In this document: piece by piece, positions 1 to 64,000 of the stretch | How the letters are laid out: each line of letters begins with the position of its first letter | Numbering within the stretch: position 1 is the stretch's first letter | Assembly (NCBI RefSeq): GCF_006874625.1 | Contig: NZ_CP030034.1 | Coordinates: forward strand, 2,914,001-2,978,000 | DNA length: 64,000 bases | Origin: Bdellovibrio sp. NC01 | Lineage (GTDB): Bacteria; Bdellovibrionota; Bdellovibrionia; Bdellovibrionales; Bdellovibrionaceae | Direction of reading: 5' to 3' | The notes under the pieces: model-generated | The model's input: the letters and a program-made list of their open reading frames with translations, nothing else | What the model was told of the DNA's origin: nothing | Databases searched by the model: none | Program-made: the position numbers and the translations under genes

Positions 1-2
1 AA

Positions 3-338
3 GCCGAACTCATCGCCCAAATCGATCATTCCTGGCTACAATTCAAGCAAATGGGACGTAAAATCATGGAGTTTCACCAACAAGGAACTCCAGCTTCACA
101 AGTAAAATTGAATCGTATTTTTTTTAGAGAGTGTCCCGATGCCGCGGCTGACTTTATGAGAAGCGTTGATGCCCTTCGTAACTTTCTAACTCAGAAACAA
201 AAAACGTGGCTCAGTGAGGCTCGCGAAGTTGCCCGTATTAATAACGAAAGATTTTTTGGCATCGCGATTATCGGGGCTGTACTTGGTGGAATACTAAGTA
301 CAATTTACTCAGTGAATCTAATTCGCGGCCAAAAATGA
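3..338 (+). CDS. Truncated chemoreceptor: four-helix sensor plus TM only (5' partial)
   Basis: The reading frame is open from the left edge, so the true start lies outside; 111 residues are visible. The sequence is an amphipathic helical stretch followed by one hydrophobic segment (about FGIAIIGAVLGGILSTIYSV), then LIRGQK and a stop. This is the pattern of the ligand-binding four-helix bundle and second membrane helix of methyl-accepting chemotaxis proteins. It stops exactly where a HAMP domain should begin, and no HAMP or signalling hairpin follows in any frame before the next gene. It is either a chemoreceptor that lost its signalling half or a stand-alone membrane sensor; I favour a remnant. 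Confidence 0.6.
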   Translation, partial: AELIAQIDHSWLQFKQMGRKIMEFHQQGTPASQVKLNRIFFRECPDAAADFMRSVDALRNFLTQKQKTWLSEAREVARINNERFFGIAIIGAVLGGILSTIYSVNLIRGQK

Positions 339-452
339 GCGGCGCAATCGGTCGAGCAAGGAAAAATGGGCACCGACTACAACTCCCCACTGCCCTAACG
401 AGAAAATGCAAATTTCATAATTTTGTCGACATGCAGAGACCATAGCACATTG

Positions 453-463
453 GACAAATTGTC
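453..463. promoter_or_regulatory. Palindrome GACA-AAT-TGTC, candidate activator site
   Basis: An 11-base inverted repeat, GACAAATTGTC, lies about 80 bases upstream of the -12 element of the lipoprotein promoter. The same architecture (GACA-N3-TGTC) recurs at 7372-7382 in front of the other sigma-54 promoter of the island. A second palindrome, TGTCGACA, lies at 424-431. Position and repetition fit an upstream activating site for the sigma-54 activator encoded at 4658-5605. The assignment to that protein is inference. Confidence 0.5.
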
Positions 464-524
464 ATAATAGTGCGCCGGACTGACTCAGTTAAATCTGTCT
501 TGAACCCTCTACAACGTTTTCAAA

Positions 525-540
525 TGGCTTGCGTCTTGCT
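525..540 (+). promoter_or_regulatory. Sigma-54 (-24/-12) promoter
   Basis: TGGCTTGCGTCTTGCT matches the consensus TGGCACG-N4-TTGCW with the invariant GG and GC at exact spacing and a full TTGCT. Transcription would start near base 551, leaving a short leader that just contains the AAGGAG ribosome site of the gene at 564. It would drive the 564-3629 two-gene operon. Confidence 0.75.
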
Positions 541-563
541 GGCGTAATCTGAAGGAGAGTTCT

Positions 564-1037
564 ATGTCTAAATTCGTATTAGTTTTGTCCTCTTTTCTTT
601 TCATCATCGGTTGCGCAACGACAAAGGAACAAGAGGCCAGCCTGGATCAAAAAATCAAAGCAGAACAACCAGCCAACACACCTGAAGAAATCGCTTTGCG
701 TGCCGCAGAGGTATTCGCCTCTGCACCTGGTCTAACGATGGATCAAAAGACAAAACTTCATGCCTTGTACTTAAAGACCTATGCCGATTCGCGAGAGATT
801 CGAAAAGAGATTGGTCAAATGAAGTCGTTACTCTTTAAAGAAGCCGCCATGAAAAAATTCAATTCTAAGGATATTACTGAACTGACTCGTCGGATCGTCG
901 AAGCAGATCAACGACGTTTGAATGTGATGTTTTCCGCGTTTCAAGAAATGCAGAAAATAGTCGGTTATGGTGAGAATAAAAAAGAAATTTATGAACACTT
1001 GCGAAACTATGACTACCCGGGAAACGCAAGTCGCTAG
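564..1037 (+). CDS. CpxP/ZraP-like periplasmic lipoprotein
   Basis: This 157-residue protein begins with a short hydrophobic signal and a lipobox-like FIIGC, so Cys17 is the likely lipidated residue. The rest is helical and charged (TMDQKTKLHALYLKTYADSRE, then a MKSLLFKEAAMKKF stretch), resembling the Spy/CpxP/ZraP family of small envelope chaperones or metal-stress sensors, though without a clear LTxxQ motif. AAGGAG lies 7 bases before the ATG. It is 9 bases upstream of the fusion gene at 1047 and shares its sigma-54 promoter. This points to envelope stress; the family assignment is tentative. Confidence 0.8.
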   Translation: MSKFVLVLSSFLFIIGCATTKEQEASLDQKIKAEQPANTPEEIALRAAEVFASAPGLTMDQKTKLHALYLKTYADSREIRKEIGQMKSLLFKEAAMKKFNSKDITELTRRIVEADQRRLNVMFSAFQEMQKIVGYGENKKEIYEHLRNYDYPGNASR

Positions 1038-1046
1038 GAGCAGGAT

Positions 1047-3629
1047 ATGGAACGCCTTGAGAATCGAATGACCGCAGGAAAATTGCTTGCTGAACGAATA
1101 GCAGATTTGCATCTACAAAATCCAATAGTCATAGCACTTCCGCGTGGAGGCGTTCCTGTTGGTTTTGTGGTTGCAAGCACATTAAGATGTTCTCTTGATG
1201 TTACGATGACAAAAAAAGTTGGCGCGCCCGACAATCCTGAACTTGCAATCGGGGCTGTCGGCGAAGACGGTACTACAGTTTTGAATCAAGAACTTGTGCA
1301 ATATTTAAAAATCGAAAAGGCGCTAATTAAAAAGCTCGCTGCAAATAAAACCAAGGAAATTGCCCAACAGATTAAAAAATTCCGCACCAATAAAACTCGA
1401 GAAACTTTAAACGGTAAAGACGTCATTGTGGTAGATGATGGCCTTGCAACTGGCGCGACCATGATCGCCGCGTTACAAGTTTTGCGAAAGCAAAACCCAA
1501 GAAAAGTCATCGTCGCATTACCGGTTGCACCTGCTGATAGCATTCAACCCTTAAAAGAAGTTGCTGACGAAGTTGTGTGTTTATTAGCTCCCAAAAATTT
1601 TACCGCTGTGGGTCTGTGGTACGAAGATTTCGACCAGGTCTCAGATGAAGAAGTCATCCGCCTGTTAGAACTATCCCGCCATGAGCAGTCCTTTATACAA
1701 GAGCGAGAAATTACCATAGAAGATGGGCCTGATTCCGTTACAGGTGACCTGACACTACTCAACAATAGCAAAGGCCTAATAATTTTTGCGCATGGGAGTG
1801 GCAGCAGTCGTAAGAGCCCGCGAAATCAATATGTCGCAACTGAACTAAATAAGATTGGTTTTAGTACGCTTCTTTTCGATCTTCTTACAGATGAAGAGGC
1901 CGCCAACAGGGCTAACGTTTTTAACATTCCATTACTTGCTCGCCGTCTTAATCTGGCTACTGACAAAATGGCATCTTTGCCGGAAACCAGCAGCCAACCT
2001 ATCGGTTATTTTGGTGCAAGCACCGGTGCTGGCGCAGCGATCATGGCCGCCGCTCAAAGTTCTAAAAAAATATTCGCTGTCGTCAGTCGAGGTGGAAGAC
2101 CCGATCTGGCAGCAGAAGCTCTGAGAAAGGTAACGTCGCCTTGTCTTTTGATCGTCGGTGGCAATGATGAGCCGACCCTGTCATTAAATCGAGAAGCGTC
2201 TCTACAGATAAAATCATGCGAACTGGTCGTGGTTCCAGGAGCGACTCATTTATTTGAAGAGGAGGGTACTCTTGCAGAAGTTGTTGAGCATGCTTCTTCG
2301 TGGTTCCTATTCCAGATCAATGGCTCACCTAATCCACATCCTATTGAATCCATTGTTGCGGAGTTGGAAAAAAAAGCAGTTCCATTTCGCGGAGACAATA
2401 GCCTCGATGGATTGATCGAACAAATCGCCAAGTCACGCATTGTTATGCTAGGTGAAGCCACACATGGCACTCATGAATTTTATGTTCTACGACGAATGAT
2501 TTCTGAACGTCTCATTCGAAAGCACGGTTTCAAATTTATTGCCGTTGAAGGTGACTGGCCAGATTTTCAGCGAATTAACCAGTTTATTCGCAATGAAACA
2601 AAATCCAGTGCTTCCGAGGCGCTTCAAGGATTTTCGCGCTGGCCGACATGGATGTGGGCCAATGAAGAAATCGTTTCTCTGGTTGAATTTCTAAAAACAG
2701 AAATGGTTCCTATGTTTGGTCTTGACGTTTATTCATTATTCGAATCCATCGAGGCCGTTAAGGAATATGCCCAAGCAAAAGATCTTAATCTTTTGCTTGC
2801 CGTTGAGGGAGCCTATGCCTGCTTAAATCCATTTCAAAAAGACGAAAAAGAATATGCAAGACATCTGCTTCAGTTCCCTGAAGGGTGTCGACACGAAGTA
2901 GTTTCTATTTTGAGAAAACTTCTCCGTTTGCGAATTAACGACCTTCACCAATCGAAGGAGCAGCTATTCGACGTTCAACAAAACGCACGTATCGTAGCAA
3001 ACGCAGAAGAATACTATCGTCGTATGTTGTTCGGTGGACCCGAATCTTGGAATGTGCGCGATCGCCATATGATTGACACCTTAGATATGCTTCTGAAAAA
3101 TTGGGGCCCTGATAGTAAATGCATAATTTGGGCACACAACAGTCATATAGGCGACTATCACGCAACTGAGATGGTGCACCAAGGGTACGTTAATTTAGGA
3201 GGTTTAGCGCGTGAACGTTTCGGCATGGATGCTGTTGCTCTTGTCGGATTCGGTACTTACCAAGGACAGGTGATCGCCTCGCACGCTTGGGAAGGTCAAG
3301 AGACTGTGATGAATTTGCCACGCGCTAAAGATTCATCTTTCGAAGGCTTTTGCCACAAGACCACGCAGAATCTTAAAACTTCAGGCTTCAGTGTCATATT
3401 TGATGCAGAGACCAGAGCAAGTGTTTTAGGAAAACGAACTTATGGCCATCGCGCTGTTGGAGTCGTGTACGACCCTAAACATGAAAACAAAGAATTAAAC
3501 TATGTTCCGACGATACCCGCGCAACGCTACGACGCATTTGTGTTTGTCGATGAAACATCTGCCGTTCATCCAATTAAAACGAAAACAAGCGCCTTGGATT
3601 TTCCCGAAACTTGGCCCGGAGGAGTATGA
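1047..3629 (+). CDS. Phosphoribosyltransferase - alpha/beta hydrolase - erythromycin esterase fusion
   Basis: Three enzymes in one 860-residue chain. Residues about 1-215 are a type I phosphoribosyltransferase with the PRPP loop VVDDGLATGATM near 128-140. Residues about 230-425 are a dienelactone-hydrolase-like alpha/beta hydrolase: nucleophile elbow GASTG near 322-326, a later acidic NDEP and a GATHLF histidine. Residues about 430-855 are an erythromycin-esterase-like domain with GEATHGTHEF near 469-478, AVEGDW, and the AHNSH histidine near 696. AGGAG precedes the ATG. Such fusions occur in stress islands of other Proteobacteria, but the substrate is unknown. All three active-site signatures look intact. 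Macrolide hydrolysis should not be assumed. Confidence 0.92.
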   Translation: MERLENRMTAGKLLAERIADLHLQNPIVIALPRGGVPVGFVVASTLRCSLDVTMTKKVGAPDNPELAIGAVGEDGTTVLNQELVQYLKIEKALIKKLAANKTKEIAQQIKKFRTNKTRETLNGKDVIVVDDGLATGATMIAALQVLRKQNPRKVIVALPVAPADSIQPLKEVADEVVCLLAPKNFTAVGLWYEDFDQVSDEEVIRLLELSRHEQSFIQEREITIEDGPDSVTGDLTLLNNSKGLIIFAHGSGSSRKSPRNQYVATELNKIGFSTLLFDLLTDEEAANRANVFNIPLLARRLNLATDKMASLPETSSQPIGYFGASTGAGAAIMAAAQSSKKIFAVVSRGGRPDLAAEALRKVTSPCLLIVGGNDEPTLSLNREASLQIKSCELVVVPGATHLFEEEGTLAEVVEHASSWFLFQINGSPNPHPIESIVAELEKKAVPFRGDNSLDGLIEQIAKSRIVMLGEATHGTHEFYVLRRMISERLIRKHGFKFIAVEGDWPDFQRINQFIRNETKSSASEALQGFSRWPTWMWANEEIVSLVEFLKTEMVPMFGLDVYSLFESIEAVKEYAQAKDLNLLLAVEGAYACLNPFQKDEKEYARHLLQFPEGCRHEVVSILRKLLRLRINDLHQSKEQLFDVQQNARIVANAEEYYRRMLFGGPESWNVRDRHMIDTLDMLLKNWGPDSKCIIWAHNSHIGDYHATEMVHQGYVNLGGLARERFGMDAVALVGFGTYQGQVIASHAWEGQETVMNLPRAKDSSFEGFCHKTTQNLKTSGFSVIFDAETRASVLGKRTYGHRAVGVVYDPKHENKELNYVPTIPAQRYDAFVFVDETSAVHPIKTKTSALDFPETWPGGV

Positions 3630-3656
3630 CGTGATCTGGTCCCGAATTGAAAAAGG

Positions 3657-4502
3657 TCAAACCTTCCTATTGATGACCATTACAGGACATTTTGCCAACA
3701 TCAAAACCTTTTTAACGTTGCTACCTATCAGTGAATACGGCAATGACATTGGTCGAGAAGGCATTATGATAAGCCCGGCCCGCGCACGACTTGCCTCTTG
3801 AATAATCTCTTCCGCCAACGAATTATGATCCACGCTAAAATGAACGCTCGACTCAATACCGGCGGAACGCAAATGGCGAGTCCATCTTTTTGCGGTCTTT
3901 CCACGTTGCACTTTTATTTCGTTCATCACTGACCGTGAATGATGTTCAATTTGGTTAAATAGTTCCAGAGGCGATTTGCTTTGCTGAACAAACCGAATAA
4001 CTAATTTCATTGCAATAAGCGAGCTCCTTTTAAAGTCCGTCGGAAAAATAATAGGGGCATCAAAGCGCTTAACCTGTGCATTCACATTCAACACGACCGT
4101 TGGCACAAGTGTCTGAGCTAAAAGGGCTTCAGTAAATCCTCCAAGGTGAAAAAAAGCGCCACTCAGATTGCGGGCTCTAACAAAAATATAAGAAGCCTTA
4201 AGATCAACAGCATACCTATTAAAGCGAGCTGCCATTTTGCGACGTGAACTAGAACGGATGACTAGGATTTTCGGCAAATTAAATTCTGCGGGGAAATAGT
4301 CACGAAGGTTTGCGGTAATAGTGTCAGTATCAAGGGGGAGCGACTGCAATTTGTCTTCCGTAAAAATCGACAGCGGTTGCACCTGACATTCAAGTTTTTG
4401 GCTCCACTCACGGAGTATCTTTAGCGTCGTAGGGGTTTCATCGTTAAGATGATCTGGATCGATGGCCCATAGAATTATTTTATTCTTTGCAGCGTTTGAC
4501 AT
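3657..4502 (-). CDS. Tandem universal stress protein (UspA family)
   Basis: Two Usp domains in about 281 residues. The first begins at IILWAIDPDH and ends near TVVLNVNAQ; the second begins at APIIFPTDFKRSS and ends with GSNVKKVLMLAKCPVMVI, the usual Usp C-terminal strand. Only the final GS of the G-2x-G-9x-G(S/T) nucleotide motif is evident, so ATP binding is doubtful. I chose the ATG at 4502 because AGGA lies 8 bases before it; an in-frame ATG 9 bases upstream overlaps that ribosome site. It is a diverged paralogue of the gene at 7475 (both open with the WAxDP pattern). It is divergent from the sigma-54 activator and convergent with the esterase fusion. Confidence 0.9.
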   Translation of the reverse strand: MSNAAKNKIILWAIDPDHLNDETPTTLKILREWSQKLECQVQPLSIFTEDKLQSLPLDTDTITANLRDYFPAEFNLPKILVIRSSSRRKMAARFNRYAVDLKASYIFVRARNLSGAFFHLGGFTEALLAQTLVPTVVLNVNAQVKRFDAPIIFPTDFKRSSLIAMKLVIRFVQQSKSPLELFNQIEHHSRSVMNEIKVQRGKTAKRWTRHLRSAGIESSVHFSVDHNSLAEEIIQEASRARAGLIIMPSRPMSLPYSLIGSNVKKVLMLAKCPVMVINRKV

Positions 4503-4657
4503 ACAAGTCATCCTAACAAAAGCGGTGTTGAAAAACCTTTTGTGTTTTTATCGGCCAAATCACATCACCACAGTCCACATCAGAATTGTAACTCCCCAAC
4601 TGAAAATCGTTGAATTAAACTTTTGAATACCTGTGTATTCCATGATTAGGAGTTCAT

Positions 4658-5605
4658 GTGAACCCTGCGTCCCCCCCAGAATTCAGTTCGATGAATAAAC
4701 AGATTCAGGAAATGATTCGTGCGTTACCACGCATTGCCGCTACTGACGCAAATATTCTTATTCAAGGCGAAAGTGGAACCGGCAAAGAAATGCTGGCTAA
4801 ATATATTCATCACCTAAGCCCAAGAGTTAACAAACCTATGTTAGCAATCAACTGCTCTGCCATTCCAGAAAATCTGCTAGAATCTGAATTTTTTGGGCAC
4901 CGCAAAGGATCGTTCACGGGCGCCGTCAATGATCATAAAGGAATTTTCGAATCCGCTCGCGGTGGCACCGTCTTTCTTGATGAGATTGGTGATATGCCCA
5001 TACATCTTCAGTCAAAACTTTTACGCGTCATTCAGGAACGAACGGTTCGTCCCATTGGTTCTTCATTTGAGCATAAAGTTGATTTCACAATTATCGCAGC
5101 AACTCATAAAAATCTAAAGTCGGAAATCAGAAATGGAAAGTTTCGTGAAGATCTTTATTACCGACTTAATGTCATTCCGATTAATTTACCGCCGCTACGA
5201 CAGCGCCAGGAAGACATACCGAATTTAGTTCGGAGTATCTCGGGTCAAATCAGCAAAAAATATTTCAAACAGATAGAAATTCCATTTTCCGAAGCGGCGT
5301 TGCTGGAGTTACAAAAACGCCCTTGGCCCGGCAACGTCAGAGAACTTGAAAACTATGTCGAGCGAATAATTATCTTGAATATTAATAAGCAAATAATAGA
5401 AAAAGATGATCTTATTTACGATGACGAACGAGAAGATTCATGTGGCGCTTTTGCCTCTTATCACAAATTACCAACCCTTTCGGATCTTCAAGACGATTAT
5501 GTTCGTTACGTTTTAAACTGCGTCAACCTTCATCAAGGGAAAGCAGCCGAAATCTTAGGGGTCAGTCGTAGAACGATTTCGCGAAAATTGAATCAAAAGA
5601 CCTAA
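4658..5605 (+). CDS. Sigma-54 activator lacking a sensory domain (AAA+ and Fis HTH only)
   Basis: Bacterial enhancer-binding protein of 315 residues. Walker A GESGTGKE is at 37-44, the sigma-54 contact loop GSFTGA at 84-89, Walker B VFLDEIGD at 105-112, the arginine-finger region follows, and a Fis-type helix-turn-helix (GKAAEILGVSRRTISRKL) ends the protein. The AAA+ module starts almost at the N terminus, so there is no receiver, GAF or PAS domain. Control must come from expression level or a partner, as with PspF. The start is GTG, five bases after GGAG; the upstream ATG is followed at once by a stop. It sits between stress genes, two units of which have -24/-12 promoters. Confidence 0.93.
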   Translation: MNPASPPEFSSMNKQIQEMIRALPRIAATDANILIQGESGTGKEMLAKYIHHLSPRVNKPMLAINCSAIPENLLESEFFGHRKGSFTGAVNDHKGIFESARGGTVFLDEIGDMPIHLQSKLLRVIQERTVRPIGSSFEHKVDFTIIAATHKNLKSEIRNGKFREDLYYRLNVIPINLPPLRQRQEDIPNLVRSISGQISKKYFKQIEIPFSEAALLELQKRPWPGNVRELENYVERIIILNINKQIIEKDDLIYDDEREDSCGAFASYHKLPTLSDLQDDYVRYVLNCVNLHQGKAAEILGVSRRTISRKLNQKT

Positions 5606-5606
5606 G

Positions 5607-7238
<1,632 letters not shown>

Positions 7239-7343
7239 ATTCGTTACCTCGCAAAAGAAGACTCGAATTGGCTCAATTATAATTCTCGTGCTGTTTGAAG
7301 TGGCTTAATTTTATTTTAAGTTGCTTAACGACATCTCACCACG

Positions 7344-7388
7344 GAATGAGACAACTAAGCCACGGTTTCGCGACAGGTTGTCTCATTC
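7344..7388. promoter_or_regulatory. 12-bp inverted repeat with embedded GACA-N3-TGTC site
   Basis: GAATGAGACAAC (7344-7355) and GTTGTCTCATTC (7377-7388) are perfect inverted arms around a 21-base spacer. The right arm also completes GACAGGTTGTC at 7372-7382, the same GACA-N3-TGTC form seen at 453-463. It lies about 60 bases upstream of the -12 box at 7436 and between groEL and usp, so an activator dimer bound here could serve one or both. There is no T-run, so it is not a typical terminator. Confidence 0.6.
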
Positions 7389-7422
7389 TTTCTAATCATT
7401 TCTTCGTACAAACTCCATAAGG

Positions 7423-7438
7423 CGGCCCATGATTTGCT
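7423..7438 (+). promoter_or_regulatory. Sigma-54 (-24/-12) promoter
   Basis: CGGCCCATGATTTGCT has GG and GC at exact sigma-54 spacing and a full TTGCT -12 box; the -24 box is CGGCCC rather than TGGCAC. The predicted start is near 7449, with the CAGGAG ribosome site and ATG at 7475 following. Confidence 0.65.
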
Positions 7439-7474
7439 TCTCTTTAGATATCTCGTAAAATTCAGGAGTTTCCC

Positions 7475-8368
7475 ATGCTGTTCATTTGGGCTTTCGATCC
7501 ACAGAAAAATCCAAAAGATTCCCTGCAAATGATAAAAGAAATTAAGTTTTGGGCCGATCGATTTAAAGCCAAAGTTCAACCTGTATGCGTTTTAACTGAT
7601 TCCATACTTGAGATTGATCCCAATTTAGATACGAAGAATTACCGCGAATATGTCAATAGGATGGTGGCAAAATATCTTTCTCTCACTTCATCAAAAAGTT
7701 TTTTGCCGGCTAAAATCTTGAGCTCATCGTCGCCATCGCGTCGAAAGAAAGCTCTCGTCCTATCAGAATATGCAAAACAAAACGAAGCAGACATTATTTT
7801 TATCAACAGTCACGAACGCAGTGCTTGGCGGCCGCTTCGCCTCGGCGGCTTTTGCCAGGCTCTTATAGAACTCACCGAGTCTCCAATGGTCGTGCTTAAT
7901 CCCGAGGTGCAACATTCCAAACGCATCTCTACAGTTCTTTTTCCCACGGATTTCGATCGCGCATCCAAGACAGCTCTGTCACATATAGTTCCGTGGATTC
8001 AAAAATTGAAAGCAAAATTACTTCTTTTCAGTCGCGTCGAGGTTTCGATTTATTACATGGGTAGTACAAGTGCCATGCCTTCTTTCGTTGATGCCGACTA
8101 TTTTATTCATCGAATGGAGGACGTTAGGAAAGGACAAGCCCATAAATGGAAAAAGCGGCTGACGTCTTCAAAGATTGAAAACGACGCTATAATTCAAAAA
8201 GAAAAAAAATCTCTCGCTAACGATATTGTTAATGTCGCCAAACAACAGAAGGCCGATCTCATCGCATTGGTAAATGTCCGACAACCTCGAGCGGAAAGAT
8301 TTCTGGGAAGCACCGCTCGAGACGTTTTAGTGACTAGTCCATGTCCTGTCTTAATCTTAAGACCATGA
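7475..8368 (+). CDS. Tandem universal stress protein (UspA family), paralogue
   Basis: 297 residues with the same two-domain plan as the Usp at 3657-4502: LFIWAFDPQ opening, VLFPTDFDRAS at the start of the second Usp domain, and a GSTARDVLVTSPCPVLIL closing strand. A full ATP-binding glycine motif is not present; only the last GS remains. The ATG at 7475 has CAGGAG upstream and follows a sigma-54 promoter. The two usp genes flank the activator and groEL symmetrically, which suggests duplication within the island. Confidence 0.92.
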   Translation: MLFIWAFDPQKNPKDSLQMIKEIKFWADRFKAKVQPVCVLTDSILEIDPNLDTKNYREYVNRMVAKYLSLTSSKSFLPAKILSSSSPSRRKKALVLSEYAKQNEADIIFINSHERSAWRPLRLGGFCQALIELTESPMVVLNPEVQHSKRISTVLFPTDFDRASKTALSHIVPWIQKLKAKLLLFSRVEVSIYYMGSTSAMPSFVDADYFIHRMEDVRKGQAHKWKKRLTSSKIENDAIIQKEKKSLANDIVNVAKQQKADLIALVNVRQPRAERFLGSTARDVLVTSPCPVLILRP

Positions 8369-8374
8369 CGCTAG

Positions 8375-8878
8375 TTATTTTTTTCGATTCGCAAGTTTCA
8401 GAAAAAAATCATTTTCTTGCTTCTTCGAAGCCTTCACCTTTTTAGGTGCGGGCTTTTTCTTTTTCTCGGCACCGTCCACGGCTTTCACTCGCGGAGTGCT
8501 CGCAGATTTTAAGTACAATCCTATTAGCGGATTATTTTTAGAAATCTCTCGCATCACAAGGCGCACTTCTTCTTCGAAGTTTTCTGAACTTGCTGGAATA
8601 TAAAGCCAATCTTTGCTGACGGGATGATTTTCTAGAAATGAATACTTCAGAAAAAGTGCATTTTGCTTTTTGTATTCAATTGGCAGGATCAGACCATTCC
8701 ACAACGGAAACGGATACGTGACACCTTTGTGTTCGTAGCTACTATCTGCCTGTTCTACTAAGATAAGAATCATCTTTGTATCAAGAAAATAGGCCATCCC
8801 CCCGTGCTTCGGTATCGAAATCACGTCGGGCGGCAACAGCTCTTCTATCCAGTAAAGATTGTCCAGGGTTTCAAACAT
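8375..8878 (-). CDS. Conserved hypothetical protein, possibly TfoX/YjbR-like
   Basis: 167 residues with a compact N-terminal part (IPKHGGMAYFLDTKMILILVE) that recalls the GG-x-x-x-F-x-x-x-M strand pair of TfoX N-terminal domains, and a lysine-rich, probably disordered tail (KKKKPAPKKVKASKK). It has no signal peptide, so it should be cytoplasmic. It converges with usp, 6 bases away. The family resemblance is weak and the function unknown. Confidence 0.7.
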   Translation of the reverse strand: MFETLDNLYWIEELLPPDVISIPKHGGMAYFLDTKMILILVEQADSSYEHKGVTYPFPLWNGLILPIEYKKQNALFLKYSFLENHPVSKDWLYIPASSENFEEEVRLVMREISKNNPLIGLYLKSASTPRVKAVDGAEKKKKPAPKKVKASKKQENDFFLKLANRKK

Positions 8879-8998
8879 GGTTCTAAAATAGCAAAGTTCT
8901 TAGCGGAAGGCCAGCTCGGCCCTTGTATCTTACCAAAGGAACTTTACTATCCAGCATTCTCATTCAAAATTTTATAAATGATCAGGAAAGGAGTGACG

Positions 8999-9163
8999 AT
9001 GGCGCAAAACAAGCTTTCTCGCTATAAGCAGCAGAAAATAAAAAAGGCTCAAGAAGAAGGGGCTTTTAGTGATGTGGCGATCTCGCACACTTCAAAAGAA
9101 AAAATCATGAAGGCCGTTAAGAAAAACGATGAAACGCCGCCGCGCGGTTCAAAAAGACAATAA
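8999..9163 (+). CDS. Small basic protein
   Basis: 54 residues, highly charged (KLSRYKQQKIKKAQEEG at the N terminus, PPRGSKRQ at the C terminus), with no hydrophobic segment. The ATG at 8999 is preferred because AAAGGAG ends 5 bases before it; an in-frame ATG 21 bases upstream would swallow that ribosome site. A strong terminator follows immediately. It may be a nucleic-acid or ribosome-associated protein, but nothing in the sequence proves it. Confidence 0.75.
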   Translation: MAQNKLSRYKQQKIKKAQEEGAFSDVAISHTSKEKIMKAVKKNDETPPRGSKRQ

Positions 9164-9190
9164 AAAGGAGAGGTCGCCCTCTCCTTTTTT
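9162..9190. terminator. Bidirectional rho-independent terminator
   Basis: Stem AAAAAGGAGAGG / CCTCTCCTTTTT with loop TCGC and a T-run on the plus strand; the A-run on the left gives a matching T-run on the minus strand. It serves both the small basic gene (plus) and the secreted Cys-rich gene (minus). Confidence 0.9.
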
Positions 9191-9198
9191 GTTTTTAA

Positions 9199-9537
9199 TT
9201 ACTGAGCTGGAACTACAAAACTTGGAGTCACGAATTCAGTACCGTTTTCCGCTTTGAATTGGAAGCTGATTGCGTTTGCTGATTCGACACATTTCACATC
9301 AGCCAAGCCACCTGCGCCTAGCAATTCAATCTCGACATTTTTATCAGACAGAACGGCATGCAAAGTCTCAAGACCGCGCTGTGGAATCACGGCGTGTTGC
9401 TTCCAGTGACCTGCGTTTGGGCACTCTGGTGGGATCGGCATGCCTCCACCAGGACCACAAATACAAGGATTACAACTTGCACCCGCCACGTGACCGACCA
9501 TCATTGTCGCCATAATAGCTAAAATCATTTTAAGCAT
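9199..9537 (-). CDS. Small secreted protein with clustered N-terminal cysteines
   Basis: 112 residues. The start at 9537 has AGGGGGAA just upstream. A signal peptide (MLKMILAIMATMMVGHVAGA) is followed by a mature N terminus rich in Cys, Gly and Pro (SCNPCICGPGGG). The residues before the first Cys do not make a good lipobox, so signal peptidase I export is likelier than lipidation. The remainder looks like a small beta-rich domain, with another Cys at VKCVES. It is divergent from the regulator at 9651, and the intergenic space holds a perfect palindrome. Function unknown. Confidence 0.8.
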   Translation of the reverse strand: MLKMILAIMATMMVGHVAGASCNPCICGPGGGMPIPPECPNAGHWKQHAVIPQRGLETLHAVLSDKNVEIELLGAGGLADVKCVESANAISFQFKAENGTEFVTPSFVVPAQ

Positions 9538-9604
9538 AATTTCCCCCTGCTTTTCATAAATATAGGCATAAATCACTTTACTCAGGCCCAGAACCCGTTT
9601 TATG

Positions 9605-9627
9605 AAAGGGTCAATATTTGACCCTTT
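9605..9627. promoter_or_regulatory. Perfect 10-bp-arm palindrome, likely operator
   Basis: AAAGGGTCAA (9605-9614), TAT spacer, TTGACCCTTT (9618-9627). The right arm contains TTGACC, which could be the -35 element toward 9651 or part of the divergent promoter. Its place between a helix-turn-helix gene and a divergent secreted gene fits autoregulation by the 9651 product. Confidence 0.6.
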
Positions 9628-9650
9628 ACTTGTTTGGAAATGGGCCCACG

Positions 9651-10424
9651 ATGAAGCTCGAAGAAGCAAAAATCAAAAACAGCCTGAAGATTCTGATGCG
9701 CCAGCAAGGCATGCAATACCAAGATCTGGCGAAGATTTTGCGCGTATCGACGGCAACTGTGAAACGTCGCCTGAATAAGGGTGAACTGAGTATTTCTGAG
9801 CTCAGCGAAATGGCCTCATGCCTGGGGACGTCTTTTTACGAACTGGTTGAAATGAGCAAACAGAATATGCAAGAAGCGTATTTGTTTTCCGAAGAACAAG
9901 AGAAGCTTTTTGCTGGTGACCTCAGCTACCTGATGCTATTCCGTTCGATCATTATGGGTCTTAATTTCATGCAAATTAAGACCGCCTTAGATCTTAAAGA
10001 AATCGAGCTGCGTAAGAAGTTGCGCAAGCTTGAAGACGTCGAATTGATTCAACTAATGCCACGTGATCGCATCAATCAACTCGCGCGCTTTCCCTTTAAG
10101 TGGCGTGAAGATGGTCTGCTACACAAGGCCTATCACCATAAAAATCTTGAAGCTATTTTTAGCGTGATCTCGACCCGCTATAAGACCTCAACTTACAACG
10201 AAGAAACCGGCGCGATCTGTAAACCGTTTGAACTTCTGCTGTCTCAAGAGAACAAAAAAGGTCTTGCTCGCGAATTGATGGACGTTTTAAGGAAGTATCA
10301 AAATCTGTCCCTTATGGAAATGAACGCCAAGACCACGCGCGGGCTGACGGTCTCGGGCATCGTTCACTCTGATGAGTTTTCTATTTGGGATATTGAAAGT
10401 TCGGTGCGCTTAAAACTGGATTAG
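9651..10424 (+). CDS. Helix-turn-helix transcriptional regulator (XRE-like N terminus)
   Basis: 257 residues. Residues about 5-60 form an XRE/Cro-type DNA-binding domain (YQDLAKILRVSTATVKRRL, then ISELSEMASCLG). The rest is a helical domain with a possible second winged-helix segment (LSYLMLFRSIIMGLNFMQIKTALDLKE). The ATG at 9651 is preferred over a TTG at 9618, since the latter lies in the palindrome and gives no useful domain. The ribosome site is weak. It is divergent from the secreted Cys-rich gene and 116 bases upstream of the S9 peptidase; the palindrome at 9605 is its probable target. Confidence 0.88.
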   Translation: MKLEEAKIKNSLKILMRQQGMQYQDLAKILRVSTATVKRRLNKGELSISELSEMASCLGTSFYELVEMSKQNMQEAYLFSEEQEKLFAGDLSYLMLFRSIIMGLNFMQIKTALDLKEIELRKKLRKLEDVELIQLMPRDRINQLARFPFKWREDGLLHKAYHHKNLEAIFSVISTRYKTSTYNEETGAICKPFELLLSQENKKGLARELMDVLRKYQNLSLMEMNAKTTRGLTVSGIVHSDEFSIWDIESSVRLKLD

Positions 10425-10540
10425 AAACCAGCCCGTCCTTCAGGCGGGATTTTGTAATAGAATCCCTCGACTCTTCGAATAAAAAGATGAAATCTTCCAA
10501 GAATATGATCTGCTAGGTGGATCATCATAGAGGGAGTTTC

Positions 10541-13006
10541 ATGAGAAAATTATTTGCGCTAAGTGCAGGTCTTGTTCTGACGGCAAGTCTTGCCAATGCA
10601 ACCACAGGATACGATAAACCACCAAAAGAAATTTTGGATGTGATGCAAGCACCGGCGACTCCGTTCCCGCGCATCAGCCCGACGAAGGATCGCATCCTTC
10701 TGGTGTCGATGCAGAACTACCCTTCTATCACACGTGTTGCAGAACCATTCTTGCGTTTAGCAGGTGTGCGTGTTGAGCCCAGCAATCGCGGTCGCCACGA
10801 CACTCCGGGCGGTTATGGCATTCCACCATGTGCCCAAAGTTTTTCATTAGTTAAAGTTGCCGATGGCAGCGAAACAAAAATTGATATTTCAAAATTAGCT
10901 TGCGCCGATTATCCGCGCTGGAGTGCTGACGGTAAGATGTTCTTCTTCCGCAACAAAACAGCAACGGCTGTTGAGTTGTGGCTTGGCGATGCGCAGACAG
11001 CAAAGATCACTCGCGTGCCTGACGTGAAATTAAATCAAATGTTTGGCTCCGACGTCCAATGGACTCCGGACCAAAAACATCTATTGGTAAAACTTGTTCC
11101 TAAGAATCAAGGCCCTGCTCCGAAAGTGGCAGAGACTTTAACTGGTCCAAGCATTCAAGAGTCTGTAGGGCAAAAAGGTCAAAGCAGTACCTACGAAAAA
11201 CGCGACACTTTGAATAACGCCAATGATGAAGCCTTGTTTGATTATTACGGCGTCTCACAACTTGCGATTGTTGACGTTAAAACTCGCAAAGTGACTACGT
11301 TTGAAAAACCAGATCTGTATGAGCGTTTGCAGTATGCTCCAGATGGTGTGCATCTTTTGACGAAGAAGATCGTTCGCCCCTATTCGTACATGGTGACTTA
11401 TGGTCGTTTCCCAGCAAAGGTTGAAATTTTAAATACCGCAAATCTTAAGAACGTCACTCACCACTTGATCGCGGATCTTCCGCTTGCAGACCGTGTTCCT
11501 ATCCATGGTGTTCCGACATCGCCACGTGAATTCACTTGGATGCCGCACGATGCAGCGACACTGGTGTGGGCAGAAGCTCTTGACGGTGGTGACTGGAATG
11601 TGAAAGTTCCGACACGTGATAAGATCATGATGTTAGCTGCGCCATTCAAGGGCGAGGCTAAAGAGATCTTCAGAACAGAACAACGTTATTCTGGTTTTGA
11701 GTGGCTAGAAAAACGTGACAATTCTTTGTTGTATGAATACGACGAGAACAAACACTGGATCAAAGCATTCATCGTAAGCTTCGATAAACCTCAACAAGCT
11801 AAAAAAGTTTTGTGGGATCTTTCAAGCGACGAACAATATGCCAATCCTGGTCAGCCCATTTATAAAACTTTAAGCAACGGTTATGAAGTCGTTATTCAAA
11901 ATCAAAACGCGATTTACTTGTCAGGCGAAGGTGCTTCCCCTGAAGGTGACCGTCCGTTCCTGGATAAGCTTGATCTTGTGACTTTGAAAACGGATCGTTT
12001 GTTCCGCAGCGATAAAACTGAATTCGAACAATTCATTTCATTCTTGCCAAGCGGAAAAGACGACACGTTCTTGACGTGGTATCAAACGCAAATGGATCCG
12101 CCGAATGTGAATAAACGCACATTGGGTGAGGAAATCAAAGCGGCTCCTGGTGAAGCGACTTTCAAATCTTCACGCGTCGCTGTGACTCATATTTCAGATC
12201 CAACTCCGCAAGTCAGAGATATCAAAAAGCGTTTGGTGAAGTATAAACGCGCCGATGGCTTGGAATTATCATTCACGCTTTACACTCCGCCAGGATATAA
12301 AGAAGGCACCCGTGTGCCGACAATTCTTTATGCTTACCCGTTGGATTATGCTGATTCATCAAAAGCGGGCCAAATTACCGGCTCACAAAATACGTTTACA
12401 CGACTGCGCGCTTACAAATTACTTTTGCTTGCGGGCTATGCGATTATTGACGATGCTGCCTTCCCTATCGTTGGCGATCCGAAAAAAGCGTATGACAACT
12501 ATATGGATCAACTTGTCGCCGATGCCAAAGCAGCGGTTGATCAAGCGGTTAAACTGGGTGTCGCAGATCCACAACGTATCGGTGTCACAGGTCACAGCCA
12601 TGGTGCATTGATGACTGTGAATCTTTTAACGCACTCAAATTTATTTAAAGCTGGTGTTGCGACAAGTGGTTCCTACAATAAAACACTGACACCGTTTGGA
12701 TTCCAAAATGAGCGTCGTACTGTTTGGGAAGCTCCGGAAGTTTACGCGAAAGTATCGCCGTTCTTCTTTGCCGATAAAATGAAAACGCCGCTTTTGATTA
12801 TGCATGGAGCTGATGACGCCAATCCTGGTACGACACCTATGCAGGCAAGCTTTCTATATGATGCGGTTCGTGCTAATGGCGGTACGGTTCGTTTAGTGAT
12901 GTTGCCGCATGAACCGCACTGGTATTCAGCACGCGAATCTAACGAGCAGCAAATTTCTGAAATGCTAAAATGGTTTGATAAGTACGTTAAAAACACGGGC
13001 GGCTAA
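10541..13006 (+). CDS. Secreted S9 family serine peptidase (glutamyl-endopeptidase type)
   Basis: 821 residues starting at the ATG after AGAGGGAG. A signal peptide (MRKLFALSAGLVLTASLANA) is followed by an N-terminal beta-propeller region containing FLRLAGVRVEPSNRG, typical of the S9D glutamyl peptidase subgroup. The C-terminal alpha/beta hydrolase has nucleophile elbow GHSHG near residue 685, Asp in HGADDANP near 757 and His in LPHEPHW near 790, a complete triad. It is probably periplasmic or secreted and degrades peptides, which would suit prey protein digestion in a predator; that role is inference. Confidence 0.93.
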   Translation: MRKLFALSAGLVLTASLANATTGYDKPPKEILDVMQAPATPFPRISPTKDRILLVSMQNYPSITRVAEPFLRLAGVRVEPSNRGRHDTPGGYGIPPCAQSFSLVKVADGSETKIDISKLACADYPRWSADGKMFFFRNKTATAVELWLGDAQTAKITRVPDVKLNQMFGSDVQWTPDQKHLLVKLVPKNQGPAPKVAETLTGPSIQESVGQKGQSSTYEKRDTLNNANDEALFDYYGVSQLAIVDVKTRKVTTFEKPDLYERLQYAPDGVHLLTKKIVRPYSYMVTYGRFPAKVEILNTANLKNVTHHLIADLPLADRVPIHGVPTSPREFTWMPHDAATLVWAEALDGGDWNVKVPTRDKIMMLAAPFKGEAKEIFRTEQRYSGFEWLEKRDNSLLYEYDENKHWIKAFIVSFDKPQQAKKVLWDLSSDEQYANPGQPIYKTLSNGYEVVIQNQNAIYLSGEGASPEGDRPFLDKLDLVTLKTDRLFRSDKTEFEQFISFLPSGKDDTFLTWYQTQMDPPNVNKRTLGEEIKAAPGEATFKSSRVAVTHISDPTPQVRDIKKRLVKYKRADGLELSFTLYTPPGYKEGTRVPTILYAYPLDYADSSKAGQITGSQNTFTRLRAYKLLLLAGYAIIDDAAFPIVGDPKKAYDNYMDQLVADAKAAVDQAVKLGVADPQRIGVTGHSHGALMTVNLLTHSNLFKAGVATSGSYNKTLTPFGFQNERRTVWEAPEVYAKVSPFFFADKMKTPLLIMHGADDANPGTTPMQASFLYDAVRANGGTVRLVMLPHEPHWYSARESNEQQISEMLKWFDKYVKNTGG

Positions 13007-13021
13007 AAGCCGTTTCCCGTG
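12994..13021. terminator. Weak hairpin shared by convergent genes
   Basis: CACGGG (12994-12999) pairs with CCCGTG (13016-13021) around an inner GGCT/AGCC stem. It overlaps the stop of the S9 gene and the space before the stop of the minus-strand gene at 13023. There is no long T-run, so termination would be weak. Confidence 0.4.
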
Positions 13022-13022
13022 C

Positions 13023-13679
13023 TTACGCAGACTTACTTGCGTGGACAATATCTTTGACTTCCAAAATAGGTTTAGGATATCCACGCAAAGTCGTCGCAAT
13101 CATCGCTTGCGCCAACTGTTGCAAAGTAATCATTGGAAAGATCAAGCGCAAGAATGGCAACATCACGACCAGTTTGTTGTAGCCATAAATATGTTTCTGC
13201 TGTGGAAAAGGTTTCATCAGACCGGGTCTGAAATTATATTCGCGGCCTGGAAACATTTTTTGTAAAGCATTTTCCGTTCGCCCTTTGACTCGCGCCCACA
13301 TCACACGCCCTTGCTCTGAACTATCCGTATGCCCGCCTGAAACAAAGTTAAAAACGATTTGTGGATTTAGTGATTTTAAAATTGCTGCTAAGTGCATGGT
13401 CGTATCGTAAGTGATCTTTGTGTAGACCTCTTCGTTAAGACCGTTGGAACTTATACCCGCGCAATAAAAGCAAGCATCAAAGCCTGCAAGTTCTTTATTG
13501 CTTTCACTCAGGGCAAAGAAATCTGAAGTCAGAAGCTCTTTCAATTTGGGATGAGTCAAACCGCAAGCGCGACGACCTACCACCAGAACTGAATCAATTT
13601 GTGAATTTTGAAGAAGTTCGATCAGAACACCTTCGCCGACCATTCCCGTTGCGCCTGTTAGTATGACTTTTAATCCCAT
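13023..13679 (-). CDS. NAD(P)-binding atypical SDR / nucleoside-diphosphate-sugar epimerase-like
   Basis: 218 residues with the dinucleotide-binding loop TGATGMVGEG at the N terminus and VLVVGRRACG after the second strand. This is the atypical short-chain dehydrogenase group that includes NAD(P)H-binding regulators and oxidoreductases. The start at 13679 has AGGAG upstream. The C-terminal hydrophobic run (YNKLVVMLPFLRLIFPM) may touch the membrane. The substrate is unknown, and no pathway is obvious nearby. Confidence 0.85.
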   Translation of the reverse strand: MGLKVILTGATGMVGEGVLIELLQNSQIDSVLVVGRRACGLTHPKLKELLTSDFFALSESNKELAGFDACFYCAGISSNGLNEEVYTKITYDTTMHLAAILKSLNPQIVFNFVSGGHTDSSEQGRVMWARVKGRTENALQKMFPGREYNFRPGLMKPFPQQKHIYGYNKLVVMLPFLRLIFPMITLQQLAQAMIATTLRGYPKPILEVKDIVHASKSA

Positions 13680-13755
13680 CACTTACTCCTTGTAGAAGCT
13701 TACTGCTTTGCCAATGGATCGACTTGCCTAATCCTGCATTTTATTTGCCTGATTC

Positions 13756-13816
13756 CCTGCCGGCACATCGGCAGCTTACGAGATCCCAACAGACAGAGCC
13801 GCCGACTTTTCGGCAG
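13756..13816. repeat. Two-hairpin REP-like element, copy A
   Basis: CTGCCG-GCACAT-CGGCAG (13757-13774) and GCCGA-CTTT-TCGGC (13801-13814) are two hairpins 42 bases apart, centre to centre. A second copy with the same spacing lies at 46897-46957. Base identity between the copies is confined to the hairpin arms, the pattern expected of REP/REPIN-like structured repeats. Confidence 0.5.
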
Positions 13817-13861
13817 AGTCTTCCTCAACTCTAATATATCTTTTCTGGGGTTGCAAAAAGT

Positions 13862-13877
13862 TGGTATCGCCCTTGCT
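13862..13877 (+). promoter_or_regulatory. Sigma-54 (-24/-12) promoter
   Basis: TGGTATCGCCCTTGCT has the invariant GG and GC at exact spacing, a full TTGCT -12 box and a TGGTAT -24 box. The predicted start near 13888 leaves a 25-base leader with AAAGGAC before the ATG at 13913. Confidence 0.65.
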
Positions 13878-13912
13878 TTATTGTTCTTACGAAAATCTTG
13901 AAAGGACAAAAA

Positions 13913-14524
13913 ATGAAAACACTTATTTCAAAAATCACTATGATCACTTCTCTACTTGGCGCGATGACATTACTTCCAAGCTTAGGCCATGCATCGGAAA
14001 TGCGATTGCAAAATCAAACGATCTATTTAAGTACTTTCGTCATTTATAAAGGCGATATTTTGGTTGCGCATATTCAGATTCCTCCTTCGGGCCTTGGGGT
14101 TGTGCGCACCGATTCTCCATTCCAAGTGCAGGCTCTTACTAAACGAGGCGGACAAACATTGAATTCACAAACACTGAATCTTGATCGACCGAAGAACTTT
14201 GATGCAGTTATCACTGAATCAGGTTCGACCTTGAGTTTCGATATCGTTGATTCAGCTCCGTCTTACCTCGACGCCGTTGCGTTCAATAATACGACAGCAA
14301 GCCCGGTCCAATTCATGATCAAACATGAAGGTGCACCCGCGCAAAGTTTCATCGTGAATGGCAATGATTCTAAAATTCTATCCATCGATGAAACATTCAG
14401 GATTTATGCAATCATCAACGGAGTTACAACTGCCGTCTATAAAACAACCAATCCCAATGCAGTGGCAAATGCCGTTGTCATTTCCCAACAGGATTTCGAT
14501 TACTACGACCTAGTCATCGAATAG
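13913..14524 (+). CDS. Secreted protein of unknown function, sigma-54 driven
   Basis: 203 residues. A signal peptide (MKTLISKITMITSLLGAMTL...LGHASE) precedes a beta-rich mature part with two similar halves (IYLSTFVIYKGDILVAHIQI and related strands), without cysteines. I prefer the ATG at 13913 with AAAGGAC upstream over a TTG 15 bases earlier. It is a single-gene unit: a sigma-54 promoter in front and a good terminator behind. I do not recognise the family. Confidence 0.85.
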   Translation: MKTLISKITMITSLLGAMTLLPSLGHASEMRLQNQTIYLSTFVIYKGDILVAHIQIPPSGLGVVRTDSPFQVQALTKRGGQTLNSQTLNLDRPKNFDAVITESGSTLSFDIVDSAPSYLDAVAFNNTTASPVQFMIKHEGAPAQSFIVNGNDSKILSIDETFRIYAIINGVTTAVYKTTNPNAVANAVVISQQDFDYYDLVIE

Positions 14525-14538
14525 CCCTTCCCCGACTA

Positions 14539-14582
14539 AAGAGTGGAGACATACAAGCGTGTTTGTCTCCGCTCTTCCTTTT
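14539..14582 (+). terminator. Rho-independent terminator
   Basis: AAGAGTGGAGACA (14539-14551) pairs with TGTCTCCGCTCTT (14564-14576), with one T-G wobble, followed by CCTTTT. Confidence 0.8.
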
Positions 14583-14650
14583 GCAACTCTGCACAGGCCC
14601 TACTTACTCTCGCTTGGCGTATCTATAATTGAAGGCATCAAGGAGGATTT

Positions 14651-15178
14651 ATGTACAGTAAGGTCACGATCAATAAACATCCCGTTCATCCTATGCTTGT
14701 GGCATTTCCAATTTGCCTTTATGTCTTAACGTTTGTTTCGTTTGCAGTGTATGCAACGACACGAGGAGAGATCTTCTGGTATAAGCTTGGCTTTTTCTCG
14801 AATATGGCAGCGGTGGCTTGCGCACTCGTAGCGGCCATTCCCGGGTTCATTGATTGGGCCATGGGAATTCCTAATGGCACACTGGCAAAACGCGATGGCC
14901 TTATTCATATGTCATTGAATCTGATTACACTCGCACTTTTTGCGATCAGTGGAGTTTTTGTTAATGGCACTTGGGACAATCCACTTCTATCCCTTGCCGC
15001 TCCATTAGTCCTAACAGGTGTTGGCTGCATCACTCTTTTAGCGGCCGGCTACTATGGCTGGACAATGGTTCAAACGCACAAAGTGGGTGTCGACCTTTCG
15101 CCCGAACAAGAACATGATCAAGAGGAAATCGAACATCGTGGACGCCGTCACGAAGAACCTCCTGTGATGTATCACTAG
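14651..15178 (+). CDS. DUF2231 family inner-membrane protein
   Basis: 175 residues with four hydrophobic segments and the family signature NKHPVHPMLVAFPICLY near the N terminus. The histidines of the HPxHP motif and of GLIHM in the loop may bind metal or haem; the family function is not established. The C terminus is soluble and acidic or His-rich (PEQEHDQEEIEHRGRRHEE). AAGGAGG lies upstream of the ATG. Confidence 0.88.
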   Translation: MYSKVTINKHPVHPMLVAFPICLYVLTFVSFAVYATTRGEIFWYKLGFFSNMAAVACALVAAIPGFIDWAMGIPNGTLAKRDGLIHMSLNLITLALFAISGVFVNGTWDNPLLSLAAPLVLTGVGCITLLAAGYYGWTMVQTHKVGVDLSPEQEHDQEEIEHRGRRHEEPPVMYH

Positions 15179-15220
15179 TCCATCATTGCTACGCTATCGC
15201 GAAAATGCTAAAGATATTGT

Positions 15221-16894
15221 ATGAAAACAATTCTTTGCATTTTCGGGATTGCACTTTTGATTGTTCCTACTCTTTCGTCTGCGAGAACTGCGCAAGACGA
15301 ATTATCCATCGCACTCAATGCAGAGTTCGACACGATCAATCCTATTGTAAATACCATGGCTGCGGCTTCGTTAGTCGATGATGCGGCGTTAAGACCTCTG
15401 GTAAAGCTAACTCCGTCTGGAAAAATGGAAGCCGTTCTTATTAAAGACATTCCAACTTTTGAAAATAAAAAACTCCAAAAGACGAAAGATGGTGGCTTGC
15501 AAGCTGACATTGAATTTCTGGCACCCGCGCAATGGGGCGATGGCACTCCTCTCACATGCCAGGATTTGAAAGCGTCATGGCAAATCGGCAGCGATGATTT
15601 GGTGGCAACACCGAATCGCGAAGACTATACGAACATTCGCCAAATCAATATCGACAAACAAAATCCCAAACGTTGCACTTTGATATTTGCGAAGCCTCAA
15701 TTCAGTTTCATTCTGAATTTACCACGTCCTATTCCCGCCCATTTAGAGCTGCCGATTTTTGAGAAAAATAAAAAGCAAGTTCATGGCTACGAACATAATT
15801 CCAACTACATTAAAAACATTGGCAATCCCGGTCTGTACAACGGACCCTATCGCGTAAGCGAAATGGTCTTCGGCAGTCACGTGGTCCTTGTGCCGAATGA
15901 GAAATATTGGGGGCAAAAACCCTACTTTAAAAAAGTCATTTTGCGCTTCATTCTTAATTCATCTGCGATGGAAGCGAATCTTCTAAGCGGCAACGTCCAG
16001 ATGACGTCGTCTTCAGGCTTAAGCTTTGACCAAGCTCTAGCATTTGAAAGAAAAATCAAAAGCCAAAATCTTCCTTTCACAATTCAGTTTGCACCGGGCG
16101 TGATGTATTCGCATGTCGACGTAAATTTGGATGATGCTATTTTAAAAGATCAAAATGTCAGACAGGCATTGGCTTATTCCTTTAATCGTAAAGAGATGGC
16201 TAAAGCCTTCTTTGAAAACAAGCAGCCGCCGGCTTATCACTTTGCGACCTCTTTTGACGATTGGTTTACCGATGATCCGAAAGAAGTATCAACGTACCCA
16301 TTCAGCACAAAAAAAGCGATTGAGCTTTTGGAAAAGTCTGGCTGGATGATGGGCAAAGATGGTTATCGCTGGAAAAACGGTCAAAAACTATCTGTGGTTC
16401 TTTCCGGTGTTACCGATTTAAAAATTAACGAGATGATTGCGGTGTATCTGCAAAATCAGTGGAAACAAGTGGGCATCGACTTAACGCTAAAAACTTATCC
16501 CGCGCGAGTTTTCTTTGCCGATGTTCTTCGTCACAGAAAGTTTCAGTTGGCGTTATTGACCTGGGTGAATTCCCCGAATGTGATACCTGTGAATACACTT
16601 GCCTCAAATATGATTCCCAGTGAAAGCAATGGCTGGTCAGGACACAATCGTGCCGGCTGGAAGAACAAACAAGTTGATAAGTGGCTAGAACAAGCATCAT
16701 CGGAATTTAATAAAACCAAACGCGTGGAGCTTATGAAGAAAGTTCTTAAAGTCTATAGTGAAGAACTTCCGTCCTTGCCCGCGTATTATCGTTCGAACAA
16801 TTCTGTCATTCCTAAGAAGATGAAGGGCTACGAACTTTCGGGTCACGTCTTTTCAGAGTTTCTACAAATTGAAAATTGGCGCATGGAGCCCTAA
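15221..16894 (+). CDS. ABC-type peptide substrate-binding protein (SBP family 5), orphan
   Basis: 557 residues: a signal peptide (MKTILCIFGIALLIVPTLSSA) followed by the OppA/DppA-type fold, with the early LNAEFDTINPIV segment, AQWGDGTPLTCQDLKASW, and DQNVRQALAYSFNRKEMA. No permease or ATPase gene lies beside it, so it either uses a distant transporter or acts as a periplasmic binding or chaperone protein. The Rib-like spacing before the ATG is poor. Confidence 0.92.
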   Translation: MKTILCIFGIALLIVPTLSSARTAQDELSIALNAEFDTINPIVNTMAAASLVDDAALRPLVKLTPSGKMEAVLIKDIPTFENKKLQKTKDGGLQADIEFLAPAQWGDGTPLTCQDLKASWQIGSDDLVATPNREDYTNIRQINIDKQNPKRCTLIFAKPQFSFILNLPRPIPAHLELPIFEKNKKQVHGYEHNSNYIKNIGNPGLYNGPYRVSEMVFGSHVVLVPNEKYWGQKPYFKKVILRFILNSSAMEANLLSGNVQMTSSSGLSFDQALAFERKIKSQNLPFTIQFAPGVMYSHVDVNLDDAILKDQNVRQALAYSFNRKEMAKAFFENKQPPAYHFATSFDDWFTDDPKEVSTYPFSTKKAIELLEKSGWMMGKDGYRWKNGQKLSVVLSGVTDLKINEMIAVYLQNQWKQVGIDLTLKTYPARVFFADVLRHRKFQLALLTWVNSPNVIPVNTLASNMIPSESNGWSGHNRAGWKNKQVDKWLEQASSEFNKTKRVELMKKVLKVYSEELPSLPAYYRSNNSVIPKKMKGYELSGHVFSEFLQIENWRMEP

Positions 16895-16899
16895 GCGGA

Positions 16900-18021
16900 C
16901 TACATGATCCAAGCGTTCCCCGCTTGAATATAAAAGACCGTTTCTTCGGGACCACGAGCGATATCAAGTCCCATTTGAAATCCCAACAGTCGCGCAATCA
17001 AATAGCGAAAGCCTACTCCATAGGCTGAAGCTGTTTCAGCCTCCTCCAACTCCTTGAAAGAATCACCCGCTCGCCCCACACCACCGAATAATGATAATTG
17101 CCAACGGGGATGAGCATTGTAACGAACCTCTGCTTCAAACGAAGATGCAACCTCCCCTTGATAACGAAGCTTGGCAATACCGCGCAGGTTAATAAATGGC
17201 TTTGCATAAAATGGCGTTTCACCATCGACCCATTTATTTTGCAAACGTGCCGCGAATGCCCAGATATCGCTGACAGGAATGAAGCCCTGCATGTCGAGCT
17301 CTTGCACGTTATAATTTAGATCCCCACCCAAACCTTCGCGAAAGATGTAATAGCGATATTCACCTAAAAATCCCGCTTGAGGTGATAGAGGATTGGTGCG
17401 CGAGTCGTAACTCAGTAAAAACGAAAGTCCCCCATTGCGATTTTGAATTTCATCGGGACGCAACGTCGGAGGTAAAATACCATCATCGAAATTCACATTG
17501 ATATCGGTGTAAATGTAACGGCCACCAAAAAAGAAATTGCTATCAGCAATGCGCGTGCGCAAATCATTAAATACTCCCCAGCCTTTAATGTTGTAAGCGA
17601 AATGGATGTCTTTGCTGGAAGTAAATCCCGATAAGCCATAGAAATCTAAATTGGCAGACACATCAGCGACGAACCCCATATAGCGCCAACGATCGTGATC
17701 CCAGTTACGCACATAGAAAGCACCGGCAGCACGTGTGCCATTTTCAGTGGCGGCTCCTAATACACCAGTGACCGTCGGCGCGATGAAGCGAGTTGTATCT
17801 GTTTTTGAATCTTCATTTTCGCTCATGAAAACCAAGGCCACCCCGCCTCCGTAGCCAACCGCCGGTTCAGTGATAATAATTGGTACAGGTAAAAAACCGC
17901 GATGTTTCAACAGCCATTCGCTGGCATCTAAATAATGGTCCTTTGGATCAATAAAAATTGAATCCATCGCATGGGCCGTCATCCCCAGAGATAAAATTAA
18001 TAACACCACGAACGACTTCAT
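16900..18021 (-). CDS. Outer-membrane beta-barrel, surface antigen (D15/BamA barrel-like)
   Basis: 373 residues from the ATG at 18021, preceded by GGAGGAG. A signal peptide (MKSFVVLLILSLGMTAHA) precedes a short periplasmic segment and a long series of amphipathic strands. Features typical of D15-type barrels are PVPIIITEPAVGYGGGVALVF, SYDSRTNPLSPQAGF and the aromatic end. No POTRA repeats are present, so it is a stand-alone barrel of the patatin-associated or Bac_surface_Ag type, not BamA itself. Longer upstream starts would destroy the signal peptide. Confidence 0.88.
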   Translation of the reverse strand: MKSFVVLLILSLGMTAHAMDSIFIDPKDHYLDASEWLLKHRGFLPVPIIITEPAVGYGGGVALVFMSENEDSKTDTTRFIAPTVTGVLGAATENGTRAAGAFYVRNWDHDRWRYMGFVADVSANLDFYGLSGFTSSKDIHFAYNIKGWGVFNDLRTRIADSNFFFGGRYIYTDINVNFDDGILPPTLRPDEIQNRNGGLSFLLSYDSRTNPLSPQAGFLGEYRYYIFREGLGGDLNYNVQELDMQGFIPVSDIWAFAARLQNKWVDGETPFYAKPFINLRGIAKLRYQGEVASSFEAEVRYNAHPRWQLSLFGGVGRAGDSFKELEEAETASAYGVGFRYLIARLLGFQMGLDIARGPEETVFYIQAGNAWIM

Positions 18022-18228
18022 TTCGACTCCTCCAAACAGTTTTTGATAGATCGACTGAAGTAAGAACTGAATTCGCTTCCGACAGCGTTTGAACTGCACA
18101 ATTGCAAAATAGTATCTGCGAATACACATTCGCTTCACATAATTTATCAAAGTTAACAAGGTCTCTTGAGAGTCACATTTGCTTAAGCTTCACTGCTCTT
18201 GAAGGGAATTTTCAAACAAGGAGTCTTC

Positions 18229-18732
18229 ATGAAAACGCTCGCAGTCTTAATCGCCTCAGCGGTTCTTTTGAGTTTCAACAATTTCGCAAATGCCTGTAAC
18301 GGCCCGACAACGTGTTCAATCAAAACCTACAATGGCCATTATCTAACGGCGGTTGGTGGCGGCGGCAGAACCACTGACGTTATTCATACCGATGCCACCA
18401 AAGTGGGTGCGTGGGAAAAATTCACCTTAGTGGATGCATGTATTGGCGATCCAATTATCAGCTACGGCATTAAAACCGTAAAAGGCTTTTATCTGACAGC
18501 GGTCAGCGGAGGAGGCAGAACGACGGACGTCATTCACTCTGATGCAACATGGTTGCAAGGATGGGAGCAATTTAAATTTATTTCTTTAAGTGGTGGCAAA
18601 TATGCCATTCAAACATTAACAGGGAATTATGTGACTGCCGTGGGTGGCGGTGGACGCATTACTGATACGATTCACACAGATGCAACGCAAGTAAGAGCAT
18701 GGGAGACATTTGAAGTCGAGTGTGGCTTATAG
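18229..18732 (+). CDS. Secreted three-repeat beta-trefoil (fascin/actin-crosslinking-like)
   Basis: 167 residues. The ATG at 18229 follows AAGGAG and begins a signal peptide (MKTLAVLIASAVLLSFNNFANA). The mature part is three copies of a roughly 45-residue unit with the core Y-L/V-TAV-x-GGGR-x-TD-x-IH-x-DAT, as in fascin-like beta-trefoil domains. The near-perfect threefold symmetry suggests a recent or selected triplication giving three equivalent ligand pockets. Likely roles are carbohydrate or surface binding after export; this is inference. Only a few cysteines flank the domain. Confidence 0.88.
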   Translation: MKTLAVLIASAVLLSFNNFANACNGPTTCSIKTYNGHYLTAVGGGGRTTDVIHTDATKVGAWEKFTLVDACIGDPIISYGIKTVKGFYLTAVSGGGRTTDVIHSDATWLQGWEQFKFISLSGGKYAIQTLTGNYVTAVGGGGRITDTIHTDATQVRAWETFEVECGL

Positions 18733-18745
18733 CCACACTCCTTTT
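18718..18745 (+). terminator. Rho-independent terminator overlapping the stop codon
   Basis: GAGTGTGGCT (18718-18727), loop TAT, AGCCACACTC (18731-18740), then CTTTT. The stem begins in the last codons of the beta-trefoil gene. Confidence 0.85.
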
Positions 18746-18755
18746 CACGGAAAAA

Positions 18756-19118
18756 CTATTCAACGTTCGCGATCATTGTAAAGCCGCCAACGACACAGCG
18801 CTTTTGGTCCATCCATTCAGGACCCATGTTCAATTGTTCCATCTTTGGATCTTTGAACATTTTTTTAAAAACTGAATCGCGGTGCGCTTTTGATTTAAAT
18901 ACGGCTTCAGCAACCACGATCACTTCGCCTTTTTTCAATTTGATTTTCTTAGGGAATGAAAGAGATGAAGCATTTTCATCATCAGCCATATAGTCACGGC
19001 TCGCCAAAGCCCCGTGCTTCAATAAAAGCTTACCGATGATTTTAGTCGTTTTAGTATAAGCCGCTATTTTAGTTTTAGGAACCGGCATGATGCAGAGATC
19101 AAGATATTGTTTTGCCAC
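18756..19118 (-). CDS. DUF1428 family protein
   Basis: 120 residues from a GTG at 19118, preceded by AAGGGAG; longer upstream starts add an artificial hydrophobic leader. The opening YLDLCIMPVPKTKIAAY and the VVAEAVFKSKAHRDSVFKKM segment match DUF1428, a dimeric ferredoxin-like fold of unknown function. A second member lies at 36635-36997. It is divergent from the pseudouridine synthase. Confidence 0.85.
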   Translation of the reverse strand: MAKQYLDLCIMPVPKTKIAAYTKTTKIIGKLLLKHGALASRDYMADDENASSLSFPKKIKLKKGEVIVVAEAVFKSKAHRDSVFKKMFKDPKMEQLNMGPEWMDQKRCVVGGFTMIANVE

Positions 19119-19167
19119 GGAAACTCCCTTTCTGTAAGATGTTCTAACATTAAGACCGAAGGCTTGC

Positions 19168-19863
19168 ATGAGCAATAAAATTCCCAAAAAGTACCAGCCC
19201 AAAGGATTTGAAATCCTTCATGACGATTTAGACATTATCGTAGGCAATAAGGCTCCAGGCCTGCTGACTGTTGCTGCGAAATGGGAGCGTGAAAATACTG
19301 TTCACGGTCTATTGAATCAATGGGTTCGTAAAGGCAATCCCCGCTCGACGAAATCGGTTTTCGTAGTCCATCGTTTAGATCAGGCGACTTCAGGTCTGTT
19401 GGTTTTCGCCAAATCCGAAGAAGTGCAGCAGTATTTAAAAAATAACTGGAAAGAAACCGTCAAAACTTATTACGCCATCGTTCATGGTCACATGAAGAAC
19501 AAAAGCGGCGTCATTCAAAGTTATTTAAGCGAAGACGAAGACTATCACGTTCACTCAAGTCAAAATTCTGACGAAGGCAAGCTTGCGATCACAGAATATG
19601 AAGTCCTTAAAGAAATCGATAAGTATTCTTTGATTAAGATCAATCTTTTAACGGGCAAGAAAAATCAAATCCGTGTCCACATGGCCGAAGAAGGTCATCC
19701 ACTTGTGGGCGACGTCAAATACGGCAAACCCAACTCACCATTCAGAAATTTATTTTTGCACTCGGCCGAGCTTGAACTGACTCACCCACATTCTAAAAAG
19801 CGCCTGCACTTCAAAGCCCGTGTGCCAGAGTATTTTAAGAAATTGATCGACTATAATTACTAA
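19168..19863 (+). CDS. RluA-family pseudouridine synthase
   Basis: 231 residues with the catalytic motif HRLDQATSG (Asp is the nucleophile), the KTYYAIVHG strand and LLTGKKNQIRVHMA near the end. There is no N-terminal S4 domain. It isomerises uridine to pseudouridine in rRNA or tRNA; the exact site cannot be told from the sequence. The gene at 19882 follows after 18 bases and may be co-transcribed. Confidence 0.92.
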   Translation: MSNKIPKKYQPKGFEILHDDLDIIVGNKAPGLLTVAAKWERENTVHGLLNQWVRKGNPRSTKSVFVVHRLDQATSGLLVFAKSEEVQQYLKNNWKETVKTYYAIVHGHMKNKSGVIQSYLSEDEDYHVHSSQNSDEGKLAITEYEVLKEIDKYSLIKINLLTGKKNQIRVHMAEEGHPLVGDVKYGKPNSPFRNLFLHSAELELTHPHSKKRLHFKARVPEYFKKLIDYNY

Positions 19864-19881
19864 CTTCAGCATGATAAATTC

Positions 19882-20406
19882 ATGCACGTAAAAGAAGTTT
19901 CACAAGAAGAGTTGTATCGAGTCCTGGATCTGCACTTTGAGCGCGTTTATCAGAACCGCTCAAATCAGCCTTTGAATTTTCCTAAATCGGAAGAGGCCCA
20001 AGCCAAAATTCTGGCGCGTAAGAATGCGGAACAACGTTATCATCTTCGCTTGGTTGCCTACAAAGGTGATGAACCCGTTGGTTGGCATTACGGCTATTCG
20101 ACGGATCCCGAAACTTACTACATGCAAAATTCTGCGGTTCTTGAAGAACATCGTGGTCATGGTGTCTATGGCCAATTGCTTGATGCGGTTATCGCCAAAG
20201 TAGGCAGCGAAGGATTTCAGGTCATCACTAGCACCCATCACTCGAATAATGCCGCCATTCTTATTCCCAAGCTTAAGAAGGGCTTTGTCATTAGTGGCAC
20301 TGTTTTTCACGAACGCTTTCGTTTTCTATTAGAGATGAAATACTTCTTTAATGCCGAACGCCGCAAAGCTTACGACAAAAACTTAGGCCTTGATTTGAAT
20401 GCTTGA
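19882..20406 (+). CDS. GNAT acetyltransferase
   Basis: 174 residues with the acetyl-CoA loop region VLEEHRGHGVYGQLLDAVI (R/Q-G-x-G-type motif A) and ITSTHHSNNAAILIPKLKKGF, where the NxxA following the strand is typical of the fold. Cytoplasmic. The substrate is unknown. It follows the pseudouridine synthase closely. Confidence 0.85.
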   Translation: MHVKEVSQEELYRVLDLHFERVYQNRSNQPLNFPKSEEAQAKILARKNAEQRYHLRLVAYKGDEPVGWHYGYSTDPETYYMQNSAVLEEHRGHGVYGQLLDAVIAKVGSEGFQVITSTHHSNNAAILIPKLKKGFVISGTVFHERFRFLLEMKYFFNAERRKAYDKNLGLDLNA

Positions 20407-20449
20407 AGTTTGGCGCAAGCCCTCGTTTAATTATCTTAAGGAGAACCCC

Positions 20450-20791
20450 ATGAAACTAACACTTGTATCCGTTCTTGCATCGTTGGCTATTTCTTCTTTC
20501 GCACAAGCTGCCACTTTGAACTGTCACATCGACATCAATAACGATCCATTGTTGCAAACTCAAGTTGAGTCTAAGACAAAACAAAAAGTTAAAATCGGCG
20601 ATGTTGATACCGTGACTGCTTATATCACTGAAAAAGTTGACGGGATTTATACGCTTGAGGCCTTTATCGCCAATGCAGAAATGCGCGTCTATAGCGAAGG
20701 CATGTTGAAATCTAGCAATGACCGTCTTTCAACAAGCGTTTGGAGTCGCGATATCCTTCTAGACATTGAATGCTCTTTAGCTAATCACTAA
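20450..20791 (+). CDS. Small periplasmic protein
   Basis: 113 residues with a clear signal peptide (MKLTLVSVLASLAISSFAQA) and a small beta-rich mature domain bearing two cysteines (LNCHID and IECSL) that could pair. The start has AAGGAG 8 bases upstream. The last 11 bases overlap the end of the convergent GH3 gene. Function unknown. Confidence 0.8.
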   Translation: MKLTLVSVLASLAISSFAQAATLNCHIDINNDPLLQTQVESKTKQKVKIGDVDTVTAYITEKVDGIYTLEAFIANAEMRVYSEGMLKSSNDRLSTSVWSRDILLDIECSLANH

Positions 20792-22289
20792 GAGCATCTA
20801 TCGAGAACAACACTTCAATCTTGTTCTGACCAGCAAGACGACTTGAACCAAATTGCTTTAAGAAATTAAAGATGTCTTGGACCTCAACCGCTTTTGCTGG
20901 CTGCAACTGCCCTAGCTGTCTTGCGACCTGATAGTGATGCACCTTCAGCAAGGACTTTTCAATGTCGACGTTTGCGACATTCTGCCCAAACAAAATATAT
21001 TGCGGCTTTGGCAAACGCACACCCACTAAAGAAACCGCCTGCCATTCAGGGTGATTTGCAAAAAGATCCTGCACCCAAGCCGCATCCATTTTTTCACCGA
21101 CAAGATCGACACTGCGTAAACGCGAAACAAATTCGAAGCATGGCACGGACTGCAGGAACCCCGTAACACGCAAGCGGTCTTGCAGTGGATAGCGCAGAAG
21201 TCCTGACGAAGTCCACAGAATCGGCTGATACTCTTCACCCTTTTGCAATTGCCACGCAGGCACTATGTTACCTGTCGCTAAATTCCTAAATTCAAAAAAG
21301 TGCGAATGAAACGCCAGGCATTTTTGCTTTTGATAAGGAATCGTGACGACACCTTCAGTTGCCCACAACCCCTTGCCTTGGAAATTTACATTTGGAAAAC
21401 GCGACTTCAATTTATCAGCCCATAAAGCGCTTGAAGAAGAATCCCAAGAACTTAATAACTGAAGCTTAGGCCACAACTTTACAAAGAATTCAGAATCGTC
21501 TGGATTTAGATCTGTAACATCACGAACAGGTGCTTTACCCAAATGAGCTGCAAGCTCGGTGGAAAATTTATTCCATTCCCCGTTATGTAGAGCCGAACAA
21601 ATCTCTGACCAATTGTTTTGGATATCTTCACTGACCTTCAACCAAAAAGTCGGACTCCACACCGAAACGAGTGATAAATCTTTCTGTGCCGCCAGATACA
21701 ACAATGTCGCCCACCACGCAGCCTCAGAGCTTTGCAGGGTCGCGATTTCAGAGGGCACGGCCATCAACTGATTTAAAATCCAGCGCTGATACGCAGGAAA
21801 CAGATCTGCATCATTGGAGTTAGTTAAACCGCGCAGCTCCTGGGGAAGCCATGACAGCGACCAGTAATGGGTCCCCGACTTAATCGCTGGAATTCGTTTA
21901 TACAGATCACCCAACCAGACTTGCGCCGCTTGATTGATTTCGTTCAAAAACACACGTGTGTAGGGAATCCACTTCCGTTGGTCTGTCGAGCCACTCGTCG
22001 GCTCGTAACGTACCACTTCAGAAGAAATAATATTTTCTCCGTTGGCTCTTTGACGCTCTATTAAAGCTGCGTAGTCTTGATAGGACTTTACGGAAACGGA
22101 CTTGCTCAATTCTTCATAACTCAATGAAGCACTTAAATGCTTCCACTCGGTGGTGTTCTGAAGACTTGTTATAATATCTGCAAGCTTTTTTCTTTGAATA
22201 GCTTCCAACGAACCTAATGAACGACGAAAGGTCTTTTCACTGCGAGCATAATAAACTTGTAGAAGCTCGTGGCACAGACGGCGAATCAT
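20781..22289 (-). CDS. GH3 family acyl-acid amido synthetase
   Basis: 502 residues of the GH3 adenylate-forming family: a central YEPTSGSTDQRKWIPYT phosphate-binding motif, followed by helical and ATP-site segments (WATEGVVTIPY) and a small C-terminal domain. Known GH3 enzymes activate a carboxylic acid with ATP and join it to an amino acid or other amine. It is the last gene of an overlapping operon (its ATG overlaps the TGA of the acyltransferase), so it probably forms an amide in the pathway of this cluster. The substrate is unknown. Confidence 0.85.
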   Translation of the reverse strand: MIRRLCHELLQVYYARSEKTFRRSLGSLEAIQRKKLADIITSLQNTTEWKHLSASLSYEELSKSVSVKSYQDYAALIERQRANGENIISSEVVRYEPTSGSTDQRKWIPYTRVFLNEINQAAQVWLGDLYKRIPAIKSGTHYWSLSWLPQELRGLTNSNDADLFPAYQRWILNQLMAVPSEIATLQSSEAAWWATLLYLAAQKDLSLVSVWSPTFWLKVSEDIQNNWSEICSALHNGEWNKFSTELAAHLGKAPVRDVTDLNPDDSEFFVKLWPKLQLLSSWDSSSSALWADKLKSRFPNVNFQGKGLWATEGVVTIPYQKQKCLAFHSHFFEFRNLATGNIVPAWQLQKGEEYQPILWTSSGLLRYPLQDRLRVTGFLQSVPCFEFVSRLRSVDLVGEKMDAAWVQDLFANHPEWQAVSLVGVRLPKPQYILFGQNVANVDIEKSLLKVHHYQVARQLGQLQPAKAVEVQDIFNFLKQFGSSRLAGQNKIEVLFSIDALSD

Positions 22290-23407
22290 ACAAGCCCCAT
22301 CTCAAAAGAAACGGAAGAACCATCGGAAACACGTTTTTTATCGGTAGACACCGCAAATAATAACACCGGAACGCGCTGTTCAACCCAGCCTTTAATTTTG
22401 TTTTGCAATCCCCATTCGTCAGAAAAAGAAATCATGTGCGCTGCTTTTTCAGACTTAAAAGTATATTCAGCGAAAGCTTTCACCGCTTCCGACGCATCGA
22501 CAGATTCATGAATATTCAAATGGGTTAGATAGATAGTTTCTAAATTATCGCCGACACCTGGCATATTAAGGCCGCAGAAACGTAAAGTCTTAAATAAGGC
22601 CCGCAAGACCACAGGGGCCTTCACCACAGTCATGCGTTTCGCAAAACCAGGGCTCCACGGCAACGTACAGGCCACAATTTGTCCTGCTTGATTTTTAATA
22701 AGTAAAAACTTTTCAAGCGCAAAGCCCTGCCACGCGGAACTGCGATAGTTCCAACAATCATCAGCGCTGTCATCAAAGATCGCACCAAAAAGTTTGCGCG
22801 TCTCGTTCATCTGTAAAAACTTTTTTAGAACTGGAAGATCTTCTGGTTGCGCCGCCACAGCGGCTAATTTCGATGAACGATACCACGGCAAGCGTCCATA
22901 GACATTCACCATGTCGACTTCTTTCAAGAACTCATAATAAAAGCCAAAGTCTTTTTTACTAGAAGTCAGACTGCGGAGCGCTTCGATGTTTTTCTTTAAA
23001 ATCGCCGTCAAAAAATACTGAGGTCGATCAAAACTTTCATCGGCTTTAATTAAATTCAAAATTTCCGCATACGCCTTACGCCAAAGTTTAGCCGCCGCTC
23101 GAGTGCCATCCGTGCGAAAATCCCCAATGTAAGCACATGAAGCCTTTTGCCCATGAACCCATTTTTGTTGCACCGACATCGAAAAGAAACCGCTAACACG
23201 TTCCTTTTGCCAACCCATGACTGTCATATATTTGGCAGCTTGGCATTCTAACAGACGAGGAAATGACGGACTGCGATCGTAAAGAAGTTCGATACCACTT
23301 AAACGCATCGGTGCCGCATTCATAAAATCCAAAACTTTCTGATTATCACGAGCATAATCAAAAAGAATAAGATCTTTATTTTCAGCGAAGTAGGATTTTA
23401 AATCCAA
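22286..23407 (-). CDS. Acyl-CoA N-acyltransferase-like protein
   Basis: 373 residues. Segments such as SGFFSMSVQQKWVHGQKASCAYIGDFRTD and AAKLWRKAYAEIL recall GNAT-fold proteins (central strand pair, then a helix after R/D-x-x-x-x-G). A second GNAT-like half may follow (LLIKNQAGQIVACTLPWSPG). It probably starts at TTG 23407, overlapping the Rieske gene end by 10 bases after GAGAGAGAG. Its position between the oxygenase and GH3 suggests acyl or aminoacyl transfer. The family call is tentative. Confidence 0.6.
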   Translation of the reverse strand: MDLKSYFAENKDLILFDYARDNQKVLDFMNAAPMRLSGIELLYDRSPSFPRLLECQAAKYMTVMGWQKERVSGFFSMSVQQKWVHGQKASCAYIGDFRTDGTRAAAKLWRKAYAEILNLIKADESFDRPQYFLTAILKKNIEALRSLTSSKKDFGFYYEFLKEVDMVNVYGRLPWYRSSKLAAVAAQPEDLPVLKKFLQMNETRKLFGAIFDDSADDCWNYRSSAWQGFALEKFLLIKNQAGQIVACTLPWSPGFAKRMTVVKAPVVLRALFKTLRFCGLNMPGVGDNLETIYLTHLNIHESVDASEAVKAFAEYTFKSEKAAHMISFSDEWGLQNKIKGWVEQRVPVLLFAVSTDKKRVSDGSSVSFEMGLV

Positions 23408-24462
23408 AACTCTCTCTCTCGATTGAAATTGATTTCATGGGCGTCGTGGCGGTTCGTGATGCCTTTCACGCGCATGCGATCGATCGCTACGTGCAATTCA
23501 TCGGCTTGAGTGGACTTGAAATCCCCTTCACCAAACTGCACGAAGTTGTCGCCTTGATTTTTCATAATTTCGACGTCTTGTTGAATCACTTTACGAGTAT
23601 AGAACTGCATAAATGGCTTAAACACGCGACTGAGCAGTCCGACATCGTAAGCAATCCACGTATATACGCGAGATTTATAACGCGAAATCGGTGAACATTG
23701 ACTATTGATGATAAAAAACTTTTTCCCGAATTTATAATCGACCCGAGTCAAATTTGGAAAGATGAACTCATCCATATGAATCATCGGCTCGTTACCGGGA
23801 TTTAAAACCTTACTGGTAAAACCAATAGTGTCTTGCGTTTGGTTATAGGTAACTTTAACACGCGCATTGCCAACGGCAATGTCGACCGGAACTTTTAAAA
23901 GCGAACGATTTCTAAACCATTTGGAATGCACAAACACGGTATGTGGCACATCCATGAAGTTCTGAACCAAATGAGTGACCTCATTATCAAAATCCGTGAT
24001 CATGAAGTAAGACACGACAGCTTTATTGCCGTACTCAGGAAAACGCCAGCTTGGACCTGCTGTTGCAAGCTTTGCATCGCCCGGCCAAATCCACACGCAT
24101 CCATCTTGCACAACCACTGGTGTCTTATGCGTGCACCAGTTGCGTTTCTTGACGGCATCTTGCGCTTCCACAGACGGACCATCAGAAGGCACGTCAATAA
24201 GCTGACCATCTGAATTAAACTTCCAACCATGATAAGGACAACGAACGGCGCCGTTTTCGACGGTACCCAACGAGAGCTGAGCACCGCGATGAATACACTT
24301 ATCAAGCAATGCTGTCACTTCGCCCTTTTCATTTCTAAAAAGAACGTAAGGAGTGTCATACAAATAACGTTTGATCGGTTTACCCGCGGGAACTTCCGAC
24401 TCTAAGGCAAGAATGTACCAGTGATTTACTAAATCACCGTCTTGTTCGCGCAGGCTGTGCAT
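23398..24462 (-). CDS. Rieske-type non-haem iron oxygenase, alpha subunit-like
   Basis: 354 residues. The Rieske cluster ligands are CIHRGAQLS and CPYHGWKF (C-x-H then C-x2-H). The C-terminal catalytic domain has the mononuclear-iron segment QNFMDVPHTVFVH, with the downstream acidic ligand in the usual place. The preferred ATG (24462) sits in a TAATG overlap with the upstream gene; an ATG 12 bases earlier is also possible. Such enzymes hydroxylate or desaturate using electrons from a reductase, and no reductase or ferredoxin gene is adjacent. The RnfD-like fusion just upstream is a candidate membrane partner (inference). Confidence 0.9.
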   Translation of the reverse strand: MHSLREQDGDLVNHWYILALESEVPAGKPIKRYLYDTPYVLFRNEKGEVTALLDKCIHRGAQLSLGTVENGAVRCPYHGWKFNSDGQLIDVPSDGPSVEAQDAVKKRNWCTHKTPVVVQDGCVWIWPGDAKLATAGPSWRFPEYGNKAVVSYFMITDFDNEVTHLVQNFMDVPHTVFVHSKWFRNRSLLKVPVDIAVGNARVKVTYNQTQDTIGFTSKVLNPGNEPMIHMDEFIFPNLTRVDYKFGKKFFIINSQCSPISRYKSRVYTWIAYDVGLLSRVFKPFMQFYTRKVIQQDVEIMKNQGDNFVQFGEGDFKSTQADELHVAIDRMRVKGITNRHDAHEINFNREREFWI

Positions 24463-27257
24463 TATTTTTTCCATGTTAACTTCGTGTACTCATTTACTTT
24501 CAAGTCTTCGAAAACTTCCTCGTGCATAAGGCACCAATTAATTTTCGCTGAAACTTTCTTCACACCATGGCCCAAACCAAAGTGCACACGCTTATCACTT
24601 TGTGCAGAAAAGCCACTCACCGCTTGCGTCTCTTGGAATAGAGTGAATTTTTCGCCATTTTCTTTTTCAACGAAAAGTTCAACTCGTGTTCCTAAGGCCT
24701 CTGCATTACATTGCGGGTTTGCACTCGACAAATCTAAACCGATCCATGCATTCGCATCGGCTGCTGTGCCTTTGTAAACGTTTTTATACAATGTCGGTTC
24801 GCCGAACTGGTGTGTGAAGATAACATCCATACGACCCGTATTTTCAAAATCGGCAGCAGCAACACCACGCGAATTCGTCAACTCTGTGACACCCACAGCA
24901 GACGCCACGTCAACGAATTGTGGTTTTTGTGATGGACCACGATTTAGGTAAATACGATTTTGCTCGTTTCCATAAATGCAATAACCACGAAGATCACCCC
25001 ATTTATTTGCATAACGATGGATTGCTGGTGGCGAGCGAGCCACTTTTTCATTCACATACCAATAATCAGGACACGATTCGAATTTTCTATCGATTTTATC
25101 ATCGACCATCCCATTTGCTTGGCCAAGATCCACCCAACCGTCATTATCGAAGTCAGCGGCGACACCACCCCAACCGAAGCGGTCTTCATTCAACGCGCCC
25201 TTCGCTGTCGCCATCTCTGTCACTTCAGGATAGAATGCGCTTTGTCCTTTAGAGAACATCCACAACAAACTGCCCTCTGCCTGGAAAGCATGGTGCACGT
25301 TTGAAACGTAGACTCCCAACCAACCTGTGCGATCGAAATCCCCGACAGAGACATTCATACCTTTGTAAGTATCCTTACCAATCGAGCCAAAGATATCGCC
25401 TTTGATATTTTCAAAGTATTTACCTTCGTGATTGTAGTACAAATCATCAGGGCCAAAATCGTTGGCAATATAAATATCTGGCCAACCATCTTTATTGAAA
25501 TCCGCAATACCGACAGCCAACGACCAACGCGTTTCCGGCAAGCCCCACTTATCTGAATCTTGCAAAGCGAACTTATGATCAGGCGTTTGCAACAACAGCA
25601 AGTTCTTGCCGCCATTGTTCGACATGTGCCAGCTATCATGCATGAAATTAAACGGACGTTGATCCCCTTCGTATTCAGCCTGTGGCAAATGGAAAAGATT
25701 CAACTGATGTGGAGTTTGATAGTCCGGAAGATTTTCAGGCCACACATTCAAAATTAAAATATCAAGCAAACCATCTTTGTTAAAATCAGCAAAGGTCGCT
25801 GCCAAAGAGTTTGTATAAAGCTTATCAAGACCCACTTCTTTAGAAACATCGACAAACGAAAGCTTGCCCGTTTCTTGCAACATATTTTTAAGCAAGATCG
25901 GATGACCAAAACCAACCGTCAAAAGTAAGTCTTGATCGCCATCATTGTCATAATCTGCAAAGATCGCGTTGCTGATAACGCCGTTCACTTTAGGATCCGC
26001 GATGAAACTATCAAGCATTGGCAAGGGAATACGCTCAAATTTAAAGTCACCCACATTGCGATACAAAGCCGCGCGCTCTGATTTTTCTTTGACCATGTTC
26101 GTTAAGAAAATATCCTGACGACCATCATTGTCGACATCAGCAACGGCAACAGCATCACCAACGCTAAGAATCCACTTGGCCACGTGTTGGATGCGTGGAT
26201 CAAGATCCTCATACAGGCCACCGTACTTTTCTGCGTTCAGACCTGAATGTTTCGATTCGACCTTTTCCAGGTGCCAGTTTAGGTTTTCAATGGACAAGTT
26301 CGGGTGAATGAACTGCGCGTAAACGAAACTGCCTGAAAAGAATATCGCTCCCAAAACAAGCGGACGCTTGAAATAACCGCTTTCAATGAAGTTGACTTTA
26401 AAATAGTTCCCGAAGCCCATCGCACGCGCCGCACGGAAATGATTTAGGCCGAAACGGAACGAACCAACAATCAATGCTGAATAGAAAAACGTGTAATAGC
26501 TTTGACGTAAGTGCAGCGCCAAATCAATCGTCGCAAGCCAGAAGCCAACCCAAATTTGTGTCTTACGATCCTTCGGTGTCGTTGCCGGATCTGTGATCAT
26601 GAAGAACGTAAAGATCAAAAACGAAGGTGACGACAACGTCCCTAAGAACAAAGTTTCAAATGGTAAATGGTGGCGCATGATGAACGCACGCAATGCCGTT
26701 TGAATCGTGAAAAAGAATAAGAACGAAATCACCAACCACTGTCTATTCACTTTAGGGATAACGAACATTAAGCCTAACATCAAAACGAAGATCGACATCG
26801 CGCCAATACCGTTCCATTGATAGGCCGGTGCCGCCGTAATCAAATCATGAGAAAACAACAACGACATGCTGACACCCACCATTGCAGGATTCAGCGCATG
26901 CTTACCTTTAAAGGTAATCAAATACTTAAAACCAATCGCAAAGAAGACCGGCACAAACAGCAAAAACAAATCGTGACTATAGTTCAACAGAAACGACAAA
27001 GAAAAACTTGTGATCAAAGCGCTGAGTGGGAACATCCACTCCCCTTTGAAAATTCTTGTCAGAACCATTTCCAAAACTACGCAAGACACTGTTGTCGTGA
27101 TGGCTTGAAGTGGCGAGCGATTAAAGCCCAGAACTGTCAAACCTAGTAACAAATAAATAAACAAGATGACGGCCACAGGAATACGTGGGTCCAATTTTTC
27201 AAAGCGAACTTTAAGATCCTGAAAAGCAATGCCAATAGGCTGTAAGATTTGTTCCAT
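24462..27257 (-). CDS. RnfD-like membrane domain fused to FG-GAP repeats and an UnbV/ASPIC domain
   Basis: 931 residues. Residues about 1-320 carry roughly ten hydrophobic segments of the NqrB/RnfD family, including the FFMITDPATTPKDRK loop typical of that family. Residues about 365-830 are exported beta-propeller repeats with at least six D-x-D/N-x-D/x-G calcium loops (DVDNDGRQD, DYDNDGDQD, DFNKDGLLD, DFNKDGWPD, DFDNDGWVD). The end (GTRVELFVEKENGEKF...FGLGHG) is an UnbV/ASPIC domain, as in CRTAC1-type proteins. RnfD and NqrB carry flavin and move electrons or ions; whether this copy keeps flavin cannot be told. It is the first gene of the operon with the Rieske oxygenase, acyltransferase and GH3 genes. 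Confidence 0.88.
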   Translation of the reverse strand: MEQILQPIGIAFQDLKVRFEKLDPRIPVAVILFIYLLLGLTVLGFNRSPLQAITTTVSCVVLEMVLTRIFKGEWMFPLSALITSFSLSFLLNYSHDLFLLFVPVFFAIGFKYLITFKGKHALNPAMVGVSMSLLFSHDLITAAPAYQWNGIGAMSIFVLMLGLMFVIPKVNRQWLVISFLFFFTIQTALRAFIMRHHLPFETLFLGTLSSPSFLIFTFFMITDPATTPKDRKTQIWVGFWLATIDLALHLRQSYYTFFYSALIVGSFRFGLNHFRAARAMGFGNYFKVNFIESGYFKRPLVLGAIFFSGSFVYAQFIHPNLSIENLNWHLEKVESKHSGLNAEKYGGLYEDLDPRIQHVAKWILSVGDAVAVADVDNDGRQDIFLTNMVKEKSERAALYRNVGDFKFERIPLPMLDSFIADPKVNGVISNAIFADYDNDGDQDLLLTVGFGHPILLKNMLQETGKLSFVDVSKEVGLDKLYTNSLAATFADFNKDGLLDILILNVWPENLPDYQTPHQLNLFHLPQAEYEGDQRPFNFMHDSWHMSNNGGKNLLLLQTPDHKFALQDSDKWGLPETRWSLAVGIADFNKDGWPDIYIANDFGPDDLYYNHEGKYFENIKGDIFGSIGKDTYKGMNVSVGDFDRTGWLGVYVSNVHHAFQAEGSLLWMFSKGQSAFYPEVTEMATAKGALNEDRFGWGGVAADFDNDGWVDLGQANGMVDDKIDRKFESCPDYWYVNEKVARSPPAIHRYANKWGDLRGYCIYGNEQNRIYLNRGPSQKPQFVDVASAVGVTELTNSRGVAAADFENTGRMDVIFTHQFGEPTLYKNVYKGTAADANAWIGLDLSSANPQCNAEALGTRVELFVEKENGEKFTLFQETQAVSGFSAQSDKRVHFGLGHGVKKVSAKINWCLMHEEVFEDLKVNEYTKLTWKK

Positions 27258-27363
27258 ACTCTACTTAATTCAAGAACGGGCACTAATGTCATCATGAATC
27301 CGAGACTACAAGGCGCGTAATTTTAATATTTGCCAGAGAGGATTTTCCCTCTTATTTTAGGCT

Positions 27364-28212
27364 ATGCTTCGCTTCCGGGAAGACCTTCGCAGCTTAACTT
27401 TTATGGCCATCAGTACCGCTTTATTGTACGAAGGCCTTGTGACACCAGTTGGTTGGTGGAGTTTGGCGTTGATCCCGGCATCGTGCCTCTTTTTTTACAT
27501 CTGCTTCACCATCAATCACAACCAATTGCATTTGGGGATGTTTCGCGCGACACCGCTGAATATCGCGGCAAATATTCTGCTATCCCTGTGCACCGGAGTC
27601 CCCGTCACGATGATTTACTTGCCGCACGTGCAAAATCATCATCCCAACCCCTGCAACGGCAAAGACTGGGCAGGAGCACATTTGGTGGATGGTCACCAAG
27701 GACTTTGGCGCGCCTTGATTTACATCGCAAAAGCACAAATCGCCCCGATGAAAATGCGTCCACGCTCACTTTTTGCGGGTTTAAATACTTATCGTAAATC
27801 ATCACTATGCCTTGAAGCCCTCGCACTGGGCATCTACATCGCCTATGCGCTTTACGCGCATCCTGTTTCGTTTTTACTGCACAATTTACTGCCGTGGTTT
27901 TTAAGTATGAATGCATTGATTCTAATGAACTTCGCTTTGCATGACGGTTGTGATTACGATTCAAAGCTGGATCACTCTCTGACTTTCACGACAAAAATTG
28001 GTAATTATTTTTTACTGAACAACGGCTATCATCTTGCGCATCACGAACAGCCAAAGATGCACTGGTCAAAGCTTCCGCACTATCACAACGAAACGGTGAA
28101 GCCGAGGGCCCGCACCGAGTTTGAAAAAGTATCGATCCTTAAACACTTACGACTTATGTACTTTTTTATTCCAAAGGTAGCGAAGAACGAAGTAGTCGCC
28201 AAAAAGACTTAG
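27364..28212 (+). CDS. Membrane fatty-acid desaturase / hydroxylase family
   Basis: 282 residues with three histidine boxes: HNQLH in the first membrane pair, HVQNHH, and HLAHHE near the C terminus. That is the diiron pattern of integral membrane desaturases, hydroxylases and ketolases. It is shorter than typical acyl-lipid desaturases. It is the only plus-strand gene of the 20.8-35.9 kb cluster and overlaps the convergent exporter gene by 66 bases. The start ATG is unusually close to the likely promoter and has a weak ribosome site. Confidence 0.88.
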   Translation: MLRFREDLRSLTFMAISTALLYEGLVTPVGWWSLALIPASCLFFYICFTINHNQLHLGMFRATPLNIAANILLSLCTGVPVTMIYLPHVQNHHPNPCNGKDWAGAHLVDGHQGLWRALIYIAKAQIAPMKMRPRSLFAGLNTYRKSSLCLEALALGIYIAYALYAHPVSFLLHNLLPWFLSMNALILMNFALHDGCDYDSKLDHSLTFTTKIGNYFLLNNGYHLAHHEQPKMHWSKLPHYHNETVKPRARTEFEKVSILKHLRLMYFFIPKVAKNEVVAKKT

Positions 28213-30339
28213 TAAAAATCCAAGACAGAATAAAATGCCCAGTGTCCGAGGTGGCGCAAACGGTGACGCCAAGAACACCAAACACGCTGTCGACATCATG
28301 ACACTGGTGACAATCGCGCCGGGAAATCTTGCATCCATGCCTTCATCAAAGCGCATGGTATCTTTCGCAAACATAAATTCAATAATGTTATCGCCTGTCA
28401 GCCCCAAGACCACGGAGGCTGTTAATGACGTCATCATATTAATCGGAATTCTAAATACCATGATCAAAATCAACAAAACGGCAGGTCCCCATAAGGCACT
28501 GTAGACGACCATCAACGGTCGAGGGAAATCCAATACCATCGCCAAGAATAACAAAATGATAATCACCAACACGAAACTGACGAACAGACTTTCAAACAGC
28601 GTTTCCGCAAGATGACGAACAAATTCGGCATAGGTGATGATGGCGCCACTGGCATAGCAGCTATCACCACAAAGCGTGTGAACTTCATCACGCAATTTTA
28701 AGACGTCTGAAATTTCCGAGGTCTTTAAAAATAAATGATAACGTTCCAAATCTTTCTTGCCAAAGTAACGATCTGGACGCCACATCTTAAAGAACTCACG
28801 TTCAGCCAATGAACGAGTTAAACCCGTCAAATGCCCCGCGGAAGACTCGAACGCTGCTTGCGCGGTATCAATCTTTTGCACAAATGGATTTTTCTGCATC
28901 GCCAGAACGATCTTATCTTTTGCGAAATCGGGATCTTTGAAAACAACACTGACTGAGTACTCCCAACCCATTTGCTTTATAAATCCATCCGTATCCTGAC
29001 GGAAGATGTGCGAGCCTGGGAACATCAATTTTGGTTCATCATAAAAGTGCAATCCCCACGGCAACAACACGACAAAGAAAGCAATCCAATGAAAGCGTAA
29101 AAACTTAAAGCGCGATAACACTTTGATTTTTTCAACGAAGTGAAAGCCCACGGCCTTTTCATATGAAACCCAGTGTTCAAAAATACTTCCCGGTTTTGTT
29201 AACAGAGGCAAAAAGAAGAACGTCAAAACCCACTCAAAAAAAGCGCCCGAAGCGGCAAAAATTCCGAAATCGCGAATCATGGGCAAAGATGAAATCGCGA
29301 GAGAACCAAAACCCACCATCGTCGTAAACGACGTGAAAAATCCTGCAAGTTGCAAGCGACGATAGGATTTTCTAGCGACTCCCGTCGATTTCATGTAATC
29401 CATCGCCACAAATGCCAAATCTTGCAACGTGGACACGGCAATCATCACCATCAAGGCATTCGTCAGAATATCGAAGCTACCACCGACTGCTCCCATTAAA
29501 CCTATGACCCAAATCAATGCGATCACCAGACTTAACAGATAAAGCAATCCCGCTTTCCATGTCCCCATAAAGAGTCGGAAGAAAATCAATAGCACAAATA
29601 GCAATAGCAAATGCACACGCGAGAATTCACGATTGCCTTTACCGAGATAACTTTCATAAGCAGCACTACCAAGGAATTCCGTTTGCAATTGCAACGGTTT
29701 CCCGACTTGCGCTTCCCACCTCTCCATGAAGTCCTTCAAGATGGGATATGAAAATGCACGAATCTTAGGATCAACAACCGATTCAGCAAAATCAAATTGC
29801 ACCAGGAACGATTCCTTCGTCGCATCGACGAGAACCCCTTGCCACGGAGATTTTACAAACTGATTCAGGGAAATAGTTTTATCCGTGGGCTGTTCACAAT
29901 TCAGCTCAAGACTGCGCGGATAGAAGATCTTCGAATCGATCTCTTTAATTCCACGCATGTCAAAGATACTGAACGCTTTAATGACGTGCTGATTGTTCAG
30001 TGCTTCGTGACTAATCCACGCACGCACTTTACAGAACTCATTTTCAGTCAGTGATTTTTGCGGAAGGATATTCAGGATGAGATAACGATTGTCATTGAAC
30101 TTTTCATCGGTGTTCTTAAGTTCAGCCAAAGAAGGAAAAGCCGAAGGCAGCAATTCATAAATTGAAAGGACCCCACGGACTTTCGTTGCTTGGCTCAAGG
30201 CAAGAACAGTAACCAGAGCAATAAATGTAAACACCCAACGCGGTTTTTGATGAACCCGTCTTTCCAAAAAAAGAAAGCTTCGGTTTAACAACCGAAGCCC
30301 CTTTTTTCCATGTGCTTTTACATTAGCGAACAACTGCAC
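28147..30339 (-). CDS. RND/MMPL family exporter
   Basis: 730 residues with two repeats of one membrane helix, a large periplasmic loop and five to six helices, the HAE3/MMPL plan. Repeat one has the loop FLVQFDFAESVVDP and helices from VHLLLLFVLLIFFRLF; repeat two has helices from VSFVLVIIILLFLAMVLDF. The GTG start overlaps the previous gene by 17 bases, suggesting translational coupling. MMPL proteins commonly move lipids or lipid conjugates across the inner membrane, so this is the probable exporter of the cluster product. Confidence 0.88.
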   Translation of the reverse strand: MQLFANVKAHGKKGLRLLNRSFLFLERRVHQKPRWVFTFIALVTVLALSQATKVRGVLSIYELLPSAFPSLAELKNTDEKFNDNRYLILNILPQKSLTENEFCKVRAWISHEALNNQHVIKAFSIFDMRGIKEIDSKIFYPRSLELNCEQPTDKTISLNQFVKSPWQGVLVDATKESFLVQFDFAESVVDPKIRAFSYPILKDFMERWEAQVGKPLQLQTEFLGSAAYESYLGKGNREFSRVHLLLLFVLLIFFRLFMGTWKAGLLYLLSLVIALIWVIGLMGAVGGSFDILTNALMVMIAVSTLQDLAFVAMDYMKSTGVARKSYRRLQLAGFFTSFTTMVGFGSLAISSLPMIRDFGIFAASGAFFEWVLTFFFLPLLTKPGSIFEHWVSYEKAVGFHFVEKIKVLSRFKFLRFHWIAFFVVLLPWGLHFYDEPKLMFPGSHIFRQDTDGFIKQMGWEYSVSVVFKDPDFAKDKIVLAMQKNPFVQKIDTAQAAFESSAGHLTGLTRSLAEREFFKMWRPDRYFGKKDLERYHLFLKTSEISDVLKLRDEVHTLCGDSCYASGAIITYAEFVRHLAETLFESLFVSFVLVIIILLFLAMVLDFPRPLMVVYSALWGPAVLLILIMVFRIPINMMTSLTASVVLGLTGDNIIEFMFAKDTMRFDEGMDARFPGAIVTSVMMSTACLVFLASPFAPPRTLGILFCLGFLLSLFGDYFVLRYLWNKKVHKS

Positions 30340-31834
30340 GCAATGGACCTGCTAACACAACACCGCCCCAAGACTGCGCAAGAACGCGAGCTGCTGTGCT
30401 GACATCCGAACCTTTTTTGATCTCTGGGAAGATCGTTTTATAAGCATTTACATTCCAATCAGTTGGACGACCGTGGAAGTAGTTATAGTAAGAAACGTCT
30501 TCAGCTTTTGCGCTCTTACCAACTTTGATCTGAGTTTTGCTGAATTTTTGAGTCATATCGAAAGACGTTGGCAACAATGACTTCACGTCGTTCGGAGGAT
30601 TCATATAGAAACCTTTAAGATCGACAACCATCGTTTCGCCCGTCAAACGGCTTCTGATTTTTGTTGGACCTTGAACCATCTCTTCAAGAACTGACAGGTG
30701 GTTGTTGATTTGACGATCAAAACCCACGAAGAACGCTGGATTCAACAAGAAGTTTTCAGCAGCCGGTTTGTCTTTCACTTCTTCCCATGCAATACGCAAG
30801 TAAGACACAGCTTCCTTCATGTGATTGAACGAACGCTCCATCCACAAACGACCATCACGATACAAAATGAACGTGCCCGCATACTTAGGTTTTTTGAAAA
30901 CCGCTGTACGCTCAAGGCTGTTCACACCGTCAACAGAACCATTTGGCAACAATGACGTTGTAAAACCATCAACGCCGTACAACGAACCCATCTCTTTAGA
31001 CATCGCCATCACGTTTTTTACAGAATAAGAACGGAACGCCGTCAAATAGTGCAAGCCCATTTGTTTCGCCGCCAACAAAGCCCATTTTTCTGCAGAACCG
31101 ATCAATGTGTAGCGATCTTGTGTATCGATATTCGCGTCAACGATACCTGCGTAAAGGATTTTATTATCCCACACAAGTGGAGTTGAAACTGGAATGCCTT
31201 TGATTGTTTCAGCAGACTTCAAAGCTGCTGGGTAAACAACGTCACCAAGGAAAGCCTGGAACTCTTCACCTTCTTTGAACTGCACGACGCCGTCATAAGG
31301 CTGAGTCAAATAAGCGAACAAGGCATTTGCTTGTTCCGTTGGGAAGTACACTTTCATTTGTGCCGCTTGTCTCATAACGAAAGACAACATCACACTGTGA
31401 GTTACGTTAGTCTTCGCAGCCAGCGGAGCAATTCTGTAAACGATACCTTTAAATGGTTGCAACAACACTAATTGTGCCATCAACATTTTTGCATCTGGAG
31501 CCAAAGTATCAAACTTCGCTTGGTATTCATTAATCAAAGAATCGATTTGCGCAGGGCTTTTAACAGCAAGAATTTTTGCGCGAATCTCTTTCAAGTTATC
31601 AGACATTTGTGATTCATAGTCGATACCGCTGGAAGCCACTTTGCGATTCCCACGGTCATGAGCGGTTTTTACGGCTTCTTTGAATTCTGTAGAGCTCATC
31701 CAAGGATAGCTTGTTGTTGAAATATCCAACGAACTTTCACGCAATACCGGTGCTGCATTTTGCGGAGCACGATTTGCAGCCATGGCTGATGTTGCCATCA
31801 CAGTCGCTGCACAGACTACTAGTACTGATTTCAC
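30323..31834 (-). CDS. Large secreted protein of unknown function
   Basis: 503 residues from a GTG at 31834 preceded by GAGGGGG; the signal peptide is VKSVLVVCAATVMATSAMA. The mature protein is mixed alpha/beta with no motif I recognise, no cysteine-rich region and no membrane helix. A helical early part (IRAKILAVKSPAQIDSLINEYQ) is followed by a long compact domain. It overlaps the RND exporter gene, so it may be a periplasmic partner of export or an acceptor of the product. Confidence 0.8.
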   Translation of the reverse strand: MKSVLVVCAATVMATSAMAANRAPQNAAPVLRESSLDISTTSYPWMSSTEFKEAVKTAHDRGNRKVASSGIDYESQMSDNLKEIRAKILAVKSPAQIDSLINEYQAKFDTLAPDAKMLMAQLVLLQPFKGIVYRIAPLAAKTNVTHSVMLSFVMRQAAQMKVYFPTEQANALFAYLTQPYDGVVQFKEGEEFQAFLGDVVYPAALKSAETIKGIPVSTPLVWDNKILYAGIVDANIDTQDRYTLIGSAEKWALLAAKQMGLHYLTAFRSYSVKNVMAMSKEMGSLYGVDGFTTSLLPNGSVDGVNSLERTAVFKKPKYAGTFILYRDGRLWMERSFNHMKEAVSYLRIAWEEVKDKPAAENFLLNPAFFVGFDRQINNHLSVLEEMVQGPTKIRSRLTGETMVVDLKGFYMNPPNDVKSLLPTSFDMTQKFSKTQIKVGKSAKAEDVSYYNYFHGRPTDWNVNAYKTIFPEIKKGSDVSTAARVLAQSWGGVVLAGPLRAVVR

Positions 31835-31854
31835 GAAATCCCCCTCATAATTTT

Positions 31855-32403
31855 TTAAACTTTTTCCCAATGCTTAAATTCTTTAAACTCTTCAAAATAA
31901 TCTTCAATAGCATGCACGGCTTCAGGCGTTCGATAATGCTTTTGATAAAAAGCCCACATCGCGCGACCTGCGATCCGACCTGACTTCGTTCCCACTGGAA
32001 ACTTTCTGTCGGCATCCAACTCTGCAAGGACACTTGTGCAATTACGACAGTTTTTTGCGGTCCAATCAAGCACCTTATACTGATATCGATTTACATCGAG
32101 TTCGTTTTTTAAAACCCATGCTCTGTCAAAAAACCTTTGTGAGACCTCAACCGGTCCCCACACTGTCACCGGTAATGCGTCCTTGGGTGTAGCCAATAAT
32201 GTCTCTCTTAGTCCCCAGTTACGACCTTTCACGGGCCCACCAAACAATGTGTAATCGCCGACATCGGGAAGCCACGAAATACAGAACTTGCGCTCAACGG
32301 TATGAGTCTGGTCCACAGAGTAAAAAACGGCAAAAAGATGCGGCTTGCGACCGATCAACAATTTTCCGTTATCTGAAGAGATGAGTGACCAAAAATAGCG
32401 CAT
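31855..32403 (-). CDS. Hypothetical cytoplasmic protein of the cluster
   Basis: 182 residues, no signal peptide or membrane segment. There is a C-x2-C pair in AKNCRNCTSV and aromatic-rich strands (FCISWLPDVGDYTLFGGPVKG). The ATG overlaps the previous stop as TAATG, so it is translated with the AhpD-like gene. I do not recognise it; it could bind a metal or nucleotide. Confidence 0.75.
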   Translation of the reverse strand: MRYFWSLISSDNGKLLIGRKPHLFAVFYSVDQTHTVERKFCISWLPDVGDYTLFGGPVKGRNWGLRETLLATPKDALPVTVWGPVEVSQRFFDRAWVLKNELDVNRYQYKVLDWTAKNCRNCTSVLAELDADRKFPVGTKSGRIAGRAMWAFYQKHYRTPEAVHAIEDYFEEFKEFKHWEKV

Positions 32404-32939
32404 TAAACCTTCAAGTAGCCTTCATTTTTAAGACGAACCGCCATCATGTCATAGGCATGTTCTTCTGCGGGAGCAAAAGTCGCTAGACCATCCACATAAC
32501 GATTGAACATACAAAAGGCTGATGCCACCAAAACCGCATCATGAATGCAGGCGTCTGAAGCACCCGCCGCGCGAGCTTTCGCCATCATTTCTGGTGAAAC
32601 ACCTAAAGCTTTCTTCTGAACTTGTCCTGCGATTTCTAAAAGTGCTTTCATTTTATCAGAGATATCAGCTGTTTTATAATCACGCTTTACTTGTTCCACG
32701 ATAGACTTATCGCCATCCAACAAAGCTGATGCAACTGCAGAATGGGAACGACAGCAGAACTGACATTCATTCAACCATGATACGTAACTTGCGATCAATT
32801 CGCGCTCTGCACGCGACAGTGAAGAATCTTCCACCAACAATGCATGTGCAAGTCCACGCAAGGCTCTTCCTGTTTCTGGGCGATACTCCATCAAGCCCAC
32901 GATGCCAGGAAATTGGTTATCAAGTTTAATATGTGGCAT
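32403..32939 (-). CDS. AhpD-like / carboxymuconolactone-decarboxylase family protein
   Basis: 178 residues. The motif CQFCCRSHSAVA (C-x2-C-x3-H, preceded by an acidic residue) is the AhpD-type redox site of peroxidase-related enzymes in the CMD superfamily. The start at 32939 has GGGGG upstream and overlaps the end of the membrane gene. In this operon it may handle peroxide or thiol steps linked to the oxygenases, though a purely catalytic CMD role is possible. Confidence 0.82.
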   Translation of the reverse strand: MPHIKLDNQFPGIVGLMEYRPETGRALRGLAHALLVEDSSLSRAERELIASYVSWLNECQFCCRSHSAVASALLDGDKSIVEQVKRDYKTADISDKMKALLEIAGQVQKKALGVSPEMMAKARAAGASDACIHDAVLVASAFCMFNRYVDGLATFAPAEEHAYDMMAVRLKNEGYLKV

Positions 32940-33357
32940 ATGCAAGCCCCCCCATGATGAAAGCAAGAGTCAGATTAAAAATAACATTCATACGACTGCG
33001 CGACCACGTGATCGCAAAAGCTTTTTCCACCAAATCACGATAGAAAAAACGTCCCAACGCACGGAACACTAATAATGCCGATAATATCGCCATAAATGCG
33101 GCACGATGAACGGGATCTTTTTGAAAAAGTTCAAGAGTGCACATCAAAGCAATTGAAATCGCGTAAAAGCCTAAAGGTTTCAGATTGTACTCGTAGCGAG
33201 GGTCCAACTCCTGCGGCAATTCCAAAGCATAAAGTTTCAAAGCAATCTTACGAATCACTGATGTCGACAAGACCGAAGGAATACCTACTGCAAAGTGATA
33301 AAGTGCGAATAAAAATAAAATCGCTTGAGTCAGCGCATGTATGCTTAAATATTCCAT
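32926..33357 (-). CDS. Small membrane protein of the cluster
   Basis: 143 residues with about four hydrophobic segments (AILFLFALYHFAVGIP, FYAISIALMCTLELF, AAFMAILSALLVFRALG, IFNLTLAFIMGGLAY). There are no catalytic motifs. The start overlaps the end of the desaturase gene by 13 bases. It may be a scaffold or small transporter subunit; function unknown. Confidence 0.78.
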   Translation of the reverse strand: MEYLSIHALTQAILFLFALYHFAVGIPSVLSTSVIRKIALKLYALELPQELDPRYEYNLKPLGFYAISIALMCTLELFQKDPVHRAAFMAILSALLVFRALGRFFYRDLVEKAFAITWSRSRMNVIFNLTLAFIMGGLAYATY

Positions 33358-34301
33358 CCAGTTTCCTCGCGATTAGAAAATAAAATTTGATCTGCTGGCA
33401 GCGCTTTTGCCTCTTTCAACCATGAATACCAATCGGCATCATTGGCAGAGCGCACTTTCACCATCGGTAGGAAATAACACGGAATTTTTGGCCAAATATG
33501 GTGCGGACCATGGGCATCGAAGCTTAATAGAATATACTTCGATACAAACGGTGGGAAAAACAATGTGCGCGTGAACTGATCTTGCTCATACACCGGCACG
33601 GGACGCACTTCTTCACTGCCCGCGATCTTTTGGGGAACGTGGCTGTGCTGACTGATCAACAATGGATCCGCGATAACTAAGAACAATAAATATCCTACAG
33701 TCCAAATCTTCCAGATATGTGGCGTGTGCGGAAAGATCACCCAGAAGGTCAGCTGCATAACCAAAAAACTAAATACGAACTGCCAGCGTTCTTTTGTGCG
33801 AGGAAATAATCGAAACAGTCGCGGCATATTCCAAAAGTTCTTAACTGAAAAAGAAATCGCTAAAACTGGAATCCACCAACGCCAAGCAAAGCGCGCAACT
33901 TTACGACGTGAATTATTCCCATTCTGTGGAAGAGTTGATTCCATTGTTGGATCTTTATCTTGCCACCCCGTCCAGGTGTGATGTTGCGCATGAATGAATT
34001 TCCACGGAGTAAACGGCACCAAACAGAAAATGGAAGCCACATGCCCCCAAATCCAGTTTGCAGTTCCCGACTTGAAAAACACATTGTGCCCAAAATCGTG
34101 AAGTAACACGAACCACTGCAACACGGCGATCGCAAACAAACACTGCCCCACTAGCCATACCAGCGTCATTGAAGAAAGTGACAACACCACAGACATAGCA
34201 GTCAAAGCAATCACACGCGAAAGCGTCCAAATAGCTAACGTCGTATTGCTTTTATAAGCATGATACTTCACCACTGTGGCTTTGAAATCTTCCTTCAACA
34301 T
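33345..34301 (-). CDS. Membrane fatty-acid desaturase
   Basis: 318 residues with three histidine boxes: HDFGHN, HAQHHTW and a C-terminal HGPHHIWP. These are the eight-histidine diiron site of integral acyl-lipid desaturases. Four membrane helices are visible between them. It acts on acyl chains in the inner membrane with electrons from a donor not encoded beside it. It is preceded by 9 bases after the AurF-like gene. Confidence 0.9.
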   Translation of the reverse strand: MLKEDFKATVVKYHAYKSNTTLAIWTLSRVIALTAMSVVLSLSSMTLVWLVGQCLFAIAVLQWFVLLHDFGHNVFFKSGTANWIWGHVASIFCLVPFTPWKFIHAQHHTWTGWQDKDPTMESTLPQNGNNSRRKVARFAWRWWIPVLAISFSVKNFWNMPRLFRLFPRTKERWQFVFSFLVMQLTFWVIFPHTPHIWKIWTVGYLLFLVIADPLLISQHSHVPQKIAGSEEVRPVPVYEQDQFTRTLFFPPFVSKYILLSFDAHGPHHIWPKIPCYFLPMVKVRSANDADWYSWLKEAKALPADQILFSNREETGWNI

Positions 34302-34310
34302 CGTCGCTGC

Positions 34311-35204
34311 CTATTTATACATGAAACCAAAAAGATTCCCGAAGGACGGCTTCCTGGATTGAAATTGATTTTTAATAAAGCTTCTGGTTTGACGATACGG
34401 CGCAAATTCACGCAATATCCAACCACCTAAACGCAAAGTCCATCTTGTCGTTTCCATGAAAGACGTTGTATGCAAGACGGCCTTCACCATGCGCGAACAA
34501 CCGATCAAGAAACAAATCTGCAAATAGAAAATACAAGCCAGTGTTGAAGCCAATGCCAAAACTTTCTTAAGTCCTTTAAGTTGACTGAGTTCTAACTCGT
34601 ACATATCGAATTCATAACCGATATGCAGGCTTTCATCCATCAAGTGCAGAACGTTAAGCTGACTCCAAGAATTCACATTATCACTGAAAGCATTCTGCAA
34701 AGCCTTGCCATAAAAAACGGTATAAGCCTCTACCTTCGCGGCAGGTAAAGCCAACGCGACAGGGTAAGTGCGCGCTAGCCACAAAAAACTATTTTTAAAT
34801 TTCTTATTGTGACGAAGCAGATAACTTGTTGATGCAAAGCCTGGACAATCGTTTTGTAAAAAACGAATGAAGGCTTTGGAGTGATCTTTTTCTTCTTGCA
34901 TCAGTTTGCGCGAAGCCTCGATCAACGTAGCGTCTTGTCTTTGTGTGATCAAGGAACGAACACCTTCGTACAAAACAAGCTCTAACAAAATCAAAGCTTC
35001 GGCATTAAATTGGATGAAGGCTTTATAGAAGGCATTTTTTTGTTCTTCGCTAAGTGCAGAATAAAAAGGGGTGTTAGAAAAAGGCGTAAGGCTATCGACT
35101 CTTGCCGATGCAAAAACAGACGGAAGACTTTGATTTTTAAATTGACGCCATCGATAAGCAGAATCGTTATTGCTTATGATAAACTGTCTCAAGCCCTTTT
35201 CCAT
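34311..35204 (-). CDS. AurF-like non-haem diiron oxygenase
   Basis: 297 residues, helical. The diiron ligand pattern of AurF-type N-oxygenases is visible: an early Glu (69 or 75), E105-x2-H108 in QEEKDHSKAF, E159 in AKVEAYT, and H187-x3-E191-x2-H194 in HLMDESLHIG. Spacings closely parallel those of AurF (PF11583). AurF converts an aryl amine to a nitro group; relatives do other oxidations, so N-oxidation is an inference here. The gene overlaps the upstream gene by 38 bases; a later start is possible. A hydrophobic stretch (VLALASTLACIFYLQICFLI) near residue 220 is unusual and suggests membrane association. Confidence 0.75.
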   Translation of the reverse strand: MEKGLRQFIISNNDSAYRWRQFKNQSLPSVFASARVDSLTPFSNTPFYSALSEEQKNAFYKAFIQFNAEALILLELVLYEGVRSLITQRQDATLIEASRKLMQEEKDHSKAFIRFLQNDCPGFASTSYLLRHNKKFKNSFLWLARTYPVALALPAAKVEAYTVFYGKALQNAFSDNVNSWSQLNVLHLMDESLHIGYEFDMYELELSQLKGLKKVLALASTLACIFYLQICFLIGCSRMVKAVLHTTSFMETTRWTLRLGGWILREFAPYRQTRSFIKNQFQSRKPSFGNLFGFMYK

Positions 35205-35919
35205 CCTTGATAAAAGCCTTTCTAATTCTTTTTAAAACATAGCGTAGTGGCACCCATAAAGAGACCTTGGCCACACAGGCAAGCTCCACGCCTTCTTTCC
35301 AATCAGGATTTCTTTTTTCAAAAAAAGCGATACGTGGATTTTGGCGGCACTCTTCCGTGATTTCTGCGACGAAATCTTTTAAGTGCGCGCTGGTATTATT
35401 TTCGAAACGAATCAAACCTTCCGCCGCAGAATATTTTTTACCGAAACGCTCTTCGTAAAAAGCATTCATGATATTTAAATGCGACACCGGAGTCGCTACT
35501 TCATAGCGCGGGAAATGTTCAGGAAAGTTGTTGGTCATCAACAGATAGGTCTTATAACCCTTAGAAATCAAAAACCAGTAAACTGAAGTAAAAGGATTGC
35601 GAAGTTTTACGTTCGTCAAATAACGACCAAACGCCATTGCTAAAGCCCCGTTACCCCAATGTTCGCGACTTAATACGGTGTCACCGCTGTATAAAGCGAC
35701 AACTTTTTTACCGTCGATGTTCATCGCACGCTCAAGGATCGTAGAGAATCCTTTGATCTGCGCATCTGTACCGAAAAGCAAAATCACTTTTTGCTTTTCC
35801 ATCAAATCGGCGACGAAACTTTCGTGCGTCACTTTATCGTAATACTGCTGCATGATTTCGTACATCACCGCAATATCCGTTTTTGATAAATGTTTTACAG
35901 ATTTGATCTTAGTCTTCAT
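35167..35919 (-). CDS. GNAT-fold acyltransferase-like protein, first gene of the cluster
   Basis: 250 residues. The segment GDTVLSREHWGNGALAMAF resembles the GNAT acyl-CoA loop, followed by a helix and the strand SKGYKTYLLMTNN. It lacks a clear partner family, so the call is structural. The ATG at 35919 is used; a preceding TTG is less likely, and the ribosome site is weak. A possible promoter is TTGATT-N18-GATAGT just upstream. It leads the eight-gene operon running to 28147. Confidence 0.65.
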   Translation of the reverse strand: MKTKIKSVKHLSKTDIAVMYEIMQQYYDKVTHESFVADLMEKQKVILLFGTDAQIKGFSTILERAMNIDGKKVVALYSGDTVLSREHWGNGALAMAFGRYLTNVKLRNPFTSVYWFLISKGYKTYLLMTNNFPEHFPRYEVATPVSHLNIMNAFYEERFGKKYSAAEGLIRFENNTSAHLKDFVAEITEECRQNPRIAFFEKRNPDWKEGVELACVAKVSLWVPLRYVLKRIRKAFIKDGKGLETVYHKQ

Positions 35920-36013
35920 CAAGACATAAGACTATCGGCAGTTGCATTCCGGTCAATCAAGATCTTGTTCATTCACAGATTATTGGCACCCAGAGCCAAA
36001 AATACTGTCCCGA

Positions 36014-36460
36014 CTAGGGTTTAAATGCATCCAGCCCCGCCTGAGCAACTGGAATGTCCTGATCTTTTACGTCACAACTGGCAGCAATGGCCCCAATCAC
36101 TTTCCCGTCGTGCAAGATCACAAGTCCACCCTGCATGAGCGTCCAATTTCCTGCAGTCACCATCGCCGTGCGCCCGTCATTAATCATTTTTTCAATATCT
36201 GCCGTGTTCTTTTTAAAGATCACAGCCGTTTTCGCTTTCTCGGGCGCGAGCGACGTACTAGCCATCATGACATTATCCATTTTTTCCATCATTACCGGAT
36301 ACCCCGTGTCGTCCGCAACCGCGATGGAACAAGGAACCTTTTTACCCTTGGCGTAAGCTTCGGCGGCGCTCATCATTTTCTTTGCATGCTCTAACGTCAT
36401 CGAAGGTGGAGCTTTATCAGCAGCGTGAGCCAGTGACAGAGTTAAAAAAAGTGAAAGCAT
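36014..36460 (-). CDS. Secreted GlcG/HbpS-like haem-degrading/binding protein
   Basis: 148 residues starting at 36460 after AAGGAG. A short signal (MLSLFLTLSLAHA) is followed by the GlcG/HbpS fold: AVADDTGYPVMMEKMDNV, MINDGRTAMVTAGN and GGLVILHDGKVIGAIAAS. Family members bind haem, cobalamin or small ligands. Export makes it periplasmic. It runs alone, upstream of the biosynthetic operon, on the same strand. Confidence 0.85.
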   Translation of the reverse strand: MLSLFLTLSLAHAADKAPPSMTLEHAKKMMSAAEAYAKGKKVPCSIAVADDTGYPVMMEKMDNVMMASTSLAPEKAKTAVIFKKNTADIEKMINDGRTAMVTAGNWTLMQGGLVILHDGKVIGAIAASCDVKDQDIPVAQAGLDAFKP

Positions 36461-36634
36461 CCTGAACTCCTTGGTCAATAGAAATTCATTCTGCGCCAAA
36501 GAGTTTTAAAATCGAACTACGCAAGCAGACTTGTGACAAAATGCATCTCTTCAGCGAACGATGTCTTTGCCCAAAAAGGGTTGTCAAAATGAAGGCGCTC
36601 TTCAAAAATGAAACAAACACAAAGGAGTATTCTT

Positions 36635-36997
36635 ATGGCTTATGTCGATGGCTTCGTTATTCCACTTCCAAAAAGTAAATTGACTCAATACAAAGCTATC
36701 GCAAAAAAGGCTGGCAAGATTTGGCGCGAACACGGGGCTCTTAATTACGTGGAATGCATCAGCGAAGACCCTAAGGTCATGGCCGGAATTCCCTTTCCCA
36801 AATTGGCAAAGACGAAGCCCAATGAAGTCGTTGTCTTTTCATGGATTACTTACAAGTCGAAAGCGGATCGCAACAGAATCAATAAAAAAGTGATGAACGA
36901 TCCGCGCTTAGCAAAAGAGATGGGAGACCCAAAGAACATGCCGTTCAATCCGATGCGCATGTCCTATGGTGGTTTCAAAGTTCTGGTCGAACTTTAG
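36635..36997 (+). CDS. DUF1428 family protein
   Basis: 120 residues with the classic opening MAYVDGFVIPLPKSKLTQY, the GALNYVECISEDP segment and SWITYKSKADRNRINKKV. AAGGAG lies 7 bases before the ATG at 36635. Ferredoxin-like dimeric fold of unknown function. It is more canonical than the paralogue at 18756-19118 and ends 6 bases from convergent mntP. Confidence 0.9.
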   Translation: MAYVDGFVIPLPKSKLTQYKAIAKKAGKIWREHGALNYVECISEDPKVMAGIPFPKLAKTKPNEVVVFSWITYKSKADRNRINKKVMNDPRLAKEMGDPKNMPFNPMRMSYGGFKVLVEL

Positions 36998-37003
36998 ATA
37001 AAA

Positions 37004-37567
37004 CTAAATCGAAAGCATTTGGATCGACATGTAACCCAATACACCTGCTGCAATCAGAGTGAAAATTGGACCGAACTTGTCTGAAAGCTTTCTTGAAAGA
37101 TACAAACCTACGATCGTTGCAGCAAACGCCCACAGACCGATTGAAATGATAAATGGCGTAATCGGTTTGTGTGCGATACCTAAGCTCACACCAACACCAA
37201 AGGCATCAAGACTTGTTGCAAAAGAAACCAACAAAACTTTTGCGAAGGAATGGAACTCTACCTTTTCTTCTGCTTCATCACCGCCGTGACCGCGCAATTC
37301 TTGAATGCCTTCGATCGCCATGTGAATCGCAACAATTGCAAGCAAACCGAATGCAACCCAGTGATCGATTGAAGAAATAAGACTGATAACGTTCGCACCC
37401 GCCCAGTAACCAACAAATGTTGCAATAGCTTCAGCGCCCCCTGACGATAGACCGAACTTAATTGCGTCTTTGCGCGTGAACGGACGACTGCCCATTGCAA
37501 TCGCTGCTGAAAAAGAATCCGCGCACAAAATCAAACCCATGATGAGCACTTCGATAAACATTGCCAT
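37004..37567 (-). CDS. mntP: MntP manganese efflux pump
   Basis: 187 residues with six hydrophobic segments arranged as two three-helix repeats. Each has the conserved acidic signature: LCADSFSAAIAMGS in the first and FATSLDAFGVGVSLG in the second, with the Asp residues that carry Mn2+. It exports excess manganese. The ATG at 37567 follows AGGAGTTTTTGAAG. The leader upstream carries a probable Mn2+-sensing riboswitch and a good sigma-70 promoter. Confidence 0.92.
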   Translation of the reverse strand: MAMFIEVLIMGLILCADSFSAAIAMGSRPFTRKDAIKFGLSSGGAEAIATFVGYWAGANVISLISSIDHWVAFGLLAIVAIHMAIEGIQELRGHGGDEAEEKVEFHSFAKVLLVSFATSLDAFGVGVSLGIAHKPITPFIISIGLWAFAATIVGLYLSRKLSDKFGPIFTLIAAGVLGYMSIQMLSI

Positions 37568-37679
37568 CTTCAAAAACTCCTAAATTTTGCGCCGTGAATT
37601 CATTCGATACGATATGAGAATGCACGGCAAATTGCTTTACCAGTGTCAGTCTCATCAACAAGATATGGATCTCGCGAAT

Positions 37680-37790
37680 TGGCCGGGCTTTACCTCTTAC
37701 GAGTGCCAGTATGTCGACCAAAGCTTCAGCTGCGTTGACTCCGGTAAACCGAAGTGGGTACGTGCTGAACGATTACTCCCTAACGAATGG
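37680..37790 (-). promoter_or_regulatory. Probable yybP-ykoY (Mn2+) riboswitch
   Basis: On the minus strand in the mntP leader, GGGAGTA (complement of 37774-37780) is followed by a hairpin around CGGTTTACCG, then GTCGACATACTGGC (the complement of GTATGTC is at 37709-37715) and GTAAGAGGTAAAG. These resemble the GGGGAGUA and CAUACU signatures of RF00080, which controls Mn2+ exporters such as MntP. The outer stem is not obvious by eye, so the call rests on motifs, order and the downstream gene. Confidence 0.6.
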
Positions 37791-37794
37791 TTGC

Positions 37795-37823
37795 AAGATA
37801 ATGGCAGCATACCTTGTTGTCAA
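37795..37823 (-). promoter_or_regulatory. Sigma-70 promoter of mntP
   Basis: Minus-strand TTGACA (complement of 37818-37823), a 17-base spacer and TATCTT (complement of 37795-37800). The start would fall just before the GGGAGTA of the riboswitch, consistent with an aptamer at the very 5' end. Confidence 0.65.
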
Positions 37824-37964
37824 CTGCCTTTCAGTTGCTCTTTTTCGCCCCTGTCAAATTAATGGCCAATCATCCCCCTACGAGGAGCATTTAAATCCTT
37901 ATGACCACTGAAATTCCGGGCATTACGGTTGCAATAATTTTTCGCATTAACCAAGGATCTTGCT
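37824..37964. other. Rest of the mntP-desaturase intergenic region
   Basis: Between the mntP promoter and the desaturase start, I see one small hairpin on the plus strand (CAACTG-CCTTT-CAGTTG followed by CTCTTTTT, starting near 37821) and the leader of the desaturase with a CAAGGA ribosome site. There is no other open frame or convincing promoter motif. Confidence 0.4.
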
Positions 37965-38960
37965 ATGTCTCAGAGTTTTGAAAAACTACTCACAGCTGAC
38001 CAAAAAGAAGTTGTGCGCAAAAACTTGCGTGAACTGTCGGTCTTAGATCAGCGTAAAAGTGTCGGCGCCTTCGCACTTGATTGGATTCTGATCTTAGCAA
38101 CGATCGTAATTTCGGAAAAATTCTTTAGCCCAGCACTTTATCTTTTAGCCGTGTTATTCATCGGGACTCGCCAACATGCGATCGCGATCCTTTCCCACGA
38201 TGCGGCCCACTATCGCATTCTGACAAATCGTAAAGCCAATGTGTGGATGACAAACCTTCTGGCGTCATGGCCACTGTTCGTGCAACTGGAGTTATATCGT
38301 TTAAGTCATCTGCAACATCACCAATATACAAATGCGCCCCAAGATCCAGATGTGATCTATCAAAAAGATTTGTGGGATTATCAATTCCCAATGTCTGCTA
38401 AAAAACTTCTTAAAATTTTCGCGATGGATTTCTTGGGCTTCGGCATGATCGCGAATCTAAAACGCGCTGCCCGCTATACGATGGATGCAGAAATTAAACA
38501 GGCGGTAAAAAAAGATACGGACCAAACCAAGCATGGACGTTTGGCATTTTATATTCTGCTTGCCGTTGCTCTGACAGTCTTTGGCGGATGGAAACTGTAC
38601 TTGATGTACTGGATGCTTCCGTTGTTCTGGGTATTGCCGGCATTGCTGCGTTTGAGAAATATCAGCGAACATTATGGTCTTTCGCGCGTGAATGAATTGA
38701 AAGGCTCGCGTGATGTTTTGTGCGGACCGATTGAAGCGTGGATTTTTGCACCTCACAACGTGAATCTGCATTTGGTGCATCACCTTTATCCATCAGTGCC
38801 GTTTTATAACTTAAGAAAATTCCACGAAGTGTTAATGACAATTCCAGCATATCGTGATGGATGCCACAGCAATAATAGCTATTTCTTGCCACACAAAGAT
38901 TCTGTATGGAAGGATTTGACGGCGACGACTGAAGAGGACAAAGTTGAAGTTATCGCATGA
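37965..38960 (+). CDS. Membrane fatty-acid desaturase
   Basis: 331 residues with the three histidine boxes HDAAH, HLQHHQYTN and HLVHHLYPS, as in acyl-lipid delta desaturases and related ketolases/hydroxylases. Hydrophobic pairs surround the first and second boxes. The next gene, encoding a binding protein, overlaps its stop by ATGA, so both are translated together. It is the third desaturase in the window; it is not part of the minus-strand cluster but lies 2 kb away. Confidence 0.9.
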   Translation: MSQSFEKLLTADQKEVVRKNLRELSVLDQRKSVGAFALDWILILATIVISEKFFSPALYLLAVLFIGTRQHAIAILSHDAAHYRILTNRKANVWMTNLLASWPLFVQLELYRLSHLQHHQYTNAPQDPDVIYQKDLWDYQFPMSAKKLLKIFAMDFLGFGMIANLKRAARYTMDAEIKQAVKKDTDQTKHGRLAFYILLAVALTVFGGWKLYLMYWMLPLFWVLPALLRLRNISEHYGLSRVNELKGSRDVLCGPIEAWIFAPHNVNLHLVHHLYPSVPFYNLRKFHEVLMTIPAYRDGCHSNNSYFLPHKDSVWKDLTATTEEDKVEVIA

Positions 38961-39697
38961 TTCTTCTGAAACGTCTTTTACTTGTCGTTAGTGTCTTCAT
39001 GACCGCCGCTGCTTCTGCAATGGCGAAAGAGACATTATCGCTTTACGTGACTCCAGGATACGAACACATCCCCGCTTACAAAGAGTCGATCGACTTTATT
39101 TCTGGCGTCGTCAAAGATGCCGGTTATGAAGTGAAACTGACGGAAGCGCCACGCAAACGCGGACCCACAATGGTTGATAATGGCGAAATCGACGCTTTAC
39201 CAATTCGAAGCGCGCAAGACTTTCCCGAAGCAAAAAATCTGATTAACACGAGCTTCCCGATTGCCTTCACTACTTTTAAAGTTGTCGCTTTGAAAAAGAA
39301 TTCGACTTTTATCGAATCACAGCTTAAAAAATTCCAAGGGGCAATTGTCTTAAATAACTTTGCACTGAAAGCCGAAGGACAGAAACGCAAATTGAATATT
39401 ATCGAGATCAACAACGAATACGTCGATCTACTTAAGATGTTACAAGCCGGTCGCGTTGACTATGTGATCATGCCGCAAGAATTTATTCACAGCTTTCTTA
39501 CGTCGGATAAAAATCTCGAGAAGTCTTTGCTGGTCAGTAAAAAGTCGTTCGTGGATTTACCACTCTATTTTGCCATCAATAAAAATCACAAGAATGCGCT
39601 TCCTAAAATTGAAGCAAGCTTCCGCAAAGCCCTTCGCGGCAATACAGACTCGTTAATCTATATTAAGCATAGTCTTAACAAACACCCTTCAAAATAA
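38957..39697 (+). CDS. Periplasmic solute-binding protein (SBP family 3-like)
   Basis: 246 residues with a signal peptide (LLLVVSVFMTAAASAMA) and the amino-acid-binding-protein fold: LSLYVTPGYEHIPAYKESID, MVDNGEIDALPI, and LLKMLQAGRVDYVIMPQEF. No transporter genes are adjacent. Overlap with the desaturase gene suggests that the two act together, perhaps in sensing or delivering a substrate, but it may only be operon packing. Confidence 0.85.
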   Translation: MILLKRLLLVVSVFMTAAASAMAKETLSLYVTPGYEHIPAYKESIDFISGVVKDAGYEVKLTEAPRKRGPTMVDNGEIDALPIRSAQDFPEAKNLINTSFPIAFTTFKVVALKKNSTFIESQLKKFQGAIVLNNFALKAEGQKRKLNIIEINNEYVDLLKMLQAGRVDYVIMPQEFIHSFLTSDKNLEKSLLVSKKSFVDLPLYFAINKNHKNALPKIEASFRKALRGNTDSLIYIKHSLNKHPSK

Positions 39698-39713
39698 CGA
39701 CGACATTGCAGCC

Positions 39714-40550
39714 TTATGACTTCACTGCAAGTTTCAAAGCTTCAATCGTTAGTTTTTCTGCAGGAGTTTTTCCGAACTCAGGGCGATAGACCAAGCAAAT
39801 GCTGTCTTTAAATGTTGGCAAAGATGTGTGCTGACGAAGATTAAAACCTGAAAGCTTCACCGCTCTTTCGGGAACGATGCCATAGCCAATCTTTTCATCC
39901 ATCATTTTGCAAATCAGTTCAAGACTGTCCGTCGTGATAATTCGTTGCGGTTTGTTCGACCACTTTTTCAGAATCGATTGTGTTTGGAATAAGTTGGGAT
40001 TGCAGATGATCGTATCGAACTCTTCATTGCTCTTTGGACCCCAGACGCCCACAGTATCCACCGCGAGTTTTTGAATAATCAAATCGGGAACTTCTGTGGC
40101 GTTAATAACGATACCGATATCGATGTTACCGCGTTGGATCTCGGCTTGAATGTTACGGGAAAGATCGTGACGAATCTCAATCTTATAATCGGGAGCTTTT
40201 TCTTTAAGATGCGCTATCGCCGCCGGAATCGAGTACTGGGCAACGGTCATGTGCGCGCCAATTGTAATCATACGACCGGCAAAGACGCTTTGGTCGCCGG
40301 TTGCAACTTCCAGATCTTGAATTGATTGCATCAAGGACTGCGCCTTACGTAAGAACACTTTTCCAGAAGGAGTTAACTGAATCCCCGTACGAGAGCGGTA
40401 AAACAGCACATACCTCAGATCGCTTTCCAAGCGCTTTAAGCTTTCCGATAAGGCCGGCTGACTGATTTCAAGCTTTTTCGCCGCTTGAATGATCGTCGTG
40501 CACGAACTGGTTTCTACGAAATTTTGAATATCACTAATTCTGTATTTCAT
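39714..40550 (-). CDS. LysR-type transcriptional regulator
   Basis: 278 residues. The N-terminal winged helix (IIQAAKKLEISQPALSESLKRLE) and the periplasmic-binding-like effector domain (MITIGAHMTVAQYSIPAAIAHL) are typical. The effector domain is slightly short. It faces the secreted genes at 40735 and 41485 across a region with direct repeats at 40626-40660, a plausible target. Confidence 0.92.
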   Translation of the reverse strand: MKYRISDIQNFVETSSCTTIIQAAKKLEISQPALSESLKRLESDLRYVLFYRSRTGIQLTPSGKVFLRKAQSLMQSIQDLEVATGDQSVFAGRMITIGAHMTVAQYSIPAAIAHLKEKAPDYKIEIRHDLSRNIQAEIQRGNIDIGIVINATEVPDLIIQKLAVDTVGVWGPKSNEEFDTIICNPNLFQTQSILKKWSNKPQRIITTDSLELICKMMDEKIGYGIVPERAVKLSGFNLRQHTSLPTFKDSICLVYRPEFGKTPAEKLTIEALKLAVKS

Positions 40551-40625
40551 ATGTTCCTACCTATGAGGTTAGCCAGGCTCATCCTATTTTACTTATGTCC
40601 TACTGGCTAGAAGGAATGTCATATT

Positions 40626-40660
40626 TAATATATGCATTTCCTGTATAATATATGTATTTC
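40626..40660. promoter_or_regulatory. 20-bp-period direct repeats upstream of a LysR gene
   Basis: TAATATATGCATTTC (40626-40640) and TAATATATGTATTTC (40646-40660) differ at one base and repeat with a 20-bp period, two turns of the helix. TATAAT at 40644-40649 lies between them. The placement fits regulator binding on one DNA face at a promoter toward 40735. Confidence 0.5.
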
Positions 40661-40734
40661 TATTCATTACTCTTCTTTTGAAATCCCGCCTATAAGTCCT
40701 CGCATACAAAACCCCACCCCTTTTAGGAGATTTT

Positions 40735-41430
40735 ATGAAAGCGACTGTTCTAGCCCTTGCGGCGCTGATTTCAGGAGTCCAAGCCCAAGCCGGCGACCTT
40801 AAATGCTCTGGTAAAACGGATGCAAAACGTCCTTTGTTCGTCGATGTCACGGGTGAAGGCCCTGCCGCTGATGGCTCTATCTATCAACTTGCGTTTACTG
40901 TTACTAAAAACGGCGGCAACGTCATTCGTAACTGGCCGGGCACTAAAACCTTTAAGCCAGGTGCCGTGCAAAATAGCTACGCTTACTTCCAAATTCAACA
41001 AAAAGACGAGCAATACATTGTTGGCCTTGCGATCCCTGTTTCTGGGAACGGCAATGCTGAAGTTCGTTTGCAGGACGTTAACACGAAAGAACTTATCGCG
41101 AGCATTCCTATGCAGTGTTCAGCAACTTCGGGCATGACATACAGACAAATGAACGACCTCTGCGAAGCTGTTGCTGCAAAGGCCGCAGAAAAAGAAACTC
41201 ATAAAGAAGACAAAGAAGCTTCATTAGGTGACGTGACGATCGTTGATAAAGACGGCAATGAAATCCAAGCCAACGAAGGCTTCACTGGCATTTACAATTA
41301 CGAATACAGCGTGAATGAAGAATGCTTGGACGGCATCCAAATAGAGACCAAACTTAAAAAAGATAAAAACGGCAAAATGACTTGTGAAGTGATTTCCACT
41401 CAAGGTATCGGCCAAAGAGATTGCGGCTAA
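40735..41430 (+). CDS. Secreted protein of unknown function
   Basis: 231 residues with signal peptide MKATVLALAALISGVQAQA, followed by a beta-rich domain (LAFTVTKNGGNVIRNWPGTK) with several cysteines (LKCSG, MQCSA, ECLDG, TCEVI, DCG at the end), likely disulfides. It has TTAGGAG before the ATG. It lies downstream of direct repeats facing a LysR gene and is followed by another secreted gene. I do not recognise the family. Confidence 0.82.
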   Translation: MKATVLALAALISGVQAQAGDLKCSGKTDAKRPLFVDVTGEGPAADGSIYQLAFTVTKNGGNVIRNWPGTKTFKPGAVQNSYAYFQIQQKDEQYIVGLAIPVSGNGNAEVRLQDVNTKELIASIPMQCSATSGMTYRQMNDLCEAVAAKAAEKETHKEDKEASLGDVTIVDKDGNEIQANEGFTGIYNYEYSVNEECLDGIQIETKLKKDKNGKMTCEVISTQGIGQRDCG

Positions 41431-41484
41431 CCCCCGCCTTTCACTTAAGCCTTCACTGACACTTTTATTTTGGAGAATTATATT

Positions 41485-42135
41485 ATGAAAAATTTGATGA
41501 TCGTTCTAAGTTTAGTATTTGGTTCTTTAACTGCGTCAGCAGCCCAAGAAGTTGCAACCCAAGGTCCTTTGGCAAATGCGTTAGTAAATGCTTATCGTGA
41601 CTACGCAGATCGTAGCCAAGGATATATCGTCCCTGGGCAAATTGAAGTTTCTAAAATCCTTTATCATGGCAAACAACTTTCAAACCCAGCGGCGCAAATT
41701 TACACCGCATATTTGAAAGTCGGTCGTGCTGATTGGCCGTCAACGGCTGTACAATTTAAAGTGCTCAATGGCGCCATTGATTCGTTTGAAGGGATGTTTT
41801 CTGTTTCTGCTCAGATGATCAGACATCAAGATGGCACAGACGCACGCTTCCCGATGGGCTTTGACGAAAGCGCGATGGCACTTCTTTATCAAGAAGCGTT
41901 TGAAGCGGCGAAGTCTTTATACATTCAAGCGGCTGGTGGCAAAGATTACGTCGGAACATTCTATGTGCAAACATTCGATGCTTCTGAAACTTTGCAACCA
42001 AAGATCAGTATCAGTGTATCAAGCTTTAGTATTTCAAAAGATGGTCGTGACTCAACTCCTTCACAACAATCTTACATTCTTTTGAGCACAAAAGATGGCA
42101 AGGTTTTGAATGTGAAAAAGGGTTGGTACTACTAG
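41485..42135 (+). CDS. Secreted protein of unknown function
   Basis: 216 residues starting at 41485, where GGAG lies 8 bases upstream. A signal peptide (MKNLMIVLSLVFGSLTASA) precedes a domain with TGPLANALVNAYRDYADRSQ-like helices and long strands (IYTAYLKVGRADWPSTAVQF). No cysteine clusters. It may be co-transcribed with the gene at 40735 and ends at a strong terminator. Function unknown. Confidence 0.8.
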   Translation: MKNLMIVLSLVFGSLTASAAQEVATQGPLANALVNAYRDYADRSQGYIVPGQIEVSKILYHGKQLSNPAAQIYTAYLKVGRADWPSTAVQFKVLNGAIDSFEGMFSVSAQMIRHQDGTDARFPMGFDESAMALLYQEAFEAAKSLYIQAAGGKDYVGTFYVQTFDASETLQPKISISVSSFSISKDGRDSTPSQQSYILLSTKDGKVLNVKKGWYY

Positions 42136-42144
42136 AAGGGGTCA

Positions 42145-42172
42145 GGGCATGAAGCAATTCATGCCCTTTTTT
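42145..42172 (+). terminator. Rho-independent terminator
   Basis: GGGCATGAA (42145-42153), loop GCAA, TTCATGCCC (42158-42166), T-run. Confidence 0.92.
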
Positions 42173-42234
42173 ATGTGCGTTAGACCTTTCCAGTTCTTCG
42201 TTATAAGAGCAAGATTATAACTAAGGAGTGCCCC

Positions 42235-42618
42235 ATGGAAAACTTCATCGCACGAATTGATCACATTGTCCTTACTGTCGAAAACATTCCCAACACCGTT
42301 GCCTTCTACACCAAAGTTCTTGGCATGCGCGAAGAAACTTTCAAACAAGGTCGCACGGCGCTGATGTTTGGAAATCAAAAATTCAATCTTCATCAAAAAG
42401 GTCATGAGTTTGAACCGAAGGCACAGCGCCCGACTCCGGGCTCTATCGATTTGTGTCTTATCACTGAAACGCCAATCAATGAAGTCATCATCTGGCTTCG
42501 TAAGTGCAATGTAAAAATCGAAGAAGGCCCTGTCGAGCGCACGGGTGCTATCGGTAAAATCAATTCGGTCTACATTCGCGATCCTGATTGGAACTTGATC
42601 GAGATTTCTAATTACTAA
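42235..42618 (+). CDS. VOC family (glyoxalase/bleomycin-resistance fold) protein
   Basis: 127 residues with the paired beta-alpha-beta-beta-beta modules of the vicinal-oxygen-chelate fold: [25 protein letters not shown] at the start (metal-ligand His in DHI) and [15 protein letters not shown] at the end (Glu ligand). AAGGAG precedes the ATG. It may isomerise, dioxygenate or bind small molecules; the substrate is unknown. Confidence 0.88.
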
Positions 42619-42672
42619 GATTTGTCAGTAAACATATTGTGAGTAAAGAAAGCGCTCGTCGATAATTAAACT

Positions 42673-44214
42673 ATGAGATTATTATTGGCGTGCGTATTAA
42701 TTTGCTGTGCAAGTACTGGCTGTTCTTCACTGCCAAAAAATCCTGATCGCCCCGTCTCTTACGCGTTGCCACCAGATCCCAATACACGCATCGCTCATGA
42801 CTTTGCTCAACGTTTAAATCCTGATGCGCATCCTGGTGATTCCGCTTTCATTCCGTTAGTGACTGGCCAAGATGCCTTGCTGGCTCGTATTCGTTCTGCG
42901 CACTTAGCTGATAAAACTTTAGATTTACAATACTACATTTGGGCGAACGATCTGACGGGACACACGATGATGTATTACGTTTTGCTGGCGGCAGACCGTG
43001 GCGTGCGTGTGCGCATTCTGTTAGACGATTTAAATCAGGGCCAATATCAAAAGACTTTAACGATTCTCAGTTCCCATCCTAACATCGAAATTCGTATGGT
43101 AAATCCTTTTGCTAATCGCACTGCGCGCTGGCTGGATTTCACACGCTATTCCGATATCAATCAACGTATGCACAATAAAGTTTTTATTGCCGACAATCAG
43201 ATCGCCGTCGTGGGTGGCAGAAATATCGGCAACGAGTACTTCTGGGCGAGTGACGAAATCAATTTTGGCGATTTTGATTTATGGGCCATGGGTTCCGTGG
43301 CGCAAGATCTGTCGAAGGAGTTTGATACCTATTGGAATAGCAATATCGTTTATCCCATTGAAAGTTTAAATCCTGACTTTAAGCCCACAGAAAAAGATCT
43401 TGCTGATTTAAAAATCAAGGCCTTCAACGCTTTTTCAGAATCCGAGCAATCGCAATATGCGGGCACTTTGCGTACAGCCTTAAAAGGTCAGTTGCTGGAT
43501 AAAGATCTAACGCCTTACTGGGCTAAGTATGAAGTCCATTTCGATCCACCGGAAAAGTTTCACCAAAAGCCAGACGAACAAAAAACAACTTTGCGCTTTC
43601 AACTGGCACCCTACATTCGCAACACACAAAAGGAACTTATCTTAGTGTCGCCGTACTTTGTGCCTCGTGATAGCGGTCTTAAATTCTTTAAAGAGTTGCA
43701 AGAGCGTGGCGTGCAGGCAATGGTATTAACGAACTCGTTAGCCTCAAGCGATCAGTCCGTTGTGTTTTCAGGTTATAAGGATTCACGTAAATCATTATTG
43801 AAAGATGGCGTGCATCTGTATGAATTAAAGCCCTCGATCCCGAAGGAAATGAAGACCGCACACCATATTGGTTCAAGCTCGGCGCAATCAGGGTTGCATG
43901 GCAAAGTCTTCGTCTTTGATCGTAAGAATATTTTTGTCGGCTCTATGAATTTAGATCCGCGCTCGTTGGAGTTAAACAGTGAAATGGGCGTTGTCGTTCA
44001 CAGCCCAGAGTTGGCGACGGATTTTGCGACTCAGTTTATTACAAAGCTTCCTGAAACTGCTTATAAGTTAAGCCTAAATGAAGCCGGTGATATTCGCTGG
44101 ACTGATAGCGAAGACGGAAGAAATATTATTTACGATAATGAACCGGAAACAAGCTGGTGGAAACGCTTCAAGGCAGGGTTTCTGTCTATCTTCGTTCCCA
44201 CAAGCGAACTTTAA
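42673..44214 (+). CDS. Phospholipase D family lipoprotein (ClsC/YmdC-like)
   Basis: 513 residues with two HKD sites: HNKVFIADNQIAVVGGRNIG and HGKVFVFDRKNIFVGSMNLD, giving the H-x-K-x4-D pairs of phospholipase D enzymes. The N terminus (LACVLICCASTGCSSLP) is a lipoprotein signal with a slightly unusual lipobox. The layout resembles ClsC-type cardiolipin synthases, although ClsC usually works with a partner. It probably transfers phosphatidyl groups at the envelope; nuclease or phospholipase action is also possible. Confidence 0.88.
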   Translation: MRLLLACVLICCASTGCSSLPKNPDRPVSYALPPDPNTRIAHDFAQRLNPDAHPGDSAFIPLVTGQDALLARIRSAHLADKTLDLQYYIWANDLTGHTMMYYVLLAADRGVRVRILLDDLNQGQYQKTLTILSSHPNIEIRMVNPFANRTARWLDFTRYSDINQRMHNKVFIADNQIAVVGGRNIGNEYFWASDEINFGDFDLWAMGSVAQDLSKEFDTYWNSNIVYPIESLNPDFKPTEKDLADLKIKAFNAFSESEQSQYAGTLRTALKGQLLDKDLTPYWAKYEVHFDPPEKFHQKPDEQKTTLRFQLAPYIRNTQKELILVSPYFVPRDSGLKFFKELQERGVQAMVLTNSLASSDQSVVFSGYKDSRKSLLKDGVHLYELKPSIPKEMKTAHHIGSSSAQSGLHGKVFVFDRKNIFVGSMNLDPRSLELNSEMGVVVHSPELATDFATQFITKLPETAYKLSLNEAGDIRWTDSEDGRNIIYDNEPETSWWKRFKAGFLSIFVPTSEL

Positions 44215-44215
44215 G

Positions 44216-44872
44216 CTAGTGCAAAGGTGTTGAAGTTTTATCGCTGTTGCGAGTGCTTTCCCAGTCTTTGCCTTGTGCTTGGAAATAGTGATATTCGATT
44301 TCATCGTAAGAGATGGGTTTCATCGACTTCGCGAAGCTCATATCTTGCATAAGCTCTTTGTGTTCATTACGAAGAGCGAATCCCAAACCAATCAGACTTA
44401 AACCACCAAATACCAAGTCGACGCCAACAAAAGTTCCGATTGTCCAGAATGCCGATGCCGGGAAGGTGTACAAGATAATGCTTGCTAAGAACACCGAGAT
44501 CACACCATTAAAAGCATAATAGCCCCAGCCCGTAGTACCTTCGATAAATGAGCCCACCACTTTCGCAATACCACTTGCTAACAGCAAGAAGCCCACTATC
44601 AAAGTAAGCCCTAAAGTATTGGCGATAGGATTTCGCGCAATCAATATCCCGCAGACGACGCTTAGTACTCCCAGAGTCATATGCGACCATAGCTGTCCGT
44701 GCTTACGCCCTTGAATGCCATAAACGATTTGCGAAATACCCGCGACAAATAAAATTGCCGCCAAGGCCATCACCGCAAACAGTGTCGACGCCGGTGTAAA
44801 TATCAATGCCAAGACGCCAAGAACCAGATAGATACTTCCGAGGATTATTAAGCGAGTTGTTTTCTTAGGCAT
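44216..44872 (-). CDS. HdeD/DUF308 family membrane protein
   Basis: 218 residues from 44872, where GGGGAGGCGGTT precedes the ATG. Six hydrophobic segments with the repeated glycine-rich patterns of the family (LGSIYLVLGVLALIF, LGVLSVVCGILIAR, GFLLLASGIAKVVGSFIEG, FGGLSLIGLGFAL). The C terminus is acidic and cytoplasmic. HdeD-type proteins are linked to acid resistance; a direct role here is not shown. Confidence 0.88.
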   Translation of the reverse strand: MPKKTTRLIILGSIYLVLGVLALIFTPASTLFAVMALAAILFVAGISQIVYGIQGRKHGQLWSHMTLGVLSVVCGILIARNPIANTLGLTLIVGFLLLASGIAKVVGSFIEGTTGWGYYAFNGVISVFLASIILYTFPASAFWTIGTFVGVDLVFGGLSLIGLGFALRNEHKELMQDMSFAKSMKPISYDEIEYHYFQAQGKDWESTRNSDKTSTPLH

Positions 44873-44945
44873 AACCGCCTCCCCATAACTCAAGCATGCG
44901 CGGGTGATTTTAGAAAACAAGACCGGATACAGACTTTGATTTTAT

Positions 44946-45992
44946 TTATTTCACCAATACTTGAATTGGTCCTAAGCCAGTTGTCTGGCCTGTGGCCTGT
45001 TGAATCAGCGAACCATCATTTGAGATCGTAAGCGGAATTAACAACGACATTCCATCGACAACGAATGCCATGTTTCCTTTGGTTGCGATGGATTCTGGAA
45101 ATTCACCGACAAGAGTTGTTCCTGGAGTCAAATCCGTCAAAGTTCCATCATTCGCTAATGCATACATGGATACCGACGCATCATTGGAATTCGTCACATA
45201 GACATAGGAACCTTGCACTTTAATACTTGTCGGGCGAACTCCTGTTGCAATTGTCTGTTGTGACGTCAAAGTTCCGTCACTTCCAATTTTAAAAACTTCA
45301 ACTTGATCCGTCATGCAACTGACCGTGAAGATGAACTCGCCGCCATTTGTTTTGGCCGTACCTAAAGGACCTGTGGGGCATGCGGATGCCGCAACGGTTG
45401 CTGGAGAAAGCGAAGTCAATGTGCCGTCCGTGGCGACTGCGAATTGTGCAATGCTGTCGTCTCCGGCATTGACAATATACGCGTAACTTCCTGTTGTATT
45501 AAAAGTCATATTAATTGGAAAATTCAATCCACCGATATTTCCCAAATTCGTTAAACTGCCATCAGTCGCAATTTCATAACGAGTGACATTGTCATCTTGC
45601 TTATTCACCGAATAAAGATATTGGCCATTCGGTGAAACGACGAGTGCCTGCGGAAATGATCCCGTCACTACCGGCAAATTAATGGGCACAAGCTCACCAT
45701 CACTGCCAATCGCGTATTGAGAAATAGTGTCGTCCCCTGCATTCGCGACATACGCTGATTTTCCTGATGGCGTCAGCACCATTGCAACCGGATACGATCC
45801 AGTAGGTTGTTTTGCCGTGATCATTGGTGTGATCACTCCGCCGACACTCTGATATTGAGAGATCGATTCATCACCATTGTTTAAAACATAAATGGTGTGC
45901 GTTTCGTTTGTGCTTGTACCACCACCTCCGCCGGTACAAGCAGAAAGAATGCACATCATTAAAGCTAGAATTGGTAATTTTAGATCTTTCAT
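44946..45992 (-). CDS. Lipoprotein beta-propeller (YVTN/lactonase-like)
   Basis: 348 residues. The lipoprotein signal ends in ILSAC, followed by a glycine linker. About seven repeats follow, each of the form A/S-Y-V/I-x-N-A-G-D-D-S/T-I-x-Q/R-Y/F (for example AYVANAGDDTISQYAIGSDG), the YVTN beta-propeller, as in 3-carboxymuconate cyclase or lactonase-like proteins. It likely has a binding role at the envelope. Confidence 0.88.
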   Translation of the reverse strand: MKDLKLPILALMMCILSACTGGGGGTSTNETHTIYVLNNGDESISQYQSVGGVITPMITAKQPTGSYPVAMVLTPSGKSAYVANAGDDTISQYAIGSDGELVPINLPVVTGSFPQALVVSPNGQYLYSVNKQDDNVTRYEIATDGSLTNLGNIGGLNFPINMTFNTTGSYAYIVNAGDDSIAQFAVATDGTLTSLSPATVAASACPTGPLGTAKTNGGEFIFTVSCMTDQVEVFKIGSDGTLTSQQTIATGVRPTSIKVQGSYVYVTNSNDASVSMYALANDGTLTDLTPGTTLVGEFPESIATKGNMAFVVDGMSLLIPLTISNDGSLIQQATGQTTGLGPIQVLVK

Positions 45993-46022
45993 ATCACATT
46001 CACTTTCTGTGAAAAGAAGAAG

Positions 46023-46775
46023 CTAGCGGTTCAAACCGCTAGCTAAAACAACTTTCATAGTTGCAGGCGCATTGCCTACAGGACTGTCGACTTCTTCATG
46101 AAGGATCACAAATCCAGCAGCAACCAATTCTTGGCGAATGATTTCGCGTGGAGCGATACGTTTTTGTGCCGTCCATGATTTACCATTTTTATCCACCACA
46201 CCTGCAACATCGCAATGTGGAGTTTGGCGCCACAAGATAAAATTTGGATCTAAGTGCACAGACTCAAAGCTGTCTTCAGGATCATACATTTCAGTTAAGA
46301 TAGTCGTTTTTAAAACGATCTTACCATCCACAGCCAATGAGTCGTGCATTGCTTTTAACAAGCGCATGCGATCTTCTGGCATCGGAGTGTTAGTTAAGCA
46401 CTCGCAGTCATGGATTAAATCGAATTGTTGCGCCACTTGTTCCAGGCGAAGAATTCCACCCATCGCGAATGAAATATTCATTTTTTGTTCAAGCGCGATC
46501 TTTTGCACAACTGAAATGGAATTTCTGTACAGGTCATACGCAGCGACTTCAAAACCCATCTCTGCCAAAGTGACAGCAGAAACACCGCTACCTCCGGCAA
46601 GATCCAAAGCCTTCATACCGTAGGTGTGAGGGAAAAATTCAGTCACGACATTTTGTAGAAAGCGTGCATGATCGCGCAAGTTCAAGCCTTGAAGTGCAAC
46701 CATGTTTTGCAGATTGTTGATTCCGATTGGTGTCGCAGGAATCAAACCGATTGTGTTTTGGTATTGCGTTTTCAT
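46023..46775 (-). CDS. SAM-dependent methyltransferase
   Basis: 250 residues with motif I LDLAGGSGVSAVTLAEMGFEV, the acidic end of strand 2 (VAAYDLYRNS), and a later LIHDCECL motif IV. AAAGGAG precedes the ATG. A class I methyltransferase with no partner gene; the substrate is unknown. Confidence 0.9.
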   Translation of the reverse strand: MKTQYQNTIGLIPATPIGINNLQNMVALQGLNLRDHARFLQNVVTEFFPHTYGMKALDLAGGSGVSAVTLAEMGFEVAAYDLYRNSISVVQKIALEQKMNISFAMGGILRLEQVAQQFDLIHDCECLTNTPMPEDRMRLLKAMHDSLAVDGKIVLKTTILTEMYDPEDSFESVHLDPNFILWRQTPHCDVAGVVDKNGKSWTAQKRIAPREIIRQELVAAGFVILHEEVDSPVGNAPATMKVVLASGLNR

Positions 46776-46896
46776 AGAAATCTCCTTTTAAAAATGTTTT
46801 GATCAACTTCGTTGTTGATCTGATGACATTCTTAAAAGCACAGGCGGTGCCAACGATTTCTCATTTTAAAACGCGTTATTTCGATCTGAAGCTGGT

Positions 46897-46957
46897 CCTG
46901 CCGAGTTCACGGCAAGGGCTTTGTCGGGGGTTCGGGAGGCTGCCGAAGTCTCGGCAG
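46897..46957. repeat. Two-hairpin REP-like element, copy B
   Basis: TGCCG-AGTTCA-CGGCA (46899-46914) and GGCTGCCGA-AGTC-TCGGCAGCC (46938-46959) have centres 42 bases apart, exactly as in copy A at 13756-13816. The second hairpin has a 9-bp stem but no T-run in either direction. It is located between the pirin stop and the methyltransferase start. Confidence 0.5.
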
Positions 46958-46967
46958 CCCACCAAAG

Positions 46968-47780
46968 TTAAGGAAGGTCGAATAGAATCATTTCAGAATC
47001 ATCACTGGCTTTAATTTCAGCCGTACCAATGTCAGTGGCTGCGATCGCATCCCCTGTTTGCAGGCTTTCACCATTGATTTGCACAGAACCTTTCACAAGC
47101 TGAATCCAAAGTTTACGTCCTTCAGCAAGTTTGAAGCTCAAGTCTTCTGACTTTTTCAATCGAGAGATATACATATCAGCATTCTGATGAATACCGATCG
47201 TACCGTCTTTTCCATCGGGAGAAATGACATGAACTATTTTTTGCGAGTTCAATTCTTTCTCGAAATTTTTCTGACCATAGCCAGGTTTCACACCGCGTTC
47301 ATTCGGAGTAATCCAAATTTGAAAGAAGTGAGTCTCTTTACTGTCTTCGTCATTATATTCCGAGTGAGCCACACCCGTTCCCGCGCTCATACGTTGAACT
47401 TCGCCTGGTTTAATCACTGCCACGTTACCCATCGAGTCTCTGTGACGAAGACCTCCTGAAATAACGTAGGAGATGATTTCCATATTGCTGTGAGGATGCG
47501 TATCGAAACCCGTGCTTGGTGCAATACGGTCTTCATTGATCACACGCAGTGGTCCAAAGCCCATGAATTGTGGATCGTAATATTCAGCGAAAGAAAAAGT
47601 ATGACGTGATTTCAACCAGCCATGCTCTGCCAATCCTCTATCATTTGATTTTCTTACTACTAACATACCCTTTTCCTTTCTGAGGGACTTCATTGTCGCT
47701 GCTCCGCTAATGACACCCACCATGGATGTCAACGCGCCTATTAGAAATTTGCGACGAGGTAACTTCTTATTGCCAAACAT
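46968..47780 (-). CDS. Pirin-family protein with an apparent twin-arginine signal
   Basis: 270 residues. The C-terminal two cupin domains are pirin: HPHSNMEIISYVISGGLRHRD with the metal histidines, and GTGVAHSEYN with the Glu ligand. The N terminus (PRRKFLIGALTSMVGVISGAA) has RR-x-F-L followed by a hydrophobic stretch and a short cleavage region, a Tat-type export signal. Pirins are normally cytosolic, so an exported copy is odd. It is divergent from a LysR gene across 107 bases that contain a LysR-like palindrome. Confidence 0.88.
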   Translation of the reverse strand: MFGNKKLPRRKFLIGALTSMVGVISGAATMKSLRKEKGMLVVRKSNDRGLAEHGWLKSRHTFSFAEYYDPQFMGFGPLRVINEDRIAPSTGFDTHPHSNMEIISYVISGGLRHRDSMGNVAVIKPGEVQRMSAGTGVAHSEYNDEDSKETHFFQIWITPNERGVKPGYGQKNFEKELNSQKIVHVISPDGKDGTIGIHQNADMYISRLKKSEDLSFKLAEGRKLWIQLVKGSVQINGESLQTGDAIAATDIGTAEIKASDDSEMILFDLP

Positions 47781-47844
47781 ACGGCCTCCCTCTTGAAGTT
47801 AATTATCGGCGAAAAGAGCTTGCAATAAAATTACTATGTTTCTA

Positions 47845-47856
47845 TTATCTCGATAA
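47845..47856. promoter_or_regulatory. LysR-type box TTATCTCGATAA
   Basis: TTATC-TC-GATAA lies between the divergent pirin (47780) and LysR (47888) genes. T-N11-A symmetry fits a LysR-type site, so the LysR product may control the pirin gene. Confidence 0.5.
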
Positions 47857-47887
47857 ATTCCATTTATATAGTTTCCGAGGCTTGCGA

Positions 47888-48796
47888 ATGACAATAGACC
47901 AATTAGAGACACTTGAGATGATCGTAGAAAAAGGCAGCTTTAAAGCCGCTGCCGAGCACCTGTATAAAACCCAACCCAGCCTCAGTGTCGCGATCAAGAA
48001 GCTTGAAGAAGAATTTGATCTCCAACTTTTCAATCGCGAAGAGTACCGCCCGAAACTGACTGCCGAAGGTTTGGTCTTTTATAACTGGGCCAAACAAACT
48101 TTGAGTTCATTCCGTGAATTGCGCACGGTCGGTCAGGAATTGGGCACTAAAAAAGTGGAGCCTTATTTAACAATCGTCCTTGATCCATTGGCGCGCTTTG
48201 AAGCTATTGAAGGGGTCTTCCAAGAAACAATTTTAAGTCAGCACCCGACCGAAGTGACATTTCGCTCAGAAATCATGAATGGTGGCGTTGATTCCCTCAT
48301 TTCTGGCGAAGCAGACTTTGCTATTGCGCCTTTTTCAGCAACGAGTGATGAAATTGAAAGCGTGCCTTTCGATAGAATTCAAATGGTGCCGGTGATCGCT
48401 AAGTCGTTAGCGAAAAACTTGCCGACACTTACTGCCAAGGCCTTAAAGAAAGTCCCTCAGGTCGTCGTTTTACAGAATGGCGATAAGAGCGCTTTGTTGA
48501 AAAAAGATTCCAGAGGCGTCCTGAGCGATTCAAAAAAATGTTTTGTGACGGATCACTCATTAAAACACAAAATGATCATCAATGGTTTCGGCTGGGGCCG
48601 CTTGCCTTTGAATGAAGTCGATAAAGATATCAAAAAAGATCTGCTTGTGATCATCGATGATGAACAAATTAAAGCCTTCACCTTGGATCTGCATGTGATG
48701 CGTTTGCGCACGAAACCGTTGGGACCCGTCGCTAAAGCCGTCTGGAATCAGCTTTTAAAAAATGCCACTGTGAAAAAAGCAAAGCGTTCTAAATAG
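47888..48796 (+). CDS. LysR-type transcriptional regulator
   Basis: 302 residues from the ATG at 47888 (GAGG upstream); a longer frame to 47726 would run through the divergent pirin start. The HTH is FKAAAEHLYKTQPSLSVAIKKLE. The effector-binding domain follows (EPYLTIVLDPLARF, VDSLISGEADFAIAPFSATSDE). Its likely target is the divergent pirin gene. Confidence 0.9.
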   Translation: MTIDQLETLEMIVEKGSFKAAAEHLYKTQPSLSVAIKKLEEEFDLQLFNREEYRPKLTAEGLVFYNWAKQTLSSFRELRTVGQELGTKKVEPYLTIVLDPLARFEAIEGVFQETILSQHPTEVTFRSEIMNGGVDSLISGEADFAIAPFSATSDEIESVPFDRIQMVPVIAKSLAKNLPTLTAKALKKVPQVVVLQNGDKSALLKKDSRGVLSDSKKCFVTDHSLKHKMIINGFGWGRLPLNEVDKDIKKDLLVIIDDEQIKAFTLDLHVMRLRTKPLGPVAKAVWNQLLKNATVKKAKRSK

Positions 48797-48801
48797 AACG
48801 C

Positions 48802-49239
48802 TTACTTCTTAAACGGCAAATATTTTTCCAAAGAAATAAACAACGTCATTCCGACAATCATCGCTGCCACGAAGACAAATACACGCAGATCTCCGGAAGC
48901 GATACTTGTCAGCGCTGGGCCTGGACAGAACCCTCCAAGGCCCCAGCCAATTCCGAAAATGATGGCACCGATGACTAGTCTTGATGTGATGTCTTTTCTT
49001 TCAGGCACATGAAACTTCACATCAAAGAGCGGCGATTTTTTCTTACGAATTAATGGATACGAAATCGCGTGCACGGCAATCGCTCCGACCATCACAAAGA
49101 TCAATGACGGATTCCAAAATAAAGGATTCAGGAAGCCAATAACATTTTGTGGTTTTGTCATTCCCGCAATACCAAGACCGAGCGAAAAGACAAATCCCAC
49201 AAACAATGCGACCAACGCTTGTTGCACACGAGTTTTCAT
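48802..49239 (-). CDS. YeeE/YedE-family sulfur transporter half (second subunit)
   Basis: 145 residues with about four hydrophobic segments and the cysteine motif GWGLGGFCPGPALTS near the C-terminal half. In YeeE/YedE (TsuA-like) transporters, conserved cysteines pass thiosulfate or sulfur across the membrane. The ATG at 49239 overlaps the stop of the partner gene (ATGA). The pair resembles two-gene PmpA/PmpB-type transporters. Confidence 0.85.
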   Translation of the reverse strand: MKTRVQQALVALFVGFVFSLGLGIAGMTKPQNVIGFLNPLFWNPSLIFVMVGAIAVHAISYPLIRKKKSPLFDVKFHVPERKDITSRLVIGAIIFGIGWGLGGFCPGPALTSIASGDLRVFVFVAAMIVGMTLFISLEKYLPFKK

Positions 49240-49667
49240 CCGACAGCTCCCATTATAAATTGATACAGCATCACTGAAACAACACCGAATAAAATAAAGA
49301 CCACCGTTGCGACAATTGAACGCGGAGAAAAACGACTGATCCCGCAAACACCGTGACCACTGGTACAACCACCACCCATCACGGTTCCGAAGCCCACAAG
49401 CAATCCCGCCAGTGCGATCGTCCCGATGTCGCGCCCTGAAGTATTGGTGAACACATCAGGAATGGTGTAACGCAAAACCAATCCGCCAACGATAAGTCCT
49501 GTGATAAATGTCAGTCTCCACCACAGATCTTCGACCGAGGCATTCAATGAACCCGCGATAATGCCGCTAATACCAGTCACTCGACCGTTGAACAGAAGCA
49601 TGAAGGTCACAGCTAAACCGATCAGGACTCCACCAAGTAAAGGAAACAAGACTTCGTTTTGTGTCAT
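49236..49667 (-). CDS. YeeE/YedE-family sulfur transporter half (first subunit)
   Basis: 143 residues with the signature GTVMGGGCTSGHGVCGISRFS (two Cys around the GHG), plus four hydrophobic segments. The start at 49667 is preferred over 49703, which adds a polar leader. It pairs with 48802-49239; no sulfurtransferase or rhodanese gene lies adjacent. Confidence 0.87.
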   Translation of the reverse strand: MTQNEVLFPLLGGVLIGLAVTFMLLFNGRVTGISGIIAGSLNASVEDLWWRLTFITGLIVGGLVLRYTIPDVFTNTSGRDIGTIALAGLLVGFGTVMGGGCTSGHGVCGISRFSPRSIVATVVFILFGVVSVMLYQFIMGAVG

Positions 49668-49732
49668 AGGTCTACTATATTTCGATTTACCGTGTATTGC
49701 CAAGCTCGTAGCATTTAATCAGAGAGGTTTAT

Positions 49733-50209
49733 ATGAGCTTGACGATGAAACCTGAAGTGATCAACCGTTCGGAAAAGGATTTTATCTACATCGAAAAGCA
49801 AGGAGACTTCAAAGAGACAGCTCCCGCTTCGTGGCGAGAATTTTTTCCGCTAACAAATGGCCACATTGAGAAAAGCAAAATTCAAGGCTGCGTTGCTCTT
49901 AGTAACATTCAAAAAGACAACAAGGGCGATGAGTTGATGATTTATCAAGCGGGCTATGAAGTCGTGGAAAAGCCGATGATTATTCCCAAAGGCACGACTT
50001 ATCGAAAAATTCCCGGCGGGAAATTTGCGCGCTTTGTTTTGAAAGGCCCTTACACAGAAATCAACCATGCATTTCACACCGTCATGGAAGTTCTTGAAAA
50101 AGAGCACTTTGAACTAAGACCAGATTTCTGTATTGAAAATTATCTGAATGATCCGACCGAGACCCCAGAAGATCAGCTACTCACTGAAATTCTGGTGCCG
50201 ATTCAATAA
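49733..50209 (+). CDS. GyrI-like / effector-binding-domain protein
   Basis: 158 residues matching the GyrI-like small-molecule-binding fold (IYIEKQGDFKETAPASWREFF, YQAGYEVVEKP, IPGGKFARFVLKGPYTEINHAF). It has no DNA-binding domain, so it is a stand-alone binding or toxin-neutralising protein. AGAGAGG precedes the ATG. It converges with the response regulator, one base apart. Confidence 0.85.
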   Translation: MSLTMKPEVINRSEKDFIYIEKQGDFKETAPASWREFFPLTNGHIEKSKIQGCVALSNIQKDNKGDELMIYQAGYEVVEKPMIIPKGTTYRKIPGGKFARFVLKGPYTEINHAFHTVMEVLEKEHFELRPDFCIENYLNDPTETPEDQLLTEILVPIQ

Positions 50210-50210
50210 A

Positions 50211-51596
50211 TTATTTTTTTAAGCCTTGAAGCTTTCTGCGCAAGTCACCTAATGTGCTGCGTGGAATGCCAAGGTATTTGGCTGCTGATGATTCCGAACC
50301 CTTCTTTTGCATCGCAAAGTCGATCAACTTTAATTCAAACTCAGCGACCAAGTGTTTGAAGTTTCCTTCAAGCGCTCTTTCATCAATTTCTGTGATAGAG
50401 TTGTTCGCAAGAACCTGATCATAGACCGGCGCTGACTGCACTAGGTGCGGAGTAATATCGCTCGCTTCAATTTCAGATCCGTCTGACAGAACACAGGCGA
50501 CATCAATCGCCGATTTCAATTCACGAATATTGCCAGGCCAAGAATAACTTAACAACAGAGCTTCCGCCGATTTCGACAGAGATTTATCGCGGTAATTGTT
50601 GGCACGGATAAATTCATTCGCCAAATCCAAGATGTCTTCTTTACGTTCACGCAAAGGTGGCAAAGTGATCGTGAAGTTTTTAATGCGGAAGAATAGATCT
50701 TCTCTGAACTTCTTTTCACGGATCATCTCTTCTAAGTTTTCATTTGTCGCCGCGATAACACGGCAATTTACTTTTTTGCCGACATCAGAACCGACTGGAT
50801 AAATATCACCACTGCTGAGTGCACGAAGAAGTTTTGTTTGAATATCCGTGCTTAAAGTTGCCAATTCATCCAAGAACAAATCACCACCATCGGCACTTTC
50901 AAATTTACCTTGGCGTGCGTCTGTTGCCCCTGTGAATGAACCTTTTTTATGACCGAACAATTCGGATTCAGCCAATTGCGCGGGAATCGCTGCACAATTC
51001 ACGGCAATGAACGGACGAGAGCTGTCGTTTTCCAAGCTCCACAGATATTGCGCCATAATCTCTTTACCCGAACCGCTTTCGCCGCGAATAAGAATCGAGT
51101 GATTGGTGCCTCTGATTTTTTTAGCGGTTTCAAGAACGGCTTGGAAGGCTGGAGATTTTGTGTACAGATGTCTGTGCTGAACAAGTTTTGAACCGGCTGC
51201 AACCTTCAATGATTGGTTCTTGCGAAGCAAACGATGCACCACCGGCGCTTTTCTTAACACTTGTGCCAGCGTTTTTTCATCGAAAGGTTTAAGCAAATAA
51301 TCCGAAGCGCCTGATTTCAAACACTCTTCCACCAAGTGGTTTTCATCATGGCCGGTCATTGCGATAACAACTGTCGTTGGATACTCTTTGGCGATTTCTT
51401 TGATAAGTTTAATACCAAGACGTTCAGGGCCATCGTCTAAAGAAAGATCTGTGAACACCAGGTCGATCATTTGACGATCCAAAACTTCAATAGCCTCTTC
51501 ATATGAATCAGCCAAAGTCACAGTGTGCGGCGCTGAAATTTGCGCCTGCATAGTTTTTCTAACTAGTGTTTCGTCATCAACGATAAGAATACGCAT
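50211..51596 (-). CDS. NtrC-type sigma-54 response regulator
   Basis: 461 residues: an N-terminal receiver (RILIVDDE, phospho-Asp in DLVFTDLSLDDGP, KPFDE), an AAA+ domain with GESGSGKE, GSFTGA and GGDLFLDELATL, and a Fis HTH (SSAAKYLGIPRSTLGDLRRKL). Its ATG overlaps the stop of the kinase gene as TAATG, so the two form a coupled two-component pair. Its targets are unknown. Confidence 0.94.
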   Translation of the reverse strand: MRILIVDDETLVRKTMQAQISAPHTVTLADSYEEAIEVLDRQMIDLVFTDLSLDDGPERLGIKLIKEIAKEYPTTVVIAMTGHDENHLVEECLKSGASDYLLKPFDEKTLAQVLRKAPVVHRLLRKNQSLKVAAGSKLVQHRHLYTKSPAFQAVLETAKKIRGTNHSILIRGESGSGKEIMAQYLWSLENDSSRPFIAVNCAAIPAQLAESELFGHKKGSFTGATDARQGKFESADGGDLFLDELATLSTDIQTKLLRALSSGDIYPVGSDVGKKVNCRVIAATNENLEEMIREKKFREDLFFRIKNFTITLPPLRERKEDILDLANEFIRANNYRDKSLSKSAEALLLSYSWPGNIRELKSAIDVACVLSDGSEIEASDITPHLVQSAPVYDQVLANNSITEIDERALEGNFKHLVAEFELKLIDFAMQKKGSESSAAKYLGIPRSTLGDLRRKLQGLKK

Positions 51597-53713
51597 TAGC
51601 TGTTCCTTACTTTAATTTCAATTCCCTGAATGCTTGGTTTAGGTAACAACCATGCATTGACGCTTTTAACTTTATCTTGAATAACTTTTTCATCGAATTC
51701 CGAAGTGCACAGATAGGCTCTTCTTCCGATGTGCAGACTTGCGATAAGCTCAAGACCTTTTTCATCCATCAAGTTTTGATCGATAATCAGAATCGCGTTA
51801 CTTGGCCATGATTTCAGATTCTGCATTTGGGCAAGCTCTTGGCTGCTTGATGCAAAATGAACATTGGCCATTCCCGCGGTCTTATCCTTCCAAGACTTCA
51901 AGATACCTGTATCATCATCCACGATATAAACCTGTGTGTCTGCATCAATTTCAATGGATTCAGGCAACCACGTCGGTTTTTTCTCTGCCGGCAGAGTGAT
52001 CACGAACGTCGTGCCTTGGCCAGGTGCCGATTGCACCTCGATCTCGCCACCACTCCATTCGATCGCGGCCTTTGCTTGGTATAAACCTAAGCCCGTGCCC
52101 GTGGCCTTGTCGAAGCTCGCTCCCCGCTCAAAGATTTTTGCGGACACTTCTGAAGTCATACCTTTGCCATTATCTTGCAACGAGATGCGCGCTTTTTTGC
52201 CGACTTGTCCAACTTCCAAAGTGACGTGTGTTGCACCTGCTTCAAACGCATTATTCAGCATATTAGATAAGGCCGTCTGTAATTCAACCACTTGAATCAC
52301 AGTCCAAATTTTCGGCAGTAAGCTTAAGCCCTTCAATTCAATGTTGTTCGCGGTGTTTTTAATACGATGTTCATTCACGACACTGGCAACCACAGGCTCA
52401 AGCAATGTCAGCTTCGGCATTTCGACGGCGTTTGTTTCTTCCTGCTTTTCTTTCGAACTGCTTGAAAGTTTTTTCGCAATTCCGGCAACACGTTGGATCG
52501 CACTGCGCAGAATCGCCAGGGCATCTTGTTGTTCGGTTTGGATTTGATTCACCGCCATACTCATGCTCATCAACGGGCTGCGGATATCGTGAGCTACTTG
52601 AGCCGCGATTTGTGATTTCGCTTTATCTCGTTCAGCTTCCAACATTTGCTTTTGATGAACTTGCATCGCTTCAAACATGTCGTTGAACTTGCCACCCAGT
52701 TCGTCAATTTCATCCGCACTTGTTGTCGAAATCTCGACACGACGAGAATAATCCTGATCGTGCGTAATTTCCGAAACGACTTTACGGATGGATTGAAGTT
52801 TATATAGCAAGCGAGTCGTCAAGGCGCGTGCAAGGAAGTAAGCAAAGATAATCAACAGAATGCTCATGCCGATTAAAACTAAAAGCTCGCGGCGAATTTC
52901 CGCATCAAACGACTTTGTTGAAACCTGAGTCACCAAGCGATAATGGGCATCTTTATATTTTTCAGAGCACCAATTGATCGTGCGTGCATTACTTGACGAT
53001 ACCACCATCAATTTTGACGGCGCTTTGTACGATCCATCTTTTTTAGAACCATAAGGAGCAAGCTCATTGACGTCAGGCAAGCCTTCGCGATGTAACTGGC
53101 CAAGGCTGGTATGATCAGGACCAAAGAGTTCAATATACTCATTGTCTTCATCATGTTGAGCCATCTCGCCCAATAAATGAGTCACCTCTTTAAACTGCGT
53201 GCTGACTTGAATAACTTGTTTGCGGTCTGCCGTTGCAATCATCATGTGGCGCGAGATCGTGCCATCACTGCTTGGCAAAAGTGGCGTTTCACTTCTTTCA
53301 ATTTCGCCTGTTAATAATTTTGCGACCTCGGAGCAGTCTGAAAAAATATTGATCGTTGGAAGAAAGCCTGAAGATTGAACTGCCAAACCTTTGGCATTAA
53401 AAATCGCAATCAAACCGACGTTGTGGGCTTTAGCGATGTCTTGCAGTTGGTGGTTTGTTAATGGGCCTTTTTGCAACATCTCGCGAACAGCGTATCCTGC
53501 GCTCAATGACAGCTGTGCTTGCGACTCTTCAACTCTTTCTAAGGCCGTTCCAAGTAATCCCATGTGATCTTCATAGGAATCCCGGAATTCATCGAAACGG
53601 TACTTATAGGAAATTCCGAATAAGGTTCCGCAGACAATCAGAACTGCGCCAACCGCGGTCGCGAAAATAGCCAAGAAAATCTTATGTGAATACTTCAATC
53701 GGCCCAATGACAT
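51596..53713 (-). CDS. Hybrid sensor histidine kinase with C-terminal receiver-like domain
   Basis: About 705 residues. A membrane helix near the N terminus, a periplasmic sensor of about 230 residues with two Cys, then the second helix (LLVLIGMSILLIIFAYFLARAL), HAMP, dimerisation His in VAHDIRSPL, HATPase (DNGKGM, GTGLGLYQAK). The C-terminal end is a receiver with VYIVDDD, the phospho-Asp in LIIDQNLMDEKG, CTS and LLPKP all present. The ATG at 53713 is used; the frame also opens at a GTG 24 bases upstream. Ribosome sites are weak in both cases. Confidence 0.92.
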   Translation of the reverse strand: MSLGRLKYSHKIFLAIFATAVGAVLIVCGTLFGISYKYRFDEFRDSYEDHMGLLGTALERVEESQAQLSLSAGYAVREMLQKGPLTNHQLQDIAKAHNVGLIAIFNAKGLAVQSSGFLPTINIFSDCSEVAKLLTGEIERSETPLLPSSDGTISRHMMIATADRKQVIQVSTQFKEVTHLLGEMAQHDEDNEYIELFGPDHTSLGQLHREGLPDVNELAPYGSKKDGSYKAPSKLMVVSSSNARTINWCSEKYKDAHYRLVTQVSTKSFDAEIRRELLVLIGMSILLIIFAYFLARALTTRLLYKLQSIRKVVSEITHDQDYSRRVEISTTSADEIDELGGKFNDMFEAMQVHQKQMLEAERDKAKSQIAAQVAHDIRSPLMSMSMAVNQIQTEQQDALAILRSAIQRVAGIAKKLSSSSKEKQEETNAVEMPKLTLLEPVVASVVNEHRIKNTANNIELKGLSLLPKIWTVIQVVELQTALSNMLNNAFEAGATHVTLEVGQVGKKARISLQDNGKGMTSEVSAKIFERGASFDKATGTGLGLYQAKAAIEWSGGEIEVQSAPGQGTTFVITLPAEKKPTWLPESIEIDADTQVYIVDDDTGILKSWKDKTAGMANVHFASSSQELAQMQNLKSWPSNAILIIDQNLMDEKGLELIASLHIGRRAYLCTSEFDEKVIQDKVKSVNAWLLPKPSIQGIEIKVRNS

Positions 53714-53813
53714 TTCTTTATCGTAGAGGCCACACAAGTGAAGTCAAGAACGCGCCGAATTAAACGTGAATGTGTTGGTTGCATGTGACCCGAAAAGAGC
53801 GTCCACTTAAGGT

Positions 53814-54395
53814 ATGGCAACATTGCGTAAGAAAACGAAAATTGTTTTAACGGGTGCTCCTTCTTCTGGAAAAAGTACGACGCTGCAAGCGTTGCAAAAA
53901 CATTTTGGTGATAAAGTTGTACTGGTTCCGGAAAGTGCGGTTGTGCTGTTAAGTGGTGGCTTCCCCGCCCCGAGCCATACCGACAATGAACAAATCCGGG
54001 CCTTTCAAAAAGCGATTCTATCTGTGCAAGAAAATCTAGAAGATATTTTTTCTAGAAAAAGTTCAGCGCCGACAATGATTTTGGATCGCGCCAAATTAGA
54101 CGGCGCTGGTTTCTGGCCACCGGGGCCGGAAGATTATTTTAAAAATTTCGGCGTCGATTATCAACATGAACTCAATTCGTACGATCACGTGTTGTTCATG
54201 GAGCTCCCGAAGCCCGAACATTTCGGCGGTTTGGCACAAACTCGTTTTCATAATTATGAACAAAGCCTACAGAGTGAAAAAGCTTTGGAGCAAGTTTGGG
54301 GCAAACACAAAAGCTTCACTAAAATACAAGCAGAAGCAGATCTGAATAAAAAAATCGACCACGTTATTCACGTGATCGAAAATTTAATCAAATAA
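53814..54395 (+). CDS. AAA_28-type P-loop ATPase/kinase
   Basis: 193 residues with Walker A TGAPSSGKST at the N terminus, an acidic SAVVLLSGGFPAPSH segment after strand 2, and MILDRAKLDG resembling Walker B. The AAA_28 family includes NadR-like and predicted kinases. No partner gene is adjacent. Substrate unknown. Confidence 0.85.
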   Translation: MATLRKKTKIVLTGAPSSGKSTTLQALQKHFGDKVVLVPESAVVLLSGGFPAPSHTDNEQIRAFQKAILSVQENLEDIFSRKSSAPTMILDRAKLDGAGFWPPGPEDYFKNFGVDYQHELNSYDHVLFMELPKPEHFGGLAQTRFHNYEQSLQSEKALEQVWGKHKSFTKIQAEADLNKKIDHVIHVIENLIK

Positions 54396-54408
54396 TTCAG
54401 GTCTGACC

Positions 54409-55368
54409 TTAAGCGATTGGTAAGACATCTAGATCTTTTTGACGAATCTTGCGCAGCTCTTCGGGAATTGCTTTCAAGATAGCGTCACCCAGAGCTTCTA
54501 TCAATTCGTTTTTATAGTGTTCACGACGATACACCAAACCAATTTCACGCGCGGGAATAGGACGATCAAAAGATACCAACTGACTGCGTGAACCAATATG
54601 CTCTGTCGCTAAATGCGGAAGCAAAGTGTAACCACCATAAAGATCAACGAGGTTCTTTAACGTTTCCAAACTGCCGCTTTCAAATTTATAACGACGACCG
54701 CCGGTCTTGCCTTTTTTGATCGAGCATAAATCAAGAACCTGATTGCGCAGACAGTGACCTTCTTCAAGCAGCCACACGTCATCCATCCCCAGGGCGTTGT
54801 ATTTGATCTTCTTCATCGCTGCATAGTCATGGGTCTTTTCACACAACACATAAAACGGCTCGTAATATAAAGGCAGCTCAAACATTTTCGGAGTTTGCGA
54901 AGGTGTCGCTAAAATGCCGACGTCAATTTCATCATTATCTAAAGCCAACAGAATCTGTTCCGTCTGAAGCTCTTTAATCGTCAGCTCCATATCCGGAAAC
55001 ATCTCTTCACATACGGGCAAAAGTCGAGGCAGCAAATACGGTGCAACAGTTGGAATCACTCCCACGGTCAGGCTGCCTTTTTTAGAGCCTTTACTTTCCT
55101 GTTGAATAATCGCTTCGATTTTTTTCGACTCAAATAGCACCGTCTGCATTTGAGAAATCAATTTCTTACCCATGGACGTCAGCAAGATGGGCTTCTTAGA
55201 GCGGTCAAAAATAACCACACCTAGATCTTCCTCTAACTTCTGGATTTGCATGCTGAGCGTCGGCTGAGTGACGTGGCAGGCCTCTGCGGCTTTCGCAAAG
55301 TGCCCATATTTATGCACTGCCATCACATATTCAAGCTGCGTCAAAGAAAAGCTCACCTTAGGATTCAT
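54409..55368 (-). CDS. oxyR: OxyR, peroxide-sensing LysR regulator
   Basis: 319 residues. HTH FAKAAEACHVTQPTLSMQIQKLE, regulatory domain with the redox pair EEGHCLRNQVLDLC (Cys-x8-Cys spacing as in E. coli Cys199-Cys208). It is divergent from ahpC with a recognisable OxyR site in between, so it likely controls ahpCF and itself. Confidence 0.93.
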   Translation of the reverse strand: MNPKVSFSLTQLEYVMAVHKYGHFAKAAEACHVTQPTLSMQIQKLEEDLGVVIFDRSKKPILLTSMGKKLISQMQTVLFESKKIEAIIQQESKGSKKGSLTVGVIPTVAPYLLPRLLPVCEEMFPDMELTIKELQTEQILLALDNDEIDVGILATPSQTPKMFELPLYYEPFYVLCEKTHDYAAMKKIKYNALGMDDVWLLEEGHCLRNQVLDLCSIKKGKTGGRRYKFESGSLETLKNLVDLYGGYTLLPHLATEHIGSRSQLVSFDRPIPAREIGLVYRREHYKNELIEALGDAILKAIPEELRKIRQKDLDVLPIA

Positions 55369-55400
55369 AGATTCGCTCCTATTTAAGCCATTTTAACGCA

Positions 55401-55415
55401 ATAGATAATATCTAT
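55401..55415. promoter_or_regulatory. OxyR binding site
   Basis: ATAG-ATAATAT-CTAT is a perfect OxyR half (ATAG-N7-CTAT) and a 15-base palindrome. Further TATT and GATT elements follow at the expected N7 spacing, completing the usual four-element site. A -35/-10 pair for ahpC (TTTCCT, TAATCT) lies just downstream. Confidence 0.75.
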
Positions 55416-55516
55416 CAATGTATATTTATAATCGATTTCCTTAAAAAGGGTTGCTCCGCTAATCTAAAACACGAAAGATATGCACAAAACCATTTAGCTT
55501 ATTCTAAGGAGAATAA

Positions 55517-56083
55517 ATGCAAACTATCATCAACACAAAAGTACCTGATTTCAAAGTTCAAGCTTTCCACCACGGTGATTTCAAAACTGTGACTTCAAAT
55601 GACCTTAAAGGTAAATGGTCAATCTTCTTCTTCTATCCAGCTGACTTTACATTCGTTTGCCCGACTGAATTGGGTGACATGGCTGATAAATATGCTGACT
55701 TCCAAAAAATCGGCGTAGAAGTTTACGGTGTTTCTACTGACACTCACTTCACTCACAAAGCATGGCATGATGCTTCTGACACAATCAAAAAAATCAAATA
55801 CCCAATGTTGGCTGACCCTACATTCCAATTGACTCGCGCATTCGGCGTGCACATTGAAGAAGAAGGTCTTGCTTACCGTGGTACTTTCTTGGTGAACCCA
55901 GAAGGCAAAATCGTATTGGCAGAAGTTCAAGACAACGGTATCGGCCGTAACGCTGATGAGTTGTACCGCAAAACTCAAGCTGCTCAATACATCGCTGCAA
56001 ACCCAGGCGAAGTATGCCCAGCTAAATGGACTCCAGGTAAATCTACTTTGAAACCTGGTTTGGACCTAGTTGGTAAAATCTAG
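55517..56083 (+). CDS. ahpC: Alkyl hydroperoxide reductase AhpC (2-Cys peroxiredoxin)
   Basis: 188 residues with peroxidatic Cys in DFTFVCPTELGD and resolving Cys in PGEVCPAKW near the C terminus, FFYPADF and the catalytic Arg region. It reduces H2O2 and organic hydroperoxides, and is recycled by AhpF. CTAAGGAG precedes the ATG. High codon regularity and its OxyR site suggest strong expression. Confidence 0.97.
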   Translation: MQTIINTKVPDFKVQAFHHGDFKTVTSNDLKGKWSIFFFYPADFTFVCPTELGDMADKYADFQKIGVEVYGVSTDTHFTHKAWHDASDTIKKIKYPMLADPTFQLTRAFGVHIEEEGLAYRGTFLVNPEGKIVLAEVQDNGIGRNADELYRKTQAAQYIAANPGEVCPAKWTPGKSTLKPGLDLVGKI

Positions 56084-56090
56084 TTCCTGC

Positions 56091-56167
56091 TCCGACGAAG
56101 TCGGATTGTATTAGACCTCGTGGTCCCCGCCGCTCCTGAATTTCCTAATTGGTGGGGACCCTTTTTT
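56091..56167 (+). terminator. Partial terminator/attenuator between ahpC and ahpF
   Basis: A small hairpin TCCGAC-GAA-GTCGGA (56091-56105) precedes a larger one with GGTCCCC (56122-56128) and GGGGACC (56154-56160), a 25-base loop and CTTTTTT. It could allow some read-through so that ahpF is made at lower level than ahpC. Confidence 0.6.
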
Positions 56168-56211
56168 CTCTCTGTATCCGCTCTGACTGTTCCCTTTCTA
56201 AGGAGGCTGTT

Positions 56212-57786
56212 ATGTCATTAGACTCTTCTCTTAAAGAACAACTTACCTCGGTCTTCGCAGCTCTTGATAAACCCGTAGAACTTGTTTACGAAAACAGCGC
56301 TCATGAAGATCAAAAAGATCTTATCGACATGCTTCAAGATGTTGCTAGCACATCTTCGCAAATCGTTTTGCGTAAAAACGATACTGGCACAAGCCCTATG
56401 CCACAATTTCATATTAACTATGAGGGCAAACACACAGGCATCATTTTCAAAGGGATTCCTGGCGGTCACGAATTCACTTCATTAATTCTTGCGATCTTGA
56501 ATACAAACCGTAAAGGTAAGCTTCTTGATAGCGTGATCGTGGATCGCGTAAAACGTTTAAATAAAAATATCACGGTTCAATCTTACATCTCTTTGACATG
56601 CGAAAACTGTCCTGAAGTTGTACAAGCTTTGAATCAAATGGCTTTAGTTCACGGTAGCATGAAACACGAAATCATCGACGGTGGTTACGTACAAGACGAT
56701 ATTCAAAAACTGGGTATCCAAGGTGTACCAAGCTTAGTTGCTGATTCTAAAATGTTCCATTCGGGTCGTATTTCACTATTGGATCTTCTAGCTAAGCTAG
56801 AAAAAACATTCGGTGTTGATGAAAATGCGGCACCTTCTGAACCTGTGAACAAAAACTTGGGTCACTTTGACGTCTTGGTTATCGGTGGTGGCCCTGCGGG
56901 TGCATCGGCTGCGATCTATAGCGTGCGTAAAGGTTTGTCGACAGCAATGATCACTGAAAAAATCGGTGGCCAAGTGCAAGAAACAAAAGGTATCGAAAAC
57001 TTGATCTCTGTCACTTATACAGAGGGTCCTCAATTGGCAGCGCAATTGAATCAACACGTGGCAAGCTATCCGATTCGTGTGTTTGAAAATCGCCGAGTTA
57101 AAAAAGTTCACACTGACAAAGTAAAAGCGATTGAACTTGAAAGTGGTGAGCATCTGACAGCAGATTCCATCATCGTTACAACGGGCGCTAAATGGCGCGA
57201 GTTGGGTGTTGAAGGTGAAAAAGATTATCTCGGTCGCGGCGTTGCTTACTGCCCGCACTGTGACGGCCCTTTCTATAAAGGAAAAAAAGTTGCGGTTATC
57301 GGTGGTGGTAACTCAGGCGTTGAAGCAGCGATCGACCTTGCGGGTATCGTGCGTGAAGTTGTGGTTTTTGAATACAACGACACTTTGAAAGCAGATCAGA
57401 TCTTAGTCGATAAACTAAAATCTCTACCGAACTGCTCGATCATTACAAATGCACGAACTGAGAAAGTTTTGGGCGATGGTAATAAGGTTCAGCAGATCGA
57501 GTACACAGATCGCTCTTTGAATACCACAGAGAAAATGGATCTAGACGGTATCTTCGTACAAATCGGCTTGGTACCGAACAGCCAGTTTTTAAAAGACACT
57601 GTTAACTTGTCAAAATTTGGTGAGATCATAGTGGATGAGAAAGGTCGCACATCGATCCAAGGCATTTATGCTGCGGGTGATGTTACGACAACTCCGTACA
57701 AGCAAATTGTGATCGCGATGGGTGAAGGGGCGAAAGCCGCCCTGGCAGCATTCGAAGATCGCATTTACTCGAACGCTCAACATTAA
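56212..57786 (+). CDS. ahpF: Alkyl hydroperoxide reductase subunit F (AhpF)
   Basis: 524 residues from 56212 (AAGGAGG upstream). The N-terminal thioredoxin-like half has CENCP, the flavin domain starts at [15 protein letters not shown], the redox pair is YCPHCDG, then the NADPH loop [10 protein letters not shown] and the C-terminal [13 protein letters not shown]. It transfers electrons from NADH to AhpC. A longer frame to 56149 is not supported. Confidence 0.96.
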
Positions 57787-57810
57787 TTTTTTTCGGCGCG
57801 TTTATATTAA

Positions 57811-57846
57811 AAAAGGGGATGAGCAATCATCCCCTTTTCCTTTTTA
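57811..57846 (+). terminator. Rho-independent terminator
   Basis: AAAAGGGGATGA (57811-57822), GCAA, TCATCCCCTTTT (57827-57838), then CC and a T-run. The A-run also gives termination on the minus strand. Confidence 0.92.
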
Positions 57847-57870
57847 ATCTCAGCAATTTTTAAGAACCAA

Positions 57871-58518
57871 CTAGTACTTCGGCTCTGGCAGTTCAGAAAC
57901 GTCTTTAATATCCAAAGTATAAGACGCTGGTGACGAAGAAATTTCGTTCGCTAAATCTGGAAGGCTACCGTCGGCTTTATAACAAAGACCTGTGTTGTAT
58001 TCAGAAGCGAATTGGCAATACAAAGAACCGACAGATGAAAGCGCTGGAATTTCGCCTGCACCACCAACATCCGCAAGATCATCATTCAATTTTTTAACGC
58101 TTGCAGAAGATTGGAATTTCAAAGCTTCATAGACGTCGCCATCTTCGACCGAAGCAAATACTGAATCCAAAGAGTAGTTGCACTTGCCACGCACACCCGC
58201 TGTTGGCACTTGCATACTGTACTTACCGTCAGCACCGACAGTCACTTGGATCTTCACTGATTTTTCGTTACCACCCATGCTCCATGCATCTTCTTTGAAA
58301 GTGCATACAGATTCAGGTTGGCTGTTATCGTATTTAGAAGTTGGAACATAGAACGCAAGCACATCGAATTTAGTCGATGCACGAGCTTGTCCAGTGACGG
58401 ATACCATTTGATTGTTAAGCTTTAAAGGTGTCGCTTGTTGTTGAGCACCATGAGCAACCGTCGTTACAGAAAGCACAGTAAAGAAGCTTGCTAGGCAACC
58501 AAGATCGAAAAGTCTCAC
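57871..58518 (-). CDS. Secreted protein of unknown function
   Basis: 215 residues from a GTG at 58518 after GGAGG. A signal peptide (VRLFDLGCLASFFTVLSVTTVAHGA) leads a beta-rich mature domain with four cysteines. The ribosome site lies in a 9-bp inverted repeat whose other arm is 48 bases upstream. It is convergent with ahpF. Family not recognised. Confidence 0.82.
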   Translation of the reverse strand: MRLFDLGCLASFFTVLSVTTVAHGAQQQATPLKLNNQMVSVTGQARASTKFDVLAFYVPTSKYDNSQPESVCTFKEDAWSMGGNEKSVKIQVTVGADGKYSMQVPTAGVRGKCNYSLDSVFASVEDGDVYEALKFQSSASVKKLNDDLADVGGAGEIPALSSVGSLYCQFASEYNTGLCYKADGSLPDLANEISSSPASYTLDIKDVSELPEPKY

Positions 58519-58583
58519 AGGAACCTCCGTTAAAATTGGATGCGCCATCATAATTCATTTTTGTGAAGAGCGCTGAGGTTCCT
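58519..58583 (-). promoter_or_regulatory. Inverted repeat that would mask the ribosome site
   Basis: AGGAACCTC (plus strand 58519-58527) and GAGGTTCCT (58575-58583) are perfect 9-base arms. On the minus-strand transcript the downstream arm contains the GGAGG just before the GTG start, so pairing would hide it. The 47-base loop could be long-range regulated. Confidence 0.5.
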
Positions 58584-58618
58584 AAATCTAAGGAATATAT
58601 TTCGAGGGTGTCTAAAGC

Positions 58619-60115
58619 TTAGGCAGCGGACGCTGCCTCTAGTTTGCTTAAAAGCTCTGGAACATCAAGGATCATGAATGTCTTCTTGTTCCCAGTAATA
58701 TCGACCATCTCGATGACCTCTTTCATATCGCCCTGTAAACGATTGGCGATATCTTTCGCAAGGAACATCGGGATTTTAACTTTATTGGCTTCATCGACCG
58801 TGTCGATTGATTCAACCGAATCAACCAGCAGTCCGAACTTGCCCTTTGCGCCCTTAACCACAAGAACGCGCGAGTTCATTGGATTTTCTGTCGGAGTCAG
58901 ACCGTAATAACCGCGCAAATCAATGACCATCACGACATCGCCACGCATTTTCATCATGCCGACAACATAACTTGGATAACCTGGAGGATGCATGAGTTCT
59001 TCTTCGACTTTTGCGATTTCATCAATATTGCTAAGACGGCTCGACAACATATAGTCGAGCTTGAAAGAGATATAAGGCTTGCGATCTCCTGCTTTTTTCT
59101 TCGCAGCAGCCGTATCTTCAGCTTTGCCATAAAGAGACGCGTGGCCGCGAGTAATATCAAGAACTTCTTGATCTGAAAGAATTTGCTGTTCATTCAAGAA
59201 AATAACATTTGGAGCTTTTTCATACGGAAGCATCCCGCGCATCATGTCCATACGTTCTTGCTGAAACAAAGGAATCGGCAAAACTTCTTCTTCAAAGAAA
59301 GTCACGATGCTATCCACTGAATCAACCAGGAAACCCACTTGGATGTTGTGCACCTTCATGACGACAATGCGTTTTGATTCGATGTCTTTGGCGCCTTCGT
59401 CGCTGAGTTTTAAAAACTTCGCGAAATCTAAAATCGGAATGATCATACCACGCAAGTTCACCATCCCCAGGCAATAATCAACGGCCAAGACACTGCGTTT
59501 GATTTCGGGAACTTTGATGATTTCTCTGATTGCGGAAATATCCAAACCAAATTCCATCGTGTTGGATTTAAAAGTAATACACTGGCAGCGTTTGGATTTA
59601 CTGCGTGCCACTTCCACCACTTGGTTTTTAGATTGTTCAATCAATGCTTTGATATTTTGAATTTTAAATAACGCTGCGGGATCAATCACTTCAATCAAGC
59701 GATCTCCGCCGTTAAGTTTCAACACGCTTTGAATTGCGGCACGAGGACTTGCAGGATCCGATTCGAAACTTGAAATATCTGATTCTTGCACATTCAAGAT
59801 TTCAGAAGTCGCATCAAACAACAATCCTACACGAATTTTATCTGACGAAATAATGGCCACTTTGCGATTCAAGGCATTCTTATCGCTTTCAATGCCAAGC
59901 ATTTTAGCAACATCAATAATAGGTACGACAGCTCCACGCAAATTGAAGATGCCTGTTAAATAAGGAGGAGCCAATGGCACCGTCGTTACTTTTTCAGGAT
60001 AGTTTACAACTTCTTGCAAAGACTTTACGGAAATCGCAAGCTCTGAAAGCCCTAAGCGAAATGAGGCAAACATTTGCAAGCTGTATGTCTTTGAATTTTG
60101 CGTTGCTGTTTCCAT
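58619..60115 (-). CDS. cheW: Three-domain CheW-like coupling protein
   Basis: 498 residues made of three CheW domains (about residues 10-160, 170-315, 345-490), each with the opening F-x-L-x-x-x-E/L-A-I-S and closing V-D-S-V-x-S-I/V motifs. CheW links chemoreceptors to CheA; triple copies could build large arrays or bind different partners. Last gene of the operon, 12 bases after cheD. Confidence 0.92.
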   Translation of the reverse strand: METATQNSKTYSLQMFASFRLGLSELAISVKSLQEVVNYPEKVTTVPLAPPYLTGIFNLRGAVVPIIDVAKMLGIESDKNALNRKVAIISSDKIRVGLLFDATSEILNVQESDISSFESDPASPRAAIQSVLKLNGGDRLIEVIDPAALFKIQNIKALIEQSKNQVVEVARSKSKRCQCITFKSNTMEFGLDISAIREIIKVPEIKRSVLAVDYCLGMVNLRGMIIPILDFAKFLKLSDEGAKDIESKRIVVMKVHNIQVGFLVDSVDSIVTFFEEEVLPIPLFQQERMDMMRGMLPYEKAPNVIFLNEQQILSDQEVLDITRGHASLYGKAEDTAAAKKKAGDRKPYISFKLDYMLSSRLSNIDEIAKVEEELMHPPGYPSYVVGMMKMRGDVVMVIDLRGYYGLTPTENPMNSRVLVVKGAKGKFGLLVDSVESIDTVDEANKVKIPMFLAKDIANRLQGDMKEVIEMVDITGNKKTFMILDVPELLSKLEAASAA

Positions 60116-60127
60116 TAAACGTCCTCT

Positions 60128-60604
60128 TTAAGCAGCTATCTTTTTTAATCTTTCAACTTCAAACGAACCGGCCCCACAGTCGACGGTGATCTTCGTCCCT
60201 TTATTACCACCGGGCTCAATCGCAATAATTTCAATACGCTGATCTTGCAGGCACTTCTGTGCGATTTTCAAATTCTCTGGGCCCACTGTGAACTTCGTAT
60301 ATTGCTGTTCAACTTCCATCATCTGACTGCCACCACAAATCACCGCGCGAATATCTGAATAATCCGCTTTCGTGGCACCCAATTGCTCAAGCATGCGCGG
60401 TAAAGTTTCCGTCACATAGCGTGCGTCTGTGCCGGTCTTATCATTGCACGGATATGGAAGCAGACAGTGAGCAAGCGCGCACTTCCCTTGTTTTTTCCAA
60501 ATCAATGCGATCCCCACGCAAGATCCAAGGACCGCTTTGAGTATATGTCCTTCGGTGCCAACTTTAATCTGACCGATCTTTACGTGGTGCTCTTCTAATT
60601 TCAA
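60128..60604 (-). CDS. cheD: Chemoreceptor glutamine deamidase CheD
   Basis: 158 residues with LGSCVGIAL (catalytic Cys) and AHCLLP (His), VICGGSQMM and the EPGGNKGTKI end, as in CheD. It deamidates receptor glutamines, and binds CheC where present. ATGA overlap with cheR. No cheC is visible here. Confidence 0.92.
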   Translation of the reverse strand: MKLEEHHVKIGQIKVGTEGHILKAVLGSCVGIALIWKKQGKCALAHCLLPYPCNDKTGTDARYVTETLPRMLEQLGATKADYSDIRAVICGGSQMMEVEQQYTKFTVGPENLKIAQKCLQDQRIEIIAIEPGGNKGTKITVDCGAGSFEVERLKKIAA

Positions 60605-61431
60605 GCAGCCGCCTTGCTATAGATAAGTGGTCTCTTAAACGTAAATTCCGTTTTTAAGCGCGACAAAGACTCGGACTCTCCGACAATCAGCACGCCGCCT
60701 GGCTTAACAGCGCCATGGGCATTGTGCAGAACAAGTTCTTGATCTTTATCACTAAAATAAATCAAAACATTGCGTAGAAAAACGATGTCATAAAACTGAC
60801 TTTTCGGAGAACGAGTGTGAAGATTGTGAACCGAAAACTCGATATTGCTCGTAATAACTTCTAACGCTTTATAGTTCCCATCCGGCAAAGCTCTGAAATA
60901 CTTTGCAAAGAAATCCGGGAATTTGTTTTTAAGCTCTGTAATATTTTTGGTTTTAAAGATTCCAGATTTTGCTTCGCCTAATACTTCTGTCGAAATATCG
61001 GAACCATAGACACGGTATTTGAAGCCAGGATTTGCTAATTTAAATTCTTCACAAAGCATGGCAATACTGTGGGCTTCTTCCCCCGAAGATGAAGCAGCGG
61101 ACCAAACGCGCATCGTTTCATTGCGATTGCGCTCATACCATTCAGGCAAAAATTCTGTTTTAAAATATTCCCACACCAACGGAGTTCTGAAAAATAACGT
61201 TTCGTTGGTCGTTACTGCATTAATGAACTCTTGGCGTTCAGCTTCGCTGCTTTCCAAGATCTCGATATATTGCTCTGGAGTTTCAAGATTTAAAACACGA
61301 AGGCGACGACGAATACGCGCGAACAAAAGTTCGCGCTTACGTTCTTCCATCGTGATTCCAGTATGGGACTTTACTAGAAGGAGCAACCGGCTGAGGGTTG
61401 CTCCTGATAGATGCTTAGCAGCTTCGCTCAT
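60601..61431 (-). CDS. cheR: Chemoreceptor methyltransferase CheR
   Basis: 276 residues: N-terminal helical domain (GITMEERKRELLFARIRRRL), TTNETLFFR, SAM loop WSAASSSGEEAHSIAML, and IVFLRNVLIYFSDKDQ. No C-terminal extension or pentapeptide-binding insertion is evident. Follows the receptor gene by 2 bases. Confidence 0.94.
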   Translation of the reverse strand: MSEAAKHLSGATLSRLLLLVKSHTGITMEERKRELLFARIRRRLRVLNLETPEQYIEILESSEAERQEFINAVTTNETLFFRTPLVWEYFKTEFLPEWYERNRNETMRVWSAASSSGEEAHSIAMLCEEFKLANPGFKYRVYGSDISTEVLGEAKSGIFKTKNITELKNKFPDFFAKYFRALPDGNYKALEVITSNIEFSVHNLHTRSPKSQFYDIVFLRNVLIYFSDKDQELVLHNAHGAVKPGGVLIVGESESLSRLKTEFTFKRPLIYSKAAA

Positions 61432-61433
61432 TC

Positions 61434-63887
61434 TTATACCACGAATCTAGAAACTGTTTGATTCAATTCTTCAGCACCACTCACCAGACTGCGTGTCGAG
61501 TTTGCGATACTTTCAGAAGCCTGTGCGGATTTTTCCGACTCGGTCGCGATGTGTTGGATCGCGGCACTAACGCCTTTTGCAGCTTCAGATTGCTCTTCCG
61601 CAGCAACGTTAACTTCAGAGATCGACTGAGTCGTTTTTTCGATACCAGATACGATCTTACCGAAAGCTTCACCGGCTTGTTTAGAAATCGAACTACCTTG
61701 CTCAACGCGTTTTACGGACTCGTTGATCAATTTAGAAATCTCTTTTGTGGCTTGTGATGAACGTTCTGCAAGTTTACGGACTTCATCAGCTACAACAGAG
61801 AATCCAAGACCATGCTCGCCTGCACGTGCCGCTTCGATCGCAGCATTGAATGCTAACAAGTTTGTTTGGCTTGCGATTTCGCTGATCACCTTAATGATCT
61901 CGCTAATATCTTCAGATGATTTATTGATTAATTCCATCGCTTCGATCGATTTCGCAATAGCTTGGCTACCGATCTCTGCTTCTTTCTGAGTGACTTTGGC
62001 TAGCTCGTTCGCTTTTTTCGTATTATCAGCGATAGAGTCAATTGAAGCTGTGAATTCCTCGATGGAAGCATTCATTTCTTCAACTGTCGCACCCAAGCTT
62101 TGGGCACCTGAAGCCACTGAATCCGATTGGATTGAAATTGATTTTGAAGAGTCGCCAAAACCATTCGCAGAGATCACAACTTTGCCGATAACTGCGCGCA
62201 AGTCTTGAATCATTTTATCGATACCAGATGCCAACTGACCCAAAGCATCCACACCAGACACCGTAATTGGCGCTGTCAAATCACCTTGAGAAGCTTTGCT
62301 CACTGTCACTAACAATTCATCGACTTTTCTTTGATCTTCTTCTGCTTTCAATTTCACAGCTTGTTCAAGTTTCACTTGTTCAGTGATATCACTTGCAAAC
62401 TTCACCACTTTATAAGGACGACCATCCATATCCATAATTGGATTGTATGTCGCTTGAATCCAGATTTGTTTGCCACCAGCACCCACGCGCAAGTAACGAC
62501 CTGAATCGAATTCGCCCTTGTTCAATTTTTTCCAGAAATTTTCGTAATCTGCAGAACGACTGTAATCACCTTCGCAGAACATACGGTGATGTTTGCCTTG
62601 GATTTCAGCCATTGAATAACCCAAAGTTTTCAGGAAGTTTTCATTCGCAGAAATTATAGTACCATCCAAATTAAATTCGATAACGGCTTGCGCTTTAGAA
62701 ATCGCTTCCATCTTACCTTCGAATTCGATGTTACGCATTTTCGCTGCCGTCACATCCGTTGCAAACTTCACTACTTTAAATGGTTTGCCGTTCGCATCGA
62801 AGATGGGATTGTAAGAAGCATTGATCCAGATCTCTTTGCCGCCTTTACCGAAGCGTTTGAATTCAGCCGCAACAAACTCACCACGACCTAATTTCGCCCA
62901 GAAGTCTTTATAATCTTGAGAGCGCACAAACGCAGGATCACAGAACATGCTGTGATGTTGGCCTTGGATTTCGTTTAACGCATAACCTACTGTGTTTGTG
63001 AAGTTATCGTTTGCCGTAATGATAGAACCATCAAGATTAAATTCAATGACAGCTTGTGCACGACTAATCGCTGCAAGTTTCGCTTCGATTTCTGCATTTT
63101 TAGTTTTTGCTGCTGTGATATCTGTTGCGAACTTCACAACGCTAACAACCTTACCATCCGCATCGAAGATGGGATTGTAAGAGGCATTGATCCAGATCTC
63201 TTTGCCACCTTTACCGAAACGTTTGAATTCGGCGGCAGCATACTCGCCACGACCTAGTTTTGCCCAGAACTCTTTATATTCAGCAGAGGCAGCAAAAGCA
63301 GGATCACAGAACATGCTATGATGTTTGCCTTGGATTTCACCCAATGAATAACCCACAGTGTTTGTGAAGTTTTCATTTGCGGTGACGATCGTGCCATCTT
63401 TTTGGAATTCGATAACAGCTTGGACTCTGCTGATTGCATTAATTTTGCTTTCGAATTCAGATTGTTGTGTTTTTTGTTTCGTGACGTCCGTCGCGAACTT
63501 CACCACTTTGAATGGCACGCCGTTTTCATTAAAGATGGGATTGTAAGAAGCATTGATCCAAACTTCTTTACCGTTTTTACCAAAACGTTTGAACTCGCCA
63601 GCAACATATTCACCTTTATTCAAGGCTTGCCAGAAAGCGCGATACTGAGGACTTGAGGCATAAGCAGGTTCACAGAACATAGAGTGATGGTTGCTGCGAA
63701 TCTCATCCAAGCTATAACCAACTGTCGCAAGGAAGTTGTCGTTCGCATTTAGAATTCTTCCGTCAAGATCGAATTCAATCACCGCTTGCGCGCGGTTCAA
63801 GGCTTTAATTTCTTCCTTCATCACATTGATGTCTTCGCTGTGTTCTGGCTGCGTTTCAAAATCGATTTTACGTGCAGTACTGCTCAT
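61434..63887 (-). CDS. Soluble chemoreceptor with four tandem PAS domains (BdlA-like)
   Basis: 817 residues, without membrane helices. Four PAS units of 122 residues start near 32, 154, 276 and 398, each opening with RAQAVIEF and carrying HHSMFC(D/E) and [14 protein letters not shown] motifs. A HAMP-like linker and the MCP signalling hairpin ([21 protein letters not shown]) follow. The period at DNA level is exactly 366 bases. The layout resembles BdlA of Pseudomonas, which has two such PAS domains and mediates dispersal; a role in redox or oxygen sensing is plausible. GGAGG lies 10 bases upstream of the ATG. Confidence 0.93.
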
Positions 63888-64000
63888 GATTTCATATCCT
63901 CCACGCTATACTTGTCGGATTTTGACAACGGACATATAGCACTTGTAATGGATCGTTACACAGTTTTAACTGTCTCCAGAGTCCATTTCTTTCGATGTAA

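Follow-up and report, generated by a model that had tools for sequence, protein, structure and literature searches.

A candidate polyketide-synthase-free biosynthesis-and-export cluster with an UnbU-UnbV fusion in Bdellovibrio sp. NC01

INTRODUCTION

Bacterial polyyne clusters combine desaturases with an acyl-AMP ligase, an acyl carrier protein and a thioesterase. Enediynes are made by clusters with a warhead cassette (UnbL-UnbV-UnbU-PKSE-thioesterase, as in Streptomyces clavuligerus, NZ_CP065235.1). UnbU and UnbV are otherwise found mainly in these antibiotic clusters; we know of no established function for them in enediynes, and a limited literature search found no paper on either. The steps that lead from the PKSE product to the enediyne core were mostly unknown as of 2022 (PMC8725005). 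Amide formation has a separate bacterial precedent in the OlsH/OlsI ornithine-lipid pathway of Singulisphaera, in which OlsH, a bacterial GH3-family enzyme, uses ATP to make N-acyl-ornithine from a fatty acid and ornithine; according to its authors, the products of OlsH homologues may include other N-acyl amino acids (PMC12493201).

Here we describe a locus of Bdellovibrio sp. NC01 that shares parts with each of these systems. We give a probability of about 0.6 to the reading that it is a cluster that makes and exports an acyl-amide metabolite without a polyketide synthase.

RESULTS

Layout of the locus

The window is a stretch of 64,000 nt (contig NZ_CP030034.1, assembly GCF_006874625.1, positions 2,914,001 to 2,978,000, forward strand), and all coordinates below refer to it. 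Genes were annotated by Pfam and NCBIfam profile matches, and AlphaFold models (AF2) were used for both GNAT-like ORFs. The cluster consists of about 13 closely packed genes, most of them in two tightly packed minus-strand runs (run 1, 35922-28147; run 2, 27257-20781) in which neighbours overlap by 1-41 bp with a single 9-bp gap. An earlier sequence-only reading of this DNA had described the two runs as overlapping; in fact they are separated by the plus-strand gene Des2, whose tail-to-tail overlap with the RND gene is 66 bp long and which lies 106 bp from the divergently oriented fusion gene. The genes named in that reading were all found where it had placed them. The G+C content of the cluster (0.42-0.45) is similar to that of the remainder of the window, so the composition bears no sign of recent transfer. 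In an empty-site comparison with congeners, the flanks (18.8-20.8 kb and 36-37.6 kb) were not adjacent in other genomes of the genus. A promoter scan gave the same count as in shuffled sequence, and we claim no promoters.

Five core genes recur together in six phyla

Eighteen loci, spread over six phyla, hold the same five genes, encoding GNAT1, GH3, the NMT-like GNAT2, a Rieske oxygenase and the UnbU-UnbV fusion. The divergence of these five families is correlated: for each of the family pairs (10/10), not one of 2000 permutations gave a distance correlation as high as the observed one. Co-location of five genes in 18 loci together with correlated divergence means that the grouping exceeds chance. 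The core thus recurs as a block in at least six bacterial phyla and is not a one-off. Conservation as a block in relatives, on which the sequence-only reading had made its cluster depend, therefore holds for these five genes but not for the whole set, as the AurF-like, AhpD-like, desaturase (Des1) and RND/Sec515 genes are accessories that vary by lineage.

These data bear on the idea that the locus is a loose neighbourhood of unrelated adjoining operons and that the fusion protein has a role in respiration or sensing. Such a view could accommodate the convergent gene that separates both runs and the accessory genes that differ among lineages; it is contradicted for the core by the recurrence described above, and the fusion does not carry the flavin motif of RnfD (see below). 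We consider it highly improbable, although individual accessories (TM143, p182 and the AhpD-like protein) could possibly be chance neighbours.

GNAT1 is rare, being present in 7 of 398 Pseudomonadota genomes, and in six of these seven its gene directly adjoins GH3; the two are also adjacent on a Citrobacter plasmid and in Acinetobacter. Massilia glaciei and Pleionea sediminis are among the cultured bacteria with homologues of the cluster genes. Two observations count against the acyl-amide reading: 3 of 40 GNAT1 neighbourhoods contain none of GH3, GNAT2, Rieske or fusion genes, and in the window the GNAT1-GH3-GNAT2 trio is divided over both runs.

GH3 and two GNAT-fold proteins point to amide formation

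The core GH3 acyl-acid amido synthetase (20781..22289, minus strand) matches Pfam GH3 (1e-30) and GH3_M (4e-15), and its profile relatives with solved structures are the plant amide synthetases GH3.12, GH3.15 and JAR1 (1e-33 to 4e-28). The nucleotide motifs TSGS..K.IP, ATEG and RY...D are invariant or near-invariant, so that both the GH3 domain and the conserved ATP-binding motifs by which the family is recognized are present. The protein thus shares its family and three nucleotide-binding motifs with the plant enzymes, although it is shorter (about 500 aa versus about 580-610). Amide formation by GH3 had been proposed from the sequence, and by analogy OlsH gives this proposal a bacterial precedent (PMC12493201). 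In contrast to the OlsH/OlsI pathway, GH3 is accompanied here by two GNAT-fold acyltransferases, Rieske and diiron oxygenases, desaturases, the UnbU-UnbV fusion and exporters. No OlsI-type alpha/beta-hydrolase O-acyltransferase was found among the cluster proteins by Pfam, which sets the locus apart from an OlsH/OlsI operon.

Neither of the two GNAT-like enzymes of the sequence-only reading matched Pfam, and the AlphaFold models of both are GNAT folds. The core protein GNAT2 (22286..23407, minus strand; model pLDDT 89) is predicted to have the tandem GNAT fold of N-myristoyltransferases along its whole chain (Z 21.6 against human NMT2, 307 of 373 residues aligned, rmsd 4.3), although its identity to the eukaryotic enzymes is about 10%. 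The modelled fold is that of an acyl-CoA:amine transferase, and GNAT2 may therefore catalyse acyl-CoA-dependent N-acylation. GNAT1 (35167..35922, minus strand), the second core acyltransferase, is modelled as a single-domain GNAT fold (pLDDT 88, Z 12.5); this assignment also draws on conservation (26 invariant columns across 12 homologues) and on the adjacency to GH3 in other phyla. A PDB profile search with GNAT1 gave nothing usable.

A fusion protein resembles UnbU and UnbV of enediyne producers

The fifth core gene (24462..27257, minus strand) is one ORF of 931 aa in which an RnfD-like membrane domain (NQR2_RnfD_RnfE, 7e-13) is joined to FG-GAP and UnbV_ASPIC domains. It aligned to the adjacent Streptomyces proteins UnbU (24% identity) and UnbV (30%), in agreement with tblastn, and full-length homologues of the fusion occur in several phyla. 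Judged by this homology, the protein is UnbU and UnbV of the enediyne cassettes joined in one chain.

RnfD and NqrB carry a covalent-FMN motif of the [ST]xAT type. This motif was absent from the membrane domain in 20 of 20 fusion homologues, and the flavin loop of the solved RnfD did not align with the membrane domain of the fusion. The suggestion that the RnfD/FG-GAP fusion is a possible electron source is thus probably wrong, and we rejected it because of the missing motif and the better match to UnbU and UnbV.

The pair of UnbU and UnbV homologues that marks an enediyne cassette is therefore present, as a single chain, and is shared with S. clavuligerus. Unlike that cassette, the cluster has no PKSE, UnbL or thioesterase and carries desaturases and GH3/GNAT chemistry instead. 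A protein query for UnbL (DUF1702) gave no match in the 18 cluster-bearing genomes and was positive in both control records; for PKSE, the window genome shows short partial matches only, all near 1.97 Mb and about a megabase away. A plasmid cluster of Serratia proteamaculans (NZ_MT039191.1; ACP, KS, DUF1702, VCBS, RnfD-like) likewise encodes homologues of UnbV and UnbU without the context of a typical enediyne PKS. It differs from the cluster described here in having UnbL, discrete ketosynthases and an acyl carrier protein, and GH3 and GNAT1 were not found in it.

Oxygenases and desaturases

The core Rieske non-heme iron oxygenase (23398..24474, minus strand) matches Pfam at 3e-24 and the profiles of DdmC (3e-39) and SxtT (6e-37). 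It has the CxH..CxxH and NxxDxxHxxxxH signatures, and C60, H62, C79, H82, N172, D175, H178, H183 and D300 are invariant. The second oxygenase, an accessory (34311..35204, minus strand), matches Pfam AurF below the curated cutoff (4e-4; 20.1 versus 29.6 bits) and weakly matches the 5hyg profile (0.0015). AurF and CmlI are characterized by a seven-ligand diiron pattern; all seven ligands (E75, E105xxH108, E159, H187xxxE191xxH194) are present with AurF-like spacing and invariant in six homologues. Just 7 of 192 Bdellovibrionota genomes had a match to the AurF-like protein, and a limited literature search found no paper that joins AurF with Bdellovibrio.

Both desaturase-family enzymes match Pfam FA_desaturase: Des1 (33345..34301, minus strand) at 9e-22, with the histidine boxes HDFGH, HAQHH and HGPHH, and Des2 (27364..28212, plus strand, convergent with the RND gene) at 3e-19. 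Relatives of Des2 adjoin the fusion gene in four loci (L013, L018, L023 and L027). Des1 also matches the guanitoxin arginine hydroxylase model (1e-4). As enzymes of this family can act on amino acids, the term 'lipid-derived' may be wrong for the product, although we infer such an origin, with acyl-chain substrates and N-oxidation.

Could the desaturases and the fusion together make a polyyne- or enediyne-like molecule without a PKS? Serial desaturase/acetylenase steps would act on an acyl chain, and the fusion would stabilise or convert the resulting highly unsaturated core as in enediyne clusters. The relatives of UnbU on plasmids are almost all from Streptomyces, many of them annotated as enediyne proteins and including that of the C-1027 producer, and there are several desaturase-family genes per cluster, both of which fit. 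Yet the cluster has neither UnbL nor an enediyne PKS, Pfam found among the cluster proteins none of the acyl-AMP ligase, acyl carrier protein or thioesterase domains that mark a bacterial polyyne cluster, the desaturases vary in number and type, and alkyne formation is putative; we consider this very unlikely. A PKS-free class in which desaturases build such a highly unsaturated acyl chain, the fusion handles it as in enediyne producers and the GH3/NMT-like pair caps it by amide formation is a long shot. If true, it would tie UnbU and UnbV to chemistry independent of the enediyne PKS and offer a simpler system for finding their role.

Putative export and small accessory proteins

The putative RND/MMPL-type exporter (28147..30339, minus strand) matches NCBIfam HAE3 at 7e-11, below the curated cutoff, and the profiles of Dispatched, MmpL4/5 and HpnN. 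Two acidic residues, D307 and D650, which may be the intramembrane pair typical of such exporters, are invariant in six proteins, and relatives match MMPL (Pfam 1e-9 in L025). The neighbouring Sec515 (30323..31870, minus strand) is predicted to be secreted from its signal-peptide-like N-terminus; Pfam and PDB profile searches found no relative, and the family is usually encoded near the RND gene, as seen in many Bdellovibrionota loci. Export had been part of the sequence-only reading, and it gains support from other lineages, in which the GNAT1-GH3-GNAT2 trio without other cluster genes adjoins different pump types, either EmrAB/TolC or RND (EmrAB-type genes in L178, RND with a membrane-fusion protein in L182, EmrAB with a TolC-type protein in L187).

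The exporter is also relevant to an amino-lipid pathway, in which GH3 would make an N-acyl amino acid like OlsH, the acyltransferases would add a second chain, the oxygenases and desaturases would tailor it and the RND protein would move it to the outer membrane, so that the product would be retained in the envelope and not secreted. The OlsH precedent, with the wider product range that its authors allow for homologues (PMC12493201), and the fact that several of the RND protein's closest matches (Dispatched, MmpL4/5 and HpnN) handle lipids are in line with this pathway. However, the cluster lacks the OlsI-type hydrolase, and the patchy distribution within the genus (among about two dozen members, a single congener shares it with the window genome) and the drug-pump-type exporters elsewhere fit a secreted specialised metabolite better. 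On balance, we find the amino-lipid pathway doubtful.

Run 1 also encodes an AhpD/CMD-like protein with CxxC and His (32403..32966, minus strand; Pfam CMD 1e-10, NCBIfam peroxid_rel 3e-25), of which a 67% identical copy lies immediately before the fusion gene in L028. Two further members without a named function gave no Pfam match: the small hydrophobic TM143 (32926..33357, minus strand), which in L003 and L005 has homologues adjoining the AurF-like gene, and the 182-aa p182 (31855..32403, minus strand), whose gene overlaps its neighbours on both sides.

DISCUSSION

In the acyl-amide reading that we prefer, Des1 and Des2 would add unsaturation or hydroxyls to an acyl chain. GH3, by its family chemistry and the OlsH precedent, would activate a carboxylic acid with ATP and couple it to an amine, with an amino acid as the probable partner, and GNAT1 and the NMT-like GNAT2 may, as their folds suggest, move acyl groups onto amines. 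The Rieske and AurF-like oxygenases, which have their metal ligands, would tailor the product. At the membrane, the UnbU-UnbV fusion may, in view of its homology, handle an intermediate that is reactive and highly unsaturated or transfer it to the other side, and the RND protein and Sec515 would export the product. The core would be constant and the other genes would provide lineage-specific decoration and export. It counts against this reading that the cluster encodes no Rieske reductase and neither an acyl-CoA ligase nor an acyl carrier protein. The coherent biosynthesis-and-export cluster proposed earlier is supported by the block conservation of the core, the GH3 precedent and the pumps beside the same trio elsewhere. 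The earlier claim that no cluster of such composition has been described agrees with our limited literature search, which found no paper combining GH3, Rieske, desaturase and FG-GAP.

If the acyl-amide reading is true, a cluster type without a PKS or NRPS signature exists in at least six phyla, predatory bacteria included, and such clusters may escape rules based on these signatures. It would also add bacterial GH3/NMT-like amide chemistry and a PKS-independent setting for UnbU and UnbV. Finally, we observed a second class of clusters, in which GNAT1 and GH3 occur with several Rieske proteins; one locus of this class (L151) adds a fatty-acid hydroxylase, an AurF-like protein and a ferritin-like protein.

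Organization of the cluster and its predicted proteins

Every open reading frame listed in the sequence-only reading is present in the window (positions 2,914,001-2,978,000 of a single-contig genome of 3.98 Mb). One minus-strand run (35922 to 28147) contains GNAT1, AurF-like, Des1 (fatty-acid-desaturase family), TM143, AhpD-like, p182, Sec515 (predicted secreted) and RND genes, and another (27257 to 20781, minus strand) contains the RnfD/FG-GAP fusion, Rieske, GNAT2 and GH3 genes. Adjacent genes within the runs overlap by 1 to 41 bases, with a 9-base gap as the sole exception. A second desaturase-family gene, Des2 (27364-28212, plus strand), shares a 66-base tail-to-tail overlap with the RND gene and is divergent from the fusion-containing run, 106 bases away. 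Histidine boxes are present in both Des1 and Des2. A third gene of this family (37965-38960, plus strand; Pfam 7e-39) lies 2 kb past the cluster and has different histidine boxes; its neighbours are a LysR regulator and a gene for a periplasmic-binding-like protein. It probably serves ordinary lipid desaturation and is possibly related.

The GH3 and Rieske proteins are members of their families. In the AurF-like protein, all seven residues predicted to bind the diiron centre are spaced as in AurF-type enzymes and none of them varied among six homologues, whereas its Pfam match was weak (E 4e-4, under the cutoff); its profile also weakly matched 5hyg, listed as uncharacterised, which we take to be CmlI. 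Pfam gave no match for GNAT1 or GNAT2. The GNAT1 model (251 aa, pLDDT 88) matched GNAT proteins at Z 12.5. For the GNAT2 model (373 aa, pLDDT 89), 307 residues aligned with N-myristoyltransferases (Z 21.6), as a tandem GNAT across the whole chain. The initial guess that both are GNAT-like was therefore right, and its model allows a more specific label for GNAT2, NMT-like in predicted fold, a fold that alone does not fix the reaction.

The fusion protein is related to UnbU and UnbV

The N-terminal domain of the fusion protein (24462..27257, minus strand) has a distant likeness to RnfD, and the [ST]xAT flavinylation motif was found in none of 20 fusion homologues. When the protein was compared with annotated plasmids, it matched in a single stretch a pair of neighbouring Streptomyces genes: UnbU, which bears the annotation enediyne biosynthesis protein, and UnbV, labelled a VCBS/CRTAC1 protein. 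Alignments revealed common motifs in both halves. In S. clavuligerus the gene order is DUF1702, VCBS, UnbU, type I PKS and thioesterase, which is the order of the enediyne cassette. Of 50 plasmid matches to the UnbU domain, 46 were from Streptomyces, many of them annotated as enediyne proteins and the C-1027 producer among them. An exception was a Serratia proteamaculans plasmid (L189, 8302-12945), where UnbL (DUF1702), UnbV (VCBS) and UnbU (RnfD-like) relatives adjoin discrete ketosynthases and an acyl carrier protein in place of the enediyne PKS; two further matches, in Metabacillus and Mesorhizobium, had unrelated neighbours.

DUF1702 was absent from 18 cluster-bearing genomes in a search that was positive in both control records, and the enediyne PKS (PKSE) gave only short partial matches in the window's genome, about a megabase away. 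Together with the Streptomyces homology, this identifies the protein as a UnbU-UnbV fusion in a PKS-free context. We know of no function for UnbU or UnbV. The fusion may handle a reactive unsaturated intermediate at the membrane; the steps to the enediyne core were called mostly unknown in 2022 (PMC8725005).

A conserved core with lineage-specific accessories

Searching named bacterial genomes, we found full-length fusion homologues (42-73% identity) in Bdellovibrionaceae, Massilia, other Burkholderiales, Gammaproteobacteria including Pleionea, Verrucomicrobiales, Leptospirales, Saprospiraceae and a Gemmatimonadetes bin. Their neighbourhoods contained genes related to Rieske, GNAT1, GH3 and GNAT2 of the window: at 21 fusion loci, GH3, Rieske and GNAT2 were each present in 17 and GNAT1 in 15, and contig ends truncate some of the remaining loci. 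All five families occurred together in eighteen loci (further Bdellovibrionota loci included), and their pairwise protein distances correlated (r 0.61 to 0.82), none of these values being reached in 2000 permutations. GNAT1 is rare (80/369 genomes of the window's phylum, 7/398 Pseudomonadota; within the genus, the window genome and one congener only), and GH3 directly adjoins it in six of the seven Pseudomonadota carriers, the seventh being a weak match. The core is GNAT1, GH3, GNAT2, Rieske and the fusion.

Among 40 Bdellovibrionota GNAT1 neighbourhoods, 32 had GH3, 26 Rieske, 17 RND and 15 Sec515, and 11 had the fusion, which therefore singles out a subset. Of the 15 kb first read as one block, the core is thus conserved, while the tailoring genes are lineage-specific (AurF-like homologues in 7 of 192 phylum genomes, one a weak broken match). 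A ~200-aa membrane protein family with no Pfam match (c5) accompanies the core in 13 of the 21 loci (L025, L022 and L028 among them) and has no member in the window.

In a second cluster class, GNAT1 and GH3 are joined by 3-4 Rieske proteins and a hexapeptide transferase (e.g. L131 and L151). L151 additionally encodes a fatty-acid hydroxylase and two proteins that are AurF-like and ferritin-like, respectively. In Bdellovibrionota this class comprises L131, L151, L125, L127, L132 and L140, without the UnbU-UnbV fusion. A Citrobacter portucalensis IncF-type plasmid (L185, 10046-18704) carries GNAT1, GH3, four radical SAM genes and GNAT2 in a single run. On a Burkholderia arboris replicon (L186, 10.5-19.4 kb), GNAT1, GNAT2, GH3 and a Rieske protein are clustered, with several desaturase-family matches and a PF10118-like protein nearby and no UnbU-UnbV fusion.

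Pump genes adjoin the GNAT1-GH3-GNAT2 trio

Where this trio stands alone, pump genes follow or flank it: a membrane-fusion protein with an MFS pump (L178) or an RND pump (L182). In Acinetobacter baumannii (L187, 4249-14859; a chromosome-sized record labelled plasmid), a LuxR-type regulator lies upstream of a row of amidase, EmrA-like, EmrB-like, GNAT1, GH3, TolC-like and GNAT2 genes; the pump names in L182 and L187 were assigned by reading the sequences alone. That pumps of differing types adjoin the same trio argues that its product would leave the cell. The nearest solved structures to the window's RND protein are Dispatched, MmpL4/5 and HpnN.

Comparison with known systems and a proposed pathway

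Unlike an enediyne cluster, the window cluster lacks both PKSE and UnbL, which rules out that assignment. The OlsH/OlsI ornithine-lipid pathway is ruled out by the missing OlsI. Bacterial polyyne clusters have an acyl-AMP ligase, a carrier protein and a thioesterase; the window cluster has none of these and was rejected as a polyyne cluster. The literature, covered in part, yielded no paper on a cluster of this composition. We rate the locus as a putative natural-product cluster; a PKS-free class of unsaturated metabolites is a less likely reading.

Beyond the observed gene order, conserved core, folds, metal and nucleotide motifs, fusion homology and pumps beside the trio, a pathway can be proposed. 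GH3 enzymes convert acids and amines to amides at the expense of ATP. OlsH provides a precedent, with amide formation from fatty acids and ornithine (PMC12493201). The window's GH3 would likewise form an ATP-driven amide from an acid and an amine; the desaturases would act on an acyl chain, GNAT2 and GNAT1 may acylate amines, the Rieske and AurF-like enzymes could carry out late oxidation, and RND and Sec515 would export the product. The least secure part is the lipid-derived origin, because amino acids, too, are hydroxylated by enzymes of the desaturase family (Des1 weakly matched the guanitoxin model), and the closest matches of the Rieske profile are DdmC and SxtT, whose substrates are small molecules.

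Other features of the window

A GroEL-like chaperonin gene (5607-7238, minus strand), perhaps a second copy, is flanked by two universal-stress-like genes (3657-4511, minus strand; 7475-8368, plus strand). A chemoreceptor-like protein (61434-63887, minus strand) contains four consecutive, highly alike PAS repeats.
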